From Pythium myriotylum (taxonomy: Eukaryota; Oomycota; Peronosporomycetes; Pythiales; Pythiaceae): a stretch of 64,000 nucleotides of DNA. This document shows, piece after piece, positions 1 to 64,000 of the stretch (its first letter is position 1; each line of letters starts with the position of its first letter). The position numbers and the translations under genes were made by a program. A model generated the notes under the pieces. That model was not told where the DNA came from. It worked only from the letters and a program-made list of their open reading frames with translations, and ran no database searches. The stretch is taken from positions 868,001-932,000 of the forward strand of contig JALJCQ010000007.1 in assembly GCA_023091665.1 (NCBI GenBank). Direction: 5' to 3'.

Positions 1-72
1 GAGGACGAGCGATGGCGCCACTGCTCGGTCAGGAACAACCGCCTCCACGTCAGTCGGACCGCCGCGGCGGCA

Positions 73-1679
73 ATGCCGTTTGCTGGGCCTAACACTGTGG
101 TCTCCGAATCTCTACGTCGGCGGTGGAAGCCCGCATCAAATGGTCCGGAGCTCGTAGTGGTGCAAGGCGACTTGACGGAGAGCACAGCTGACGCGATCGT
201 AAATCCCGCCAACAGCCACCTATTCCATGGCGGCGGCGTCGCAGGTGCAATCGTTCGTAAAGGCGGCCGTGCGATTGAAGACGAGAGCAGGCAATGGATT
301 CAGGCAAATGATAAGCTCGCTGTGGGCCACGCCATGTCGACAACAGCCGGACGCTTGCCCAGTCGGTATGTGATCCACACGGTTGGACCACATATTCGAG
401 GCGTACGCCACGGAACGCCAACCTACGAAGAAGCCCAGCAGCTTCGTGATGCTGTGTGGAGTGCCTTGAGCGAGGCCGAACGTCTCGGACTTTCCTCGAT
501 TGCGATGCCAGGGATTTCGTCGGGGATCTTTGGTTACCCTCGCGACTTGGCGGCCAAGGAGATTGTCGGAGAGTGCGTCAACCACTGCCGTCTTGCCCAT
601 GAGAAAGGTAAAGGGGCGACAAGTTTAGAGACGATTTTGCTCATGAACATCGACAATCCAACGTACCAGAGTTTCCTCAGAGCACTCAACGAGGCCGCAG
701 CTGCAGCTCCTGGTGAGAAACTGGAGACTATTGAAGACGAAATGAAGTCTCCGAAGAACATGCAAGAAGAGCCTGTCGTGTTAGAATCGATTGGAGAGGC
801 CACGCCGTTTTTGGCGAACATTTCAGCACGATCGTGGCGCAACGTCGTGCATTTAGTCGTTTCGTGGCCTTGGGGAGCGATGATGTTAGCGACCCTCCTG
901 TGTGTTGGGGCGTACATCTTTGCGATTCACGGAGTCGGCCACGATTACGGTGGCTGGTGTGATGCGTTTTTGTGAGTTAGCATTTGCGAACGCCGCATTG
1001 TTTTACTCAAAATATAGTTCCACGAGTAGCTTCTCGTTGAATACGTCGATGTATCGTAAGGTTCGCTACTCGGGGTCTGGGATTTTCGGCAAAGTTTCCC
1101 TGTCGCCCACAATCGAGGTCCTCTTCCCTTGCCAGAAGTAACGGTGCCATGCAAGCCCAGCAACGTGCGGAGTGCCGTGACATCCCCAAGCAATTTGTGA
1201 CGCTACGCCCCGATCAAGTCCTCACCATCGAGGTGCTGGATTCGGCGGATCCTGACCACAAGAGAATGCTTTCATTTCTCCCCGCAGAACTCGCCTCTCG
1301 TGTCGTGTCAGTGCGCCGCGTGCGGTCGCTAGATCGTTACAGAGACTTCCGACTGGATCAGTATGAGCAATCGAAGCAGGGTGATGTTCGCGTGAGCGAG
1401 CCACTTTTTCACGGAACCCCACAGCGATGGCGGGCGACAGCGATCGCAACCAAAGGATTCGATATAAGGATTCGCCTGCACGGAAGAGCCTTCGGGAACG
1501 GTGTCTACGCTGCTTCTCACGTGAATACTGCAGCCGCGTACTCTAGATCCCAAGGTTCAATTCTCCAGCTTCGCGGGCTCGTCACGTCGACGACTATTGT
1601 GAATCGGGGTACCTTCGTGTTCCCGGACCCACGGGCGTTGGTTCCCGAGCTCATTGCTGATTTTGAATCCGACGAGTAG
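73..1679 (+). CDS. Macrodomain - membrane segment - PARP-like ADP-ribosyltransferase (predicted 2 exons)
   Basis: Model: exon 1 73-971, intron 972-1135 (donor GTGAGT, pyrimidine-rich acceptor ending TTGCCAG), exon 2 1136-1679; about 480 aa. Exon 1 encodes a macrodomain (residues about 27-215) with DAIVNPAN, GGGVAGAIV, YVIHTVGP and GISSGIFGYP, the ADP-ribose-binding loops of the family. The aspartate and histidine found in the MacroD loop GGGVDGxIH are Ala and Val here, so a reader rather than a strong hydrolase is possible. A hydrophobic stretch at about 260-283 looks like one membrane segment. Exon 2 encodes a PARP-type ART with FHGTP (H392) and GNGVY (Y424); the position of the catalytic Glu appears to be T459, as in mono-ARTs or inactive members. 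Without splicing, exon 1 stops at 975 and an ART-only frame starts at ATG 1149. The same module order occurs in the gene at 4872-10640. The domain calls are firm; the splice join is an inference. Confidence 0.65.
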
Positions 1680-2126
1680 ATGCCGATTGCTTGCGCTTTG
1701 AAGTGTCTGATTGACGTCTGCATTGGCAATTAAACAGCGCTTTTCGGAGCGAAGCTTTAACGTTCAACGCTGCTCGTTGACTTTATCCAAGTTGTCTGTC
1801 ATTGTGTGAACTCTATTTTCTGTCGCCCATCAGGCTGTGTGGCGAGGATCAGGAGCACATATAATGGGCAAGTCTAGATAGCAATCGCGCTCTGTTGACT
1901 TTGGTGTTAGGCTAATCTTCGCCTATCTAGCTGCCAATGATTGCGAATGAGCGAGTGAGCTGGCATTTCATCAAGAAAGCCTGTTCATACACGAGTTCAA
2001 GTCCTTGGAACATTTGCTTGACGTTGAAGTCACGCCCACTCATCTGTGGAGAATTCTTGGATTGTTTCGCAGTGTGATGCCTCCTTCATTAACAAATATC
2101 ACCTGCACTTGCAAAAACGCGATTAG
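1680..2126. other. Intergenic stretch between two ART genes
   Basis: About 450 nt with no frame resembling a macrodomain or other recognisable product. It presumably holds the 3' end of the macro-ART gene and the promoter of the next gene. No RNA gene or clear repeat is visible. Confidence 0.5.
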
Positions 2127-3266
2127 ATGTATGTGCTTCTAGTACAGCTAGTAGACGGCGGCTTCGAGGTCCTCGTTGGTGTTTCAAGTACTTGCCGTGC
2201 GTACCTGCTAGGTGGTATCAGCCTACCGATCGCGTCGACGTCGTCCTCGGAATATGACATAGCATGCGCTGCGTTATCTCGCGATGTTGGAGGGCTGTTG
2301 ACAATTAGTCAGCTCCGCCAGGTTATTCAAAGCGGGAGTCGTCAGCTAGAGGTACTAACACCATCGAGGAGAATCGTGCACGTTGTTCACGTTGATACAG
2401 ACCGTACGCGTCAGCTTCCCGATATATACACGCGTCTGAAGATAACGGGGGGTACTGAGAGACACAAGAAGCTTGTGTGGATGCCGTGGCAAAAACTCGC
2501 AGAGATGTCCGAAAGAGCATCTCGACATGAAAGTGACATTAGCGAGGAAACGATTTCAGTCGGAGGTATCTATCTTCGACCCTCAACGTCACTTCGTTGC
2601 ATTGCATCAACACATCGAGTGGAGGTCGAAGACCATGTTCTTTCCCATACACTTCGGCGAGCGCTAACGTCGGAGCTAACCCGAAGCTTGGCGGTAATAG
2701 CGAATTTAATTGACGAGAAATTTGCTTTCACCCCAAATGGCGAGTGGACGTTACGCCTCTCGAGCCCACTTCGTACTCCTCCGCCTCCGTTTGAAGACCT
2801 AGATTCGGATGATGAAGAATATGAAGAAATGTTGGAGCTTTTTGAAGAAGAGGACGTCCAGCATACTCGTATCGTTGGCATGAAACGAGTTCGAGTATCC
2901 ACTGCTCAGCTTGAGGAGTATGAACAGCTTAGATTGGATAGTGAAGAAGCTGTCAGCGAGGTTTCGCCGCTATACCATGGCACCCCAGACCGCTGGCGGG
3001 CTACGGCAATCGCTGCGGAAGGTTTTGACCCATCGATACTCTTACACGGCCGAAGACAAGGTCGCGGAATCTACACGACAACGAATATTCGATACGCGAT
3101 GTATTACGCTCGCGATCAAGGTTCCGTTCTTCGACTTCGTGGACTCCTGCCAACATCGAAAACGAAACCCAGAACGAACCTCGCCGACCATATCTATGTG
3201 TTCGAAGATCCTGCATGCTTGCTGCCGGAGCTAATCGTGGATGTCGGGGTTAAGGAAATCGGATAA
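2127..3266 (+). CDS. NUDIX-like domain plus PARP-like ADP-ribosyltransferase
   Basis: Single-exon ORF of 379 aa with an ATG start. The first ~125 residues match the NUDIX-like part of the giant gene: hydrophobic strands (YVLLVQLV, FEVLVGV), a degenerate NUDIX helix around DIACAALSRDVGG, then VHVDTDRTR and VWMPWQKL. The glutamates of the classical REXXEE box are missing, so hydrolase activity is doubtful and ADP-ribose binding is only a guess. The C-terminal ~110 residues are a PARP-type ART: VGMKRVRV strand, YHGTP (H284), GRGIY (Y316), and an isoleucine (I356) where poly-ARTs have the catalytic Glu. H-Y-I is the pattern of human PARP10-type mono-ADP-ribosyltransferases. An acidic linker rich in Asp and Glu lies between the two domains (about 228-245). 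The N-terminus starts directly at the first strand, so an upstream exon cannot be excluded. It sits head-to-tail with its paralogues. Confidence 0.75.
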   Translation: MYVLLVQLVDGGFEVLVGVSSTCRAYLLGGISLPIASTSSSEYDIACAALSRDVGGLLTISQLRQVIQSGSRQLEVLTPSRRIVHVVHVDTDRTRQLPDIYTRLKITGGTERHKKLVWMPWQKLAEMSERASRHESDISEETISVGGIYLRPSTSLRCIASTHRVEVEDHVLSHTLRRALTSELTRSLAVIANLIDEKFAFTPNGEWTLRLSSPLRTPPPPFEDLDSDDEEYEEMLELFEEEDVQHTRIVGMKRVRVSTAQLEEYEQLRLDSEEAVSEVSPLYHGTPDRWRATAIAAEGFDPSILLHGRRQGRGIYTTTNIRYAMYYARDQGSVLRLRGLLPTSKTKPRTNLADHIYVFEDPACLLPELIVDVGVKEIG

Positions 3267-3521
3267 GACTGTGCGAGGCCTGGAGCACTAGCCAAATAGC
3301 GTCAGCGCATGAGTGAATCGGAGCTAGAACCAGCTTTCCGTCTTTTAGGGATCCTTCGTTGTCGGTTTACATCCACTCAATTCAGCTTGTTCACTGACTC
3401 TTCAATCGTGCGTCATTCAGGGAAACGGGGCTCGCAGAGTTCATTTCCATTACAATCCCTGTCGCTTAACCGAGTCTTAGCGGTGACCACAAGAAATCGA
3501 AAAGGGCCTCGATCAGTTCCA

Positions 3522-4604
3522 ATGTCCGTTCGACTCGTCGACCCAAATCGCACGCCAACTAAAGCGAGTGCTGTGCTACTTGTTCGCCTTGGAGTCAGCG
3601 ACTTCGAGGTTCTCGTTGGCGCTAGACAGCTCCTCCTCGGCATCAGGCACATCGATTTGCTCGGTAATCCTTCCCTCTCGCCAACCTCTCGAACAATTGA
3701 TTATACGGGCGCATGCACGTGCCTCGACAATAACTTAGGCGGCATCCTCCAGTCGACGGGAATCCACGATGTGCTTCAAAGGGCACCACGGTCAGTCATA
3801 TTGACGCGGTCTGGTCTAACGCTGCACCTTGTTGAGTTTGATGCGAAGGACAAGCTTCTTGACGCATACGAACGCTTGAGGCTGACACCTTCGATCGAGA
3901 CGACGCATGAGCTCATCGATTGGGTACCATGGCTTGCGCTTGTGGTCGCCGCAAGAGGAGGGCGACCAACAGAGACCACGACACGCCTCCTAGTTGAAAA
4001 GTTTGAGAGTTCACGGACAACGTATCGCGTGTCAGAGGTCCTTGAGCAAGTCGTGATCCATCACGCTGAGGAAATTGAAGGCCACATGGAACATCTTGTC
4101 GTGGCACGTATGACTTCAGTAGAAGCAACCCCACATAGAGTTGTGAAGCTGCCACCACCGATCGATATTGTGCAACCCCACGAGGCTGATTACAAGTATA
4201 TGTGCAAGTTGCTGCCTAAACGTTTCGTATCACGGGTGATAACGATACGCCGGGTGCGTGTGCCATCAAGGGTTGAAGAGTTTGAAGAGTTCGAGCGATC
4301 GTCTTCTGAGAAGTTGCAACTTGTCGAGCCCGTATTTCATGGAACCCCAGAGCGATGGCGAGCGACAGCGATCGCGATGGAAGGGTTCAACCTGCAGGTC
4401 AGTTTGCACGGAAGAAGCAACGGTCCGGGAGTCTACACAGGCGCTGATACGACGCATTCAGCTACCTATGCTGGCACTGACGGCTCCATACTGCTTCTTC
4501 GAGGACTTCGATCGAGGGCTGACTTTAAAGGACTCTCGTACTACGTGTTTCGGGACCCAAAGGCACTGTTGCCGTTGCTGATTGCAGACTTCGGGTTCGA
4601 TTGA
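3522..4604 (+). CDS. NUDIX-like domain plus PARP-like ADP-ribosyltransferase (paralogue)
   Basis: The frame is open from an ATG at 3309 (431 aa). I chose the in-frame ATG at 3522 (360 aa) because the first 71 residues of the longer form have no family resemblance and would leave only 42 nt after the previous gene. A NUDIX-like domain covers about residues 8-150: AVLLVRLG, FEVLVGA, a very degenerate helix ending NNLGGIL, and IDWVPWLAL. The ART covers about 220-360: strand ITIRRVRV, FHGTP (H273), GPGVY (Y305), and Tyr 340 where the catalytic Glu would be, followed by VFRDPKALLP. Loss of both the NUDIX box and the ART glutamate suggests a mono-ART at most, or a binding or decoy paralogue. It is 3' of a close paralogue and 5' of the giant fusion gene, which repeats its whole layout. 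Confidence 0.72.
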   Translation: MSVRLVDPNRTPTKASAVLLVRLGVSDFEVLVGARQLLLGIRHIDLLGNPSLSPTSRTIDYTGACTCLDNNLGGILQSTGIHDVLQRAPRSVILTRSGLTLHLVEFDAKDKLLDAYERLRLTPSIETTHELIDWVPWLALVVAARGGRPTETTTRLLVEKFESSRTTYRVSEVLEQVVIHHAEEIEGHMEHLVVARMTSVEATPHRVVKLPPPIDIVQPHEADYKYMCKLLPKRFVSRVITIRRVRVPSRVEEFEEFERSSSEKLQLVEPVFHGTPERWRATAIAMEGFNLQVSLHGRSNGPGVYTGADTTHSATYAGTDGSILLLRGLRSRADFKGLSYYVFRDPKALLPLLIADFGFD

Positions 4605-4871
4605 GACGCTCATGGATCTGGTTGCTGTAGAACTGAAAAGTCATCGGAGACCATCTCCCCTCGTGCAGTGATTAGCGTAGGCACAGACAACTCAGGACGC
4701 TCGTCGTGTAGTTTTGCCGTTTTAGCTGTTCTACACATTTTAGGGATCTTGTCAGTGTTCAGTTTTCACGGTACTTGGTGAAAGAGCTTCGGTATCCCTT
4801 GTCGCCCAACGGCTACATATCCTCAGGATACCCGATGTATCGTGTTGGCTCCCTCCATTTATGACTTACGC

Positions 4872-7800
4872 ATGGAGGGGGCAACTGGCATCCGATCATT
4901 GGTGCCTGGTTGGGCACCACACGACGCTGTCCGAAAGCGAGAAATGGCACCGACTCTACGCTGGAAGCCGTCTGGAGGTGGCCCTGAAATAGTGGTGATG
5001 CAAGGGGATATAACGACTTGCGAAGCCGATGCTATCGTGAATCCAGCAAATTGCTATCTAGTTCATGCAGGCGGCGTTGCAGCTGCGATAGTAAAACGTG
5101 GGGGTCGAGTTATTCAGGAGCAGTGTGCAATCTGGCTTGAATCAAACGAGAGGCTTCCTGTTGGTAAGGCAATGTCGACAACTGGGGGCGATTTGCCTTG
5201 TCGACATGTGATTCACACGGTTGGGCCAACCGTTGAAAACGGCAATCCAACTTCACAACATGCTGGTGACCTACGGAACGCTATTTGGAGCGCGCTCTGC
5301 GAGGCGTCTACACTACTGCTCGAGTCAATTGCAATCCCGAGTGTGTCCTCAGGGTTCTTTGGATATACACCTGCTTTGGCCGCCAGAGAGATTGTACAGG
5401 AATGCATCCGGTTCTCACATCACCAATCAAATTCGATGACCGAACACGCTCCAACGCTGCAAACAATCATTTTGGTGAATATTGATGATTCGACGTGTCG
5501 AAGCTTTGCTCGTGCACTCGAAGAGGCTGCTGCCTCAGTTAACAGAAAGGCGGAGATCATGCAATACGACAAGGTTGAGAGTATACGTTCGAGCGATGAA
5601 CTTATGTTTTCGAGAACGGGCACATATAGCGCACTACTACTGGTTCGGGGAGGTGAGCACGATTTTGAGGCTCTGCTTGGAGTGGAGTTCCAGCTGTATC
5701 ACGGCAAGCAGCTGAGTATGCTTGGCAGTGGTATGGTGTCGACATCAAGAGATATTGACAGCGCTGAAGCCATTGCCCACAGCTTTTGTCAAGATATTGG
5801 TGGAGTATTATCGGTGAGTGAGCTCATTAAAACCATGCAGAGCCCTGGCAGACAAGTTGTTCTCAAGTCTACGGGATGCATTCTGCGCATTGTGCACTTC
5901 GATACTGACCGTACACGCAAGCTGTCCGAGACTTACGATCGAGCAAACTTCGGTTTGAGGACAAACGGCAAATTTGACCACATAGTTTGGATCCCCTGGC
6001 GAGCTCTTCTCAATGCCGTGATACCGACGCCTCTTGGTTTGAAAGCACTTGAAGCAAGGCCTTACCTTGCACCAGATATTCGTACATTTTATGGTTTGTA
6101 CAAACTCTCTGATCTCGCGCATCAACTTATCTCCACGCTTGGAGAAACGATTACATATCATATCGAAGATCTTGTGACCATGCGAATGGTCTGCAGAGAA
6201 CTGGGGCGCATAGACATACTTCGGGGTGCCGACAATGATCATCTACTTCTACAAACACTCGGGACAGACTGGAAGCTTCGCCTCACAAGCCCACCATCGC
6301 CTCCTGAGCCTCCGATTGTGAACCTTAAACCAGCGGAGAAAGACTACCAGGCAATAGTTTCATCACTTCCTGGTCATGTCTCGGCGCGAGTAGTGAGCGT
6401 GCGACGGGTGCGGGCATTTCCTCGTCTTGGCAACTACCTATTGCACAAGAGGTCAGTATCCGGAAACATCCAGGAGACTGAGCCATTGTTCCATGGAACT
6501 CCACATCGTTGGCGAGCAACTGCGATCGCTCTTAACGGTTTTGACGGAAGTATTCGACTGAATGGACGTTCTCATGGAGATGGAATTTACACAGCGTCAG
6601 ACTTGGTCACAACGATGCCTTTTTTCGGCTCCGCAGGGTCGCTCCTCCGACTTCGCGGCTTAGTGACGAAGGATAGTCCGAAAACAAACGAAAACACAAT
6701 CATACGTGGGTGTGTGCACGTGTTCCCTGATCCTAAGGCTCTGTTGCCAGTGGTGATTGTCGATTACGCTGGAGAAGATGAGCTTGATCAGGTCGAGCTT
6801 AAGCGTCACGATGCCGAACAGGACTACCAGACCCTTATTGACCAACGTCTGGATATGGAGACGAAGATGAAGTTCGAGGAAGATAAGTTCAAGCGGGATA
6901 CTGGGTTGCGGTTGAAAGCAGCTGCCGAAGTGTACTATAGTCGTCTCAAGATATTGAGAGACTGGAAACGTGACGAGCATTATGAAGCTCGAATAACACG
7001 ACGATTCCAGGTGCCGGCTTATATATCAACCAGCCGCAAGTTCTTTCTTGAGCGGCGGCACTTCAAATCTGGGCTTCCGATGTACGAGGTCAAGAACGAG
7101 CTGGTTGAGATTCTTAAGACCAAATCCGTGTTGATCATAGTTGCAGAGACCGGATCAGGTAAAAGCACCCAGCTTCCACAAGTACTGCTTGACGACGTTC
7201 TACAGGACAATGAGGTCCGACGTATAGCCATTCTTGAGCCTCGACGAGTCAATGCAATTTCATTGTGCAAGCGAGTCTCGGAAGAACGAGGGCTGTTGCC
7301 GGGTCAAGAAGTTGGGTATACGATCGGCCGCGGGGAATCAAATGTCCAGCCAGCCATAACTCGCCTGGAGTATATGACCCATGGACTATTCGTTCAGCTT
7401 GCCCGAGACTACGACCACCTAATTACAAGCTACTGCGCAGTGATTGTTGACGAGGCTCATGAACGCTCACTTGATGTCGATCTTTCTTTGGCGCTGTTGC
7501 AGAGAACACTCAGACGATGTGAATACGGGGTCGAGCGTTCACAACCTTTCCGCGTCATTGTGACCAGTGCAACCATCGGTGACGAGGCTGAAAAGATACA
7601 GAACTACTTGGACCCAACAAGAGCACATTCTGCGGTGCTCCAAGTGCGAGGGCGAACATTTCCTGTTCACGTTCAGTATCGAAGTGATGTTCAAATCGAT
7701 CGCCGGGCCCTGGGATCGGCAGAAACGGGAAAAGTGCTGTCTTCAGCTGCAATTCAGGCAGCAGTCGAACTGCTTCGGACCACGATAGACGGCAACATTC

Positions 7801-10640
7801 TTATCTTTCTACCTGGGGAGGGAAGCATCAATGATGCAATGGGGGTGGCGAAGAACGAGATCGCACAATCAGCATCGGTTGATGTGCTCGATTCACTCGA
7901 CTCTTCTTCATCAGCGTTTTACTTTCGAGTATCGACATTGGAGCCGACAGACGGTATTGCCACGGATCCGCAAAATCCAGATACAGCAAAAGTAGTTCAA
8001 CCCCCGACGAAGGGTCCCATTAGTCGTCGGCGAGTTAGGACAACCTGTGTCCTTGGATTTCACAGCAAAGTCTCGCGTGCAGAACGCGACCGTGTAATGT
8101 ACCCCCGTAGGTCTGATTGGCGACTCGTGGTGTTCACGACGAACATTGCTGAGACTGGTGTGACGATCCCAAACGTAAGGTATGTCATTGATACTGGACT
8201 TGAGCGTCGAGTTCGATGGAATCCCGATCTAGATATGAACGAGATGGTGACAGAGCCGATATCCGTATCATCCATGATACAACGCTCTGGTCGCGCAGGT
8301 CGTACAGCCTCAGGAATTTGCATTCGTCTTTTCGCAGAAGAATGTGTTGGCGAGCTCATTCGACCAAACGTCGTTCCTGCCGTGCAGAACTCAATGATAT
8401 ACAAGGCCGTCCTTCTCAACAAGCAACTTGAGGCTCAAGGCGAGTCAAGGCTCCAATTACTAGACCCAATAGCTCCTGAAGTTTTCAGTCGAGCGGAGCG
8501 GCGGCTCGTTGAGCTTGGAGCACTCAATGCTGATCATGGCCAACTAACAAGAGAAGGCGAGGCACTGCTTCGTATTGGTATTGACTTGCGCCTCGGCAGA
8601 TTCTTGATTGCTTGTGCGCGCTTCGGTTGTCTGTCATCTGGTGTCAAGTTGGCATCCATCCTTGTCACCTCAGACGCACCTGAGAGACTGCTGTCTAACC
8701 GAAAAAAGCAGTTCCGTGGAGATCGGCTCCGGCCAGCGATTGACTCAAGCGGAGACCACCTTACCCTCCTGAACATCGTCGAAGCATATGAAATTGCCGA
8801 GCAGCAAGGAGCGGGAATTAAGTGGTGTACTGAGCTCGGCTTGGATTTTGAGGTGTTCGTTGGCGCAGGAGCATCGCGCGAGTACCTTTTGAAAGTGCTC
8901 GACGCACTTCACTTTCCACTGCTGGACGATGAAGCTACGATGACTCGTGCCGGAGGAAACCAGACGTGTATTCGTCGCGCCCTTTGCGCGGCGTTTTACG
9001 ATCAGCTTGCGCGTCCGCGCTTAGCGGGAACTATAAAGAACGGGCTTGTTCGCGTTCTGGATAGATCGACCGCCAAGAGCATGCACGAGAATGCCGAAGG
9101 ATTCGTTAGACGGACTCGAAGCGGGGCTGTGGGCGATGTGTTTACACGTGCCAACTCCGGGAAGGCAACGAACATTAGTGGACAGTCAGATCCCGAAGTT
9201 GAAGTGATAGTCAAAGCTGGAAACTACTCGACTTTATGGCTACCGGAGGTTGCGCAAGGCCTGCAAAGCCCAAACACCCTGGTTGTTATTGGATCCCTCC
9301 TTCTCACAGACGGATCTATCCGTGGAGAGCCGACAGTGCAACTACTTACATGTGTGAGCCCAGAAGACATTCAGGCTGGCGCATCCGATTGGTGTCGGAT
9401 TGTTGACTTCAATCAATTACTGGAGACTTCGATGCGAGAAACACTCCACTTCGAGCTAGTTCGTGGAATGGAGCAATCTTTCTTGGCGAACCGAGGCGCG
9501 TGGATCCGGCAACTTGCGCGGAAATATCATTCAACAGTGGCAACCATATCCCAGGGAAGACTGGAGGTTTCTTGTCCACGTCGAAGTCGCGCACGTGTCG
9601 AACACTACTTGGGCAAGCAGGTGTGCGCTGTGGCCCCAGAGAGTGTGGTCCTGCAGTTGCCGAATCACGTCAATATGGGCAAGCTGATCGGGAAGAGTGG
9701 TGCTCAACTCAACATGCTCAAGCAGGACCTCGAGTGCCTTCTCTTAAGCGAGAGCCTCGGTGCAGGGTATGAGCACGTGCGCCGACCGACCTTATCGGTT
9801 GATAGCACTCGGAAGACTGTCACAGTGACGTTGCAAGGTGCAAGCAAACCACTCATGGGAATAATAGTCGGTCGCGTCCAGTCTGCAATTGCCGAGTTTC
9901 TCGGCAGCGACATAGTACCCCTCGTCTTGGATGCTTCTGGTGAGCGAGGTCAGCAAATGCAACGATGCCCGCGCCTTGCCCTGCTGCACAACCGAGTTCC
10001 ACCATCAGGCTGGAACACTCGTGATGACGTGATGCTGCAGCTGGCTCACACGCTTGTGTGGCAGTGCAATGTCAGCATCCATGGAGGCTTCTTACGTGAC
10101 TGGGTCGTCAGAGGGGAGGAGGCAAATGATATCGATGTCCAAGTATCACCACCTACTACGTGTGACTCGATCGAGCAAGGTCTTCGTGAGTTCTTCAAAG
10201 ATAACGCCGGGGCGCGAACGAAGTGCCTTCACATTTCAAACAAAGGGAGTAAGGGTGCAGCGATGACGTTGACTATAAACGGACGTGGGTTTGCCCCCAT
10301 CGATATCGATCTTGTCGATCGCGAATGTATTCGTGATGTGATTCCACCTCCGGGTGTTGATTGCGACGCCGGTAACTTTCTCCTCAACCGGCTCCATTTC
10401 TGCAAAAAAGTTCCCAGCGCTGGTGGCTCCCTATGTGCTGCACTGGAAAATGCATTGGCAAAGCGATTCGAATTCTATTATCCTCTAGAGGATGGAGAGC
10501 ACCAAGCCATGGCTGTGCGACGTCTAAAGCGATACCTTGGGCGAGGATGGACCTGCGTGTCGTGTGTGCCTTCCGCTGTCAAAGCGAGGCTTTCAGAGTA
10601 CGAACGCGCAATGCTTCGCCCAAACGTATCCGACGAGTGA
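4872..10640 (+). CDS. Giant macro / NUDIX-like / ART / DEAH RNA helicase / KH / nucleotidyltransferase fusion
   Basis: The open frame begins at a GTG (4842); ATGs are at 4872 (used; 1,922 aa) and 4944. Domains in order: macrodomain 37-221 (DAIVNPAN, AGGVAAAIV, SVSSGFFGYT); NUDIX-like 249-383; PARP-type ART 487-635 with H541, Y573 and Val615 in place of the Glu; charged coiled coil about 643-710; DEAH-box helicase with motif I AETGSGKST at 758, DEAH at 860, SAT at 899, motif V TNIAETGVTIPN and motif VI QRSGRAGRT at 1137; an HA2-like region about 1197-1265; a KH domain with GKLIGKSG at 1603; and a nucleotidyltransferase head with GGFLRD at 1738, DID at 1753 and a second PIDID at 1810-1814, as in CCA-adding/poly(A) polymerases. 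No intron is seen in 5.8 kb. The whole points to RNA recognition, unwinding and 3'-end or nucleotidyl modification coupled to ADP-ribose signalling. Antiviral or RNA quality-control roles are inference only. I know of no described protein with this full order. Confidence 0.85.
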   Translation: MEGATGIRSLVPGWAPHDAVRKREMAPTLRWKPSGGGPEIVVMQGDITTCEADAIVNPANCYLVHAGGVAAAIVKRGGRVIQEQCAIWLESNERLPVGKAMSTTGGDLPCRHVIHTVGPTVENGNPTSQHAGDLRNAIWSALCEASTLLLESIAIPSVSSGFFGYTPALAAREIVQECIRFSHHQSNSMTEHAPTLQTIILVNIDDSTCRSFARALEEAAASVNRKAEIMQYDKVESIRSSDELMFSRTGTYSALLLVRGGEHDFEALLGVEFQLYHGKQLSMLGSGMVSTSRDIDSAEAIAHSFCQDIGGVLSVSELIKTMQSPGRQVVLKSTGCILRIVHFDTDRTRKLSETYDRANFGLRTNGKFDHIVWIPWRALLNAVIPTPLGLKALEARPYLAPDIRTFYGLYKLSDLAHQLISTLGETITYHIEDLVTMRMVCRELGRIDILRGADNDHLLLQTLGTDWKLRLTSPPSPPEPPIVNLKPAEKDYQAIVSSLPGHVSARVVSVRRVRAFPRLGNYLLHKRSVSGNIQETEPLFHGTPHRWRATAIALNGFDGSIRLNGRSHGDGIYTASDLVTTMPFFGSAGSLLRLRGLVTKDSPKTNENTIIRGCVHVFPDPKALLPVVIVDYAGEDELDQVELKRHDAEQDYQTLIDQRLDMETKMKFEEDKFKRDTGLRLKAAAEVYYSRLKILRDWKRDEHYEARITRRFQVPAYISTSRKFFLERRHFKSGLPMYEVKNELVEILKTKSVLIIVAETGSGKSTQLPQVLLDDVLQDNEVRRIAILEPRRVNAISLCKRVSEERGLLPGQEVGYTIGRGESNVQPAITRLEYMTHGLFVQLARDYDHLITSYCAVIVDEAHERSLDVDLSLALLQRTLRRCEYGVERSQPFRVIVTSATIGDEAEKIQNYLDPTRAHSAVLQVRGRTFPVHVQYRSDVQIDRRALGSAETGKVLSSAAIQAAVELLRTTIDGNILIFLPGEGSINDAMGVAKNEIAQSASVDVLDSLDSSSSAFYFRVSTLEPTDGIATDPQNPDTAKVVQPPTKGPISRRRVRTTCVLGFHSKVSRAERDRVMYPRRSDWRLVVFTTNIAETGVTIPNVRYVIDTGLERRVRWNPDLDMNEMVTEPISVSSMIQRSGRAGRTASGICIRLFAEECVGELIRPNVVPAVQNSMIYKAVLLNKQLEAQGESRLQLLDPIAPEVFSRAERRLVELGALNADHGQLTREGEALLRIGIDLRLGRFLIACARFGCLSSGVKLASILVTSDAPERLLSNRKKQFRGDRLRPAIDSSGDHLTLLNIVEAYEIAEQQGAGIKWCTELGLDFEVFVGAGASREYLLKVLDALHFPLLDDEATMTRAGGNQTCIRRALCAAFYDQLARPRLAGTIKNGLVRVLDRSTAKSMHENAEGFVRRTRSGAVGDVFTRANSGKATNISGQSDPEVEVIVKAGNYSTLWLPEVAQGLQSPNTLVVIGSLLLTDGSIRGEPTVQLLTCVSPEDIQAGASDWCRIVDFNQLLETSMRETLHFELVRGMEQSFLANRGAWIRQLARKYHSTVATISQGRLEVSCPRRSRARVEHYLGKQVCAVAPESVVLQLPNHVNMGKLIGKSGAQLNMLKQDLECLLLSESLGAGYEHVRRPTLSVDSTRKTVTVTLQGASKPLMGIIVGRVQSAIAEFLGSDIVPLVLDASGERGQQMQRCPRLALLHNRVPPSGWNTRDDVMLQLAHTLVWQCNVSIHGGFLRDWVVRGEEANDIDVQVSPPTTCDSIEQGLREFFKDNAGARTKCLHISNKGSKGAAMTLTINGRGFAPIDIDLVDRECIRDVIPPPGVDCDAGNFLLNRLHFCKKVPSAGGSLCAALENALAKRFEFYYPLEDGEHQAMAVRRLKRYLGRGWTCVSCVPSAVKARLSEYERAMLRPNVSDE

Positions 10641-10743
10641 ATGAGACGGCCGGTTACATTCAGGGAGTAACAAACAAAATCGTGAGTAAGTGCATTTCAG
10701 CTAGGAAGTTACCTAATCATTGGTTTGGAAGCCGTGGCTTGGT

Positions 10744-13266
10744 CTACGGTTCTGGAAGTGCGCATCTGCAGGTTGGACACTCCATCTTTACTTGCATCCA
10801 GCCCTGTAAGCACTCGCGATGGAAGATATGGTCACACGGTGCGATCATGTAGTCTCGCGCCGCAACATCAAGCTCTACCATGCAGATGACACAGTCGATT
10901 GTTCCTTCGTCATTCGTGGAGGTGTGTAGCAAAGACAGCTCTTGGGCATTGATTCGCCGCTCGTAGTTGTACTTAACAGGGAGAAATCTTGAGGGAATAA
11001 AGAATCGAGGTCCGTACTTCTGCTGCAGCACAAGAACCCCAACTTGCAATCCCATCCAGCAGATGAGCAACAAGCAAAAATTGGGTTTGGTCTTGCTATC
11101 ATACTAAGAAGAAAACGATCATGTCACCATACCACAGCGCTACAGCGAGAAAATACTAAGCGTACCATTGGGAACGCTGTGAGGAAGTTGTCTGCGTATC
11201 CGTAGAAATAAAGTGGAAGGAACATGCGCAACGCGCTAATACCGTACAAGTAGCCAGTATCAAATGGGTTCCGCACCTCACTGAAATGAAAGAAAAATTA
11301 GAAAAGAAACCAGACTTCGGGGCTTGACCTGCTACATCGTACCGATGCACATTGTGAACAATTTGAGGTACCCAGAAAGAGTAGCTCACGAAGACGAGGA
11401 AAGGCAGGTAGTTCTATACAAGAGCCCAAGGAGGTTAGGGAGTCGTGGACAAGTCCGAACTAGTATGATCTTACCGAGAAATTGTAGAAAATGGCGAGGC
11501 CGGCAAGCAGAGACAGATAGAATCGAGAGTACAGGGTGGTGAGCTCGCGACGTAATGTTAGCCACCCGTCAGCAAATCCTTGGGGACGCCGCGCCTTCCA
11601 TATAATCAACAAATAGCGCATCTCGAATACTGAGAAGATGATCAACTTCACGAATGCGACAGAAGCAAACGCGGTAAAAACATTCTGGAATTCAGCAGAG
11701 AACGTCTCCAATACGGTAAGCCTGTGTTTTCATGTTGCCAGTAAATATCAGTCTCTTACCTGGGCAACAATTCCGACCGTGAGATGACCAAGACAGAGGT
11801 ATGAATCCAAGATAGCTTGCTGGCCGATAGTGAGCAGGGATACTTTTGCTGCGGTTGCCTGAGTGTTCGTGATCTGGAGTTGACGGAGCAAAAAATAGAT
11901 CTCGGTCATCGAGATGAACGTCATGAGGATTGCGTAACCGGAGGCCTTCGCGAAGAACACGTTGAGGTTTTCTTCCTGAAAAGTCGTATCGATCTTCAAG
12001 TATAATCCACAGTTCACACTTGCCAAGGATCCGACTAGTCGAGATTTCATAGGCTGCAAACTTCCATCGTATGGTTGGGGTTCGCGAGAAGCAGGCTCTG
12101 TGGAGTTCGTGGGATTGTCAAGGGAGAGCTCTATGATACTCACACACTGATCGCTGAATGAATCGCTGTTGCGAAAGCGCGAGACGTAAGTGTATCTCGG
12201 TGGGGAAATGTCAATAGCATCGTAGTCGTCGCGATCCTCTACCAGTGGGACACCGTCGATTGCACCTAGGTTCATTCCATTCCCCAGGCGCAGGTGCGGT
12301 TGAAATTCGTCCTCATCGGTGGGAGAAGTAGTAGGAACCTCGCTGGGATTGGTTGAGTTCTTGTTCGATCTCGGCTTGCGGTACAAAAGCTGAACAGTCG
12401 AGTCGGGACTGTTGCCGAACAATGTCAGCTTACCCATCTTTCTCAGAAAGACGCCTTGTACAGGTAGGATCGTCGCCGCAAGTGATGCCTGTTCTTCGTA
12501 GATTACGAGCTGACCTTTCACGTAAGCAACATCCTCACTCAGCTCCTTCGCGGCCGGTGGCTTCATCTTCAGCAACAGCCAGGTATGACCGTTCTCCACA
12601 GGTTGCAGGTACTGCTGAACTTGAATGTCACGGTCGACTTTGAGATAGGGACTGCAATGACACCCTGAGTATCTCATCATCGCACTTTTTCCTAGAGCAA
12701 GACAACTCACATGATGTCCTTGTAGGCCGGTTTCTCTTTCTCGTAATCCTCCGAAGACAGCGATGACCAGGTGCCTACATCATCGACGCTTATTCACTAC
12801 GCCCTCACCAGCAAAAAAACGCTTCTCGAATGGCCTACGTACCCGAGAAAATGCCCGATGTGTTCCGTGAGATCGCCTTCTCGTCATATGTGGGCAGTCC
12901 GTGGAGCACGTGCTCAAAGTTTCCAACCCGCTCGATGCGCTGGGACTCGTTGAACACACTGTGTTGGGTCCCATATCGATTGACCGCGCCATTGGGCCCC
13001 GCACCGCCGGTGCGTGCGTTCGCCTGACGCTGGCCGTCTCCTGCGCGATTGTCAAAGAACAAGACCATGAAGCAGAGGAAAATGGCCATGCTCAGGAGCT
13101 GCATGCGCTGGCGCTGGAACTGCTGGTGGCGCCACTCGGCGTCCATGGCGCCCATGTTGATCGCGAACGCCGCGTCGGCGACGCCGTCGCTGTTGCCGTT
13201 GTTGCCCGGAGGCCCGTGCCGCGGACTCGCGCGGACGATCATCACGACGCGGTTCTCGCGATCCAT
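10744..13266 (-). CDS. TUL1/Dsc-type multi-pass transmembrane RING E3 ubiquitin ligase
   Basis: Seven exons read on the minus strand: 13266-12843, 12774-12711, 12651-11760, 11705-11475, 11413-11343, 11280-11166, 11103-10744; predicted 718 aa. Introns are 46-68 nt with good GT-AG motifs. The product has an N-terminal membrane segment (MQLLSMAIFLCFMVLFF), a long luminal region containing SGTWSSLSSEDY and PYLKVD typical of the family, several C-terminal membrane helices (including VKLIIFSVFEMRYLL and SYSFWVPQIVHN), and a C-terminal C3H2C3 RING finger (CVIC ... CDHIFHREC ... CPTC). The family includes yeast Tul1, fission yeast Dsc1 and plant FLY1/2, which ubiquitinate membrane proteins in the Golgi/endosomal system. 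The start ATG at 13266 opens a divergent arrangement with the kinesin gene. The acceptor at 11706 is the least certain junction; it was chosen because it alone keeps the frame. Confidence 0.8.
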
Positions 13267-13724
13267 CGCACGCCCAGCGACCGGAAAACCACCAAAATGA
13301 CCGCGAGCGAGTAGAGAATTCCGCGCGCAGACCGCGAGCGCTCGATTCCTCGTCCGGGAGCCTCGGGGAGCGGCCGAATGCGTCGAACTACGCGAGGCGG
13401 AGGCGTGACTTCCTCAGAGAGCGCGTGTCTTCCGTTGGGGTCACACTCCCTGGCCGAGCAGAGTGATGGTCGTCTCAGAATGTCGCACGTACCAATGCAC
13501 AGTCCATACCGAATGTGACGCGAAGGTTCCTTGGACTAACCCCCGACTCGAATTATAATTCGTCGAGACGCAAGGATTTTAATTTGTGGCCAGTTTTTCG
13601 TTTTTGGGCGTGCGCGAAACGACGCGGCCGACAAACCGCCATTGGCACACCCCCACCACGTCTGTGGTTGTTTGGAAGCCTGGGTCTTATCCATCGTATC
13701 TATTGTGTTGATCTGTACGCCAGC
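13267..13724. other. Divergent promoter region between E3 ligase and kinesin
   Basis: About 460 nt separating two divergent starts. Frames here are shadows or short. The kinesin frame is open back to 13515, but only from a GTG. No specific factor site is recognised. Confidence 0.5.
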
Positions 13725-16048
13725 ATGTTGGCCTCGAAGAAAGACGAGTGCGTCCGCGTGATGGTGCGCATCCGCCCGATGAGCAGCAAGGAGAAGCAAG
13801 ATGGACGCCAGGTCGTCGCGACTGCCAACTTTGACCGTGCGGAGATCATGCTCGTGAACCCGTCGGGGACGGAACCCCCCAAGTCGTTCACGTTTGACGC
13901 GTCGTTCGGCGCCGACTCGACGCAGCAACAAGTGTACGACACAGCTGCGACTGAGATCGTCGAAGCTGTCATGGAAGGGTATAATGGCACGATCTTTGCG
14001 TACGGCCAGGTTCGTTGGGTTCCTGCAGTGCCAAACCCCAAAGCTCTAACAAGAGGGAATTTAATATCTAGACGGGAGCGGGAAAGTCCCATACTATGGA
14101 GGGATATGGCGATCAGCCTGGGATTATCCCAAACTCGTTCAAACACATTTTCGGCAAGGTCGCAATTTCGAAGAACAAGCGCATCCTCGTACGAGCATCA
14201 TACTTGGAGATCTACAATGAAGAGATTCGTGACCTCCTCGGCAAAGACCCACGCGCGAGCCTAGACCTGAAAGAAAATGCTGACTCTGGTGTCTATGTCA
14301 AAGGGCTCACGGCTCAGGTCGTCAAAGATGCTGCAGAAATCGACCACGTAATGCAAATGGGAAAGAAGAATCGCAGTGTTGGTGCAACGCTAATGAATCA
14401 AACATCGTCTCGCTCTCATTCAATCTTCACGATCGTCGTCGAATGTCTCAGCGAGAATGGCATCGACGGCAAAGACCACGTGTGTGTGGGCAAGTTGAAT
14501 CTTGTCGATTTGGCTGGTAGTGAACGGCAGTCCAAGACTGGCGCGACCGGTGATCGTTTACAGGAGGCTAACAAAATTAACTTGTCGCTCTCGGCTCTTG
14601 GTAATGTCATATCAGCGCTTGTGGATGGAAAGTCCAAGCATATTCCCTACCGTGACTCGAAACTGACTCGGTTGCTCCAAGACTCGCTTGGTGGCAACAC
14701 TAAGACGGTAATGATCGCTAACTGCGGACCAGCAGAGTACAACTACGAAGAGACGTTAACTACGCTCCGCTACGCAAGTCGAGCCAAGAACATCAAAAAC
14801 AAGCCTAAGATCAATGAGGATCCCAAGGATGCCATGATCCGCGAGTTTCAGGATGAGATTGAAGCACTTAAGGCTAAGCTATTAGCGATCCAGGAAAAAG
14901 GCACTAGTGGTGGCGGAGATAGTTTGGGTGGAATGACATCTCCGTCGCAACCGGAGATCGTCGAGGTGGAGAAGATTGTTGAGAAGGTTATCATTGAGAA
15001 AGGTGTGAGTGAAGAAGAAGCTCGTGCAATTGCAGAAAAGGCCCGTCGAGAGAAGGAAGAGGCTGCCAAGCAAGCCCAAGATGAGATTGCAAACGCAGCC
15101 AAAGACAAGGCAATTGCAGAACATAACAAACGTGAGATCGAGCTTCGGCTTGAACGTGAACGCCAGCATGCGCTTGAAATTGAGCGTCAGCAAAAAGCTC
15201 TGAATGACAAACTTGCATCGCTTCAGGCTAAGCTTCTGATCGGCGGCGAAATGATCACTAAGGCTGCGCAGCAAGAAGATGAGTTACGCCGTGCAAAGCT
15301 AGAGCTGGAGGAGCGGAAACGTCAAGAGCTCAATCTCGCACGCGAGCTCGCTGAGAAAGAGGAAGCCAATTTAATGCGAGAAGAGAAGTACCAATCACTG
15401 CAGGAAGAGGCTGAGGCCAAGGCTCGCAAGCTCAAGAAAGTCTACACAAAAGTGAAGGAAGCGCTTGCCGAAATTCGTCAAATCGAGAAAGCTCACGGTC
15501 GCGAACGCGAAGATATGCTCGATACCATTCGGGAGCTGACTGCACAGCTCAAGCTCAAAACGCTTGTGCTGGACTACTTCATGCCACCGGAAGCCGTCGC
15601 GATGCTTGAAGCGCGGGCGCGTTGGCAGGACGAAGATGGTAACTATACACTTGACAAACTGGAGCTTTCTGGTAACACTCTCAGACCACGGCAACGACCT
15701 CCATCAGCGAGTAGTCAGCGCCGACCCGAAACATCTTCTGACAAACCGCGTGGGAGTTCATCCAAGGGTAAATGCGTGCAGGTTGTTGAGGATGATAATG
15801 CTGTAGAAGACGACGAAATTGCACTAGCTGAGGAACTCGAACTCGCTCGAAACCCCTTCTTTGTCTATGTGTCCGACGATGATGGTGAAGGATATGCCCC
15901 GGCGTCATCGATTCGAAAGAAGGCAGCATCCAGCAGCAGTCGCCCAAAAACGGCGAAGAAAGGGTCTTCGTCATCGTCTTCGAGCAAATCGTCCTCATCA
16001 AAGCGACCGGAAACAGCCAAACGAAGAAGCGAGAAAGAGAGGAGCTAG
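13725..16048 (+). CDS. Kinesin-2-type motor subunit (KIF3/FLA10-like)
   Basis: Two exons: 13725-14009 and 14072-16048, giving 753 aa; the 62-nt intron splits the P-loop between FAYGQ and TGAGKSHT. The motor domain fills about residues 1-340 with [17 protein letters not shown] and RLLQDSLGG. Family features of kinesin-2 are [23 protein letters not shown] text, [18 protein letters not shown], and the post-motor stretch [18 protein letters not shown] long charged coiled coil follows (about 350-570), and the tail is rich in Ser and Lys. Kinesin-2 drives anterograde intraflagellar transport, so the gene implies a flagellated stage. The ATG at 13725 was chosen because it directly precedes the first motor strand ([10 protein letters not shown]); the upstream open frame has only a GTG. 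Confidence 0.9.
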
Positions 16049-16212
16049 GAATGATAATTAAAGGCGACAATTATGTTCTGATAACAGGACCAGAATAATG
16101 GCAAGCAGAGTTTTTATGGTGTTATTGAAGGCTAATCGACCCTTTCTTGGTGAAAATGCGCTTGCGAACGAGGCATCTCGATCATTAGAGCAAGGAAGAA
16201 CCAAGCTGCTCA

Positions 16213-16407
16213 CTATTCACGAGACTTGGCATACGCATCATTGTTTGGGTTCAACTGGTTCGCGCGGTTGTCAGCAGCTTCTTTCGCTGAGTCTCCTGAC
16301 GAAACAGGTCCGTCGCCGCGGCTACTCGTGTAGGCTGCATTGTTCGGGTTCATTTGGTTTGACCTGTTGTCTGCAGCTGCCTTCGAAGCCGACGAGCGTC
16401 CTGGCAT
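16213..16407 (-). CDS. Small protein with duplicated DNR-NQ-NPNN motif (64 aa)
   Basis: Minus-strand ORF with an ATG at 16407. The 64 residues are largely two copies of one unit: ADNRSNQMNPNNAAYTSSRG and, about 33 residues later, ADNRANQLNPNNDAYAKSRE. The unit is strongly conserved between copies at protein level, which argues for real coding. The frame is open upstream to 16590 but without the motif. I do not recognise a function. There is no membrane segment or signal peptide; the composition is polar, with Asn, Ala and Ser abundant, as in disordered or seed/spore-type hydrophilic peptides. It lies tail-to-tail with the kinesin gene, 164 nt away. Confidence 0.65.
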   Translation of the reverse strand: MPGRSSASKAAADNRSNQMNPNNAAYTSSRGDGPVSSGDSAKEAADNRANQLNPNNDAYAKSRE

Positions 16408-16488
16408 GATTATTGCAATCGAGTTGTTCGCTGGCAGTCTTCGATGTGGCAAGTTGAGTTGTGAGGCTTTATTCTCAAGAAACATGCT

Positions 16489-16547
16489 CGTATCCTCGAG
16501 ATACTGCGACGAGATGGCTCGTCGTATCCTCGAGATACTGCGACGAG
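16489..16547. repeat. Two-copy direct repeat of palindromic 25-mer
   Basis: A 25-nt unit (16489-16513 and 16523-16547, period 34) contains CTCGAG at its centre and is itself imperfectly palindromic (CGTCGTATC against GATACTGCGACG). A partial third copy of the linker (ATGGCTCGTCG) follows at about 16553. It lies just upstream of the 64-aa gene on the minus strand, so it could be a regulatory repeat of that gene. Confidence 0.7.
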
Positions 16548-16912
16548 TGTAGGATGGCTCGTCGCACAGCGGTGGGCTCTTTGAGCACAACAGTTGAAGC
16601 TGAGCAGCAACTGCTGGCTCTCTCTACGACAACAAACATGTTTCGATGCACACGATTTTCAAAACAACTCCAACAGTCTTAGTGGTGGATATCTGGACTG
16701 CGATAACTAGCGAATCCATTGTCCACGGGGATCGCCGCCTCCACGTCCTCCAACGGCATGATCAATTCAACAATGTCCATGAGCCAGGTTGAACCCACGT
16801 TGAGCCAGTTCATTCTTCTGTATCAGTATCTTTTCGGGTTTTTGGGTGGTCGAAGTGAGTCCTTGAAGAGCTCCTCGAAAAAAAATGGAAGCTCGGGCGA
16901 CTTGGATTTCCG

Positions 16913-16921
16913 CATTCTTCT
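16913..16921 (+). promoter_or_regulatory. Possible oomycete-type initiator CATTCTTCT
   Basis: CATTCTTCT lies 7 nt before the ATG chosen for the B-box/SAM/kinase gene. It resembles the start of the reported oomycete initiator (GCTCATTYYNCAWTTT). The identical nonamer occurs at 51613-51621 before the VPS9 gene. Weak evidence on its own. Confidence 0.3.
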
Positions 16922-16928
16922 TGCGACC

Positions 16929-19287
16929 ATGAGCGCGTCGGTGCGCGAGGCCTTCGGCGACTCGGCGCTTCACGCGCACTCGCCCGCAGCGTCCGACTCG
17001 TCGGCGTCGTCCGTCGTCATGCCGCTGACCATCTGCGACGAGTGCGAAGATCAGCCGGCGGCACTCGATTGCGAAGACTGTGGGCTCGTGTACTGCGTCG
17101 CTTGTGACAAGCGGCGCCACCGCAAGGGCAAGCTGGTCTTCCACCAGCGCAAGCGCATCGAGCACCCTACACGGGCGGCCTCTACGGACGACCCGGCTCG
17201 GTGGAGTGAGTCGCAAGTGGCCGACTGGCTGGGTGATCACGAGCTGGACGTGTTCCTGCCAGAAGTATCGCAGCACCACATCGATGGAGCGTTCTTGCTG
17301 TCGCCGCAGATGGAAACATTCCTCGATGGACAGTCGTCGGCATCGCGTGGACATAAGAAGAAGCTGCTGCGAGAGCTCCAGAAATTAAAGTCGGATACTG
17401 GGGAAGGGAACAGCAGCACACCATCAAGTACATATGCCTCGCCAAGTCGAACGAGCTCGAGTAGTGGGTTCGCATCTCCACTTGCTCCCGCACCATCGCC
17501 GCCAGCCGCAAAAGTTTCGTCGTTCAACGAGCGAAACTCCTTACGTCGAATGGGTGTGAACTTGAGGGTAAATATTGACGCCCAACCATCCGCAGCGCCA
17601 GAGAGACATTTCTCACCGGTCACGTCACTGCGTGCCAGAGCAACGCATGGTCAAATTGATGAGCTAAAAGGTCGGGTGCGCAGAAGTTCATCCGGAAGAC
17701 ATTCCGAATTGACACTGGACGAAAATGCATCAACGCCAACCGTGGCAGTGAACAAGAGCGTCGAGCGTCGGGCAACACCTGTGGCTCCTGTTCTCGCCTA
17801 CAAGTCTGGCGGCATGCCGCCTCCTTTGCAAATGGACTTCAGTGCACATCGTGAAATTGTTACGTCACCGACTGAAACCAACGATCCGGACCTGTCGGCC
17901 AGGCCAGGGCGGGATCTGAAGTCTATCCGACAGGCTCTAGGCGGGTTGGATATGGATATGGTGAAGATCAAGAAAGATGGACAAGCTGTGGAGGCATCAT
18001 TCGACTTCTCAGCAGAAGGGAGGCTTCAGACCCAAGGCTTTGAGATCAATGTAAGGCTGAGTAGTGCCCATTGTACTGCCTGGGGAACTGACCGTAGTTT
18101 CGTTTCAGACCAACGGGATTGCGAACGCCCCGTTTCCTAACCAAGTTGCAGCAAGTAAACGCAGGAACTCCCCTCATGGCACACGAGAGTATTTGGTAGT
18201 ACTCAACGAGCTCGGACACGGTGCGAGCGGCAAGGTGTACAAAGCGCTCTACATCCCTACGTTCAAACTGGTTGCCGTGAAAGTCATTCGTGTCTTTGAT
18301 CAAAAGAAACGGCATCAAATGGTCCGAGAACTGAAATCTCTATACGCAAACTGGGCACCTATCGATGACTCAGCGGCCAAAGCAGCGTGCGAAGAACTGG
18401 TAGTCTTTTTCGACGCATACACCAACCCTGAGATAGGCTCTGTGTCCATTGTGCTCGAGTTCATGGATGGAGGGTCGCTGGAAGATTACATGCAGAAGTG
18501 CGGCAAGTGTTCAGAACGAGAGATCGCAAATATCGCGTTTTGCGGACTCAAAGGGCTGGCTTTCTTACACGAGCATCACCAGCTCCATCGTGATATCAAG
18601 CTAAGCAACATGCTCATCAACCAAGAAGGGGTAGTGAAGATTTCCGACTTCGGTATTTCTCGCGACCTGGAAAGTACGCTGGCCAAAGCTGCTACATTCA
18701 CAGGAACGTTGCTGTACATGGCTCCAGAGCGAATCAGCGGCGGACTCTACTCATATCCGTCTGATATCTGGTCCTTTGGCCTCGCTGTAATGGCTTGTGC
18801 TATCGGCAAGCTTCCCGTCCCAACCAAGGAAGGCTACTGGGGCGTAGTTCATGCTGTGCAGGAGCAGCCGTCGCCCAAGTTGTCTGACTATGGCGACGAC
18901 TATTCACCAGAGCTCTGCGACTTTGTTGATTTATGTCTGCGCAAGAACCCAATGACGAGACCTCCGGCTTCCCAACTTCTGGAGCATCCATTTATCAAGA
19001 ACAACTATCAGGCTGGCGTGCGTCATTCGGTTGACATAGCTGCCGCAAACGTCCCACAAAAGCGAGAGAAGCAGTTGCAAGAGCTGGATACCATTGCCAA
19101 GCAGGTACGCTCATGGTACCAAGATAATGCTGAACGACTGCTGTCGCCGAGCAAGGGCTCGACTGAATCCGACGACGTTCTCCGTCAGACATCCCACGAG
19201 CAGAAAATGCTGACGTTGGCCACGCAACTGCGGCTACCCGTCGAGCTCGTGGCGGAGAAGTTCCGGTTCATGGATTCCTACAAGTGA
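16929..19287 (+). CDS. B-box zinc finger - SAM - MAP2K-like protein kinase
   Basis: Two exons, 16929-18050 and 18109-19287 (58-nt intron, donor GTAAGG, acceptor TTTCAG), about 766 aa. A B-box-type zinc finger is at about 35-78 (CDECEDQPAALDCEDC then CVACDKRRH). A SAM domain is at about 90-154 (WSESQVADWLGDHELDVF). A Ser/Thr-rich low-complexity linker follows. The protein kinase domain runs from about 400 to 675: GHGASGKVY, AVKVIR (Lys432), HRDIKLSN (537), DFG (554), YMAPERISG, SDIWSFGL. The kinase reads closest to MAP2K/STE7 enzymes. The ATG at 16929 is preferred; the frame is open upstream to an ATG at 16758 but with no domain content. SAM and B-box probably mediate assembly with partners in a MAPK module. 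All kinase catalytic residues are present, so it should be active. Confidence 0.82.
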
Positions 19288-19474
19288 GCTCACGACTGAT
19301 CCGTAACATGAGCAGTGTAACCAGATTATTTCAGAGGTATAACCAAAACAAGATGAACGCGAGAAAGTCCGTGGATGCAAACTGTGCCCACTCCTACTCA
19401 TAGCTCACTCTCAAAACAACCCTCCTCCAGCGCAAGATCACCTACGCAACTCGACCATATTAGCCAAGCAAGCG

Positions 19475-20676
19475 ATGGGGAGGCGTCGGAATCGTGTGCA
19501 AAAAGGTTCGAGCGCTGTGCAGAGCGACGATGGCACGTCTGTCAGCGCGAGAGCTTTGCGAACGCTTCCGAGCGCTGCCTCAACGCTGCGTATGGCACGC
19601 ACGCAGTCCAAAATTTCCGAGTTGCTCGATCACGCGCATCACCATGTCGAGCTCACGATGCGCATGTGCGATGGAGCGGACTCGACCGGCGACTGGCCCA
19701 ACATGACCGACATGTCCGCAAGTGGGTCATCTCTAGCTACAGCAAAGAAAACCGGCAAGATAGCGTCGATTATTCGGGTTCTACTGCACAAGAAGAAGCG
19801 GTTAGTCGAGTGGTCGGGCAGGGCCCACGATGATGCGCGTTATAACCGGCTCAAGCACGGTCACGACACTGCGACACAGCACCTCAAGGACACTGAGTCA
19901 AGCCGCCAGATACTTGAAGCGGCTCTGAAGGAATTTCGCAAGAGAGCACAGGCGATGGAGTCAGTGCTGCCGCCTGAGCCGCGTGATAGCCGCATCATGA
20001 CAACGTCATTGCTGGCATGCTTTTCGCAGTCAGCAAGTCTCGTCGATGAGATCTTGGCCGTTCTATCTGGCGAGGTCGGAGCGCAGACCAAGTCGAAACT
20101 CAATCAACTCGCCGCGTTTAATGTACGTAAGCGTAGTGAAGGTGAATCAGCGGCGAGACTGATGCGCGAACGTGAAGGAGACGCTTGATCAACGCGAGCG
20201 CCTGTATGTCGACACGCAGATTGCCAAGCAGCAGGTATGCTGTTCACAAATCCACTGATGAAAGGCGACTCGTTCAAACTCTTGATCGCATTACAATGCA
20301 GCTTGCACACTTCCAGAAGCTCAAGATGAAGCACCGCAGCGCGATCCCTGGAGCATACGACCTCGAACTGGCCCAGCGCAAGCACGAGGTAGAGTCCCTC
20401 GCTTTGTAGCCTGCATGTCGATCTGACCACTGACATCGCTCAGTACGACACGCTGCGCCGTCGCCTCTCCGCGATGACCGCGGCCGTGGAGCACGTTTTC
20501 CAGTTCCACGCGCATCTCGACCAGTGCATCGTCGAGCCCGAGGTCACGTCGGTGAGTTGGATCGAGTGTAGCCATATTGACAGATCAGTAACCTGTCGTA
20601 ACCCACCCAGGTCCATAACCAGCTCACGCGTTTCTTTGAAAAGCACGCGCGTGAGTTTGAGAAGAACGTTAAATAA
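19475..20676 (+). CDS. Helical coiled-coil protein, BAR-like (5 exons)
   Basis: Exons 19475-20122, 20178-20234, 20302-20388, 20444-20551, 20611-20676; about 321 aa, all introns phase 0 and 55-67 nt. Each downstream exon continues the same heptad-like pattern (LDQRERLYVDTQIAKQQ, LAHFQKLKMKHRSAIPG, YDTLRRRLSAMTAAVEHVF, NQLTRFFEKHAREFEKNV). Length, all-helical character and the RRRLSAM...VHNQLTRFF end resemble BAR/arfaptin-type membrane-curvature domains, but no diagnostic motif is certain. The first ~80 residues are Ser-rich and look disordered. Each exon boundary was chosen to keep the frame; the model ends in TAA at 20674. It lies between the kinase and phosphatase genes on the same strand. 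Confidence 0.6.
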
Positions 20677-20814
20677 CGCCAACAAATGTACTGCATTAGC
20701 ATCGAAACATGTTCCAGAGGTGTCCGCTGCGTTCGATTGAAACTTCAATCGAACGTTTGTTATTTTCCGGTTTCCAGACAGACGCAAAGATCAGACACTG
20801 GATCCAACGACACC

Positions 20815-22362
20815 ATGCAGGTTGTCGCGCTCGCCTCGGCCGTGGCGTCCGTGGCGCTGGGCGCGTTCTCGCGCGCGGAGGCGGCTCCAACGTCTGCACG
20901 CGCGCCGTGCAGTCCAAGCGACGTGCTGTGGCTCTGGAAAGGCGCGCTCACGGCGCAGTCGGTGGCCTTCAAGATGGGGCTGCGCGAGGGGCACAAGTGT
21001 CGAGACCGCGACTTCATTCTCCACGCGTTCCCGACACTCGAGAGCGACAGCGAGAAGCCTCACTCGACCATCGGCATGTGTTTGAGCGTCGGTGGGGAGG
21101 AAGATGAGTTCGCACAAGCTAAAGTGTGCGAGTTGGAGCATCTGGCTTTCCCGGACCGCGACTACAGCTACGTGTTGACCTTCGTACCGGCCGATAAGAG
21201 CACTCCAAACGCTGTCGTCGAGCGAGGAACCTTTCGTACACCTCCTGCGGACGGAACACCGTCGAACTTCCGCTTTGTGTTCTCGTCGTGTGCGGATGAG
21301 GATTCGGATCCGAGCGTTTTCCACGATATGAAGTCTCAGAACCCGCTATTCTTCCTTCACATGGGCGACCTCCACTATCACAATATCGATGTACACGATG
21401 TCAAGCGTTTTCGCGATGCGTATCATTCACTTTTTGCATCCCCATCTGGTCGAGCGATGCTGGAGATGGATCTACCGTTCGCCTACATGTGGGACGACCA
21501 CGACTACGGACCGGACAACAGCGACAAGACAGCTCCAGGCCGCAATGCTTCCGTTCAGGTCTATCGAGAGTTTGTGCCCCACTACCCACTTCCAGGTGAT
21601 GGTCCGCTGAGTGCTGTGTATCAAGCCTTCACTATCGGTCGCGTGCGGTTTATCCTAACCGACTTGAGGTCCGAACGTACGCCGAACCTCGCGCCGGATG
21701 TTCCCAGCAAGACGGTGTTGGGAGTGAAGCAGAAGAAATGGTTCAAGGAGGAGCTAGTACTGGCAACTCAAGATCGCAATATTGGAATGATTGTATGGTG
21801 CTCCACAATGCCGTGGCACGATGATGAGCGCAAGTGGGGATATTTCACGTACGAGCAACGAGAACTCATTAACTACATGAAAGCACACGGCGTAAACCGG
21901 TGGAAACCGGTGGTGATAGTTAGTGGTGACGCCCATATGCTCGCTATCGATGATGGGAGCTATACACCAGGTAACTTGACACTCTTCCACGCCGCTGCAA
22001 TGGGCCGTCCGGGGTCAGTGAAAGGAGGGCCATACAGCCATGGCGCCATTCCTGGGTCCGGACAATATGGTGTCATGGATGTACGCGATGATGGCAACAA
22101 GATCTGCCTGCACTACCAGGGTATTCGTACAGGCGAAGGTGTTCTCATGGAATACGACACATGCCATCCGGAAAAAACACCCAGCAACGGTACCTACTAC
22201 CCGCCTCCAATTCCTTTACGCAAGCTCACTCGCGCACTCAAGAAGGCCAAAAGACTCGTTCCCCAGTTGATGGTCGCAGGTGGACTGAGTTTCGGCGTCA
22301 TTTTGTTGGTGTGGAGAGCTTATCGCGCTCGTGCAATCGCGAAGGTTAAAAAGAACAGATAA
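20815..22362 (+). CDS. PhoD-like secreted/membrane metallophosphatase
   Basis: 515 aa from the ATG at 20815. The first ~23 residues form a signal peptide (LASAVASVALGAFSRAEA). The PhoD-type metallophosphatase core shows FSSCADED, FLHMGDLHYHN, YMWDDHDYGPDNSD, MPWHDDERKWG and VSGDAHMLAIDDG, covering the metal-binding Asp, His and Asn residues. A C-terminal membrane helix (about 482-503, MVAGGLSFGVILLVW) is followed by a basic tail, so the enzyme is likely a type I membrane protein facing the lumen or cell surface, hydrolysing phosphate mono- or diesters. No intron is seen. It converges on the next gene with only 14 nt between the two stop codons. Confidence 0.88.
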   Translation: MQVVALASAVASVALGAFSRAEAAPTSARAPCSPSDVLWLWKGALTAQSVAFKMGLREGHKCRDRDFILHAFPTLESDSEKPHSTIGMCLSVGGEEDEFAQAKVCELEHLAFPDRDYSYVLTFVPADKSTPNAVVERGTFRTPPADGTPSNFRFVFSSCADEDSDPSVFHDMKSQNPLFFLHMGDLHYHNIDVHDVKRFRDAYHSLFASPSGRAMLEMDLPFAYMWDDHDYGPDNSDKTAPGRNASVQVYREFVPHYPLPGDGPLSAVYQAFTIGRVRFILTDLRSERTPNLAPDVPSKTVLGVKQKKWFKEELVLATQDRNIGMIVWCSTMPWHDDERKWGYFTYEQRELINYMKAHGVNRWKPVVIVSGDAHMLAIDDGSYTPGNLTLFHAAAMGRPGSVKGGPYSHGAIPGSGQYGVMDVRDDGNKICLHYQGIRTGEGVLMEYDTCHPEKTPSNGTYYPPPIPLRKLTRALKKAKRLVPQLMVAGGLSFGVILLVWRAYRARAIAKVKKNR

Positions 22363-22376
22363 AGGGACTTTCCTAT

Positions 22377-24800
22377 TCACCGATGGGAAGATTTTCCATG
22401 GTTCGTGAGTTCTTCTCGTTGGTTGGTACTTTTCACCGCCTCTCGTGCTGCCCGAGCTTTGTTTGCCTGCGCGATGAGCTGCTTGGATTGCACCGTGGCA
22501 TACACATTCCTACTCTCAAGAACTGTTTTGGCGTGCATATATCGACTCCTCTCGTTGCGAGCAATCTCTCGAAGAAGTTCGTCCTCGTCTCGCTCTTTCA
22601 CTTTGCATTCCTGGCGCTCTTTTTCAAAACGCTTGGATCTCTCTTCGTCCTCCTGCAGCTTTTTGGATAGCTGTAACTGCAGGTAGTCTGTACGCATGAG
22701 CTTGGCCTGCTCTCTCACGTGCTCATCGGTTTTAGCACTAATCTGTGTTGCTGTCTGACGATTCCTTGCCTGTCGTTCTGCGCCTAGTTTCAGTTGGTCA
22801 AAGTGATTCTCTTCGAGAATGGTCTTAGCTGCCCCAAGGAACATCCGCTTCTTTGCGATCTCTTCGGCTTCTTGTCTCAGTCGCTCAACCTGTTCTTCAC
22901 GAGCTCGACGCTGCTCTGTCAGCTTCTGTGCAAGTTTTAGATTGCCCTCTCGTCGTTTGGCTTCGTCTTCTTCTTTCTTCTGAGCCTCCAGTGCTTTCTT
23001 TCGACTCCGCTGGCTTGCATTGGCCTCAGCAGCTGCTCGTCTAAGTTTTGATAATGTTTTTACCTTATCCTCCAATTCAGCCACCTTTTCTTGCTTTTCT
23101 TGGACAATATCCTCGCGTCTAGACTCCTCCCAAGCCTGTTGCTCTGCCTTACGCACTTGAAGGCGCTCTCGCAACTCCGATAGGGACATTTCTTCCAGAA
23201 GCCCGAGCTTTGCTGTTTCAGTGGGGTCAAACACCACAACATGCTCGCGGTGGACGCGATCCAATGCCCGAATCTGCCGGATCAAATCCTCTCGTTGTGC
23301 TTGCTCGATGGCATCTTCTGCCGCCTTCCGTTCCCTCTCTGCAGCAAGAAACTCGTTCAACTCTTCCCGTTGCTTGTGTTTTTCTTCCTTCACTCTTTCC
23401 TCAGCTTCGCGGGGTGCAACGTCGCGCACTTTTCGGATATCGGTCATTTGCTGCCGATTCTTTTCCTCGAGTTCTTGAGCCGCTGCAATTCGTTGTGCTT
23501 CCATCTCCTTTGATACTCCTTTCATCTGGATGGCCACTTCTCGATTCTCCATTTTCGCCCGATGTGCCGCCTCAATGGCCTCGTATTGAGCCTGTACCAT
23601 TTCGAGACGCCGTTTTTCGACCTCAGCTTTCCATTTCTCTTGATCTTGCTGCAACATATTGCTTTGCCACCGGTAAAAGTCCATTGGGTCCCGGAGCTCA
23701 GATTCGTATGCGTGAATCAGCTGGGCCTCTTTTGCCTGCTTCTTTTTGAATAACGCATCCTCGCGCAATATTGCGGCCGTGTTGAGCTTGATTTCTTTCC
23801 CCTTCGACGAAAACTCTGGTGCAGGCTTCGCTTTGAAGTCAAACTTCAGCTCGGCGTTCCGTTCGGCCTCGACCTTTTCTCGAACTGAGTCGATATTGCT
23901 CTTTGCAGTGGATTCGAAGTGGAACATCTCCTTCGCTGCCTCCTCGTACTTCCTCACAACATCATCTCTGATCTTGGCCTTGCGTTCTTGTTGCTGCTTT
24001 TCGAGATCTTTGAGCGTCACGCGGTTGAGAGTGGATGGAACCGGAGTCGCCTTTATTTCCTGTGGGATGCGGATAGGCTCGGCAACTTTTCTCGGTCGTG
24101 GTTGCGTGATGTTCGGTGCTATGGGTACGGTAGTAGGCTTCTTTTCGACAGGCATGATGCCGCCTGCCGCTTTTAAGCTTTCTTTCGCTGCTGCGCGCCC
24201 AAATGCTTTCGCGTACAATTGCTCAAGCAATGAGTTTATTTCATTCCGATGCCGGAGCATCTTGTTGATGATCTCGTCTTGAACAAAATCCTGGTCCAGT
24301 ACCCGGATCCATTCAGATTTGATCGGCCCTTGTAGGTTTGAATCTTCGAAGAAATAGGAGAGGAAGACGTGCACGCTAGTTGGATCGAGTGCCGAGACAA
24401 GTCCTGAGAAGGCCGAAAATCCCATCTCTTGGATACGAAACATGGACAGATACGCAACGATCATGAACTTGGTATAGTCATTGCGGCTCACACGGCTTGA
24501 GTTCGTGTTGTAGAAATGCGTAAGCAGCGGCTTGAGCAGCTCCCTGTATCGGAACGTGCCGTAAAACACTTGCTGGAGGAAGAGCCGGTCGGTCACCTCC
24601 AAGTCGCGGAGCTCTTCCTCGGCATGCGAGTCGACGGTCGTTTTGTCTGGATTGAAAGACGTGATAAGTCGTTCGCATATCGCAAGGAGTTCTTTTCGCT
24701 TCATGACCGCTCCCTGCCAATTTCTTTCCTCTCGCAAAGCAGCACCGCGAGCTCCCAAACCATTTCGGAGATTCTGTATTTTTGGCGAAAATGTAGCCAT
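22377..24800 (-). CDS. CFAP99-like cilia/flagella-associated coiled-coil protein
   Basis: Single-exon 807-aa ORF, ATG at 24800. The N-terminal ~190 residues form a helical domain with FLQQVFYGTFRYRELL, MIVAYLSMFRIQEMGF and FLSYFFEDSNLQ, which I read as the CFAP99 N-terminal region. From about 270 to 790 it is a very long charged coiled coil rich in Glu, Lys and Arg, with an internal LREDALFKKKQA segment. CFAP99 is an axonemal protein of motile cilia, fitting the kinesin-2 gene nearby. The assignment is from memory of the family and could instead be another axonemal coiled-coil protein. It starts 178 nt from a divergent gene. Confidence 0.6.
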   Translation of the reverse strand: MATFSPKIQNLRNGLGARGAALREERNWQGAVMKRKELLAICERLITSFNPDKTTVDSHAEEELRDLEVTDRLFLQQVFYGTFRYRELLKPLLTHFYNTNSSRVSRNDYTKFMIVAYLSMFRIQEMGFSAFSGLVSALDPTSVHVFLSYFFEDSNLQGPIKSEWIRVLDQDFVQDEIINKMLRHRNEINSLLEQLYAKAFGRAAAKESLKAAGGIMPVEKKPTTVPIAPNITQPRPRKVAEPIRIPQEIKATPVPSTLNRVTLKDLEKQQQERKAKIRDDVVRKYEEAAKEMFHFESTAKSNIDSVREKVEAERNAELKFDFKAKPAPEFSSKGKEIKLNTAAILREDALFKKKQAKEAQLIHAYESELRDPMDFYRWQSNMLQQDQEKWKAEVEKRRLEMVQAQYEAIEAAHRAKMENREVAIQMKGVSKEMEAQRIAAAQELEEKNRQQMTDIRKVRDVAPREAEERVKEEKHKQREELNEFLAAERERKAAEDAIEQAQREDLIRQIRALDRVHREHVVVFDPTETAKLGLLEEMSLSELRERLQVRKAEQQAWEESRREDIVQEKQEKVAELEDKVKTLSKLRRAAAEANASQRSRKKALEAQKKEEDEAKRREGNLKLAQKLTEQRRAREEQVERLRQEAEEIAKKRMFLGAAKTILEENHFDQLKLGAERQARNRQTATQISAKTDEHVREQAKLMRTDYLQLQLSKKLQEDEERSKRFEKERQECKVKERDEDELLREIARNERSRYMHAKTVLESRNVYATVQSKQLIAQANKARAAREAVKSTNQREELTNHGKSSHR

Positions 24801-24978
24801 CTGGAGACCTCATCAGTTCCAGAAATCCTGCTCCTGGAAAACTCATCTTGAACTTTGCGAGACTGCTCATTGGTGGAGATTTATAACCAATCATCCTCCT
24901 TCATGGATGCGTTCTTTCCCAAACCGAGAGCTCCTCGCCTCGAAAAAGACCACCAACGGACGAGGCCCCGGAAGCTCG

Positions 24979-26673
24979 ATGGCGGCTGCCCCCGCCGAGA
25001 TTTCCATAGAGAGCATGGCCGAGGGGCCCGTCTCATCGCCTTCGTTGGCGTCGGTGCTGCCGTTCTTGCTGCCGTTCTGTAGCAACCGCGAGCTGGACCT
25101 GCTCGGGCTCGTGGACGGCGAGAGCGCGACGCTGTGCGAGACCGAGTGGCGGCAGCGCGTCACCGCTCGCTTCGGCGCTCTGCGCTTCGCGACGACGCAG
25201 TGGCGCAAGGTGTTCAAGTTGCGCGCCTACTTGCGGCGCAAAGTGGTCGACAACGTCTCGGCTCGTGTCTATCTGATGAACACACGCGGCGAGACGACGT
25301 GCTTCTCCATGGGCAAAGGCAAGAGCATGATGTGCTCGCGCGAGCGTGCGATCGTGTACAACCGATGCGAACGGATGTTTGACTTGTCGTTGAGGATTAA
25401 TCGATCGATCCAAGAGATCTCGGCACTGATTGGGATGGTCTCCGTGGACGAGGCTCGCGGTCTACTCAATGAGCATATCAATTTGATGGCCTCTGTGGCG
25501 TCCTTACGCAGCTCACTCATGTTCGAGAGCGAGCTATTTCAAGTGTTTCCAGCACCAGTTCTTCTGGACGCTAACTCGTTACTTCGAGGAACCTATGAGT
25601 TCAAGGACAAGGAATTTCTGGATAGCACAACCGTAATGATGCAAATGTGGGTGTCTATTGACGGTCTAATCTATCGACCGCTCGCTCCTCCATCGATTAT
25701 TCAGGCACAAGAACCTGAGCGTACGTCCGTGGGTCCACCGCCAGTTGATACTGTCGCTGAAGTCGAAGAAGTCGCGAATCCACCGCCTGACTTATTGCTG
25801 ATGGCCCCTGCCCTAGCTACAACGCAGACCACCAACACAACCAACTACAAGATGATGAAGCTCCACGAGCTCTCCGGCATGACCATCCACATCGATGATA
25901 ACACACTGCGATACCGTCTTCAAGATCAAGAGATGTGCGTGAACGCTCTCGTCAGCAACACATACCTTCTGTATTTATTCAACCCCATGCAGTTCCGTCC
26001 GATGGATTGGACCTACGAAGCCGTTTTGTACGTCGGCGAAAAACGGTGGCCTTTGCCCGTGCAGCGTGAAGGCGTCTTTCTCAACACAAACACTTTAGCT
26101 ATGCGGGTATTTCTATCGTATGGCAAGATGCCGGGGCGGACCCCTGAGGAAAGCGTCCAGGATAGTGAAGGGGAGGCTGAAGATGACGACGTCACCCGAA
26201 GAGACCCAGGTATTGGCACTCGAGGTAGCGAAGACAGCGATCCACTTGGAATCGCCTACAACGGAGAGCACGAAGTGTTCTCTTTCTTGGTCATGGCCAT
26301 CAACCGGATCACAAAGGAAACCAAGGAAATCGCAAACAAAGCAACTTGCATCTCGCTCGATCCGATGCCACAGACCGCTCAGGTCTCGCTTACAGAGCCT
26401 ACAATCGAGTCGAAGCCGTTGACCCAGGTGGAGCTGACTGAGAATCAAGTAACCACGGGCAAGCCAGCGCCACCTACGTCAGAGCGATCCCACGAACGCC
26501 ACGTGCATTTGCCGTACGACGCGATGATCTGCTACTGCTTCTCGGAAGACTGCACGCTCCAATACCTCGAGTTCGCTATCGGTTTCGAGGCGCTTCTCCA
26601 TCGCTTGGGTGTGAGCTCATTCCTTCCAACAGACCCACTTAATGATGCGGCCGCACGAACATATACTAATTGA
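24979..26673 (+). CDS. Hypothetical protein (564 aa), divergent from the CFAP99-like gene
   Basis: The frame is open from 24643 but that start is not an ATG and overlaps the neighbouring gene's first exon. I chose the ATG at 24979 (GGAAGCTCGATGGCG). The N-terminus (LPFLLPFCSNRELDLLGLVDGESATLCETEWRQR) resembles an F-box-like helix pair, followed by RKVVDNVSARVYLMNTRG. The middle has two segments of mixed strand and helix with an acidic linker (about 395-420). There is no signal peptide or membrane helix. I do not recognise a family. Codon usage is regular and the frame is open over 1.7 kb, so the gene is real. Confidence 0.65.
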   Translation: MAAAPAEISIESMAEGPVSSPSLASVLPFLLPFCSNRELDLLGLVDGESATLCETEWRQRVTARFGALRFATTQWRKVFKLRAYLRRKVVDNVSARVYLMNTRGETTCFSMGKGKSMMCSRERAIVYNRCERMFDLSLRINRSIQEISALIGMVSVDEARGLLNEHINLMASVASLRSSLMFESELFQVFPAPVLLDANSLLRGTYEFKDKEFLDSTTVMMQMWVSIDGLIYRPLAPPSIIQAQEPERTSVGPPPVDTVAEVEEVANPPPDLLLMAPALATTQTTNTTNYKMMKLHELSGMTIHIDDNTLRYRLQDQEMCVNALVSNTYLLYLFNPMQFRPMDWTYEAVLYVGEKRWPLPVQREGVFLNTNTLAMRVFLSYGKMPGRTPEESVQDSEGEAEDDDVTRRDPGIGTRGSEDSDPLGIAYNGEHEVFSFLVMAINRITKETKEIANKATCISLDPMPQTAQVSLTEPTIESKPLTQVELTENQVTTGKPAPPTSERSHERHVHLPYDAMICYCFSEDCTLQYLEFAIGFEALLHRLGVSSFLPTDPLNDAAARTYTN

Positions 26674-27124
26674 GCGACATAATAGTAGCAGCCTAGGAAC
26701 CAGCAACTGTGCAAGTCAACGAGGATTGTGCAAGTCAAGTGTCGAGACTCGTCTTGTGTAGTGTCTAATACCCAAACTTAACAACACATCCATCCCAAAC
26801 GTAACAGTGTATCCAGACCGTGCCATCTGTTTTGGGTAATGTGCTCATTAGTTTGGGCCATTTGATTGGTCGATAACGCGCGCCGCGCCAATGGTCGGAG
26901 GAAACGCTGGAAGAAAGCCACGCGAACGTTGGTCTCCGCCGTCCAACGTTGAACTTCCAGCGCCAACAAGACGCCAACGCCAACGCGGTGAACCCATTCT
27001 ATTTTGGGCCGATCCCAAAACAATGAAACGGAACAACGTCCGTGCGTCTACGGCGTCTAACCGATAGACGCCAACGGCCACTCGCAAACTTTCCCGCCGC
27101 GTGCCAGATCCGCCGTCGACCACC
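26674..27124. other. Intergenic: upstream region of the ankyrin-PARP gene
   Basis: About 450 nt without a credible gene. It has a direct repeat of TGTGCAAGTCAA at about 26707 and 26727, repeated GCCAACG words at 26930-27075, and CCATTCTATTTT at 26994-27005, an initiator-like sequence about 120 nt before the PARP ATG. Confidence 0.45.
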
Positions 27125-30100
27125 ATGGCCGCGACCATGGGCAAGCGCAAGTGGACCGAGATGGACTGGGAGGTCGTGATGGAGGCGCAGTCCTTCGTGG
27201 CCGTCTACGCCGAGGGCGCCGCGGACGACGAGCCCCCGGCCGAGTCGAAACCCAAGGGGAAGAAGGCGTCTAACCCCAAGTCTAAGAAGAAGTCTAACTC
27301 CAAGTCTAAACCCAAGCCGGCGCGCAGGAGTGGGCGCAAGACTAAAGCCGTCCAAGAGGAGAAAGACGAGGAGGAGAAAGAGGAGGAGAAAGAGGTGGAG
27401 GAGGCGAATGGCGGCGCGGAGAAGGAGGCGTTCTGGCTGGCCGAGCTGCGCGACGACGTGACGGAGGACATGCTGGCGACGGACGTGGGCGTGCACGTGC
27501 GCTGGCTCAACAAGCGCGGCGGCAGCGTCTACGAGTACGCGTTCGACGACGTCGTGGAGGTGCAGACGATCCTCTGCCACGTCTACATGGTCGAGCGCGC
27601 GGACGGCACGCTCGAGCTCACGGCCAAGTCGCTCGCGCGCGTGGAGCGCTGCGTGCGCCGCACGAGAGGCGAGGACATCGCAGACGAGATGGACGAAGAC
27701 GACGAGAAGCCTCCACCGTCGCGAAGGAAGAAGCGAGCGGTTCCAGCGGACGTCGAGGACGACGGCGAGGGCGGCACGAAGCGGCGCCGGGGAGGAGGAG
27801 GAGGAGGAGGACGCGGCGGTGGAGGAGGAGCCAAGGCCAAGAAGCTCTCGAAGCGAGAGGAAGCCATGCACATCCCGCCCAAGTACGCCACGGTCTCGCT
27901 GAGCAAGTACGAAGACACCGAGATCCGCGGCTCGCACGCGTTCCAGGCGCCGACAGAGGACATGCTGGCCAACGCCAAGGAAGTGATTCGCGCCGTCGTG
28001 ACGAAGAACACCAAGCTGCTCAAGAAGCTCACCGGCGACAAGAACGTCTACAAGAGCATCCACTCGTTCGCCGTCCCGCACGGCGCAGACGTCAAGAAGA
28101 CCGCGCTTCAGTATGCGGTCGAGGCCGATGATCTCGCGTCTGCGGCGCTATTACTCAAGGCGCGCAAGCTCGAGAAGAAGCAGCTTGCCAAAAAGCCCGA
28201 GACGTCCCTGCCATCCCACTCGACGGGCAAGCACACCAGCTCATACAGCGATTACAACCGCCGCGCGATCAACGCGAGTCGGGGCGGGCGTGAGGGAAAC
28301 AACGCGCTTGTCGAGGATGGCGACACCGTCTCGACGGATGAGGAGGACAAGTTCCTCTGGGGATACAATAAGACGAGCGTCAAAATGCTCACGTTGTTCT
28401 ACCCGACCGGCGAGTGGAGTAGTGGCTACAGCGTCGCGTACAATGTCGCCAGAGCCTGTCGCGCAGGCAACTACAAGCTCGCGAACAAAGTCATCGAGAC
28501 GCTGCAGCGCAACGGTGGCTGGGGCTTCAATGAGCTCCATGCCAAAGTTTTGTCCGACAGCGACGAAGATCTTCCAGTGTTTCGCTCCGTGTCAGCGATC
28601 AAGCAGGCCTACCAGACCAAAATCCGTCCGATCCACCTTGCTGCAATCAACCCAAACACCAAGTATCTAGAGGCGATGTGGGACAGCGCCGGTGACGAAT
28701 GGAGCTCGGCAAAGGATGACCTCGCGTTTGAACCGATCCATTTTGCTGCGGCGTGCGAGTCGACGGGGCCGTTGGCTTTCCTGTTGGAGCGAAGGTGCAA
28801 CATGTTCGCACGCACGAAGCGCCGACAGACGCCTATCATGCGTGCAATTGCGACAGGCCGCGAAGACAATGCGATTTTCCTCATGGATAAAGCTTCGGAA
28901 GAGAGTCAGGAGGTACTGAGCAAGATCGTGTCCGAGCGTGGTCCGGGCTCGTTCCAACCTGTTCATTATGCTGCTCGATACAACTGCCACAAGGTGCTCG
29001 AGCACTTGCTCAAGAATGGAGCTGACATCAACAGTGTGTGCGAAGGAAAGCTCACCCCGTTGTGTTTGGCGGCCCGTGAAGGCCACTATGACTGTGTCAA
29101 AGTGCTGTTGGACCACGGCGCGAAAATCAACCAGGGTGACAAGCTCAAAAAGACTCCACTGATTCTCGCTGTCAAGAATGGCCGCACTCGTATCGCGGCG
29201 CTACTCATCAACGGCGGCGCAAACGTGAACGCTTTCGATACGTCTGAGAACAGTGTGGTTCACTACGCTGCAAGCTACGGGTGGAAATCTTGTTTGGAGT
29301 TGCTTGCTGACGCCGGAGCCGACTTCTGGGCGAAAAACTCGTGGGGATTTGTACCTCTTACCTGTGCTTTGCTTAAGCAGCGCCTCCTTTGCTCAGAATA
29401 CATCCTTGAGCACGATCCAAACCAACAATTTCTGGACTTCCGAGACCGTCAAGGCTGCACGATGTTATTCCTCCAGTGTAGCCACTCGACGAATGCCTCT
29501 CAGATTAAGTATCTACTGGACAAGGGACTGAACCCAAACATTCCCAACTCCGACAACGTCTACCCACTGCAAGTGCTCTTGCAGCGCGCTAAACCTTCGA
29601 AAACCACCGACGGAGATGAGGACGAAGCTGATAATTTCTACGTCGGTGCCATCCGCTTGTTGTTGGAGCACAAGGCTGCAGCACACTACGATATCGAGGT
29701 CAAGAAGCCCATTCCGGGGTTGAAAGAAGAGCCAGTAGCTGTGCTGCAGCCGCTACAAATTGCCATTCAGCGTGATCTCAAGGATATTTTTCTCCTTTTG
29801 CTCAATGAATACGACGCTGATCCGTCCAAACAAGGGTCGGATGGTCTGAATGCGTGGATGACTGCAATCTGGAAGGGCCGTGCTGGCGAGTTCTTTTTAG
29901 AGGAGCTGCTCAAGAATCATACGCAGAAGAACAAGAACAAAAAAATTGACTTATCGGCACGAGACATCATGGGGGATAACGTTTTCCATTGCGTTGGAGC
30001 CGCGAGAATGGACAAGCTTATCGCTCCGTCCTTGATTAGAGAGCTGATCAAGAAATGCCAGGACCCAGCGTTCCTCATGAACCAGAAGAACGATGAAGGT

Positions 30101-33100
30101 CTCACCCCGTTACAAAAGCTCCTTGAAGAAGAACGAGACAAGCCGTCCAAAGACATTTCACTCCCTGAGCATGCCGATCTGCTTGAAGAGATTGAGCAAG
30201 CGGATACTCGGTACTCGACTTTCGTCGAGATCTTCGCGCACTTCGCGAAGCATGTCGATGCGTGGGTGAAATTTGTGGATGAGAAGCAGGCGAAGCACAA
30301 CGTCGATTCCACCGTAGTGGCGCTAAGTGGAGATACGTCAGATAGTGAAGATGATGTAGACACGAGCAAGGCTGGAAGCGACAGCGAAGGCAATGAGGGA
30401 GAAGAGGACGAAGTAGACGAAGAGGACGAAGAGGATGCAGACGAGGATAGCGAAGACGAAGAGGAGGAGGAGGAGAACGACAAGGTGAAGAAACGCCCTA
30501 ATGCCCCCGATTCCCCTGGAAAAGGCCCGCGTAAGCTGGTTCCATTTGAATCTATACTTCATTGGGCTGCGAACAGACAGTTGCGTTCATTCGCGAAGAA
30601 GGCTTCCGCTCGCTGGTACGGAAGCAACCTCATTTCAATTCTGCTCAAGCACATCCAGTTCGACGAAGCTACCATCAACTTTGCCGACTTTTCGAGCGGT
30701 AAAACTGCCTTGGATTACGCTGTGGAGCATGGTGACGAGGAGGGTGCTGCTGCGCTTCTCAAAAGTGGGGCTGATCCAAACAACTCGCCTGTGAAATGTG
30801 ACGCGTGTTCAAATGAGAAGATCCCGTGCGTCTGCCCGCGTGATCTAATTGACACATCACTGGTAGTGGCAGTGAGAAGTAACAACGTGGACCTCGTGCG
30901 TCTACTACTGCAGTCTGGCCGCGTTGATCTTAACTGCTTCGAGAAGGGGACGCTCAATCGGCCACTTCATCTGTCACTAGCTGCCAACAATGCTGGCATA
31001 ACCGCAATCCTGCTTGAACACAAGGCTGACTTGACGAAAATCAATGCCGCGGGCTCAACGGCTCTCCACCTGGCGGTCCATGCACGTCACTCCGTGATCG
31101 CGAAACAACCACACGAAGGAGAAGTAGAATACACAAATTTCGAGTCTACTGAGGAATCGGACTATGGCTCATTGTCGGCTATATCCGTGGCGCTTCTCGA
31201 CGACCAGGCCAAGCACGTCGTGATGAGCTTCGACGCCAACAAGCGAACGCCAGTTCACGTCGCGTCTTTGAACCGAGACCTCGAGTTGCTCCGTGCACTG
31301 GTCGGGGCGAGCGCCAACAAAAAGCTTTGTGTGAACAAGGCTGATCGGTTTGGCCGCACCCCTCTGCACTTTGCTGTAAATGCGTCTTCAATGAATCCCG
31401 ACGCGTCCTTCGAAGTTGAGCGTTTCCTTTTGCAGAGCGGTGCCGATGCGAACGCTGTAGATCATTTTAAGTTCTCGGCTCTCCATTTCGCGCTGTTTAA
31501 AGTTGACTTGGACTGGCATACAAAGTATGATACTGGGAAGGACAAAGCCGAGGCTATACGCGAGCGTGAAGCCGGGACGTACGAGAGCAATAAGAGCGCG
31601 GCTTTCCTGAAAGTCTTGGCGAAGATCCCGTCGAACGAGACGGACCCTGTGGAGACGGTGTCAAATCTTACTTCTATTCGTGGGATCAACACGCTGATTG
31701 CGGATGTGTTGGGCCGCACACCACTTCACCTGGCAGCCGCCACTGGTGCCTTTGTGTGCGCCTCCTCGCTTCTCTCAATTCATTCGAATCAGTCGGACAA
31801 GAGCAGAGCCCTTGCACTGACTGACAACGACCAATTCACCCCGCTGGGTCGTGCCGTCGAGCATTTGCGGCAGACGACAATCATGACTCTGCTACAAAAC
31901 GGTGCTCAGGTTGATGGCCTTGTAATGTTGAAGGAGGCTTCTGACAAGGGCGAGAACGAAGATTCGCAGACAGCGAAGGTCAACAGCTACAGCTATTTCT
32001 ACCACGCAGTGAAGAACTCACTCACTGGAATATGCCACATGTTACTGAACGCGAAATTTTCGAAGCGTCAGGCTGTTGAGGATGCCATATTGTGCGGCCA
32101 GTTCCAGCTCGCGAGTAATCTCATGGTTGGTATAGAAGTCTCGAGTGGAAGCACTCTTCTGTCCAAACCTAGCGACACTGGTGATACACTTCTCCACTCA
32201 CTTGCTCGCGTTAACAAGCCCTTCGATGACCTTGCCCGTAGTATCGCGTGGAGTCTCGTGGACTCGGGGCTCAAGGCGGATAGCACAAACGACGAAGGCT
32301 GTTCACCTCTTCATTACGCGGCCGAGCTGGGCAACATTCACTTGATCGACTTCTTGCTTCACAATAAGTGCAATATTAACCAAGCGAATAAGGCTGGCGA
32401 GACGCCTGTGATCTTTGCGGTCAAGCGGTCGACTCTCGGGATCAAACGAGTTTTACAGATCGTCAAGTACTTTGCCGATAGATCGTCCACAGATCTCCAC
32501 GCGAAAGACACAAGCGGAGGTAATTTGTTGGCAGCATTGATTGACCGATTTGTCAGTACGAACGGCCACCTGGCTGAGTCATTCTTCGAGTGGGTTGAAA
32601 CTCTCCTGAAGAAAGGGGTCAATTCAAATGAGCTCTTTACCAGCCACGCTAATAAGGACTTTTTCAACAACGAAGTCTTCGGGTCCAGCAAGACAACGCA
32701 GATCCCACCCATTATCCGGGCGGTATACGCTGAATCCTCGACACTGCGGTGTAGTCTTCTTGGGCTTCTACTGCGGTATGGCGCAAAGGTAAATACGGCT
32801 GACAGCAATGGCAACTCGTTGCTGATGCATCTGGCAGCTGGTAACAAAATCAAGGAGCTTAATCTCGCGATCGGCAAGACGAAGACGATCCGTGACCCCG
32901 TCGATAACAAGTCGAAGAAAGTTCACTCGGTCCATGTACCTGCACAGGATGTCAAACTCGCCGTCGCCCAGACGAACAAAGCTGGTCAAACTGTGCTCCA
33001 TATCGCGGTCAAGCCGGTCGCTTTCGGTTCCTTTGAAAATACGCAACTATTGGAGTTGTTGATCAACAGTGGGGCGAGTCTGCAGGCGAGGGACAAGGAC

Positions 33101-35356
33101 AAGAAGACGCCAGTGGACTACACCATGGATCTGGCATCGCGATTCCTTTATCGCTATCTACACGAAAAATACCCCAAGTTTGCACCTAAAGGCGAGAACG
33201 AAGTCTTCGACGATTTTATGGAAGAGTGGGAAGTTCCGCCTAACTACACGATCGACGCAGACGCGTACATTACTGAGTGCGAGAAGAATGGCAAGATCAC
33301 GAAGACCCGCGTACACCCTGAGCCCAATGCCAACTGCGACGTGGGCTCACTGAAGCGAGTCTATGGCCAAGTCGACAGCGATGATAAGGTGATTAGCGGC
33401 GAAGAGTACGACGCACTGCTCACAAAGGTCGACGTCAAGAATGGTCGCTTTGGCTTGAACGTGTTCTACCGTTGCCAGATTGTCCACGACCAAATTCAAG
33501 GCATTTATGTCGTCTTCACAAATTGGGGGCGCATTGGCGAGGAAGGAAAATTCCAGAACACGCCGTTCCATTCGATTGATGACGCAGTGACGGAGTTCAA
33601 GAAAATTTTCCGGTCCAAGACGGGAAATCACTGGCATGAGCGCCATGACTTCGTGAAACACAATGGGAAGTACAACCTCGTGCAGCGCGCGAACTACCAC
33701 ACGAAGCTCAGCGACGAGATCACGATGCCAATCGTTGAAGCCGCCGAAAAGACCTCTTTCGTAGCATCCAAGCGAGGCTTCGCGACGAGTGTGACCGAGC
33801 TTCTATTCGCCATTACAGATGTCCGCAATTTACAGCTCGCAGCAACAGAGAATGCCAAATTCGACGGAAGTTTGCCACTTGCGAACAGCGACGAATTGCG
33901 TGCAGCCGTGGATCGACTTGTGGCTATCCGGGAGGTAATTGAGACCCGCGACAAGCTGAGTGAGGAGATGCAAAAAGTGCGAGGTGACATGTCGGATGGC
34001 GCGGCAAGCCAGCTTGCGGATCTGTCTAAGCAACATTCCGATCTGACTGAAGACGTGAGTGAGAAGAGCAGTCGCTACTATGAGATCATGCCGTGCAATG
34101 AAGACGAGTTCGGATCGTCGATCAAGGCATTCAACAGCGTCAGCGATGTTAACACTGAGATCACGCGTTTACGTATGCTGATAGACATCACGCACACGTA
34201 CAAGATGCTTCTCGGTTCCAAAAAATTCCAGCATACGGTGCATCCACTAGACTATTGTTACGACGCGCTGCAAGTCAACATCTCGCCACTACCGCTCGAC
34301 TCAGATGAATCGATACTCTTGAAGAAATGGTTCTTTGGAGGCGTCAAGCCGTACGAAAGGAAGCAGTACCGCATCTCGAACGTGTTCGAGATCTCCCGTA
34401 ACGGCGAGAAGACACGATTCAATGAAACGCTAGAAGCCAAGGCTTATCTCAAGTCAGCTCACACGCAGCTGTTATGGCATGGTACCAAGCGCACCAATCT
34501 CATGGGGATCCTCTCTCAGGGACTACGCATTGCACCGCCAGAAGCCCCGCATCACGGGTACATGTACGGTAAAGGTTTGTATTTCGCGAATGTAGCGGCT
34601 AAGAGTTTAGCGTACTGCGACTCGGGCTACACGATCATATCCAAAAGCAAGGATGCGGACGGCAACGAGGTCAAGAAGACGAGAAGAGTGCACTATCTCC
34701 TGGCCTGCCAGGTCGCACTGGGTTCACCCATGGAGCTGACAAGTCCCATCGAGTACGGAAAGAACATCGAGAACGTGGAGAGTGTTCGGGCTGTTGGACG
34801 CCATGTACCAGATCCGAGCGGCGCCATCGTTTCTCCTCTGTCTGGAGCGGCACTTCCGCTTGGCCGCGTCGGCGAGGTCGGCGTCGCCTTTCCATTCGAT
34901 GTGGCGTGGGCCAAGACTGGGATGTCGAAAGATCCATGGATGTGGTATTTGCGGAGCCCTTCAACGTCTCCAGCAACTCTCAGCTTCTGGGACAAGCTTG
35001 TCGAGGAGCACGCAGTAGGCGAGACGTACCAGGTGGAAGCCGAGGCCGAGCAAAAGCTGTTCTTCCCGTCCATTTACGGTTCAACAGAGATCTCCGTTGA
35101 GATTGTGAGCAAGGACACGTCGAGCAGCGGCGAATCGAGCTTCTGTTGCGATGCCGTGATCAAGATCACTGTCAAACCAAGCTCCTACGACGCGTTTTCT
35201 TGGCAAGCCAAACGCGTGCGCAACGCCTACGTGAGCTCACCACTAGGCGATGGCTTTGAGCTGATCCAATCAACAGGCCCTGAATACGATGAGCTCATCG
35301 TATACGACGAAGGCCAGGCGCGCATACGGTACCTCGTCGAGGTTGAGTCGCTCTAG
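27125..35356 (+). CDS. Ankyrin-repeat - WGR - poly(ADP-ribose) polymerase (2,743 aa)
   Basis: Single exon. The start at ATG 27125 (CACCATGGCC) is preferred over the GTG where the frame opens. Layout: Lys/Arg-rich and acidic N-terminus with a Gly-Arg tract (about 220-245); many ankyrin repeats from about 490 to 2000 (HYAARYNCHKVLEHLLKNGA, PLCLAAREGHYDCVKVLL); an Asp/Glu stretch at about 1072-1122; a WGR domain with FTNWGRIGEEGKFQ at about 2133; a PARP regulatory helical region (about 2200-2380); and the catalytic domain with LWHGTKRTN (H2452), GKGLYFAN (Y2486) and YDELIVYD (E2723). The full H-Y-E triad predicts poly-ADP-ribosylation. The order resembles PARP1-3 catalysis on an ankyrin scaffold. 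About 115 residues are inserted between PLGRVGEVG and the Glu-bearing strand, where PARP1 has about 15. Likely nuclear (basic stretches). Confidence 0.88.
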   Translation: MAATMGKRKWTEMDWEVVMEAQSFVAVYAEGAADDEPPAESKPKGKKASNPKSKKKSNSKSKPKPARRSGRKTKAVQEEKDEEEKEEEKEVEEANGGAEKEAFWLAELRDDVTEDMLATDVGVHVRWLNKRGGSVYEYAFDDVVEVQTILCHVYMVERADGTLELTAKSLARVERCVRRTRGEDIADEMDEDDEKPPPSRRKKRAVPADVEDDGEGGTKRRRGGGGGGGRGGGGGAKAKKLSKREEAMHIPPKYATVSLSKYEDTEIRGSHAFQAPTEDMLANAKEVIRAVVTKNTKLLKKLTGDKNVYKSIHSFAVPHGADVKKTALQYAVEADDLASAALLLKARKLEKKQLAKKPETSLPSHSTGKHTSSYSDYNRRAINASRGGREGNNALVEDGDTVSTDEEDKFLWGYNKTSVKMLTLFYPTGEWSSGYSVAYNVARACRAGNYKLANKVIETLQRNGGWGFNELHAKVLSDSDEDLPVFRSVSAIKQAYQTKIRPIHLAAINPNTKYLEAMWDSAGDEWSSAKDDLAFEPIHFAAACESTGPLAFLLERRCNMFARTKRRQTPIMRAIATGREDNAIFLMDKASEESQEVLSKIVSERGPGSFQPVHYAARYNCHKVLEHLLKNGADINSVCEGKLTPLCLAAREGHYDCVKVLLDHGAKINQGDKLKKTPLILAVKNGRTRIAALLINGGANVNAFDTSENSVVHYAASYGWKSCLELLADAGADFWAKNSWGFVPLTCALLKQRLLCSEYILEHDPNQQFLDFRDRQGCTMLFLQCSHSTNASQIKYLLDKGLNPNIPNSDNVYPLQVLLQRAKPSKTTDGDEDEADNFYVGAIRLLLEHKAAAHYDIEVKKPIPGLKEEPVAVLQPLQIAIQRDLKDIFLLLLNEYDADPSKQGSDGLNAWMTAIWKGRAGEFFLEELLKNHTQKNKNKKIDLSARDIMGDNVFHCVGAARMDKLIAPSLIRELIKKCQDPAFLMNQKNDEGLTPLQKLLEEERDKPSKDISLPEHADLLEEIEQADTRYSTFVEIFAHFAKHVDAWVKFVDEKQAKHNVDSTVVALSGDTSDSEDDVDTSKAGSDSEGNEGEEDEVDEEDEEDADEDSEDEEEEEENDKVKKRPNAPDSPGKGPRKLVPFESILHWAANRQLRSFAKKASARWYGSNLISILLKHIQFDEATINFADFSSGKTALDYAVEHGDEEGAAALLKSGADPNNSPVKCDACSNEKIPCVCPRDLIDTSLVVAVRSNNVDLVRLLLQSGRVDLNCFEKGTLNRPLHLSLAANNAGITAILLEHKADLTKINAAGSTALHLAVHARHSVIAKQPHEGEVEYTNFESTEESDYGSLSAISVALLDDQAKHVVMSFDANKRTPVHVASLNRDLELLRALVGASANKKLCVNKADRFGRTPLHFAVNASSMNPDASFEVERFLLQSGADANAVDHFKFSALHFALFKVDLDWHTKYDTGKDKAEAIREREAGTYESNKSAAFLKVLAKIPSNETDPVETVSNLTSIRGINTLIADVLGRTPLHLAAATGAFVCASSLLSIHSNQSDKSRALALTDNDQFTPLGRAVEHLRQTTIMTLLQNGAQVDGLVMLKEASDKGENEDSQTAKVNSYSYFYHAVKNSLTGICHMLLNAKFSKRQAVEDAILCGQFQLASNLMVGIEVSSGSTLLSKPSDTGDTLLHSLARVNKPFDDLARSIAWSLVDSGLKADSTNDEGCSPLHYAAELGNIHLIDFLLHNKCNINQANKAGETPVIFAVKRSTLGIKRVLQIVKYFADRSSTDLHAKDTSGGNLLAALIDRFVSTNGHLAESFFEWVETLLKKGVNSNELFTSHANKDFFNNEVFGSSKTTQIPPIIRAVYAESSTLRCSLLGLLLRYGAKVNTADSNGNSLLMHLAAGNKIKELNLAIGKTKTIRDPVDNKSKKVHSVHVPAQDVKLAVAQTNKAGQTVLHIAVKPVAFGSFENTQLLELLINSGASLQARDKDKKTPVDYTMDLASRFLYRYLHEKYPKFAPKGENEVFDDFMEEWEVPPNYTIDADAYITECEKNGKITKTRVHPEPNANCDVGSLKRVYGQVDSDDKVISGEEYDALLTKVDVKNGRFGLNVFYRCQIVHDQIQGIYVVFTNWGRIGEEGKFQNTPFHSIDDAVTEFKKIFRSKTGNHWHERHDFVKHNGKYNLVQRANYHTKLSDEITMPIVEAAEKTSFVASKRGFATSVTELLFAITDVRNLQLAATENAKFDGSLPLANSDELRAAVDRLVAIREVIETRDKLSEEMQKVRGDMSDGAASQLADLSKQHSDLTEDVSEKSSRYYEIMPCNEDEFGSSIKAFNSVSDVNTEITRLRMLIDITHTYKMLLGSKKFQHTVHPLDYCYDALQVNISPLPLDSDESILLKKWFFGGVKPYERKQYRISNVFEISRNGEKTRFNETLEAKAYLKSAHTQLLWHGTKRTNLMGILSQGLRIAPPEAPHHGYMYGKGLYFANVAAKSLAYCDSGYTIISKSKDADGNEVKKTRRVHYLLACQVALGSPMELTSPIEYGKNIENVESVRAVGRHVPDPSGAIVSPLSGAALPLGRVGEVGVAFPFDVAWAKTGMSKDPWMWYLRSPSTSPATLSFWDKLVEEHAVGETYQVEAEAEQKLFFPSIYGSTEISVEIVSKDTSSSGESSFCCDAVIKITVKPSSYDAFSWQAKRVRNAYVSSPLGDGFELIQSTGPEYDELIVYDEGQARIRYLVEVESL

Positions 35357-35596
35357 GTTAATTGATATTTCGATAAATGCGTATGGATTCATCATCAACT
35401 TATTAGATGGTAACTACTCTATTGGAACCCGAAGGATCTGACGAGGGCCTTTGCTAACGACCTCCTGCCAAGAAGAATTGGTAGGGGGATCGAGTGCATT
35501 GCGTCCTGCACCCGACGCGAAGGAGAGAAAAACATGCTGACCGCCGATGTGAGAGAACCCTTCCGTTGGAGTTACTCTCGAGTCTTGGTGGACGGC

Positions 35597-36619
35597 TCAC
35601 AAAAGAGGTATCTGTGTGGAAGAGAACGAGGTTGTCGCTGATCCGTGAGGGGAGGGCGTCGTGACCGCGTGGTCATAGAGGAGGTCGCGCCACTCTTCCA
35701 TCTCCTCCTCGCAGCTCAGGCGCACACGCAGCACATTCTGGTTGTTCAATTTGATGTCCAGGTCCGGGTAGAAGCCGTTGGCGCCGACGCTCGCGCGCGA
35801 GACGGCGACGCTGTGGACGTACCCTCGCCGCCGTGGCACAGCGTACGGCTTGTCCGAGGCGTAGTACGAGATCATGTTGCCTTGGAGCACGAAGAAATAA
35901 CGGTTCCAGCGTTTGAGTACATCGCTGCGCTTGAGCATCCAGCCGCTCTTTGTCACGGCAATAGACTGGCGGTCCATCGAGCACGTGAGGTTCTCCGGAT
36001 CGAAGCTTGCGAGACTGAGCGTGAGTTCCTCGGCGCTACCTGTGGACCAAGACCGTGACTTGCGGCGTGCCGGCGTCTTGAGTGCGCGTAGCCACTCGTT
36101 GCGTTCATCTACACGGTGTGCGCGGATTTCGATCACGCGACCGCATGAGCCAAAGACGCGGAATCCCAGCGTCTTGGACTCGGACTCTTGGACGTGGGCA
36201 ACTCGAACGACACCGCGCGGTGGGGTGCCGTCGCTGAAGCAGACGTTCTCGGGCGAGGCTTGGCGTAAAAACTCCTCGGACGGGAATGTGAGAAAGTAAG
36301 AGAGGACATTCCCGCTGAGGCAGAAATATCGATGTCTCCAGCGGCCGAACTTGGTGCCGCGCATCCAGAGCCACCCAGAGAACTGGTCCTCGAACGCCAC
36401 GGCAGCCGACTCGTTCGAGCGGAGTCGTCGCAGCGTCTCGTTTGTGTCAGCGTTGCTCCATTGGCTACTTGAGTACGAGCTTGAAGAGGACGACAGGGCG
36501 CGGTTTCGACTGCGAGGGCGGCTACTTGTATCGGCCTCGGCCTTCGACGCCGCCGACCGCATGCGCTGGCCACGCACGATCGTCGGCGCCACGAAAGGTT
36601 CAGGCGCAAGCACCGTCAT
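35597..36619 (-). CDS. Tandem PH-domain protein (340 aa)
   Basis: Single exon, ATG at 36619. The first PH domain (about 80-185) begins SGWLWMRGTKFGRWRHRYFCL and ends ERNEWLRALK. The second (about 222-328) begins SGWMLKRSDVLKRWNRYFFVL and ends EEMEEWRDLL. Each has the conserved Trp of the C-terminal helix. A Ser/Arg-rich N-terminus of about 75 residues looks disordered. PH domains bind phosphoinositides or proteins at membranes; with no catalytic domain this is probably an adaptor. It converges on the PARP gene with 240 nt between stops. Confidence 0.85.
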   Translation of the reverse strand: MTVLAPEPFVAPTIVRGQRMRSAASKAEADTSSRPRSRNRALSSSSSSYSSSQWSNADTNETLRRLRSNESAAVAFEDQFSGWLWMRGTKFGRWRHRYFCLSGNVLSYFLTFPSEEFLRQASPENVCFSDGTPPRGVVRVAHVQESESKTLGFRVFGSCGRVIEIRAHRVDERNEWLRALKTPARRKSRSWSTGSAEELTLSLASFDPENLTCSMDRQSIAVTKSGWMLKRSDVLKRWNRYFFVLQGNMISYYASDKPYAVPRRRGYVHSVAVSRASVGANGFYPDLDIKLNNQNVLRVRLSCEEEMEEWRDLLYDHAVTTPSPHGSATTSFSSTQIPLL

Positions 36620-37268
36620 CGAGCAGAGGAGACTAGAGTTCGCGGGCTAAGATGGCTGAGACGTTCGCTGTGAGATCAGGAGAGAAGTTGCGGAATGGGC
36701 TCTGCGGACTTGCGACAGCTCGAACTGGTCATGGAATATGGAGCCATTGTCGCATGAGGAAGCCACAACCTTGTCACTCATCGCACAGCGTAGCGACGCT
36801 CAAGATCGCAGAGTTGCTGGTACTAAGATAACCTAAACAGCCCTCTCAATGGATCGCGTTTGGCGTGAATAGGACGTGTGGTCAGCCGATTGCTTCGAAG
36901 GAGTCCCCGGCTATTTCCACCGTGGGCCATTTCTGTCAGGTGACGTCGCTTCGACATCGTATTATAGAGGTTTCACGACACCTAATGTCAACCAAAAGAT
37001 CTCTCCACGTTCACTCCTATATTAGTTAATAAAGGTATCCAATATCGTGGACCCGTGGGACTTGTGATGGGATCATGTGAAGAAACTGCGAGGAAGCTTC
37101 GCTCCTCGACGCCAATTACGCATTTTGCTGGGTGTGGGACACTGTCTGTGTGTCAAGACGTCTAAATGTGGCAAAGATACCTTGAGCAGTGCCTCAACAT
37201 GGGCAGAATGAGTGACACCAAAAGGAACACATGTATTTTGACCATATCTTACAAGCTGCGCGAGAAAA
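36620..37268. other. Intergenic, nothing recognised
   Basis: About 650 nt between the PH-domain gene start and the CUE-Smr gene end. Only short random frames are present, and AT-richer patches occur around 36955-37035. No repeat, RNA gene or conserved frame was seen. Confidence 0.5.
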
Positions 37269-39071
37269 TTAGGATGTCGAGCGCAACGGGTATATGTACA
37301 GCGTACCAGCGTCCCTGCGGAATGCGATGCGACGGTGCTCGAGCGAGAGCTGGATAGCCGTCAGCAAGCGAGCCTTCTGGTTGATCGAGTGGTTACCCAC
37401 GCCTGGGATTAGGATGCAGCGCCGGATCCGCTCCGCGCGGCAAATGTCGATCACTTCGCGGGTTACACGCAGCGCCTCGACAACCGTTAGGCCGTGAAGA
37501 TCCAGAGCTTGGTGGCGGCGGATGTGGGACAGATGAGCCTGGACGAACGCATGGGCAGCTTCCTGCTGTGCCTCACGAAGCGCCTTTCGGCCAATGGAAA
37601 TACTGAACACACAAAGAAGTATCCATGAGGACAAGCCTTCCGGATCACAGACTACTTTGATGGACTTACTCGCGGACGCGGTCGTTCGCGATGATGTGGT
37701 GGTCTCGGTTGAACGACCGGAGCGCAGCAACGTATCGGTCGCTGAGCTGGTGCCAGCAGTTGTCCACTCGGGCACGGCACTCGGCGTAAGTCGGGTTGTC
37801 TGCACAAACCGCATCAGTTGACGATGACCACGGAGCCACCGGACACTTATTTACCTTCGACGGTGGAATCAGCAGTCGTGACCGGCGTCAAGTCTTCATC
37901 CTCCAGAGCCTGCTGCGAAAGACGTGGCTGCTCTGGGACAGGAAGCTTGAATATCTCACGAAGTGCAGCCTCTGTGGCTGTCGAGCTCCCGTTGTTCAGG
38001 AAGAACGTCTAACCAAAACATTGTTAAGCAAAGATTGGGGTGCCTTGCTGGGGGATAAGTTACCGTCCGAATGAGTTCTCGATCGATCGTGGGAAGAAGC
38101 CTCTGGAGCCGTTCGATCTTGAGATCAGTCGTGAGCTTAGTCTCCGTCATTCCGATGGCGCTATCCGCTTGAGTGTTCCATGCGTTTGGCATCTGTGGGT
38201 GCTGCTTGAGTAGATTCGACGATTTTTGGACGGTAACAGCTTTCGAATGGCCGTTCTCAAGCTTTTGCTGCCTATGCTTGGCCTGTTTGGATTTCGCCGG
38301 TAGTACAGGAAACTGTCCCAATGATTCAATTGCTGGGCGCGGTTCATACGAGTTCATCATTCCGTTCGGCGCAGGATTCTTCCACATAGTCGTTGGGCCT
38401 TTTGCCTTGATGACAGACGCAAAGCTTTTCACTTGACTCACAGCGCCAATGTTGCAAAGCGCCGCGGCTGTCGCCTCTAAGTCAAACCCGTGCGCTTCGT
38501 ACACGTCCTCGATAATGTGCATCTTATAGTCAGGGAACATCTTTCGAAGCTTCTCGAGAGGATGTTCTTCTTCTTCTTGGTCGGCATCCTCTTCCTCCAT
38601 GAGCTTCACCAACGCCATGGTCTTCTCCAGCTCGTCCGCCGCACGTTCTTCTTCCTCCAGCTTCCAAAGCAAGTTCTGGAAGAACCCACCGTTCTCAGAG
38701 AGAGCCGCATCACGTTCTTCCTCCGGCATGCTTTCCAGGATCTGGAAAAACTCATGACACTCATCTAAGCCGAGACCGTGACACAGCTCGCGCCATTGCA
38801 GTTTCGCCTCGCTGGCGCGACTCTGCTCGGCGGCCTGGCTCTGTTCCTCGATGCGAAGTGCACGGATCGCTAGTAGAGTCATGACGTCGTCGTAGACGCG
38901 GCTCGGGTCGCCGTCGACCTCGCGGTAGATGCGTTTAACGTCGTCCCGAGAGATCGCTGGCGCCGTTTTCGACGCGAGTTCCTCGCTCTGAGACGCCACA
39001 ATCGCGAGCATCTGCTCCACGATCAGGCTTTCGGCATCACCACTAGCTTCGCTGGGTATCGGCGGGTCCAT
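37269..39071 (-). CDS. CUE - CUE-like - Smr protein, possible Cue2/N4BP2-type no-go-decay endonuclease
   Basis: Four exons: 39071-38064, 38008-37855, 37799-37670, 37602-37269; 541 aa; introns 55, 55 and 67 nt. A CUE-type helical unit lies at about 172-210 (PLEKLRKMFPDYKMHIIEDVYEAHG). A second CUE-like unit spans the first intron (IERLQRLLPTIDRELIRT joined to TFFLNNGSS, then AALREIF). The C-terminal ~85 residues are an Smr domain with LDLHGLTVVEAL and LIPGVGNHS, the two motifs of the Smr nuclease fold. Yeast Cue2 and animal N4BP2/NONU-1 share two CUE-type domains plus Smr and cut mRNA on collided ribosomes. That role is inferred from architecture. The CUE units would bind ubiquitin on stalled ribosomes. 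Confidence 0.78.
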
Positions 39072-39487
39072 GTCGCTGCCGTTGGGGGCCGAGAGGTCGA
39101 GACGTAGCTCCTCACCGAGACAGGCCGCCTGGCATTCCCGAATGTATGTGGTGGCTGACTTGCCCCCAACCCAAAAACTGTGAAGACCAAGTCCCTCGTT
39201 TGACCACCATTCCCTTCGGGATCAATCCCTTGTTTCATGTGTTCCAGCGTAAGGGAGATCGAGTGTAGCCACTTTGTTTCGAGTAGGTCCCTTGTTTGGT
39301 TTTGCAAGGGATACTGTACCGCATCGACGGTACATTCCACGAAGAATAGTTCTGTCCGTCGCAGTACCGCTCCCGCCCCAGTGGCCTCCATTCATTTTGT
39401 TGGTAGCCTGGGCTGTGTGGGGAGCTGCTCACGAGCCGGTCAGTCCTGCAAGCGAATCACTAAGTTGTCGATTCTTCTTGAGCGAAA
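39072..39487. other. Divergent promoter region between CUE-Smr and RPS23 genes
   Basis: About 415 nt. CCATTCATTTT at 39388-39398, 90-100 nt before the RPS23 ATG, resembles the oomycete initiator start. No other element is recognised. Confidence 0.4.
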
Positions 39488-40319
39488 ATGAGCAAGCGTA
39501 AGTGGCTCGGGCGGCGGGCGGCGGCGCCTCGCGTGGGGATGCACGGTGCCGAATAGGACGCGGCGACGCGACCAGCGAGCGAGCGACAGAGAACCAACGC
39601 ACAGAGACAATGAGCGAAGCCAGCGAGTTGGCGTCGTGGCGTCCCGAGTCCGCGAGATCGCGTCGTTTCGAAGACCTGTGCCGGAGTGCGAGGTCGCCGC
39701 GGCGCCTGTTCGACATCGTCTTTCCCCCCATCTCGACGCGCCGCTCCCCGCGCTTGCTAGTGTCTGTGAACAGCCGACTCATGCGCTTCGTGCCTGCCTC
39801 TTTCTCTAAACTACAGATAAGCCATCCGGTATCCGTTGCGCGCGCAAGCTCCGCGTGCACCGCCGCAACCAGCGTTGGGCCCAGAAGTCCTTCAAGAAGA
39901 GCCACTCGATCACGGCCATGAAGGCCAACCCGCTCGGTGGTTCCTCGATGGCCAAGGGCATCGTTCTTGAGAAGATGTACGTTGCGGCGTGTTCCCTAGC
40001 TTGTGTGAGTGTCGTGCGCGTGGATCTGACGATGTGTGCCTCCCACGACAGCGGTATTGAGGCCAAGCAGCCGAACTCGGCCATTCGTAAGTGTGCCCGT
40101 GTGCAGCTCATCAAGAACTCGAAGAAGATCGCCGCTTTCGTGCCGCGCGATGGTTGCTTGAACTACGTCGATGAGAACGATGAGGTCCTGATCGCCGGTT
40201 TCGGTCGTCGCGGCCACGCCGTCGGTGATATTCCCGGTGTGCGTTTCAAGGTCGTCAAGGTCTCGGGTGTGTCGCTCCTCGCTCTGTACAAGCAGAAGAA
40301 GGAGAAGCCGCGTTCGTAA
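39488..40319 (+). CDS. RPS23: 40S ribosomal protein S23 (uS12)
   Basis: Three exons: 39488-39497 (only 10 nt: Met-Ser-Lys plus one base), 39817-39976, 40052-40319; 145 aa. The predicted start is [20 protein letters not shown], and the body contains [57 protein letters not shown] and [20 protein letters not shown], a near-perfect match to eukaryotic S23. uS12 sits at the decoding centre of the small subunit; Pro64 in KQPNSA corresponds to the proline hydroxylated in other eukaryotes. The first intron (319 nt) is much longer than others in the window; the second is 75 nt. Exon 1 was found by splice logic: ATGAGCAAGC then GTAAGT, and acceptor CTACAG. Confidence 0.93.
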
Positions 40320-40589
40320 ATTACTCGTAGCCGCCCTGCCGCTACCAGTAGTGACAGACGCGACGCAGGACGCGTGCTCGCTCAAGTGATCTCGATCCAA
40401 CCAAATACAGGACTTGCTTGCCTAAAACTCCCATTCGCCTCCTGTGCATAACCACGCAGCAACAGATCAATCGTCCATCCATGGAGCCCTCGAAAACGAG
40501 AAGCGTCAACTCCAAATGTACTGATTCAAGGGATATCGGGGACACATGTACTGGTATTGACCGATGACAGAGGCAACAAGTGTTGTGGA

Positions 40590-41483
40590 TCAGTCCTGGA
40601 CTGGTCTCAGCTTGATCGAGTCGAGGAAGCCGTTGATGTCCTTGTGGAACTCCTCGTGGAACGGAACGTCCTGTCGAGCCACCCAAGTGCGAGAGGCACC
40701 GTCAGTTTCTTTGGACACTTTTTCTGAAACCACACTTACCTTCATACGTGCGAGCCACGCGTGGACCTTCGGGAACTTGGAAAAGTCGAACACGTCCATG
40801 GCCTCGAGCTGGTCGAACTCGCAGTAGGCGTAATAGTCGGCGATCGTTGGCTGCAGCGTACCGGCGATGAACGGACCGATAAATATCTTCTCGAGAATGG
40901 CAGTGAAGTGGCCGATGACCTCGTCCTTCTTCGCGATATATTCGAGCTGAGCTGGGGTTGCGACGTTGTTGGATTTGGCGATATAGCTGATGAGAATCTG
41001 GGTGGTTCCCTTGCGCGCGTTGGTGTGGTGCCAGTGGAGATATTGGTTGACCTTGGCGCGCTGGTGAATATTCGCAGGCAGCAGGTCGTTCCAGCCATTC
41101 TTTTCAGCCAAATACGTAAGGATTGCGCCTCTACACCCATTTCCATGTTGGTTTTTGGCCACAGTTTTACGCCAACCTCATTAAGGGGTGAAAAGCACTT
41201 CAGGGGATACGCACCCTTCGAAGAGAGTGAAGTCGCCATCCTTCAGTATCGGCACGAGACCGTTTGGGTTCATGGACAGGAGCTCGTTGTTGGCCTTGCC
41301 CTCCAACGGATTCACATACACAAACTCATAGTCAAGGCCATGGACCTTGCAGGCCCATGCGACTGCGCAATCCAAGCAGTTGGTCACTCATGGAGTCTCT
41401 CGCTGTTACTTCTAGGTATCATCGCCCGACGCACCAGCTCGAGTGGGCTGACTCACGAGAAATCCGTAGATCTTGACCGACAT
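40590..41483 (-). CDS. Theta-like glutathione S-transferase (GST-A)
   Basis: Exons 41483-41435, 41362-41215, 41130-40740, 40670-40590; 222 aa. Intron phases 1/2/0 are shared by six of the seven GSTs in this cluster. The thioredoxin-like half starts MSVKIYGFLVSQPTRA (catalytic Ser11 region of theta-class enzymes) and contains MNPNGLVPILKDGDFTLFEG with the cis-Pro and glutathione-binding loop. The helical half has VNQYLHWHHTNARKG and the N-capping motif PTIADYYAYCE. Theta GSTs conjugate glutathione to electrophiles or act as peroxidases. It ends 271 nt from the RPS23 stop, tail to tail. Confidence 0.88.
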
Positions 41484-41850
41484 GATGTCACGGATTCTCG
41501 GCAGGATCTGGTAAACTGGGAAGTGTGTGAGAAGGTGGAGTAAGACCTGCTGGGACGTGGGTGTGGAGCATTCCTTCCAAAGCAGTCTCTTGAAAGTCTC
41601 CTTGATGGAGCAATGCTAACTGGAGATTGGCTCAAAGCACACAACACTGACCAATGAATTTGCTTCAAAATTGCCAATCGTACCAACTTCAAGATCAAAA
41701 ATCAAAACATTCACATCTCCGATCTTGTCAAGGCATAGTGAAAATGAGGGGTACCAACGCTTTACAGCCGCCAAATCAAATCGTTGCTATTGAGAGAGAG
41801 GCATGCAAAGGCTGAAGAACTAGAAGTGGTCAAAATGGCAGACCCGACCT
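41484..41850. other. Intergenic between GST-A and GST-B
   Basis: About 370 nt containing the GST-A promoter and GST-B 3' end. Nothing else recognised. Confidence 0.45.
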
Positions 41851-42775
41851 CTACGGCTGCACCGCAGGCTTGAGCGAGTCCGTGAGACCGTAGATCTCCT
41901 TGTGCACCTCCTCGTGGAACGGGATCTCCTACACCATTCGCAACACAACTCCCATCAGCATTCGCTCGCCACCATTCACCACACAACAAACACAGATCAA
42001 AAACACTGACCTTCATGCGTGCCAACCAAGCGTGCACCTTCGGGTACTTGGAGAAGTCGAACACACCAAGAGACTCCAGCTGGTCGTACTCGGTGTACGC
42101 GAAGAAGTCGGCGATCGTCGGCTGCTGCGTGCCGGCGATGTAGGGACCAACGAAGATCTTCTCAAGGATGCCGGTGAACTGACCGATGATCTCGTCCTTC
42201 TTCTCAATGAGCTCGAGCTGAGCAGGCGTGGCGGCGTTGCTGGACTTGGAGAGGTAGCTCACGAGGATCTGCGGCGTTCCCTTGCGCGCGTTCGTGTGGT
42301 GCCAGTGGAGGTACTGGTTGACCTTGGCGCGCTGGTGGATGTCGGTGGGGAGGAGGTCGGTCCATCCGTACTTCTCGGAGAGGTACGTCAGAATCGCAGC
42401 ACTGCAAGTCATCCGAGCGAAGTCAGCGAGATTGGTCATTGGCGACTGTGGTGCGAGCACGGTCGAGATCGTTTTGAGTTGCACAGCGAGACTCACCCTT
42501 CGAAGAGCGTGAAGTCTCCGTCCTGGAGAACAGGCACGAGCCCGTTCGGGTTGAGCTTGAGGAAGTCTTCGGTGACTTCTCCGGCGTGGGGGTTGAGCGG
42601 GACGAACTCGTGCTCGACTCCCTTGATCTTGAGTACCCAGGAGACTGTGACAAGAAGAGAGGAGACCAGTCGAGCGTCAGGATCCGATAGGGTTTGGCGG
42701 ATGGCATCAACGGGAGGGTATCTAACCGGCGCGCGTGGGCTGGCTGATGGGGAAACCGTAGAGCTTGATGGCCAT
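41851..42775 (-). CDS. Theta-like glutathione S-transferase (GST-B), inverted twin of GST-E
   Basis: Exons 42775-42727, 42644-42497, 42401-42011, 41928-41851; 221 aa. It starts MAIKLYGFPISQPTRA and contains LNPNGLVPVLQDGDFTLFEG and QPTIADFFAYTEYDQ. The gene, including all three introns, is repeated in inverse orientation at 46629-47553 with the same length (925 nt) and only two differences that I noticed: Phe in TEDFLKLN (Leu in the twin) and one intron base. The long minus-strand frames running through its introns are shadows. Expected activity is as for GST-A. Divergence resumes right after the stop codon. Confidence 0.9.
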
Positions 42776-42820
42776 GGTAGATGTTGTGGGTTGTAGTGTG
42801 GTGGCTTGTTGCTGGGGGCG
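41851..42820 (-). repeat. Left arm of ~970-bp inverted repeat
   Basis: Matches 46584-47553 in reverse complement. It begins in the promoter at CGCCCCCAGCAACAAGCC (42820) and ends at the GST-B stop. By eye only two substitutions were found over about 970 bp, so the copies are recent or kept alike by gene conversion. Confidence 0.85.
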
Positions 42821-43267
42821 TGCAGATTCGTCAATGCGCTGCTCAGGGCGCCCGCGCTCGACTTCCCTCTGATATGAGTCGCCGTCGGACATGGGAATCT
42901 TCGGCCGTCGGCGGCTTGCGCTATCGTGGCACGCGATTCGTGGGAAGATCTGTGCCAAACAAGGATGCGCTGCGCAAAGCCTTTGGCCCTCCGAGACATG
43001 AAGAGTTGTACCCACATAGACAGCACCACGCTGATCTCTTCTGACACGATGGCACGGGAAGATGTGTTAAACAGAGATTCCACTTTGGCAGTTCGGACTG
43101 ATTAGTACTGTTTCCAGACCTGCGATTGGTGAATTACGGTTGTAAACAGGTTCGAAAAAATAGGAAATCATGATTTCGGATTTCGAACCCATGGACTCTG
43201 CAGCCGGGGCGTGTGACGTGGGCCCTCCAGCTTGGAGAGGGGGCGCTCCTCGGATCTCTCTGGAGCT
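42776..43267. other. Intergenic between GST-B and GST-C
   Basis: About 490 nt. The first ~45 nt beyond the GST-B ATG belong to the inverted repeat. The rest shows no gene, though frames are open by chance on both strands. Confidence 0.45.
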
Positions 43268-44134
43268 TTAGAGCAAGCCTGCCTGCTGGAGCTTGATCTT
43301 GAACTTTTGAAGATCCTGGCGCACGTCGTCGTGGAAGGGGATCTCCTGCAGCGGACCATGAGCAGCCAGTTGAGCTCTCTATCAACCGTCTTCCTCTGCG
43401 TCTTCCCTTACCTTCATGCGCGCCAACCAGTCGCGAGTGCGTGGTGCCTTGGCGAAGTCGTACAGGTCCATGAGCGCGATCTGATCCAGCTCACAATAGC
43501 AAGCGAAATCAGCAATCGACGGCTGGGTCGTCTCAGCCACGTAGGGCTTGACAAAGAAGCTCTCCAGCAGCCTCATGATCTGCTCCAGCGTCTCATCCTT
43601 GCGCTCGAGCTGCGCGAGATGCGCGGGCGTCGCGACGCCGTTGAGCTGCATGCGCAATGGACGCACGACCTCGACGGACGCCAGTCGCGTGTTGCGGTGG
43701 TGCCAGTGCAAGTACTGGTTGACCTTGGCGCGAGCACGCAGGTCGCTCGGGTAGACGTCGGTCCACTCGAACTTCTCAGCCACGTACTGCATGATGGCGT
43801 TGCTGGCCGCGTCGTCAGTATCATCACCCCGTCAACCACCTAGTCAGCCTTCGAGCCAACGTACCTCTCAAACAGCGTGAGGTCGCCGTCCTGGAGTGTC
43901 GGCACCTTGGCGTTCGGGTTCATGGCAAGATACTCGGGCGTGCGCACGTCGGCCGTGCGCGGGATCGTGCGCACCAACTCAAAGTCCGCGCCCTTGGCCT
44001 TGAGCAGCCACGCGACTAGTCCAACCCAACGCGCATGAGAGAGAGAGAGAGAGCGACAGCAAGACCCTGCGACGCACTCGCGTACCCGCGCGCGTGGGCT
44101 GGCTCACTAGATACCCGTACAGCTTGAGGCTCAT
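43268..44134 (-). CDS. Theta-like glutathione S-transferase (GST-C), diverged
   Basis: Exons 44134-44086, 44015-43865, 43802-43412, 43345-43268; 222 aa. It starts MSLKLYGYLVSQPTRA. The glutathione-loop is altered relative to its neighbours: MNPNAKVPTLQDGDLTLFES (Ala-Lys for Gly-Leu, Ser for Gly). The helical half reads QYLHWHHRNTRLASVEVV and QPSIADFACYCELDQ. It has the same intron phases 1/2/0; exon 2 is one codon longer than in GST-A. Intron 1 carries a GA dinucleotide run at about 44039-44054. The changes suggest a shifted substrate range. Confidence 0.87.
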
Positions 44135-44378
44135 CGCCAGCGAATTCGTCAGAGAGAGCCTCGACCTCACACAAGAGTACCCGTTATGGACTTCTTCAAC
44201 GGGTTCGTAACATCCGTGCCATCCCATCGGAGCTGCTTCGAATCGCGTCGACTTCAACTCGGGTCTCCGCACTCTGGTGCGTTGTATGCGTCACAGAGAG
44301 ACAAGCGACGCGTTCTTCAACGCAGACATTTCGTGGTCGATATCACAATCGCACTTCGCGACCCGCCCTCTTGTGCTG

Positions 44379-45225
44379 ATGCCTCTGCGACTCTACGGCT
44401 TCCTCGTCAGCCAGCCCACGCGCGCCGGTGCGGTCTCTTGCCAGAGTTCATGGAGGTATGGACCACACTCACGGCTTGTATAGTGGTCTGGGTGCTCAGG
44501 CTCAAGGGCGTCGATTTTTAGCTTGTGAATTTCGATCCGCACGACCCGGACTGGCCGGACGAGTTCCGACAGCTGAGCCCTACGGGACTCGTGCCTTTGC
44601 TCAAGGACGGAGACTTCTCCCTCGCGGAAGGGTGCGAGTTGCTATTAGCGGTAAAGATGAAGTTGAGCGTTTATTCCTAACGGTGGGTGGTGTACAGTGC
44701 AGCGATCCTCACGTACCTCGCGGAGAAGCACGGCTGGACCGACCTCTTTCCTGTGGACATCAAGCAGCGCGCTAAAGTCAACGAGTACCTCCACTGGCAC
44801 CACACGAACATGCGCAAAGCGACGCCGGATATCCTCTATAGCTTTATCCATCGATCGCGCGGTGTTGCGACGGCGAATGAACTCGCAATTATCAAGAATA
44901 AGCACGAGATAATCGCGAAGTTTATCAGCGTCTTCGAGAACATGATCGTGGGCCCGTTCATCGCTGGTACGAAGGAGCCAACGATCGCCGACTTCTTCGG
45001 GTACACTGAGATCTACCAGCTCGTACCGATGTTTGACTTCTCCAAGTACCCGAAGGTGCACGGGTGGCTCATGCGCATGAAGGTTTGATATTTTGCACGG
45101 AACTGCATCCGTATTGATCCAATCACTCGTCTCATCGTGGATTTTTGTAGCAAGTGCCACTCCACGATGAGCTTCACAAGGATATCAGCGACTTTGTCGA
45201 TTCGTTGGACGTCAACACAACGTAA
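44379..45225 (+). pseudogene. Theta-like GST (GST-D) with an in-frame stop in exon 2
   Basis: Exon structure matches the cluster: 44379-44427, 44484-44631, 44698-45082, 45151-45225. It starts MPLRLYGFLVSQPTRA and all splice sites look usable, although the last donor is GTTTGA. Exon 2 reads VVWVLRLKGVDF then TAG (44519-44521), where family members have Glu or similar, before continuing LVNFDPHDPDWPDEF and LKDGDFSLAEG. The protein would stop at about residue 29. The rest is unbroken, so decay is recent, or the TAG is a sequencing error or is avoided by using the downstream AG as an alternative acceptor. Phe to Ala in the FEG loop also departs from its relatives. Confidence 0.75.
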
Positions 45226-46628
45226 GACCAGACGCTCGGAAGGGCAAACCGATTCACTTTCACGCGATTTATCTCTTTTCCAGTCCAGCACTTGGCCAAT
45301 TTTCGTCACACGGGAACCATTAGGAGAGAGTATGCGGTCAATGTCCACGTTGAATCATGCGCTTCGCATCTCCTCATTTGTTCCATTGCCTGCCATTGCG
45401 AGAACTTGAATTCGTAGCGCAATGTCATACAGTGTACCGGTAAAACTCCTCTTGGCGCAAGACGCTTCTCTCGCTCGCTTCATAACGGATCTCCCTACGT
45501 TGGTAATGGAACAACTTCAGTGGAAAGTACTGAGAAGGTAGGACACGGTGAATGTTGTGGTTGTGGAGGAGGCCTCCAGGCTGGAGAGTTCCTCCACAAC
45601 CACAACATTCGCATGGAGGCTCCAGGAGATATGGTAAGGTGAATTCGGCTTTCGCAGGAGTTTGATCGATCCTACACTACAAGATACGATGGGAATTTCT
45701 CCTCTACAGTGCGCATTACTGTATGGCAAAACTGACTAGAGTGAGGATCTGAACGTGTAGTGTACGAGTTTAGCTTTCGATGTCCTTCTCGAGTCATACG
45801 TCCTGACTCAGGACACCTCGAAAGGACTCTTTGACGTGTAACTTAAGTGGAGATTACTCCACCCTTATTTTTCGGCCGTTAGCTCATAACAGCGTCAGAC
45901 CATGTCCGACCTCATACGCTATCACAAAACGTTTTTGGGATACCTCACATCGCTCCCGCCATTTCACCCATCAACCAAGACGACCAGCGCCTGGGAGGAA
46001 CCGCCCGTCTTCCGTGATTGCACAGGTTTACCCATTGCATCTAGTCTAACCCAGAATCTCGTTTTCTGTGACAGTAGCTGCACCCTAAACGGACTCAAGT
46101 TGTGTCCTAGAGCCGTCGTGACCAAATGCGTCTCTCTCGATCTCAAGAGGACGGATATGCTCGGGGTGTCAAGCCATTAACCCCAGCATGCAGATCACAA
46201 ATCTGGTCTGAACGAGGGCCACACCAGCATACGCCAGCGTGGCAGAGACTGCACCCAGAAGGCAAGCATCTCCCTCACCGTAACGCCTCCTTCTGGCAGA
46301 AGGGGGCCCCATGGAGATTTTGTGGGCAACAGTTCCAGCCTCGACGAGTGAACCCATTGCTCTCTCTTTCAGTAGTTCATGTCACGGAAAGTGAACCCAT
46401 GTTTAGCCAATCTGCAGTTCACACAACAGGCAGACAGAGTCGACGATCCATGTCCGACGTGGGGATCCCCGAGAGTTGATGACGATTCAATCTATATTGA
46501 AGACCAAGACTCCAAGAGACCAATAATACGAACACGACGACGACGGGGGGTCGGTGCAACTCACCAGCATTGATAAATTTGCTCGCCCCCAGCAACAAGC
46601 CACCACACTACAACCCACAACATCTACC
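45226..46628. other. 1.4-kb intergenic region with hairpin
   Basis: No recognisable gene between GST-D and GST-E. It contains a strong hairpin at 45550-45610 (listed separately) and a 15-nt palindrome GTCCTGACTCAGGAC at about 45809. It may be the remnant of a small non-autonomous element, since the flanking GSTs are otherwise tightly spaced. Confidence 0.45.
45550..45610. repeat. Perfect 21-bp inverted repeat with nested palindrome
   Basis: The arms 45550-45570 and 45590-45610 are perfectly complementary (arm begins GAATGTTGTGGTTGTGG). The 19-nt loop itself contains CTCCAG-G-CTGGAG, so the whole folds into a very stable hairpin. It could be a cruciform, a small-RNA precursor or a miniature transposon core. 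Confidence 0.85.
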
Positions 46629-47553
46629 ATGGCCATCAAGCTCTACGGTTTCCCCATCAGCCAGCCCACGCGCGCCGGTTAGATACCCTCCCGTTGATGC
46701 CATCCGCCAAACCCTATCGGATCCTGACGCTCGACTGGTCTCCTCTCTTCTTGTCACAGTCTCCTGGGTACTCAAGATCAAGGGAGTCGAGCACGAGTTC
46801 GTCCCGCTCAACCCCCACGCCGGAGAAGTCACCGAAGACCTCCTCAAGCTCAACCCGAACGGGCTCGTGCCTGTTCTCCAGGACGGAGACTTCACGCTCT
46901 TCGAAGGGTGAGTCTCGCTGTGCAACTCAAAACGATCTCGACCGTGCTCGCACCACAGTCGACAATGACCAATCTCGCTGACTTCGCTCGGATGACTTGC
47001 AGTGCTGCGATTCTGACGTACCTCTCCGAGAAGTACGGATGGACCGACCTCCTCCCCACCGACATCCACCAGCGCGCCAAGGTCAACCAGTACCTCCACT
47101 GGCACCACACGAACGCGCGCAAGGGAACGCCGCAGATCCTCGTGAGCTACCTCTCCAAGTCCAGCAACGCCGCCACGCCTGCTCAGCTCGAGCTCATTGA
47201 GAAGAAGGACGAGATCATCGGTCAGTTCACCGGCATCCTTGAGAAGATCTTCGTTGGTCCCTACATCGCCGGCACGCAGCAGCCGACGATCGCCGACTTC
47301 TTCGCGTACACCGAGTACGACCAGCTGGAGTCTCTTGGTGTGTTCGACTTCTCCAAGTACCCGAAGGTGCACGCTTGGTTGGCACGCATGAAGGTCAGTG
47401 TTTTTGATCTGTGTTTGTTGTGTGGTGAATGGTGGCGAGCGAATGCTGATGGGAGTTGTGTTGCGAATGGTGTAGGAGATCCCGTTCCACGAGGAGGTGC
47501 ACAAGGAGATCTACGGTCTCACGGACTCGCTCAAGCCTGCGGTGCAGCCGTAG
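46584..47553 (+). repeat. Right arm of ~970-bp inverted repeat
   Basis: Reverse complement of 41851-42820, covering the GST-E gene and about 45 nt upstream of its ATG. Similarity fades further upstream (ATTGATAAATTTGC against ATTGACGAATCTGC), indicating an older boundary. Confidence 0.85.
46629..47553 (+). CDS. Theta-like glutathione S-transferase (GST-E), inverted twin of GST-B
   Basis: Exons 46629-46677, 46760-46907, 47003-47393, 47476-47553; 221 aa. It is identical to GST-B apart from Leu in TEDLLKLN and one intron base near 46962. It has the full thioredoxin-like and helical halves with SQPTRA, NPNGLVPVLQDGDFTLFEG and QPTIADFFAYTEYDQ. Two functional copies facing each other suggest a gene-dosage increase. 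Expected function is glutathione conjugation or peroxidase activity in the cytosol. Confidence 0.9.
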
Positions 47554-48386
47554 AAGCTTAGGCCATCCTGCTTAAGATTCGTAGCCTTTGGCATTGAAAC
47601 AGGACTCTTCATTTCTTTCACTTCATTGCGTCATTGTTCATGTTCAAGTCAGTCCATTTCATAGTGACATGGGTACACTTCCCCATGTCACAGATGTTGC
47701 ACTCATTTGGGCTCACTTGAAGCAGACAGAGGACAATTGTTGTGTGCAAAACTTCTCTCGAATTTCAACACTGAACCATGTATATGACAAAGCGCTCTAT
47801 CCCCCAAATGGCATGCGGCGCCTCTCGCTGAATCACAGTCATCTTCCTGGCATCTGAGGCTCCTGGAATCGTCCTTCAGGAAGGTTCGACCAAACACTCG
47901 AGCACGGTGGACGAGACGGACGTGTGGGCTGATATGGGTGCGCGACTGCGCCCATAATGCGACGACTCTCTCGCATGGAGTTCTTCCGGCTTCGCGCGGT
48001 TTACTGTCTCCCCAAGAGGGTAAACACAGTCGAGATGGTTTGGTTTCCCCAACGACCGAAGTATCCTCAACAAGTGATTCTCAAGCTGTGATTGGTACAG
48101 CTCCAATGGTTTACGACCATTGTTGATGCCGACTCAACGGGATGAAACCGCCGCATTGCAACTGCTGCAATATCTCTGATGGTGTATGAACACAATGACA
48201 TCCCCAGGATATGGATAGCCCCACGAAGGACCTCGTGTGTGGTTGGCGGAAGACTTCACTGGATAAATGACAAAGTGAGTTCCAGGCTACAAAACAGACT
48301 TTCCCGACAACACTCGCACGCTAGCTCCCACTTGAGGCCTCACTTTGCCATTCGCCTGCTCCCACCACATACCCAGCCACCAGACG
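47554..48386. other. Intergenic between GST-E and GST-F
   Basis: About 830 nt with only chance frames. No repeat or RNA gene recognised. Confidence 0.45.
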
Positions 48387-49255
48387 ATGTCTCTCAAGCT
48401 TTACGGTCACCTCGTGAGCCAGCCCACGCGCGCCGGTGCGTTCGACATGCCCCCTGTGTTCGTCCTTCTACACGCTGATTGTGTCATGTAAAGTCGCTTG
48501 GGTACTCAAGATCAAGGGCATCGACTACGAGCTGGTGCAGTACAACCCGCGCTCTGGGCTCACCGACGAGTTCCTCAAGCTCAACCCGAACGGATTGGTT
48601 CCCGTTCTCCAGGACGGCGAGTTCACGCTCTTTGAAGGGTACGATCTACGCCTCCTTGCTAGCAAAAGGAAGGCTGCTTCTGACCATGGACCGTAGAGCT
48701 GCGATTCTGACCTACCTCTCCGAGAAGTTTGGTTGGACCGATCTCCTCCCCACCGACATTCACCAGCGCGCCAAGGTCAACCAGTATCTCCACTGGCACC
48801 ATACCAATGCGCGCAAGGGGGCGACGCAGATTCTCGTCAGCTACGCGTTCAACTTCCACAAGGCCGCTACCCCTGAGCACCTTGAAACCATTGCCAAAAA
48901 AGACGAGATCATCGACAAGTTTACTGGCATCTTTGAAAAATTCTTTGTCGGCCCGTTCATCGTCGGCACGGAGCAACCGACGATCGCCGACTTTTTCGCG
49001 TACACCGAGTATGACCAGCTCGACCCCATGGGCGTCGTGGACTTGAGCAAGTACCCGAAGTTGGAAGCGTGGATTGCGCGCATGAAGGTGCGAGGGTTCT
49101 GATGGCTCTTGACGTTAGCGAATGATACGCTCAGTGCGATGAGTCTATGTATGCAGGCACTCCCGTTCCATGACGAGCTCCACAAGGATGTCAATGCGTT
49201 CCTTGAGTCGTTCGATCTCAAGCCAGTGAAGCCAGCTACTATCAATAACTCGTAG
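48387..49255 (+). CDS. Theta-like glutathione S-transferase (GST-F)
   Basis: Exons 48387-48435, 48494-48638, 48697-49087, 49157-49255; 227 aa. It starts MSLKLYGHLVSQPTRA and contains LNPNGLVPVLQDGEFTLFEG and QPTIADFFAYTEYDQ. Exon 2 is one codon shorter than in GST-B, and the last exon is longer, adding the tail KPVKPATINNS. Introns are 54-69 nt with phases 1/2/0. It is the plus-strand neighbour of GST-E and more diverged from it than GST-E is from GST-B. Confidence 0.88.
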
Positions 49256-49431
49256 TCACCACAAACCTCTTTCGAATCGCATCACACCTGAAAACGCGCC
49301 ATGAGTCGAGTCAACAGTAATGGAAAGGCGATTTAGATGGGTGAATTTCACTTCACAGAACACGACTTTCTCTTGACGGAACGCAAGACAATGCATTTTC
49401 TCGGCACACTTATCTATCAGATGCGTGCGGT

Positions 49432-50118
49432 TCACGCCTCAGTCTTGTTGCCGACGCCCGCGAGGCCCGTCGCGGTTAGAAAGCCGTTCATGGCGACGCG
49501 TACTTCGTCGTGGAACGGCACCTGCTTCATGCGCTCGATCCAGGCGGCAATCTTGGGGAACTTGTCGAGGTCAAGCAGACCCATGGGCACGAGCTGGTCG
49601 TACTCGCAGTAGGCCGAGAAGTCGGCGACGGTCGGTGCGTCGTCGCTCGCGATGTAGTTCTGCGTGAGCAACTTCTCGAGGATCGTGTTGACCTTGTTGA
49701 TGGTCTCCGGCGCCTGCTCGACCCACTTGAGCTCCTGCTCCGAGGCCACGCCAAGCGACTTGCGGAAGAACGGGCGCACGACCTGGAGCGTGAAGAGGCG
49801 CGTGTTGGTGTGGTGCCACGAGAGGTACTGGTCGACCTTAGCGCGCTTCTGAAGGTCCTTTGTTGGGTAGAGGTCCTCGTGGCCGTGCTTGGTAGCGAGG
49901 TATGCGAGGATGGCGTTGCCCTCGAACAGCGAGAAGTCGCCATCCTTGATGAGCGGCACGAGGCCGTTCGGGTTCATCGAAAGGTACTCGCTCGACTTGA
50001 GCACCTCGCCGCCGAACTCGACCTGGACGAGCTCGTGCTCGATCTCCTTAGCCTTGAGCAGCCACGCGACCGAGCGCGCAGGCTGGCTGACCATGTGAAC
50101 GTACGCGGTGAGGACCAT
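49432..50118 (-). CDS. Theta-like glutathione S-transferase, intronless (GST-G)
   Basis: Single open frame of 228 aa from the ATG at 50118 (the frame is open to 50196). It starts MVLTAYVHMVSQPARS, with MNPNGLVPLIKDGDFSLFEG, QYLSWHHTNTRLFTLQ and APTVADFSAYCEYDQ. It lacks all three introns present in its six neighbours, so it either descends from a processed copy or represents the state before intron gain. GC-rich codon use differs from GST-A and GST-F. It converges with GST-F (176 nt between stops). Confidence 0.9.
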   Translation of the reverse strand: MVLTAYVHMVSQPARSVAWLLKAKEIEHELVQVEFGGEVLKSSEYLSMNPNGLVPLIKDGDFSLFEGNAILAYLATKHGHEDLYPTKDLQKRAKVDQYLSWHHTNTRLFTLQVVRPFFRKSLGVASEQELKWVEQAPETINKVNTILEKLLTQNYIASDDAPTVADFSAYCEYDQLVPMGLLDLDKFPKIAAWIERMKQVPFHDEVRVAMNGFLTATGLAGVGNKTEA

Positions 50119-51639
50119 GATGGAGGAGGCGAGGGGTCGAGGCTGCTGTCTGTGACTTGGCAAGAAGCGGAATGACCTCTCCCCTCGGTGGAGCACAAGG
50201 CCAGGAGGACGAAGGGGGAGCGGGAGCGAGGAGGCGTCCTCAGCCTCACCAAGACTGGGGCTGCACCCACGTCATGGTCGGTGTTTACATCACAATTGCT
50301 GAGACCTTCAAGATGGTTGGCCCACGCGAGTTGCCATCGACCCGGGTCTCCTTACGCATACAATCTCCTAGTGCAATCCAAAACCCGGCTTCTAGAACCA
50401 AGCAGATGGGTACAGACCCGTGATGTGCCCTCGTTCTGAGGCGTTCTCCTTGGCAGCCCATCTGATGCAGACGCTACCGTATTTCGGGGCGCCAACTCAT
50501 CAGATAGTCCATCCTTGACAAGGATCCAGAGAGATGGAGACCGTATTACTGTACAATAGAGAGCAAAAGAGAGAGAGAGCCCTGAGACTCCGAGCTCTCT
50601 CGTTTTGCTTTTGCCGATACTCGGGCTGAGTAACGGCGCTCGAGCAGCGCATCGCAGTTCAACGCCCAGCTGGGATCGGGAGTCCACGCTGTCCTGATGT
50701 AAATTCCAGGTTGTCCTGATGCGAAAACTCACGGTCTATTAGTTGGATGCCTTGAACGCCGAATCGCGAATGGCGTGAGAACTCGGCGATTACGGATGTG
50801 CGGCGCGCGCGCTTCAACGAGATCATCACGTCCTGCCAGCAGACGACACGGTACCCACGCAGCATCGAAATGGGAAGCCGAGCGTCCGCTTGACCGGCTG
50901 AGACGCTCCACCCGCGCCACGACACGACGACGGGAGCTCTCTGCGACGTGTGAGAACTGGGTCCAGCTGGACTCCGACCGTACACCTCTCGTTGTGCTGA
51001 ACTCTCGACAACCGACTTGGGAGCGAGAGGCAATCTGGGACATCAGCGAGTGTGCGCTCGCCCTCTCCCAAAGACGCCACCGGCATGAAGAGAACACTGC
51101 TCGGGCGGGCGGGAAGGCTATTTTCCGCGACGGTCTCCGATAATAAATACTGCCCTGCCATCCCATGTGGGGAAACCGTCCGGATCGGCAGTCGACGAGT
51201 TGCTCGCGTCTCGATCGGGATGCAACCCATGGCTGCAGCCACGTTCCTGCCGGCGCATGCGTGGTGTAGCGTGTTCGCGTTCCTAGATCGCGCCGATCTC
51301 GTCCACATGCACGTGGGGCTTTCGGCACACGTCGCAGACTGCAACTCGACGCTGGATGCGTCAGGGTGCGTGACTTGGCTGATGACGCACACAGGCGTCG
51401 CTTCCTCGTTTGATCGCGACGGCCAGCTGGAGCGATGGCACCCACGCAGCTGCGGACACTCGAGCGCGCTCACTTGGCGCGACTATGAGTCCGACGAAGC
51501 CAATGAGAAGCGCCGATGCTGTAAGACACACGAATTACTCACCGACTCTTGCGCGGCACTGCGGCACGGCAACAGCGACGACCGACACCACCAAGTGGTC
51601 CTTCCTCCTCTCCATTCTTCTACGATCGCGCTCGCCGAG
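50119..51639. other. Long upstream region; possible F-box-like extension of the VPS9 gene
   Basis: About 1.5 kb. The frame of the VPS9 gene is open back to 51052, and from an ATG at 51220 it reads MAAATFLPAHAWCSVFAFLDRADL-type text that faintly resembles an F-box, ending near a GTAAGA donor-like site at about 51520. This may be an upstream exon or a separate short gene. A GA-rich to TC-rich imperfect inverted repeat lies at about 50560-50615. Confidence 0.35.
51613..51621 (+). promoter_or_regulatory. Possible initiator CATTCTTCT
   Basis: Same nonamer as at 16913, here 18 nt before the VPS9 ATG. It supports a short 5' UTR and the start at 51640, but is weak evidence. Confidence 0.3.
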
Positions 51640-53085
51640 ATGAGCTCGCGGCAGATCGTGCCCCAGTCGGGCCCGGCGCCGCTCAAACCCAAGGACAAGG
51701 TGCCGCGCCAGCTGAGCGGCGCCAAGGCCTCGTCGCTCGTCATCCTCTTCCAGCGGCTCGCGCTCTCGCGGCACAACCGCGCGCTGCATCGCCAGCGAGC
51801 CTCGTGGCCGCTCGGGCGCACCGAGCAACCCGAAGGGTTCGCCAAGCGCGCGCGGCAGTCGCTCGCGAACGCCTGGGCGACCATCCATCGAGACAGCTCG
51901 AGCGAGGCGCTGATCGCGCGCCCGCACTTCCTGCGGCGCGCCAAGCGCAGCATCTCACAGCGATTCAACCTCAAAGTCGTCAAGGCCGTCAGCAAGGACG
52001 TGCGCCGCATCGAGAGCTCGCGGCGCGACTCGGTCTTGCTGCTCGAGACGCCCGGAAGCGCGAGCTCGCTCACGTCCGTGTCGTCCACGTCATCGACCGA
52101 AAGCAGCCACAGCAGCGATGTCCATCTCCGCCTCAGCGAGCGGCTCAGCCTGTCGTTAGGTCGTCGTATCTCGCGCGATTTCGCGCCGATGCTCACGGAA
52201 GGAACGGCTCTCGAGCGCCGCGTGCGCGAAATGGTCTACAGCGCGCTGCGCGACGCGACGACGTTCGAAGGACACGTGTGCACGACGTTCTTCGCGAAAC
52301 AGGAAGAGTTCACCTCGACGCAGCCGGAGGCGTGCCGGTACTACCTCAACCGCGTGCGCGACACCATCACCGATCTCGTCGAGTTCATCATCGAGTACCG
52401 CCTGCTCGAGCTCGGCGAGCGCGTTCTGCCCGACAACACGCCGAGCAACCAGCCGATCGACGACGAGGCGCTCGCGCGCGAGCTGGAGAACGCCGTGCGT
52501 CGTGCCGTCGAAGAGTACTTTTGCTTTTCGCTGCGGTACGAGATCCGCCACTGGTGCGCCGGCGCGACCGAGGTCGAGCACCGCTCGCGCTTCAAGCGCA
52601 CGCTCGCCAAGTGGAGCGCGCTGCCGTCGACGAGCCGCGAGTTCGGGCTCAAGACCTCGGACGCGCATCTCGAGTCGCAGCCGCTCGTCGCGCACGCCAT
52701 CAACAAGATGCGCGACCTCGAGACGATCGCCACGCCGTCGCGCAAGATGGAGAGCCTCTTGGCCGCGTGCCACGCGCTCGGCGAGTTCATCGCGCAGAGC
52801 CGCGGCGACACCGAGAGCTCTTCGCACGACGACGACGACAACAACAACGCGACGACCACGTCCATGCTGCCGCCGCTCTCGCCGACGTCGCGCGTGTGCC
52901 TGGGCGACGCCGACTCGTTTCTGCCGCTGCTCATCTTCGCCGTGACGCGCAGCGGCGTGCGCGACCCGTTCGCGCAGTGCGCGCTGCTGCTCGGCCTGTA
53001 CCCTTTCGACTCCCAGTTCGGGGAGCGCATGTACTATTTAACCATGTTCGAGGCCTCGCTCGAGTTCCTCCGCACTCATAGCTGA
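51640..53085 (+). CDS. VPS9-domain protein, probable Rab5-family guanine nucleotide exchange factor
   Basis: 481 aa from the ATG at 51640. A basic, Ser-rich N-terminus (about 1-190) precedes a helical bundle (about 200-330, RRVREMVYSALRDATTFEGHV and the next helices). The VPS9 catalytic core is at about 354-479: KMESLLAACHALGEFI, GDADSFLPLLIFAVTRSG and MYYLTMFEASLEFL, with the Asp-Ser-Phe-Leu-Pro and Tyr-x-x-Thr motifs that contact Rab switch regions. Such proteins activate Rab5/Rab21 on early endosomes. Upstream in-frame ATGs exist (51220), so the N-terminus is uncertain. The region is strongly GC-rich, so the long frames in other phases are shadows. Confidence 0.75.
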   Translation: MSSRQIVPQSGPAPLKPKDKVPRQLSGAKASSLVILFQRLALSRHNRALHRQRASWPLGRTEQPEGFAKRARQSLANAWATIHRDSSSEALIARPHFLRRAKRSISQRFNLKVVKAVSKDVRRIESSRRDSVLLLETPGSASSLTSVSSTSSTESSHSSDVHLRLSERLSLSLGRRISRDFAPMLTEGTALERRVREMVYSALRDATTFEGHVCTTFFAKQEEFTSTQPEACRYYLNRVRDTITDLVEFIIEYRLLELGERVLPDNTPSNQPIDDEALARELENAVRRAVEEYFCFSLRYEIRHWCAGATEVEHRSRFKRTLAKWSALPSTSREFGLKTSDAHLESQPLVAHAINKMRDLETIATPSRKMESLLAACHALGEFIAQSRGDTESSSHDDDDNNNATTTSMLPPLSPTSRVCLGDADSFLPLLIFAVTRSGVRDPFAQCALLLGLYPFDSQFGERMYYLTMFEASLEFLRTHS

Positions 53086-53189
53086 GCGCCCATCGACCTC
53101 CCACCACCACCACCACCACCCTTATTTAAAGCACCTAAGTATATTGTTCTTTATTATTCTCGGAATCCCCCCACCCACACAAGAACACC

Positions 53190-54044
53190 ATGGAGATTGT
53201 CCACATCCCCGTGCTCTCGGACAACTACGCGTACTTGCTGATCGACACGGCGCAGCGTACGTGGCGCTTCTGCTGACGTTTCGCTATGCAGTGAGCTGCC
53301 GCTGAGCGTCCATGGACTCGTGCAGGCGTCGCAGCGGCCGTGGATCCCGTCGAGGCCGACAAGGTCTACGCCGAGGCCAAGCAGCGCGGCGTCAAGATCG
53401 AGGCGATTCTCACGACCCACTCCCACTGGGACCACGCGGGCGGCAACGAGGCGCTCGTGGAGCTCGTCGCGTCCGAGGAGCAGCGCCAGCTCCGCGTCAT
53501 CGGCGGGCGGGATGATGAGGTGCCCGCCGTGACGCAGGAAGTCGGCCACGACGACGAGCTCTCGGTCGGCAGCCTCAAGGTGCGCGTGTTCCACACGCCG
53601 TGCCACACGCGCGGCCACGTTTTGTATCTGTGCGATGGCGCGCTTTTCACGGGCGACACGTTGTTCATCGCCGGCTGTGGCCGCTTCTTCGTCGGCACGC
53701 CCGAGGAGATGCACTTCGCGTTGAACGAGGTCGTCGCGAAGCTTCCGCTCGAGACCAAGATCTACTGCGGCCACGAGTACACCGCCAGTAACCTACAATT
53801 CGCGGCCCATGTCGAGCCGCAGAATGTTGCGATCCGGAAGAAGCTCGAGTGGGCGCTGCAGCAGAGCGCCGCTCAGAAGCCGACCATCCCATCGACGGTC
53901 GCCGAGGAACTGAAGACGAATCCATTCATGCGTGTGTCGCAACCCGACGTGCAGAGATTTGCAGCTTCCACGGATCCGGTCAAGGTCATGGGCGTGCTGC
54001 GCAAGACCAAGGACACTTTCGTCATTGGCAGGGGCAAGATCTAA
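53190..54044 (+). CDS. Hydroxyacylglutathione hydrolase (glyoxalase II)
   Basis: Two exons, 53190-53256 and 53326-54044; 261 aa. It begins MEIVHIPVLSDNYAYLLID. Metallo-beta-lactamase fold motifs are THSHWDHAGGN (binuclear metal site), CHTRGHVLYLCD, LFTGDTLFIAGCGRFF and YCGHEYTASNLQFA, followed by the C-terminal substrate-binding part. It hydrolyses S-D-lactoylglutathione to lactate and glutathione, completing methylglyoxal detoxification. No targeting sequence is seen, so cytosolic. It sits 3 kb from the GST cluster. Length and motifs match the family. Confidence 0.93.
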
Positions 54045-54353
54045 GAGAGAGCAGAGTGACGTCGTGAGAATGTTCAAAACCGAGCCGTCAGGGCATGCTG
54101 GTCGGATGTGTCTTGCTGGTTTGCGTTACTGGTCTGTGAACTTGGTGGTGGTGGTGCTTTCCACAGTGACGAGACATCGGTACGTGGAGGAGGAGGTCGC
54201 GGGTCCGAATTGGACGAAAGTAGCGGCAGTCGAGGGGACCGACCGATTGCTGGGCGGACTGGTTGATTGCCGTTGTTATCTCGATTTCGAGGCGAGAGGG
54301 TCGCGTGGTATTGGATGAATTCATCCAGAGTGAGCTGTTCACATTTCCACGAG
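54045..54353. other. Short intergenic stretch
   Basis: About 310 nt between two convergent genes. Nothing recognised beyond a GGTGGTGGTGG run at about 54145. Confidence 0.5.
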
Positions 54354-55829
54354 TCAGTCTTGCTTGGCGAACAATGTGAACCTAATCGATCTCACCGGTG
54401 CAGCTTTCAGTCGCCTTGCTCCCCTCGAGGGATAGCTTGCAGGCGAATATCCGCCTTTCGACAACATCCCCTTCTTTTTGCTTTTCCTCTTCTTCGTCGC
54501 ATGATCAGCAGTAAATCCTGGCTCTGCGAACCGAGGAGATAGCTCGCGGTACTGAAGCATAGCTTTGACCTCTTTCTGAGCGAACTCTCTCTTTTGAAGG
54601 TGTGAGTCAAACTCCGAAGCAACAGAGTTGAGTTGGTCTCCAAGAAGATCCAGCGACGTCATATCGAGGTGTAGCGGCGTAGCCATCGAGTACTGTTCAT
54701 CTCTTCCTCGACTAGGTGATCTAGCCAAGGTCGTCGCTGACAATGCAAATGCAGACTGCATTCCTACCCCAGAACGCAGGCCTAGGGATGGAAGGGGAGG
54801 TTTACGCCGAGAGGGAGAAGATTTTGAGTTGAGCTCGTTGTCCAACGAGACTTGCTGGCTCTTGGTCTTCGCGTGATCATTCTTCTGCATCTTGGCAAAG
54901 AGGTGCTCATAAAACTTGAGCTTCTTGCTCAACGTTGCGTTCATCTCGTCAACGAGTTGCTTTTCGTGGTTTGCTCGACGACTCTCGGTCGTGAGTGCAT
55001 CGACCTGTTTCACAAGTCGCTCGAGCTGGGAGCTTTGATATCGCAGCTCCAACTGGACTCGTACGTTCTCTTCGATGGTCCGTTGCGTCGTCGCGTCCAA
55101 CTGCAAAGTCAGCTGCTTCTCCATGTCACTTTGGTGAGCCATGATTTCGCTGTCCTTCTCTTTTGTGAGGCGATCATGCTCAAACACAAGTTTTCGCTCC
55201 AAGAAGTGGATTTTCTCGTCCTTTTCCGCCGCTATCTTGGTAACAACAGCTTCTGTGGCTGCGAGCTGGGTCGCCCAGTCTTCTTTCTGGCGTTGGAAGC
55301 CTTGCATCTCCTTCACGAGGGCTTCATTATCTGCGATTTGCTGCAGCAGCTGATCGCATTGGGTCCTTTTTTCCTCCCAAAGCCGCTTGTACTCCTGCTC
55401 CTTGCAAGTCTCAACAGCGTGGAAGAGTGGGTGCCCTCGCTCCAACAGCATCATCGACGCACGCGTATTGCGACCGGCTTCAGTCAGTTCAGTCGACCCA
55501 CTGATGGTTTGCAACAGGGATGTGTTTACTGCTTCATACTCTTTCACTTTGACCAGCAGCTCTTCGATTCGTTTGGATTTGAAGGCCAACACGCGCTCGC
55601 GGTCATCAATGTTGGCTTCCATTGAAGCTTTGAGTTGCGCAACCTCCTTCATGAGAGCGATATTATCTTTGTTCATTTTGTCCTTCTCTAGTCGAAGCAG
55701 CTTCAGCTCCTCCTCTGTCTTCTGGTCAAGTAGCGCACGCAGGGCGACAGCCTTGAATTTGTCGACGCCATCCGCGTCCGCGCCGAAGAAGTCAGCTGCT
55801 GTCATCATGCTTCCAGGCTCAGTCGCCAT
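54354..55829 (-). CDS. Coiled-coil protein of ciliary type (BBOF1/CFAP157-like?)
   Basis: The frame is open to an ATG at 55916, whose A overlaps the upstream gene's stop. I prefer the in-frame ATG at 55829 (GAGCCATGGCG), giving 491 aa. After a short acidic N-terminus, residues about 20-320 are a continuous coiled coil (LDQKTEEELKLLRLEKDKM; FLERKLVFEHDRLTKEKDSE; QLELRYQSSQLERLVKQVD). The pattern matches the coiled-coil domain shared by BBOF1 and CFAP157, basal-body/ciliary proteins, but I cannot tell the subfamily. The C-terminus is basic and Ser/Pro-rich with KKRKSKKK. It follows the CSA-like gene at very short distance on the same strand. Confidence 0.65.
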   Translation of the reverse strand: MATEPGSMMTAADFFGADADGVDKFKAVALRALLDQKTEEELKLLRLEKDKMNKDNIALMKEVAQLKASMEANIDDRERVLAFKSKRIEELLVKVKEYEAVNTSLLQTISGSTELTEAGRNTRASMMLLERGHPLFHAVETCKEQEYKRLWEEKRTQCDQLLQQIADNEALVKEMQGFQRQKEDWATQLAATEAVVTKIAAEKDEKIHFLERKLVFEHDRLTKEKDSEIMAHQSDMEKQLTLQLDATTQRTIEENVRVQLELRYQSSQLERLVKQVDALTTESRRANHEKQLVDEMNATLSKKLKFYEHLFAKMQKNDHAKTKSQQVSLDNELNSKSSPSRRKPPLPSLGLRSGVGMQSAFALSATTLARSPSRGRDEQYSMATPLHLDMTSLDLLGDQLNSVASEFDSHLQKREFAQKEVKAMLQYRELSPRFAEPGFTADHATKKRKSKKKGMLSKGGYSPASYPSRGARRLKAAPVRSIRFTLFAKQD

Positions 55830-55915
55830 GGCTCTATGCAGCGTCTGTGTGCTAGTTAGCGAAGACTGAAAAATGATCAAAGTCGCCGATCTAAATTTAC
55901 TTTTTGAAGTGGCCA

Positions 55916-57529
55916 TCAGCTCAAATCCTGGCGAAGAATGGGGGGAATGAACCGTTCATCATTTACACTTGTGCGACCATCGTCTTCATCTTCGCTCCAC
56001 GTATCTTCATCATCGGGCTTCTGCTTTGCGTCCTCGTCTAACTCACTCTCCTCTGCTGTATCCAACTGACTAGCACATGGCGTCCATTTCATGATCAGCC
56101 CATCCGTCGCGCCAGTGAAGAGTTCCCGTCTCGACGGACGATAAACACAGCACACTACTGGCTTGTAGTGAGCTGTTGACCTTGTTAATGGTGTCGCTCC
56201 TGCTCGATCATCACCGCCATGAACTCGGTAGCATGTCAACTCGCCGTCCTTGCCATTGGGATGAAACACCATCGTTCCTCGCTGCGCGTCACCCTCTTGA
56301 ATGACAGCCATCTGAACATTGCGAGGGACCTGTGCACTACGAACACCTTCAAAGTTTACGAACAAATGTTCACCGGAGCTTGCATCCCACACACGTAGGT
56401 TGTGGTCGTGGCCACTACTGATGAGATATCGTCCATCCGGGGTGTAAGCAAGCGAGTTGATGCCACTGTTGTGAGCCTTTGCAAGCGACACGGACGCCGC
56501 AAAGTTTGGATCCGATCTCCGCTCTTTCGTTTCCTTCTCGTCCATGCGCCGACGTTTGCGAGAGTTGGCCGACGGACGCGACGCTGCAGAGAGAGACGTC
56601 GACGGAAGCTTCTTGATGTTCGTATAGAGGGAGCTTCTTCCGGGTACATCTGCGGGTCCCTCGTGGTTGAGGCAGAGCATGCAGGCGGTGGCGCCCGACC
56701 GCCGGATATCCCACATGCGGATCTCGCCGTTGCGGCTGCCTGTGCAGAGCTGGAACTCGTTGGCTCGGGACCAGGCGAGTGACCAGATCTCGTCTTGGTG
56801 TCCGAGCAGACTATGCAGCGCCGAGTCTGTCTGCATATCGCACAGCCGCACCTCTCGGTTTGCTGTGACGGCTGCGACCAGCGAGTGGGTCGTGGAAATG
56901 GGCGAGAACTTGGCTGCATACACTTTGCAATGCAGCGCGAACTCGGCTTCGACCGTGAACACGTTCGAGTCCCACACTCTGACGAGTCCGTCGAAGGAGC
57001 TCGTCACGAAGAGCCCGCCGTCGACAGGGTACCAGTCAATTCCCGAGATGCCGAACTGAAGAGCCTGGTGCTGTTGCGCTAGCGTGACCGAGTGGCTCGG
57101 CGCGGGTCGGTCGTGTGGATCGCGTCGGATCCTCTGTGCGATGATCGACGACACGGCCGGCAACCGATTGGCCGTGTCGTAGTGGTGGATGCGCTCGACC
57201 GTGCCGTTCGGATCGGCGGCGTCGTTGTCGTCGAGCATCTTGAGGTCGTAGAGGTTGATGACCGACTTGGACGTGCCGACGAGCAGGAACCGCTCGTCCA
57301 CGGGGTCCAGCTCCATGCTCCAGACGCGCATGCCGCCGTCGTAGATGTAGTTGCGCGCCGCGGGCCGCAGCGCGCTGGCCTCTTCTTGGTACACGGCGTC
57401 GCGGAAGCCGTTCGCGAGCCCCAGCGCGCGCTCGGCGACATACGTGAACGCGCTCGTGCGCCGCATCACGTGGGTTGAACACACCGCCTGCAGTAGGTTC
57501 GCATGCCCCCCATCCAATAGAGGACCCAT
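55916..57529 (-). CDS. ERCC8: CSA/ERCC8-like WD40 protein
   Basis: 537 aa, ATG at 57529, no intron evident. WD40 repeats: MRVWSMELDPVDERFLLVGT, ISGIDWYPVDGGLFVTSSFD, VYAAKFSPISTTHSLVAAV, GHQDEIWSLAWSRANEF, RMWDIRRSGATACML, NSLAYTPDGRYLISSGHDHN and VCCVYRPSRRELFTGATDG, ending in an acidic tail with DTWSEDEDD. The order, the WYP and SGATACM-type text and the acidic end match Cockayne syndrome protein A. CSA is the substrate receptor of a CUL4-DDB1 ubiquitin ligase in transcription-coupled DNA repair. A basic insertion (RKRRRMDEKETKERR) separates the fourth and fifth repeats. An alternative start is Met22 (MRRTSAF). Confidence 0.82.
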   Translation of the reverse strand: MGPLLDGGHANLLQAVCSTHVMRRTSAFTYVAERALGLANGFRDAVYQEEASALRPAARNYIYDGGMRVWSMELDPVDERFLLVGTSKSVINLYDLKMLDDNDAADPNGTVERIHHYDTANRLPAVSSIIAQRIRRDPHDRPAPSHSVTLAQQHQALQFGISGIDWYPVDGGLFVTSSFDGLVRVWDSNVFTVEAEFALHCKVYAAKFSPISTTHSLVAAVTANREVRLCDMQTDSALHSLLGHQDEIWSLAWSRANEFQLCTGSRNGEIRMWDIRRSGATACMLCLNHEGPADVPGRSSLYTNIKKLPSTSLSAASRPSANSRKRRRMDEKETKERRSDPNFAASVSLAKAHNSGINSLAYTPDGRYLISSGHDHNLRVWDASSGEHLFVNFEGVRSAQVPRNVQMAVIQEGDAQRGTMVFHPNGKDGELTCYRVHGGDDRAGATPLTRSTAHYKPVVCCVYRPSRRELFTGATDGLIMKWTPCASQLDTAEESELDEDAKQKPDDEDTWSEDEDDGRTSVNDERFIPPILRQDLS

Positions 57530-57597
57530 CCTTGCTCTTCTAAAACCGCAAGCATGTTGAAAATCTTCTGGAAACCCGACGGCAACTTGAAGCAGGC

Positions 57598-58754
57598 ATG
57601 CAGGCCCGCGTGGACACGCTGCTGCGCGCGGTCGCGGCGACGGAGAGACAGGGCGCGCGCCATGTTGTCGCGTTCTCGGGCGGCGTGGACTCGTCGCTCG
57701 CGGCGGCGCTGGTCGCGCGAGCCTTCCCGTCCGCGGCGGCCGCGTGTCTCGGCGTCTCGCCGTCGCTCGCGGCGCACCAGCTCGCGCAGGCGCGGCGCGT
57801 GGCCGATGAGATCGGCATTCCGCTCTGGGAGTGTGCTACGAGCGAGGGAGAGCTGCCGCAGTATGTGGAGAACAAAGGCCAGAGCTGCTACTACTGCAAG
57901 ACGACACTGTACTCGACGATCCAGCAGGCCACTGCTTACGCCGTGTACGTGGACGAAGGCGAGGACCTGGAGATAGAAGCGGCACTTCATGACGACGATG
58001 TCCGTGGATAGGAAGCGCGCGTCGATGGGCAGTTCTGATATCAAGCCGGTGATCTACAACGGAACGAATGCCGACGATTTGAAGGACCCGACGAGAGTGG
58101 GTGAGTCGAGGATGATCGGACTGCAGCAACCATGTCTACAGTACTGACGAGTAGGTCGCCGGCAAAGGGCTCATCGCTGCAAAGGAATTTGAGGTCGTGA
58201 GTCCGCTGCGCACGCTGACTAAGACTCAAGTGCGCGAGGTGGGTCGACGTATGGCTGGGGACCGACCGAACCTTTGCTGAGTTAACAATGTTGTGGGTCT
58301 TTCAGACAGCGAAATACCTCGGACTGTCAAACTGGAATGCCGCGGCATCGCCGTGTCTCCGCTCACGACTTGAATTTGGTGTAGAGGCGACAGCTCGCCA
58401 CCTCAAGCAAGTCGAGGTGGCTGAGGCGTTCGTCCGCCAGGAGCTCCGGCTTGCACAGGATACCAACATGCGCGTTCGCTTGCTCGCTCATCGGCGAGCT
58501 GCACTTGAAATTGATGCTGCAGTGCTTGATAGCGCTGTCGAGAAGCAAGTGATCATCAAGAAGCGCTTGATTTCAATCGGTATGAGTTGATGACGAGCTC
58601 AGGAACGATCCTTCCGTTTCTCACGTCGATTGCTACAGGTTTTGAGGACGTCGTCATACGCAGCTTCCGCTCAGGAAGTCTAAGTGGTTACAGTCGCTCT
58701 GTCGACGTGGTTCACTCACCTGCGTCATCAGCAACGAAAGAGCTGCTTCAATAG
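57598..58754 (+). CDS. LarE-family ATP-dependent sulfur transferase (5 exons)
   Basis: Exons 57598-57944, 58033-58100, 58168-58238, 58306-58579, 58639-58754; 291 aa; introns 59-88 nt. N-type ATP-pyrophosphatase P-loop VAFSGGVDSSLA is at about 24-35, then CYYCKTTLYS, NGTNADDLKDPTR, KEFEVVSPLRTLTKTQVRE, ASPCLRSRLEFG and a C-terminal MRVRLLAHRRAALEID domain. These are the hallmarks of LarE, which donates sulfur to build the nickel-pincer cofactor of lactate racemase in bacteria. The Cys of SPCLRSR is at the sulfur-donor position; CxxC plus this Cys could instead hold an Fe-S cluster, as proposed for some LarE proteins. A bacterial origin with later intron gain is plausible. It is divergent from the CSA-like gene (68 nt apart). 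Confidence 0.85.
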
Positions 58755-58821
58755 AAGGCAAGTGATATGGAGTCATGAAGAAAGATGTCAATAAATGCAT
58801 ATGGAAAGGAAACTACAAGCA

Positions 58822-60717
58822 CTAAGCTGTGCGAGAGAAGTTCACTCGAGGTGGCTGTGAAGGCATGACGAATTCGACGCTTGTTCGCCTGTCGACTGCA
58901 ATGGCGACTGTGCTCCCTAGTATCGGAGTGACGGAGGCCGGTAAGATGGGATCGTCAACGCTCTTGGCAGTCAAGTCGTCGTCCAGTATCTTTGCCTTCT
59001 TGAACTTATCGAAAAGGCTCACCTGTGCCTTGAAATCCTGTTGAATTTGTTCGACCGTCTTATTCTTTGTTTCAGGAAGCATCGTATACACACACAGCCA
59101 AAAAAGTGATAGCAAGGCGGTGAAAGGAACAAATGTGTAATCGCCGAGATAGTTTGCCAAAATCGGGAAGCAGATGCCGACGATGAGGTTACAAAACCAA
59201 TTCACAAACGTCGTGAAGCTGATCCCCTTGCTTTTGATGTGCTCAGGCAGTACCTCTGCCGTCACAAGGAAGGGAAGCGGACTCAAGCTAATCGAATTAA
59301 AACCCACGTAGCACGCCGTGAACGCGACAGCAGCTGCTGACTTATTGATGATCGCCCAAGTCATCCCGACAGAGCAGAGCGCCATCCCACCAATTCCGGT
59401 GAGCAATGCAGCACGACGAGGAAGTCTCTTCATGAAGATACAAACTAGGAAGACCATGGCTAGATTCACGAAGCCTAGCAACAAATTCCCAACACGAGAA
59501 TCTTGGATGCCAGCACGCGAGAAGATGCTTGACGAGTAATAGAAGACAGCTGAGACACCCCCAAACTGCCGAGCAGTACAAAGGATGCACGAGATCGTAA
59601 ACTGCTTGTTGCAGCGGGAAGAGAAGGCATCCTTCCAGAATGAATTCGAGACTTGTGAAGTCGGTGATTGTTGTGCTTCAAGAATTTGTCGGCGAACGTT
59701 CTTCTCGGTCTCAATTTTGACTAACTGCTCGAGTTCCTGGAAGCTACCAGACTTGTACAACTTCTGGAAAGCTTCTTGGGCTTCTTGGTGGTGCTTGTTG
59801 ACGAGCAGCCATTTTGGTGACTCAATCAAAAACACTGGTGAGACGCAAAGCTGAACCAAGCCAAGAATTGCTGGAAAAGCCATGATCCAACGCCATGACG
59901 TCGGTGAACCCGTGATTGCGAAGTGGACGATCGTGATTGAGGTGAGTCCGACAGATCCAGCTCCTTGGAATGCAACCACGAAACTTGCCTTTTGCTTGGG
60001 TGGCCCAATTTCCCCCATGTAGACAGAGGTGATAGTCGATCCGGCACCCGACGCTATACCATTCAAAAGGCGACCGAGTGCGAAGAGGTAAATGTTCGGT
60101 GAAAACGTTTGTAGGCAACCACCTGCAACCATGAAGATCGCATTTCCTATCACGACGAAGCGGCGACCAAACTTGTCTGCCGGGATACTACACAGTAGCG
60201 AGCCCAGTGCAGCGCCGAGTACCCAGCACATTACAGCCATCACCCACTCCACATCAGAATGACCAGGATACACAATACAGCGGCCCGTTTTCACAGGGCG
60301 CTGCTCACAATCGCTTGGGTTGTGAAACACACCCAAATTAAGTTGCGCAATCTCCCACCCGAGCTGCGGGCCGAGCATCACAGTAATCAATACGGTCGTG
60401 TACATGAACAGACTTCCAACTATTGGCACAGAATCCTTCTTGGTGTCGTGATTTGCGGTACCGCGAGCCGAACTACGGCGACGTCCGTGTAAGACGGGCA
60501 AGTGGGTCGATACGGATGAAGAAGACCTGCGAGTGAGAAGCGAGTCGGTGTCTTTTGAGTTGATGAATGTGCCTTCCTCCGCATCATCGTCATCATCCTT
60601 GACCTCAAGCACAGTACTGAGTGGTACGGAAGAGCGACGGCGTACGCCGTTGGTGTGCAATGCTGTCGATGATGGTGCGTGAGCACCTGGCCGGCCTCGC
60701 GGATGAGATGAGAGCAT
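58822..60717 (-). CDS. MFS sugar-type transporter
   Basis: 631 aa, ATG at 60717. A Ser/Arg-rich cytosolic N-terminus of about 95 residues is followed by 12 predicted membrane helices. Sugar-porter signatures are ADKFGRRFVVI between helices 2 and 3, GRLLNGIASGAGSTITSVYMGE, PKWLLVNKHHQEA and PETKNKTVEQIQQDF. It probably imports hexoses or related polyols at the plasma membrane by proton symport; the substrate cannot be read. No intron is seen. It ends 67 nt after the convergent LarE-family gene. Confidence 0.88.
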   Translation of the reverse strand: MLSSHPRGRPGAHAPSSTALHTNGVRRRSSVPLSTVLEVKDDDDDAEEGTFINSKDTDSLLTRRSSSSVSTHLPVLHGRRRSSARGTANHDTKKDSVPIVGSLFMYTTVLITVMLGPQLGWEIAQLNLGVFHNPSDCEQRPVKTGRCIVYPGHSDVEWVMAVMCWVLGAALGSLLCSIPADKFGRRFVVIGNAIFMVAGGCLQTFSPNIYLFALGRLLNGIASGAGSTITSVYMGEIGPPKQKASFVVAFQGAGSVGLTSITIVHFAITGSPTSWRWIMAFPAILGLVQLCVSPVFLIESPKWLLVNKHHQEAQEAFQKLYKSGSFQELEQLVKIETEKNVRRQILEAQQSPTSQVSNSFWKDAFSSRCNKQFTISCILCTARQFGGVSAVFYYSSSIFSRAGIQDSRVGNLLLGFVNLAMVFLVCIFMKRLPRRAALLTGIGGMALCSVGMTWAIINKSAAAVAFTACYVGFNSISLSPLPFLVTAEVLPEHIKSKGISFTTFVNWFCNLIVGICFPILANYLGDYTFVPFTALLSLFWLCVYTMLPETKNKTVEQIQQDFKAQVSLFDKFKKAKILDDDLTAKSVDDPILPASVTPILGSTVAIAVDRRTSVEFVMPSQPPRVNFSRTA

Positions 60718-61409
60718 ATCTCTTTCCCTTGAACTGCCAACGCCGAGAAATGAGTAGTGGGGTATCTGCGGCGTTTTTTTCTTGAATCGTAAAACCGAGA
60801 CAGAATACTCACGCGATTGAGAGGGCGAATGGGTATCAGGTAAACAAAGCCAGCGATCCCTCTTGCCACCCCTCCAGCCCTTCCCAAATAAAACCTACCA
60901 AAAATCCTGTTGGGGGCAATGGACCAGCACCGTAGCATTTGTGGTGTGTGCGATGCCCCTCAGCTTTCCCCTTCGGTACGTGCTTTGGGCCTCTGGATAT
61001 GGCGCATTATCCCCATCCCTTGCAGCTGAGAACAATGCGTGCGACCTCGTTCTCAGGTTCTCGGTGCCCGGATCCCATGTTGAACACGAAAGCCGAATAG
61101 CTGACGTTGCAACTATTTTGAGCCGATGCTTATGGGACGAGGCACAACGCACAGCAAACAAACAACTTGACGGAGGTTTCACCAAGTAAAGCCTACTGTG
61201 GAAAGGTTGCAGTTGCTGGACGATCGCGAAGTTGAAGTCACGCACTTCAACTGCAAGTGGCAGTTCCGGCTGATGGAGCTTGGCTTGGTTACCACCCAAA
61301 AATACGATATGCTCCAACCAAGCAAGAGTTTGTCGCAGTTGTAAACGATGCAGGTTGGCCGCGAACCATGCTATGGTTCCAACTCATGCGTAAATCGGCG
61401 TGGCTTGCG
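60718..61409. other. Intergenic between two MFS transporter genes
   Basis: About 690 nt: promoter of the sugar transporter and 3' end of the nitrate transporter. A perfect 9-bp inverted repeat, AGTTGAAGT/ACTTCAACT with a 5-nt loop, lies at 61230-61252. No gene recognised. Confidence 0.5.
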
Positions 61410-63101
61410 TTAGAGCATACGTTGGTTTTCACGTTGATGCCGTGCGACGATCTTAGCTCTGCCAGGTGAACTGTCTTCGTCGTCGAATCGCTCATCCGTG
61501 TTGGCCTCGAAATCATTCGTGACGAGTCGTTGGTTGGTGCCATATCCATGGGTTGTGGTTGATCCGCCGTTGACAAGGCGCCACATAGAGCCTTCGCCTT
61601 CCACCTTCGTTACACCACATAGCAGTGCTGAAACAGCGACGAAGGCACTAAGGTACTTGAAAGACTGCGCTCGGTTTCCAACGCCTTTAAAGAGGAATCC
61701 CCAGCAGAGCGCTCCAACGTTACCTCCGGCTCCGACGATTCCGGATGTCGCACCAGTGTATCGAGGCGAAACGTACGGCACGATTGCGAAGGTTGTGCCT
61801 GTGCATGCCTGGACAAAGATTCCGAAGACGATGAGCGCCGGTATGCTCCATGCAATCGTTTTCGTGTGTGCATAAAGGTACAACGCGATAGCTTGGCCGG
61901 CAAAGGCGACAAATTGCACGATGATACGGCCTTTCATTGCATAGTTTCGACTGGCGACATCTGAAGCAACCCCGCCCATGGCTCGCGCAAAAATGCACAT
62001 CAATCCAAAAAGTGAGGAGATAAGACCGGCGGTGGTTTGCGTGAGAATGCGGCATTTTCTGGGATCAGTGGCAACCACACAGTCTTTGTGGGTGAAATCT
62101 TCATAGTAAAAGAGACTCAGGACGTTGTGGACCTGCAACTCCACGCCAAATGAACATGCGTACTGGAACGCAAGAATCCAGGTCACGGGCATCTTTGCCA
62201 CAACCCGCAAAGCTTGATGCAAGCTCACTCGGTTGCTCGTATCAGTTTCGAACCCTTGGATCGAATGCCTGCTGTCTCTTTGCAACGATTTTCGATGTCT
62301 CAAGTCAGCATAATTGCCACGCGGGCAGTCATCCGAGTATTTGTACAGTAGCACGCCAACGAGAACCATGAAGAGTGCAGGAAAGAGCAGCGTGATGCGC
62401 CAGCCGAGATCGTCCGTGACTCCAAAACTCTTATACGTGACGAGATCGAACAGGAACGGCGTGATCAGGTACGTCGCACCAGCGCCGAGGTTGCCCCAGC
62501 CAGCGGCGATGGCGTTGGCGCTGCCAACGATCTGCTTGGAGAAGACAATGGAGGTCCAGTACGTTGTCGCAACGAAGGAGCACCCCACGAGGCCAATGAA
62601 GAAGCGCACGACGACGAGTCCTGCGTAGCTGTTCGCGAACCCGGCGCAGGCCACGGGCACGGCTCCAGCGAGCAGCAGCGCGGCCTGCACCACGCGTGGG
62701 CCGTATCGATCGCAGAGTGGACCGACCACAATTCGTCCAGCGATCGTGCTCGCGACGGACGCGATGTTCGTGTTGGCGACTTGGTCGCTCGAGAGTCCGA
62801 GCTGCTTCTTGATGGTCGGCATGAGCGGCGGGATGGAGAACCAGCCGACGAACGCGACGAAGAACGAGAGCCACGAGTAGTGGAACGCGCGCATGTGCGG
62901 TCGCGCGAAGCTCAGCAGCCTGATCTCGGTCGCGCGATCTTCCTGCAGCGGATCGACCGCGAGGCTGTACTTTCTCGCCGCCCCATTGAGCGGCTCCATG
63001 GGCGTGCGGACCCAGACGTGGCCGCTGTCGAGCGCCGACGCGTCATCGGCGATGGGCGTGAGGACCTTGGGCGACGGCGACGGCGGCGGCTGCGTCGGCA
63101 T
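61410..63101 (-). CDS. NRT2: NRT2-type high-affinity nitrate/nitrite transporter
   Basis: 563 aa from the ATG at 63101; the frame is open to 63308 but only from a GTG. MFS fold with 12 helices. Both nitrate signatures of the NNP family are present: AAGWGNLGAGATYLI at about 195-210 and SGIVGAGGNVGALCWG at about 450-465. Also GPLCDRYGPRVVQ between helices 2 and 3. It imports nitrate/nitrite with protons at the plasma membrane. A long central loop (RKSLQRDSRHSIQGFETD) and a C-terminal tail of about 55 residues are cytosolic. Assimilatory nitrate or nitrite reductase genes are not in this window. The upstream region has repeated GATA-type motifs. Confidence 0.92.
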   Translation of the reverse strand: MPTQPPPSPSPKVLTPIADDASALDSGHVWVRTPMEPLNGAARKYSLAVDPLQEDRATEIRLLSFARPHMRAFHYSWLSFFVAFVGWFSIPPLMPTIKKQLGLSSDQVANTNIASVASTIAGRIVVGPLCDRYGPRVVQAALLLAGAVPVACAGFANSYAGLVVVRFFIGLVGCSFVATTYWTSIVFSKQIVGSANAIAAGWGNLGAGATYLITPFLFDLVTYKSFGVTDDLGWRITLLFPALFMVLVGVLLYKYSDDCPRGNYADLRHRKSLQRDSRHSIQGFETDTSNRVSLHQALRVVAKMPVTWILAFQYACSFGVELQVHNVLSLFYYEDFTHKDCVVATDPRKCRILTQTTAGLISSLFGLMCIFARAMGGVASDVASRNYAMKGRIIVQFVAFAGQAIALYLYAHTKTIAWSIPALIVFGIFVQACTGTTFAIVPYVSPRYTGATSGIVGAGGNVGALCWGFLFKGVGNRAQSFKYLSAFVAVSALLCGVTKVEGEGSMWRLVNGGSTTTHGYGTNQRLVTNDFEANTDERFDDEDSSPGRAKIVARHQRENQRML

Positions 63102-63612
63102 CTCCGCGGGGGCGCAAGCGCGAGTGGAGAGCGCCCGCGCCGGCGGGAAGGTCAGGAGATGCTGTGGTCGCGTTCCGAGAATGACGCACTTGATGACTAG
63201 ATCGATGTGATTGGAGGATAATCGGAAGAGGTGATTCTGATTGGAGGATAATGGGGTATCTGTTCTGATAGGTGTCCACGTGCGGGGAAACGGCTGGGAC
63301 CCCACCACAAGGCCTCGTTATGTATAGTCGCCGCGGATCCCGAGAACTGTTCTTGGGAACGGTTCTCCAAATGCAGGAACTGTTCCGCGCCGACCCTTCC
63401 ATCGCACGCGCAGCACTCTTTAGCAATTTTCATCCAATCACAGTCGGTTTCTCCGTAATTTACTCGGAAATTTTCTCTGCCTGCGAACCTAGCAGAACTA
63501 TCTACCATCCTAACCCCCATACAATCCTATAATTACAATCCTACTCCCTCCTCGCCTCCCAATCCTTCGAGAATCCGAGCCCATAGTTGAAGCAGCCACG
63601 TGGGTGCTCGCC
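63102..63612. promoter_or_regulatory. Divergent promoter of NRT2 and thioredoxin-like genes, with GATA repeats
   Basis: The direct repeat TGATTGGAGGATAAT lies at 63208-63222 and 63238-63252 (period 30), followed by TGATAG at about 63267. All are 105-170 nt upstream of the NRT2 ATG. GATA sequences are the binding sites of nitrogen regulators (AreA/Nit2) in fungi; their use here is inference. The rest of the 511 nt holds no gene. Confidence 0.45.
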
Positions 63613-64000
63613 ATGGCGCCTCGCTCGCTGCTGCTGCTGCTGCTCGCCGCCGCCTGCGTGCTCGCGCTCGCCGACGACGCGCTCTTCCGCGTGCTCCGCT
63701 CGGTCGACGACGTCGTCGCGACGGTCGAGACGCGTCGCCACGTGAGCGCCGTGCTCCTGCTCTCGTCGCAGAGCGACGCCAAGCTCCAGGAGCTCACGGC
63801 CCAGAACGGCGGCGCCGTCGACGACGCGGCGCTCGCGAAGGCGCTCGAGGCGCAGTTCCCGCACATGCGCAAGATCCTCCAGAGCCTCGACGGCGCCGTC
63901 GACCTCGTGGTCGCCGACATCCCGGACGCCAAGCAGATCTCCAAAAAGTGGAACGTCGCGACGCTGCCGGCGCTCGTGGTCTACAAGGACGCGCCCAAGA
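63613..64000 (+). CDS. Secreted thioredoxin-like protein, 3' end beyond window
   Basis: Partial: 129 codons from ATG 63613, open at the window edge. A signal peptide MAPRSLLLLLLAAACVLALA is followed by a thioredoxin-like region ending in the cis-Pro strand VATLPALVVYKD. No CxxC has appeared by the cut, so it may be a redox-inactive ER domain (OST3/PDI-like) or the active site may have been lost. Very high GC. It is divergent from NRT2. Confidence 0.6.
   Translation, partial: MAPRSLLLLLLAAACVLALADDALFRVLRSVDDVVATVETRRHVSAVLLLSSQSDAKLQELTAQNGGAVDDAALAKALEAQFPHMRKILQSLDGAVDLVVADIPDAKQISKKWNVATLPALVVYKDAPK

What the first reader, a model, noticed from the sequence alone, without database searches (positions are those of the whole stretch)
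4872..10640. Single protein joining ADP-ribosyltransferase, DEAH RNA helicase, KH domain and poly(A)/CCA-type nucleotidyltransferase
All key motifs are intact in the helicase (GKST, DEAH, SAT, QRSGRAGR), KH (GKLIGKSG) and nucleotidyltransferase (GGFLRD, DID, PIDID) parts. Macro+KH+ART recalls antiviral PARP14, but adding an RNA helicase and a nucleotidyltransferase is, to my knowledge, undescribed. Possible targets are RNA ends or phosphorylated nucleic-acid termini.
Basis: partly seen in the sequence, partly recalled or inferred. Interest (0 to 1): 0.9.

Follow-up and report, generated by a model that had tools for sequence, protein, structure and literature searches.

The report
ADP-ribose and RNA-tailing helicase fusion
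A single giant protein, found in water moulds and some other single-celled eukaryotes, joins an ADP-ribose-attaching enzyme, ADP-ribose-removing domains, an RNA-unwinding motor, RNA-binding domains and what looks like an RNA-end-extending enzyme, which hints at an undescribed way of marking RNA molecules.

Summary
Window 4872-10640 (+) is one uninterrupted 1,922-codon frame: macrodomain, NUDIX-like domain, PARP-type ADP-ribosyltransferase, coiled coil, DEAH RNA helicase, two KH-like repeats, and a C-terminal nucleotidyltransferase head folded like CCA-adding enzymes.
It is not a gene-model chimera. The chain recurs in Phytophthora nicotianae, Pythium oligandrum, an unclassified protist and several unnamed database sequences. 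Helicases of 13 members form one group (100/100); PARP, helicase, KH and nucleotidyltransferase parts diverge in step. The PARP signature is present in all 15 members covering it, the nucleotidyltransferase acids in all 10 reaching it. Viral and prokaryotic pattern scans confirmed no relative of these two domains; seven paper searches (open-licence library) listed no description.
Most likely mechanism (inferred): a single-chain RNA-surveillance or antiviral enzyme that unwinds RNA, tails free 3' ends and mono-ADP-ribosylates phosphorylated RNA ends or bound proteins, with macro/NUDIX erasers. No activity is tested; the nucleotidyltransferase has no sequence-profile match. Partial macro/NUDIX/PARP copies lie in tandem upstream.

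The parts
4872..10640 (+). single open frame of the fusion protein, 1,922 aa (P0001)
   Evidence: 45% identity over 96-98% to two other oomycete proteins
4947..5540 (+). macrodomain (res 26-223), ADP-ribose binding/removing fold
5619..6281 (+). NUDIX-like domain (about res 250-470), catalytic box degraded in this copy
   Evidence: homologous columns hold the NUDIX box in relatives; Pfam NUDIX in 9 of 12 members scanned; motif tables
6309..6773 (+). PARP-type ADP-ribosyltransferase (res 480-634), His541 and Tyr573, hydrophobic third place
   Evidence: family profile to PARP12 1.8e-10; signature in 15 of 16 members or fragments, the 16th lacking the region
6783..7031 (+). long helix / coiled coil linking PARP and helicase
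   Evidence: helix 638-682 in the model; the end at 7031 is set by the start of the helicase
7053..9071 (+). DEAH/RHA RNA helicase core with winged-helix/HA2 region (res 728-1400)
   Evidence: best PDB match 6i3o 4.1e-72, Prp43 sequences 8e-72 to 1e-70; SF2 motifs; own group 100/100
9192..9401 (+). OB-like region of the helicase C-terminus (res 1441-1510), divergent, tentative
   Evidence: OB_NTP_bind in 1 of 12 members; strands of low confidence in the model
9429..9635 (+). first KH-like repeat, no GxxG loop
   Evidence: beta-alpha-alpha-beta-beta-alpha order in the model; no Pfam match
9636..9911 (+). second KH repeat with GKSG loop
   Evidence: KH_1 in 4 of 12 members, best 1.3e-4; this copy under the cut-offs
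9969..10616 (+). CCA-adding/PAP-like nucleotidyltransferase head and neck; Asp1753, Asp1755, Asp1813
73..975 (+). upstream partial copy: macrodomain ORF (frame open to window start)
   Evidence: Pfam Macro 5.4e-34
1149..1679 (+). upstream partial copy: PARP only
   Evidence: Pfam PARP 9.3e-8; 44% to the 3309-4604 protein
2127..3266 (+). upstream partial copy: degraded NUDIX + PARP
3309..4604 (+). upstream partial copy: degraded NUDIX + PARP

Best explanation
A single-chain RNA-surveillance (probably antiviral or transposon-directed) enzyme. Its KH repeats and DEAH motor seize and unwind single-stranded RNA. The C-terminal nucleotidyltransferase adds nucleotides to free 3'-OH ends. The PARP-type domain (His541, Tyr573, hydrophobic third position, hence mono-ADP-ribosylating) puts ADP-ribose on phosphorylated RNA ends or on proteins of the bound RNP. 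The macrodomain, and in most relatives the NUDIX domain, remove or trim ADP-ribose, so that writer and eraser travel with the RNA engine. It would work like TRAMP (helicase + poly(A) polymerase + RNA binder; recalled) with an ADP-ribose switch. Shown: domain content, conserved catalytic residues, co-inheritance. Inferred: every activity, RNA as ADP-ribose target, defence role.
For: Single frame and full-length conservation. Helicase matches in 12 of 12 members scanned, one group of 13. PARP signature in 15 of 16 members or fragments, the 16th (P0004) lacking the region. Nucleotidyltransferase motifs in 10 of 10 that reach it; fold of CCA-adding enzymes; the Foldseek list also holds FAM46 and trypanosome terminal uridylyl transferase 4. 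KH fold. Pairwise identities of PARP, helicase, OB-KH and nucleotidyltransferase parts in 10 full-length members correlate (r 0.74-0.88; 0 to 3 of 5000 label shuffles as high). At least one eraser that looks intact (macro, or the NUDIX RExxEE helix) in 13 of 14 members that cover the region. Human PARP10, PARP11 and PARP15 modify phosphorylated RNA ends; for PARP10 this was reversed by macrodomain hydrolases and NUDT16 (PMC6582358, passages). PARP14 has KH and macrodomains; its KH fragments bind RNA and a catalytic fragment modifies phosphorylated ends (PMC10450202, passages). Tandem partial copies upstream fit a fast-turning-over conflict gene.
Against: No activity is shown. PARP targets could be proteins only. 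The nucleotidyltransferase lacks body/tail domains and has no sequence-level match to a known family, so its product is uncertain. P0036 keeps the PARP but has neither macro nor an intact NUDIX box, against a strict writer-plus-eraser logic. The NUDIX box is dead-looking in this very copy. KH GxxG is degenerate in P0006, P0039 and P0042. No defence-gene context was seen: of six other ORFs scanned with Pfam one is an ankyrin-WGR-PARP, four have other domains (RING, DUF2921, PhoD, PH), one has none.
Confidence: 0.4

Rival explanations
1. Protein-directed PARP on an RNA machine: the PARP domain ADP-ribosylates the protein itself or RNP/viral proteins, as most human mono-ARTs do; macro and NUDIX reset it; helicase and nucleotidyltransferase act on RNA independently.
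For: Closest PDB relatives by profile are PARP12, tankyrases, PARP14, PARP10, largely known for protein targets (recalled).
Against: The helicase, KH and nucleotidyltransferase parts are of RNA-handling kinds and would deliver RNA to the chain; PARP10/11/15 and PARP14 also modify RNA ends in vitro.
Confidence: 0.3
2. RNA (tRNA) repair enzyme: ART clears or caps phosphorylated ends left by RNases, NUDIX/macro process the ADP-ribose product, and the CCA-like nucleotidyltransferase rebuilds the 3' end.
For: CCA-like head; a KptA ART-Nudix fusion in Bodo saltans virus is discussed under RNA repair (PMC9503650, passage).
Against: The ART profile finds PARPs, not KptA/Tpt1 (39 of 39 PDB rows at E <= 0.01). 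No CCA body/tail domains follow the head. No ligase or phosphoesterase domain among the Pfam matches listed for 12 members.
Confidence: 0.12
3. Signal maker: the nucleotidyltransferase, like OAS or cGAS (also Pol-beta-fold enzymes; recalled), makes a nucleotide messenger or nucleotidylates a protein after the helicase senses foreign RNA; PARP is the effector.
For: RHA-type helicase + PARP resembles sensor-effector layouts (recalled); the nucleotidyltransferase's substrate is open.
Against: The best fold matches of that part are CCA-adding or tRNA-processing enzymes (ranks 1-17 of the 50 VIA-align rows, 19 rows in all).
Confidence: 0.1
4. Chimeric or read-through gene model: two or more neighbouring genes read as one.
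For: In this copy only macro and helicase pass Pfam's cut-offs; one relative (P0003) does carry a probable mis-joined nucleoside hydrolase.
Against: No in-frame stop over 5.8 kb; PARP, helicase and nucleotidyltransferase in the same order in ten full-length members; parts diverge in step.
Confidence: 0.03

Closest known systems
PARP14/PARP9/PARP10 (clade 3 macro- and KH-containing PARPs)
   Same: Macrodomains (PARP9, PARP14), KH domains and a PARP domain in one chain; macro best matched by PARP9/PARP14 macrodomain 1 (tied in Z with macroH2A); RNA-end ADP-ribosylation known for PARP10 and a PARP14 fragment (PMC6582358, PMC10450202, passages)
   Different: PARP in the middle of the chain, with NUDIX, DEAH helicase and nucleotidyltransferase added; no WWE or RRM among the Pfam matches listed for 12 members; found in protists
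TRAMP complex (Mtr4-Trf4-Air; recalled)
   Same: SF2 RNA helicase + template-independent nucleotidyltransferase + RNA-binding part acting on RNA 3' ends
   Different: There separate subunits, Ski2-like helicase, no ADP-ribose chemistry; here one chain, DEAH helicase and a CCA-like head
CCA-adding enzyme / bacterial poly(A) polymerase I (class II nucleotidyltransferases; class recalled)
   Different: No body/tail, no sequence-profile match; DCDxxN in place of the RRDxxxN motif (recalled motif)
DEAH/RHA helicases (Prp43, DHX36, HrpA)
   Same: Helicase motifs, HA2 region in 7 of 12
   Different: Own group, 100/100, within the chain described here
KptA ART-Nudix fusion of Bodo saltans virus (PMC9503650, passage)
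   Same: ART joined to NUDIX
   Different: KptA, not PARP; no helicase or nucleotidyltransferase mentioned in the passage

Membership tests
PARP superfamily (H-Y-x ADP-ribosyltransferases) | sequence-profile match to PARP catalytic domain | tested here: met
   profile of 5 members and 3 upstream ORFs: 1.8e-10 to PARP12, 39 of 39 PDB rows of the PARP family; Pfam PARP in 7 of 12 members at E <= 0.1; this copy alone is under Pfam's cut-off
PARP superfamily (H-Y-x ADP-ribosyltransferases) | catalytic His and Tyr | tested here: met
   15 of 16 members or fragments, the 16th lacking the region; 3 of 3 upstream PARP copies
PARP superfamily (H-Y-x ADP-ribosyltransferases) | third residue Glu (poly-ADP-ribosylating PARPs) | tested here: not met
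   no Glu at the aligned place, mostly V; alignment to PARP1 by eye and from memory, so mono-ART-like
NUDIX hydrolases | Pfam NUDIX match | tested here: met
   9 of 12 family members at E <= 0.1, best 2.1e-7; not this copy
NUDIX hydrolases | NUDIX box in this copy | tested here: not met
   strict box in 8 of 14, RExxEE helix in 11 of 14 members that cover it; both absent in P0001, P0036, P0039
Macrodomains | profile and fold | tested here: met
Macrodomains | ADP-ribosyl hydrolase activity | not testable with these tools
   -
DEAH/RHA helicases | motifs I, II (DEAH), III, V, VI | tested here: met
   PDB 4.1e-72
DEAH/RHA helicases | OB_NTP_bind domain | tested here: inconclusive
   Pfam in 1 of 12 members; low-confidence strands in the model
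KH domains | beta-alpha-alpha-beta-beta-alpha fold with GxxG | tested here: met
   second repeat; the first lacks GxxG. By profile this copy is under the cut-offs (KH_KhpA-B 0.0038, KH_1 0.06); KH_1 in 4 of 12 members; KH proteins in the Foldseek list are weak (0.0085 and above)
Class II tRNA nucleotidyltransferase/poly(A) polymerase | head fold | tested here: met
Class II tRNA nucleotidyltransferase/poly(A) polymerase | GGxxRD, DxD and third carboxylate | tested here: met
   10 of 10 members that reach it (GGxxRD and DxD; third Asp by eye)
Class II tRNA nucleotidyltransferase/poly(A) polymerase | Pfam/PDB sequence-profile match | tested here: not met
   none
Class II tRNA nucleotidyltransferase/poly(A) polymerase | body and tail domains | tested here: not met
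   the aligned stretch (model 261-474) runs to within 8 residues of the end of the chain
Class II tRNA nucleotidyltransferase/poly(A) polymerase | nucleotide addition to RNA | not testable with these tools
   -

The most novel reading that the evidence does not exclude
A scattered, ancient eukaryotic enzyme class in which reversible ADP-ribosylation of RNA ends and 3' nucleotide addition are alternative fates chosen by one helicase-driven machine: 3'-OH ends are tailed, phosphorylated ends are ADP-ribose-capped, and macro/NUDIX reset the choice. It would be a defence and RNA-quality system of protists coupling NAD+ to RNA tailing.
Probability: 0.25. Interest if true: 0.92.

Novelty: new variant of a known kind. 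Interest (0 to 1): 0.7.

Why it matters
RNA ADP-ribosylation is known mainly from work with isolated enzymes (my reading of the abstracts and passages); natural systems in which RNA is clearly the target are few (recalled). Here evolution has tied a PARP and ADP-ribose erasers to a dedicated RNA helicase, KH domains and an RNA-tailing-type nucleotidyltransferase in one chain, and kept them together in oomycetes and other, distant eukaryotes. If the activities are as predicted, it gives a natural, testable system for what RNA ADP-ribosylation is for, and a candidate RNA-defence pathway in protists.

Tried and rejected
Chimeric gene model: rejected. KptA/Tpt1 identity of the ART: not supported. 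Viral or prokaryotic source: PARP and nucleotidyltransferase profiles gave no confirmed relative in viral contigs (35 and 32 pattern hits, 0 confirmed) or genome contigs (1 and 35 pattern hits, 0 confirmed). These scans rest on one or two short peptide patterns each, so a distant source is not excluded. Free-standing NUDIX-PARP proteins elsewhere: the third protein search returned 3 proteins, on contigs of 1.2 to 4.8 kb; by eye two run into the start of the helicase and one has macro + NUDIX + PARP up to a broken end, so I take them as fragments of the same family. All three protein searches scored only the roughly 8,000 candidates with most shared words.

In the fold comparison 30 of 50 rows are HIV reverse transcriptase and one HMG-CoA reductase; they cover only the second KH repeat (70-91 residues) and were read as a shared common arrangement. 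OAS and cGAS are not in the rows shown, which does not exclude them; NF90-NF45 is (E 0.028). Foldseek TM-scores for the nucleotidyltransferase are low (0.22 of the whole model for FAM46A). A possible N-terminal helical domain in some relatives found no significant Pfam match. The last roughly 185 residues of P0003 match nucleoside hydrolases (Pfam 4.7e-30); since they replace conserved C-terminal residues I treat them as a likely gene-model join. The fold search of the N-terminal model was filled with macrodomains, so the NUDIX and PARP folds were not tested by structure. A 2015 review of ADP-ribosyltransferases that I recall is not held, so a mention there cannot be excluded. Rows dropped before counts: P0004 (no PARP region, no C-terminus) is absent from alignments A2, A4, A6 and A7; P0040 from A7.

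Full report
OBSERVATION. The window belongs to a 58.7 Mb, 55-contig genome (C7:868001-932000), a eukaryote and, by its closest relatives, an oomycete (inference). Pfam sees the macrodomain and helicase above cut-off. This copy's PARP and KH fall below curated cut-offs and its nucleotidyltransferase is unmatched, so relatives were needed.

FAMILY. A whole-length protein search (34 proteins at E <= 0.001, most of them plain helicases or PARP14s) returned proteins of Phytophthora nicotianae (P0002, 45% identity over 98%) and Pythium oligandrum (P0003, 45% over 96%), a shorter piece (P0004) and two remote ones (P0005, 33% over 89%; P0006, 29% over 78%). A profile search started without the macrodomain (27 proteins) added seven more members (P0036-P0042), two of them from 'Eukaryota sp.' TZLM3-RCL and TZLM1-RC, unclassified eukaryotes in NCBI taxonomy (I recall these strains as skoliomonad metamonads, which no call confirms). 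A third search with the NUDIX-PARP part returned three fragments (P0061-P0063). Altogether 16 members or fragments. All three searches scored only about 8,000 candidates, so this is a lower bound.

ANATOMY. Order in the most complete members: [macro] - NUDIX - PARP - coiled coil - DEAH helicase - OB-like - KH-like - KH - nucleotidyltransferase. Pfam at E <= 0.1 across 12 members, P0004 left out: Helicase_C 12, DEAD 12, NUDIX 9, PARP 7, HA2_N 7, Macro 4, KH_1 4. P0004 and P0061 also carry a macro. Motifs: the PARP signature HGTPxxWRATAI and GRxxGxGxY in 15 of 16, the exception (P0004) lacking the region; the third catalytic place is not Glu but mostly V, with F, I or W in single members (aligned to PARP1 by eye), as in mono-ADP-ribosylating PARPs (rule recalled). 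The nucleotidyltransferase GGxxRD, DxD, third Asp and D-C/A-D/N-xxN are in 10 of 10 members that reach that far; the other six end earlier or are fragments. The NUDIX RExxEE helix is in 11 of 14 members that cover it and the strict box in 8 of 14; both are lost in P0001, P0036 and P0039. The three NUDIX-bearing frames in this window all have a degraded box. At least one eraser that looks intact (macro or RExxEE) is present in 13 of 14; P0036 has neither. KH GxxG is degenerate in P0006, P0039 and P0042.

ONE ORIGIN. In a maximum-likelihood tree of 39 DEAH helicase domains taken from the search hits the 13 family members form one side of a branch (100/100), the oomycete sequences together; the outgroup sample is what the searches returned and several outgroup branches are long. 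Pairwise identities of the PARP, helicase, OB-KH and nucleotidyltransferase parts in 10 full-length members correlate at r 0.74-0.88 (0 to 3 of 5000 label shuffles as high). The simplest reading is a single fusion inherited as a unit, with macro gained or lost and NUDIX decaying in places. Lateral transfer is possible; the tree cannot tell. Pattern scans confirmed no relative of the PARP or nucleotidyltransferase in viral or bacterial/archaeal contigs.

SURROUNDINGS. Upstream lie four ORFs that repeat the N-terminal module: macro (73-975), PARP (1149-1679), NUDIX-PARP (2127-3266) and NUDIX-PARP (3309-4604). Searching the genome with the last of these gave 6 matches at E <= 0.001, all at C7:869,224-874,770, that is in this cluster (five candidates were scored, so a lower bound). 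Other PARP kinds do occur elsewhere in the genome (8 matches to the Pfam PARP model in all, one of them in this cluster). The 10 kb before the window show no further copy among the ORFs read by eye. A full-length paralogue search did not complete.

MECHANISM. What is shown: one polypeptide, conserved catalytic residues, joint inheritance. What is inferred: DEAH motor and KH domains load RNA; a CCA/PAP-like head extends 3'-OH ends; a mono-ART PARP modifies phosphorylated RNA ends or bound proteins; macro/NUDIX erase. Support by analogy: PARP10, PARP11, PARP15 and TRPT1 modify phosphorylated RNA ends, and for PARP10 and TRPT1 this was reversed by PARG, TARG1, MACROD1/2, ARH3 and NUDT16 (PMC6582358, passages); a PARP14 catalytic fragment does so too while its KH fragments bind RNA (PMC10450202, passages). 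A helicase joined to a tailing enzyme and an RNA binder recalls TRAMP (recalled). The CCA-type body and tail are missing, so general tailing with KH-based recognition is likelier than CCA repair. Tandem partial copies with PARP residues kept suggest turnover typical of conflict genes; a defence role is a guess on that and on the PARP14 parallel.

LITERATURE. Seven full-text searches combining PARP, NUDIX, DEAH/helicase, KH, macro, nucleotidyltransferase and oomycete/protist/Phytophthora terms listed no paper describing this chain, judging by titles, starts of abstracts and the passages read. The held oomycete PARP paper reports two WGR-REG-CAT PARPs and one PARG in P. infestans (PMC11766942, passages). 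The main texts of two PARP evolution surveys have no occurrence of 'helicase' or 'nudix' (PMC4245714; PMC2964712; passages). The library holds open-licence papers only.

VERDICT. Real, conserved, and to my searches undescribed: a new variant of macro/KH PARPs in which an RNA helicase and a CCA/PAP-like nucleotidyltransferase are built in. The parts are known kinds; the coupling is new. Biochemistry is entirely untested, which caps the mechanism at 0.4.

Noticed in passing
window 27101-35356 (+): A second giant PARP ORF of 2,751 aa: ankyrin repeats, WGR, PARP regulatory and PARP catalytic domains; a Clade 1 PARP with ankyrin repeats is reported for Saprolegnia diclina (PMC4245714, passage).
   Followed up: partly
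G000:C7:971410-971946: A further strong PARP match in a 2,853-codon open frame about 39 kb beyond the window.
   Followed up: no
window 73-4604 (+): Tandem partial copies (macro, PARP, two NUDIX-PARP) of the N-terminal module; PARP catalytic residues kept in 3 of 3, NUDIX boxes degraded in 2 of 2 NUDIX-bearing copies. The macro ORF ends in a hydrophobic stretch that could be a membrane helix (by eye).
   Followed up: partly
P0003 (Pythium oligandrum): Database protein ends in a nucleoside hydrolase match (Pfam 4.7e-30) in place of the conserved C-terminus; probably a gene-model join.
   Followed up: partly
P0037, residues 1-60: One member has an extra KH-like stretch with an IGKNG loop at its N-terminus (KH_2 0.00039, just under the cut-off), besides the C-terminal KH.
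   Followed up: no
window 10744-12710 (-): RING finger and DUF2921 transmembrane E3-ligase matches in two ORFs just downstream, opposite strand; likely one gene.
   Followed up: no
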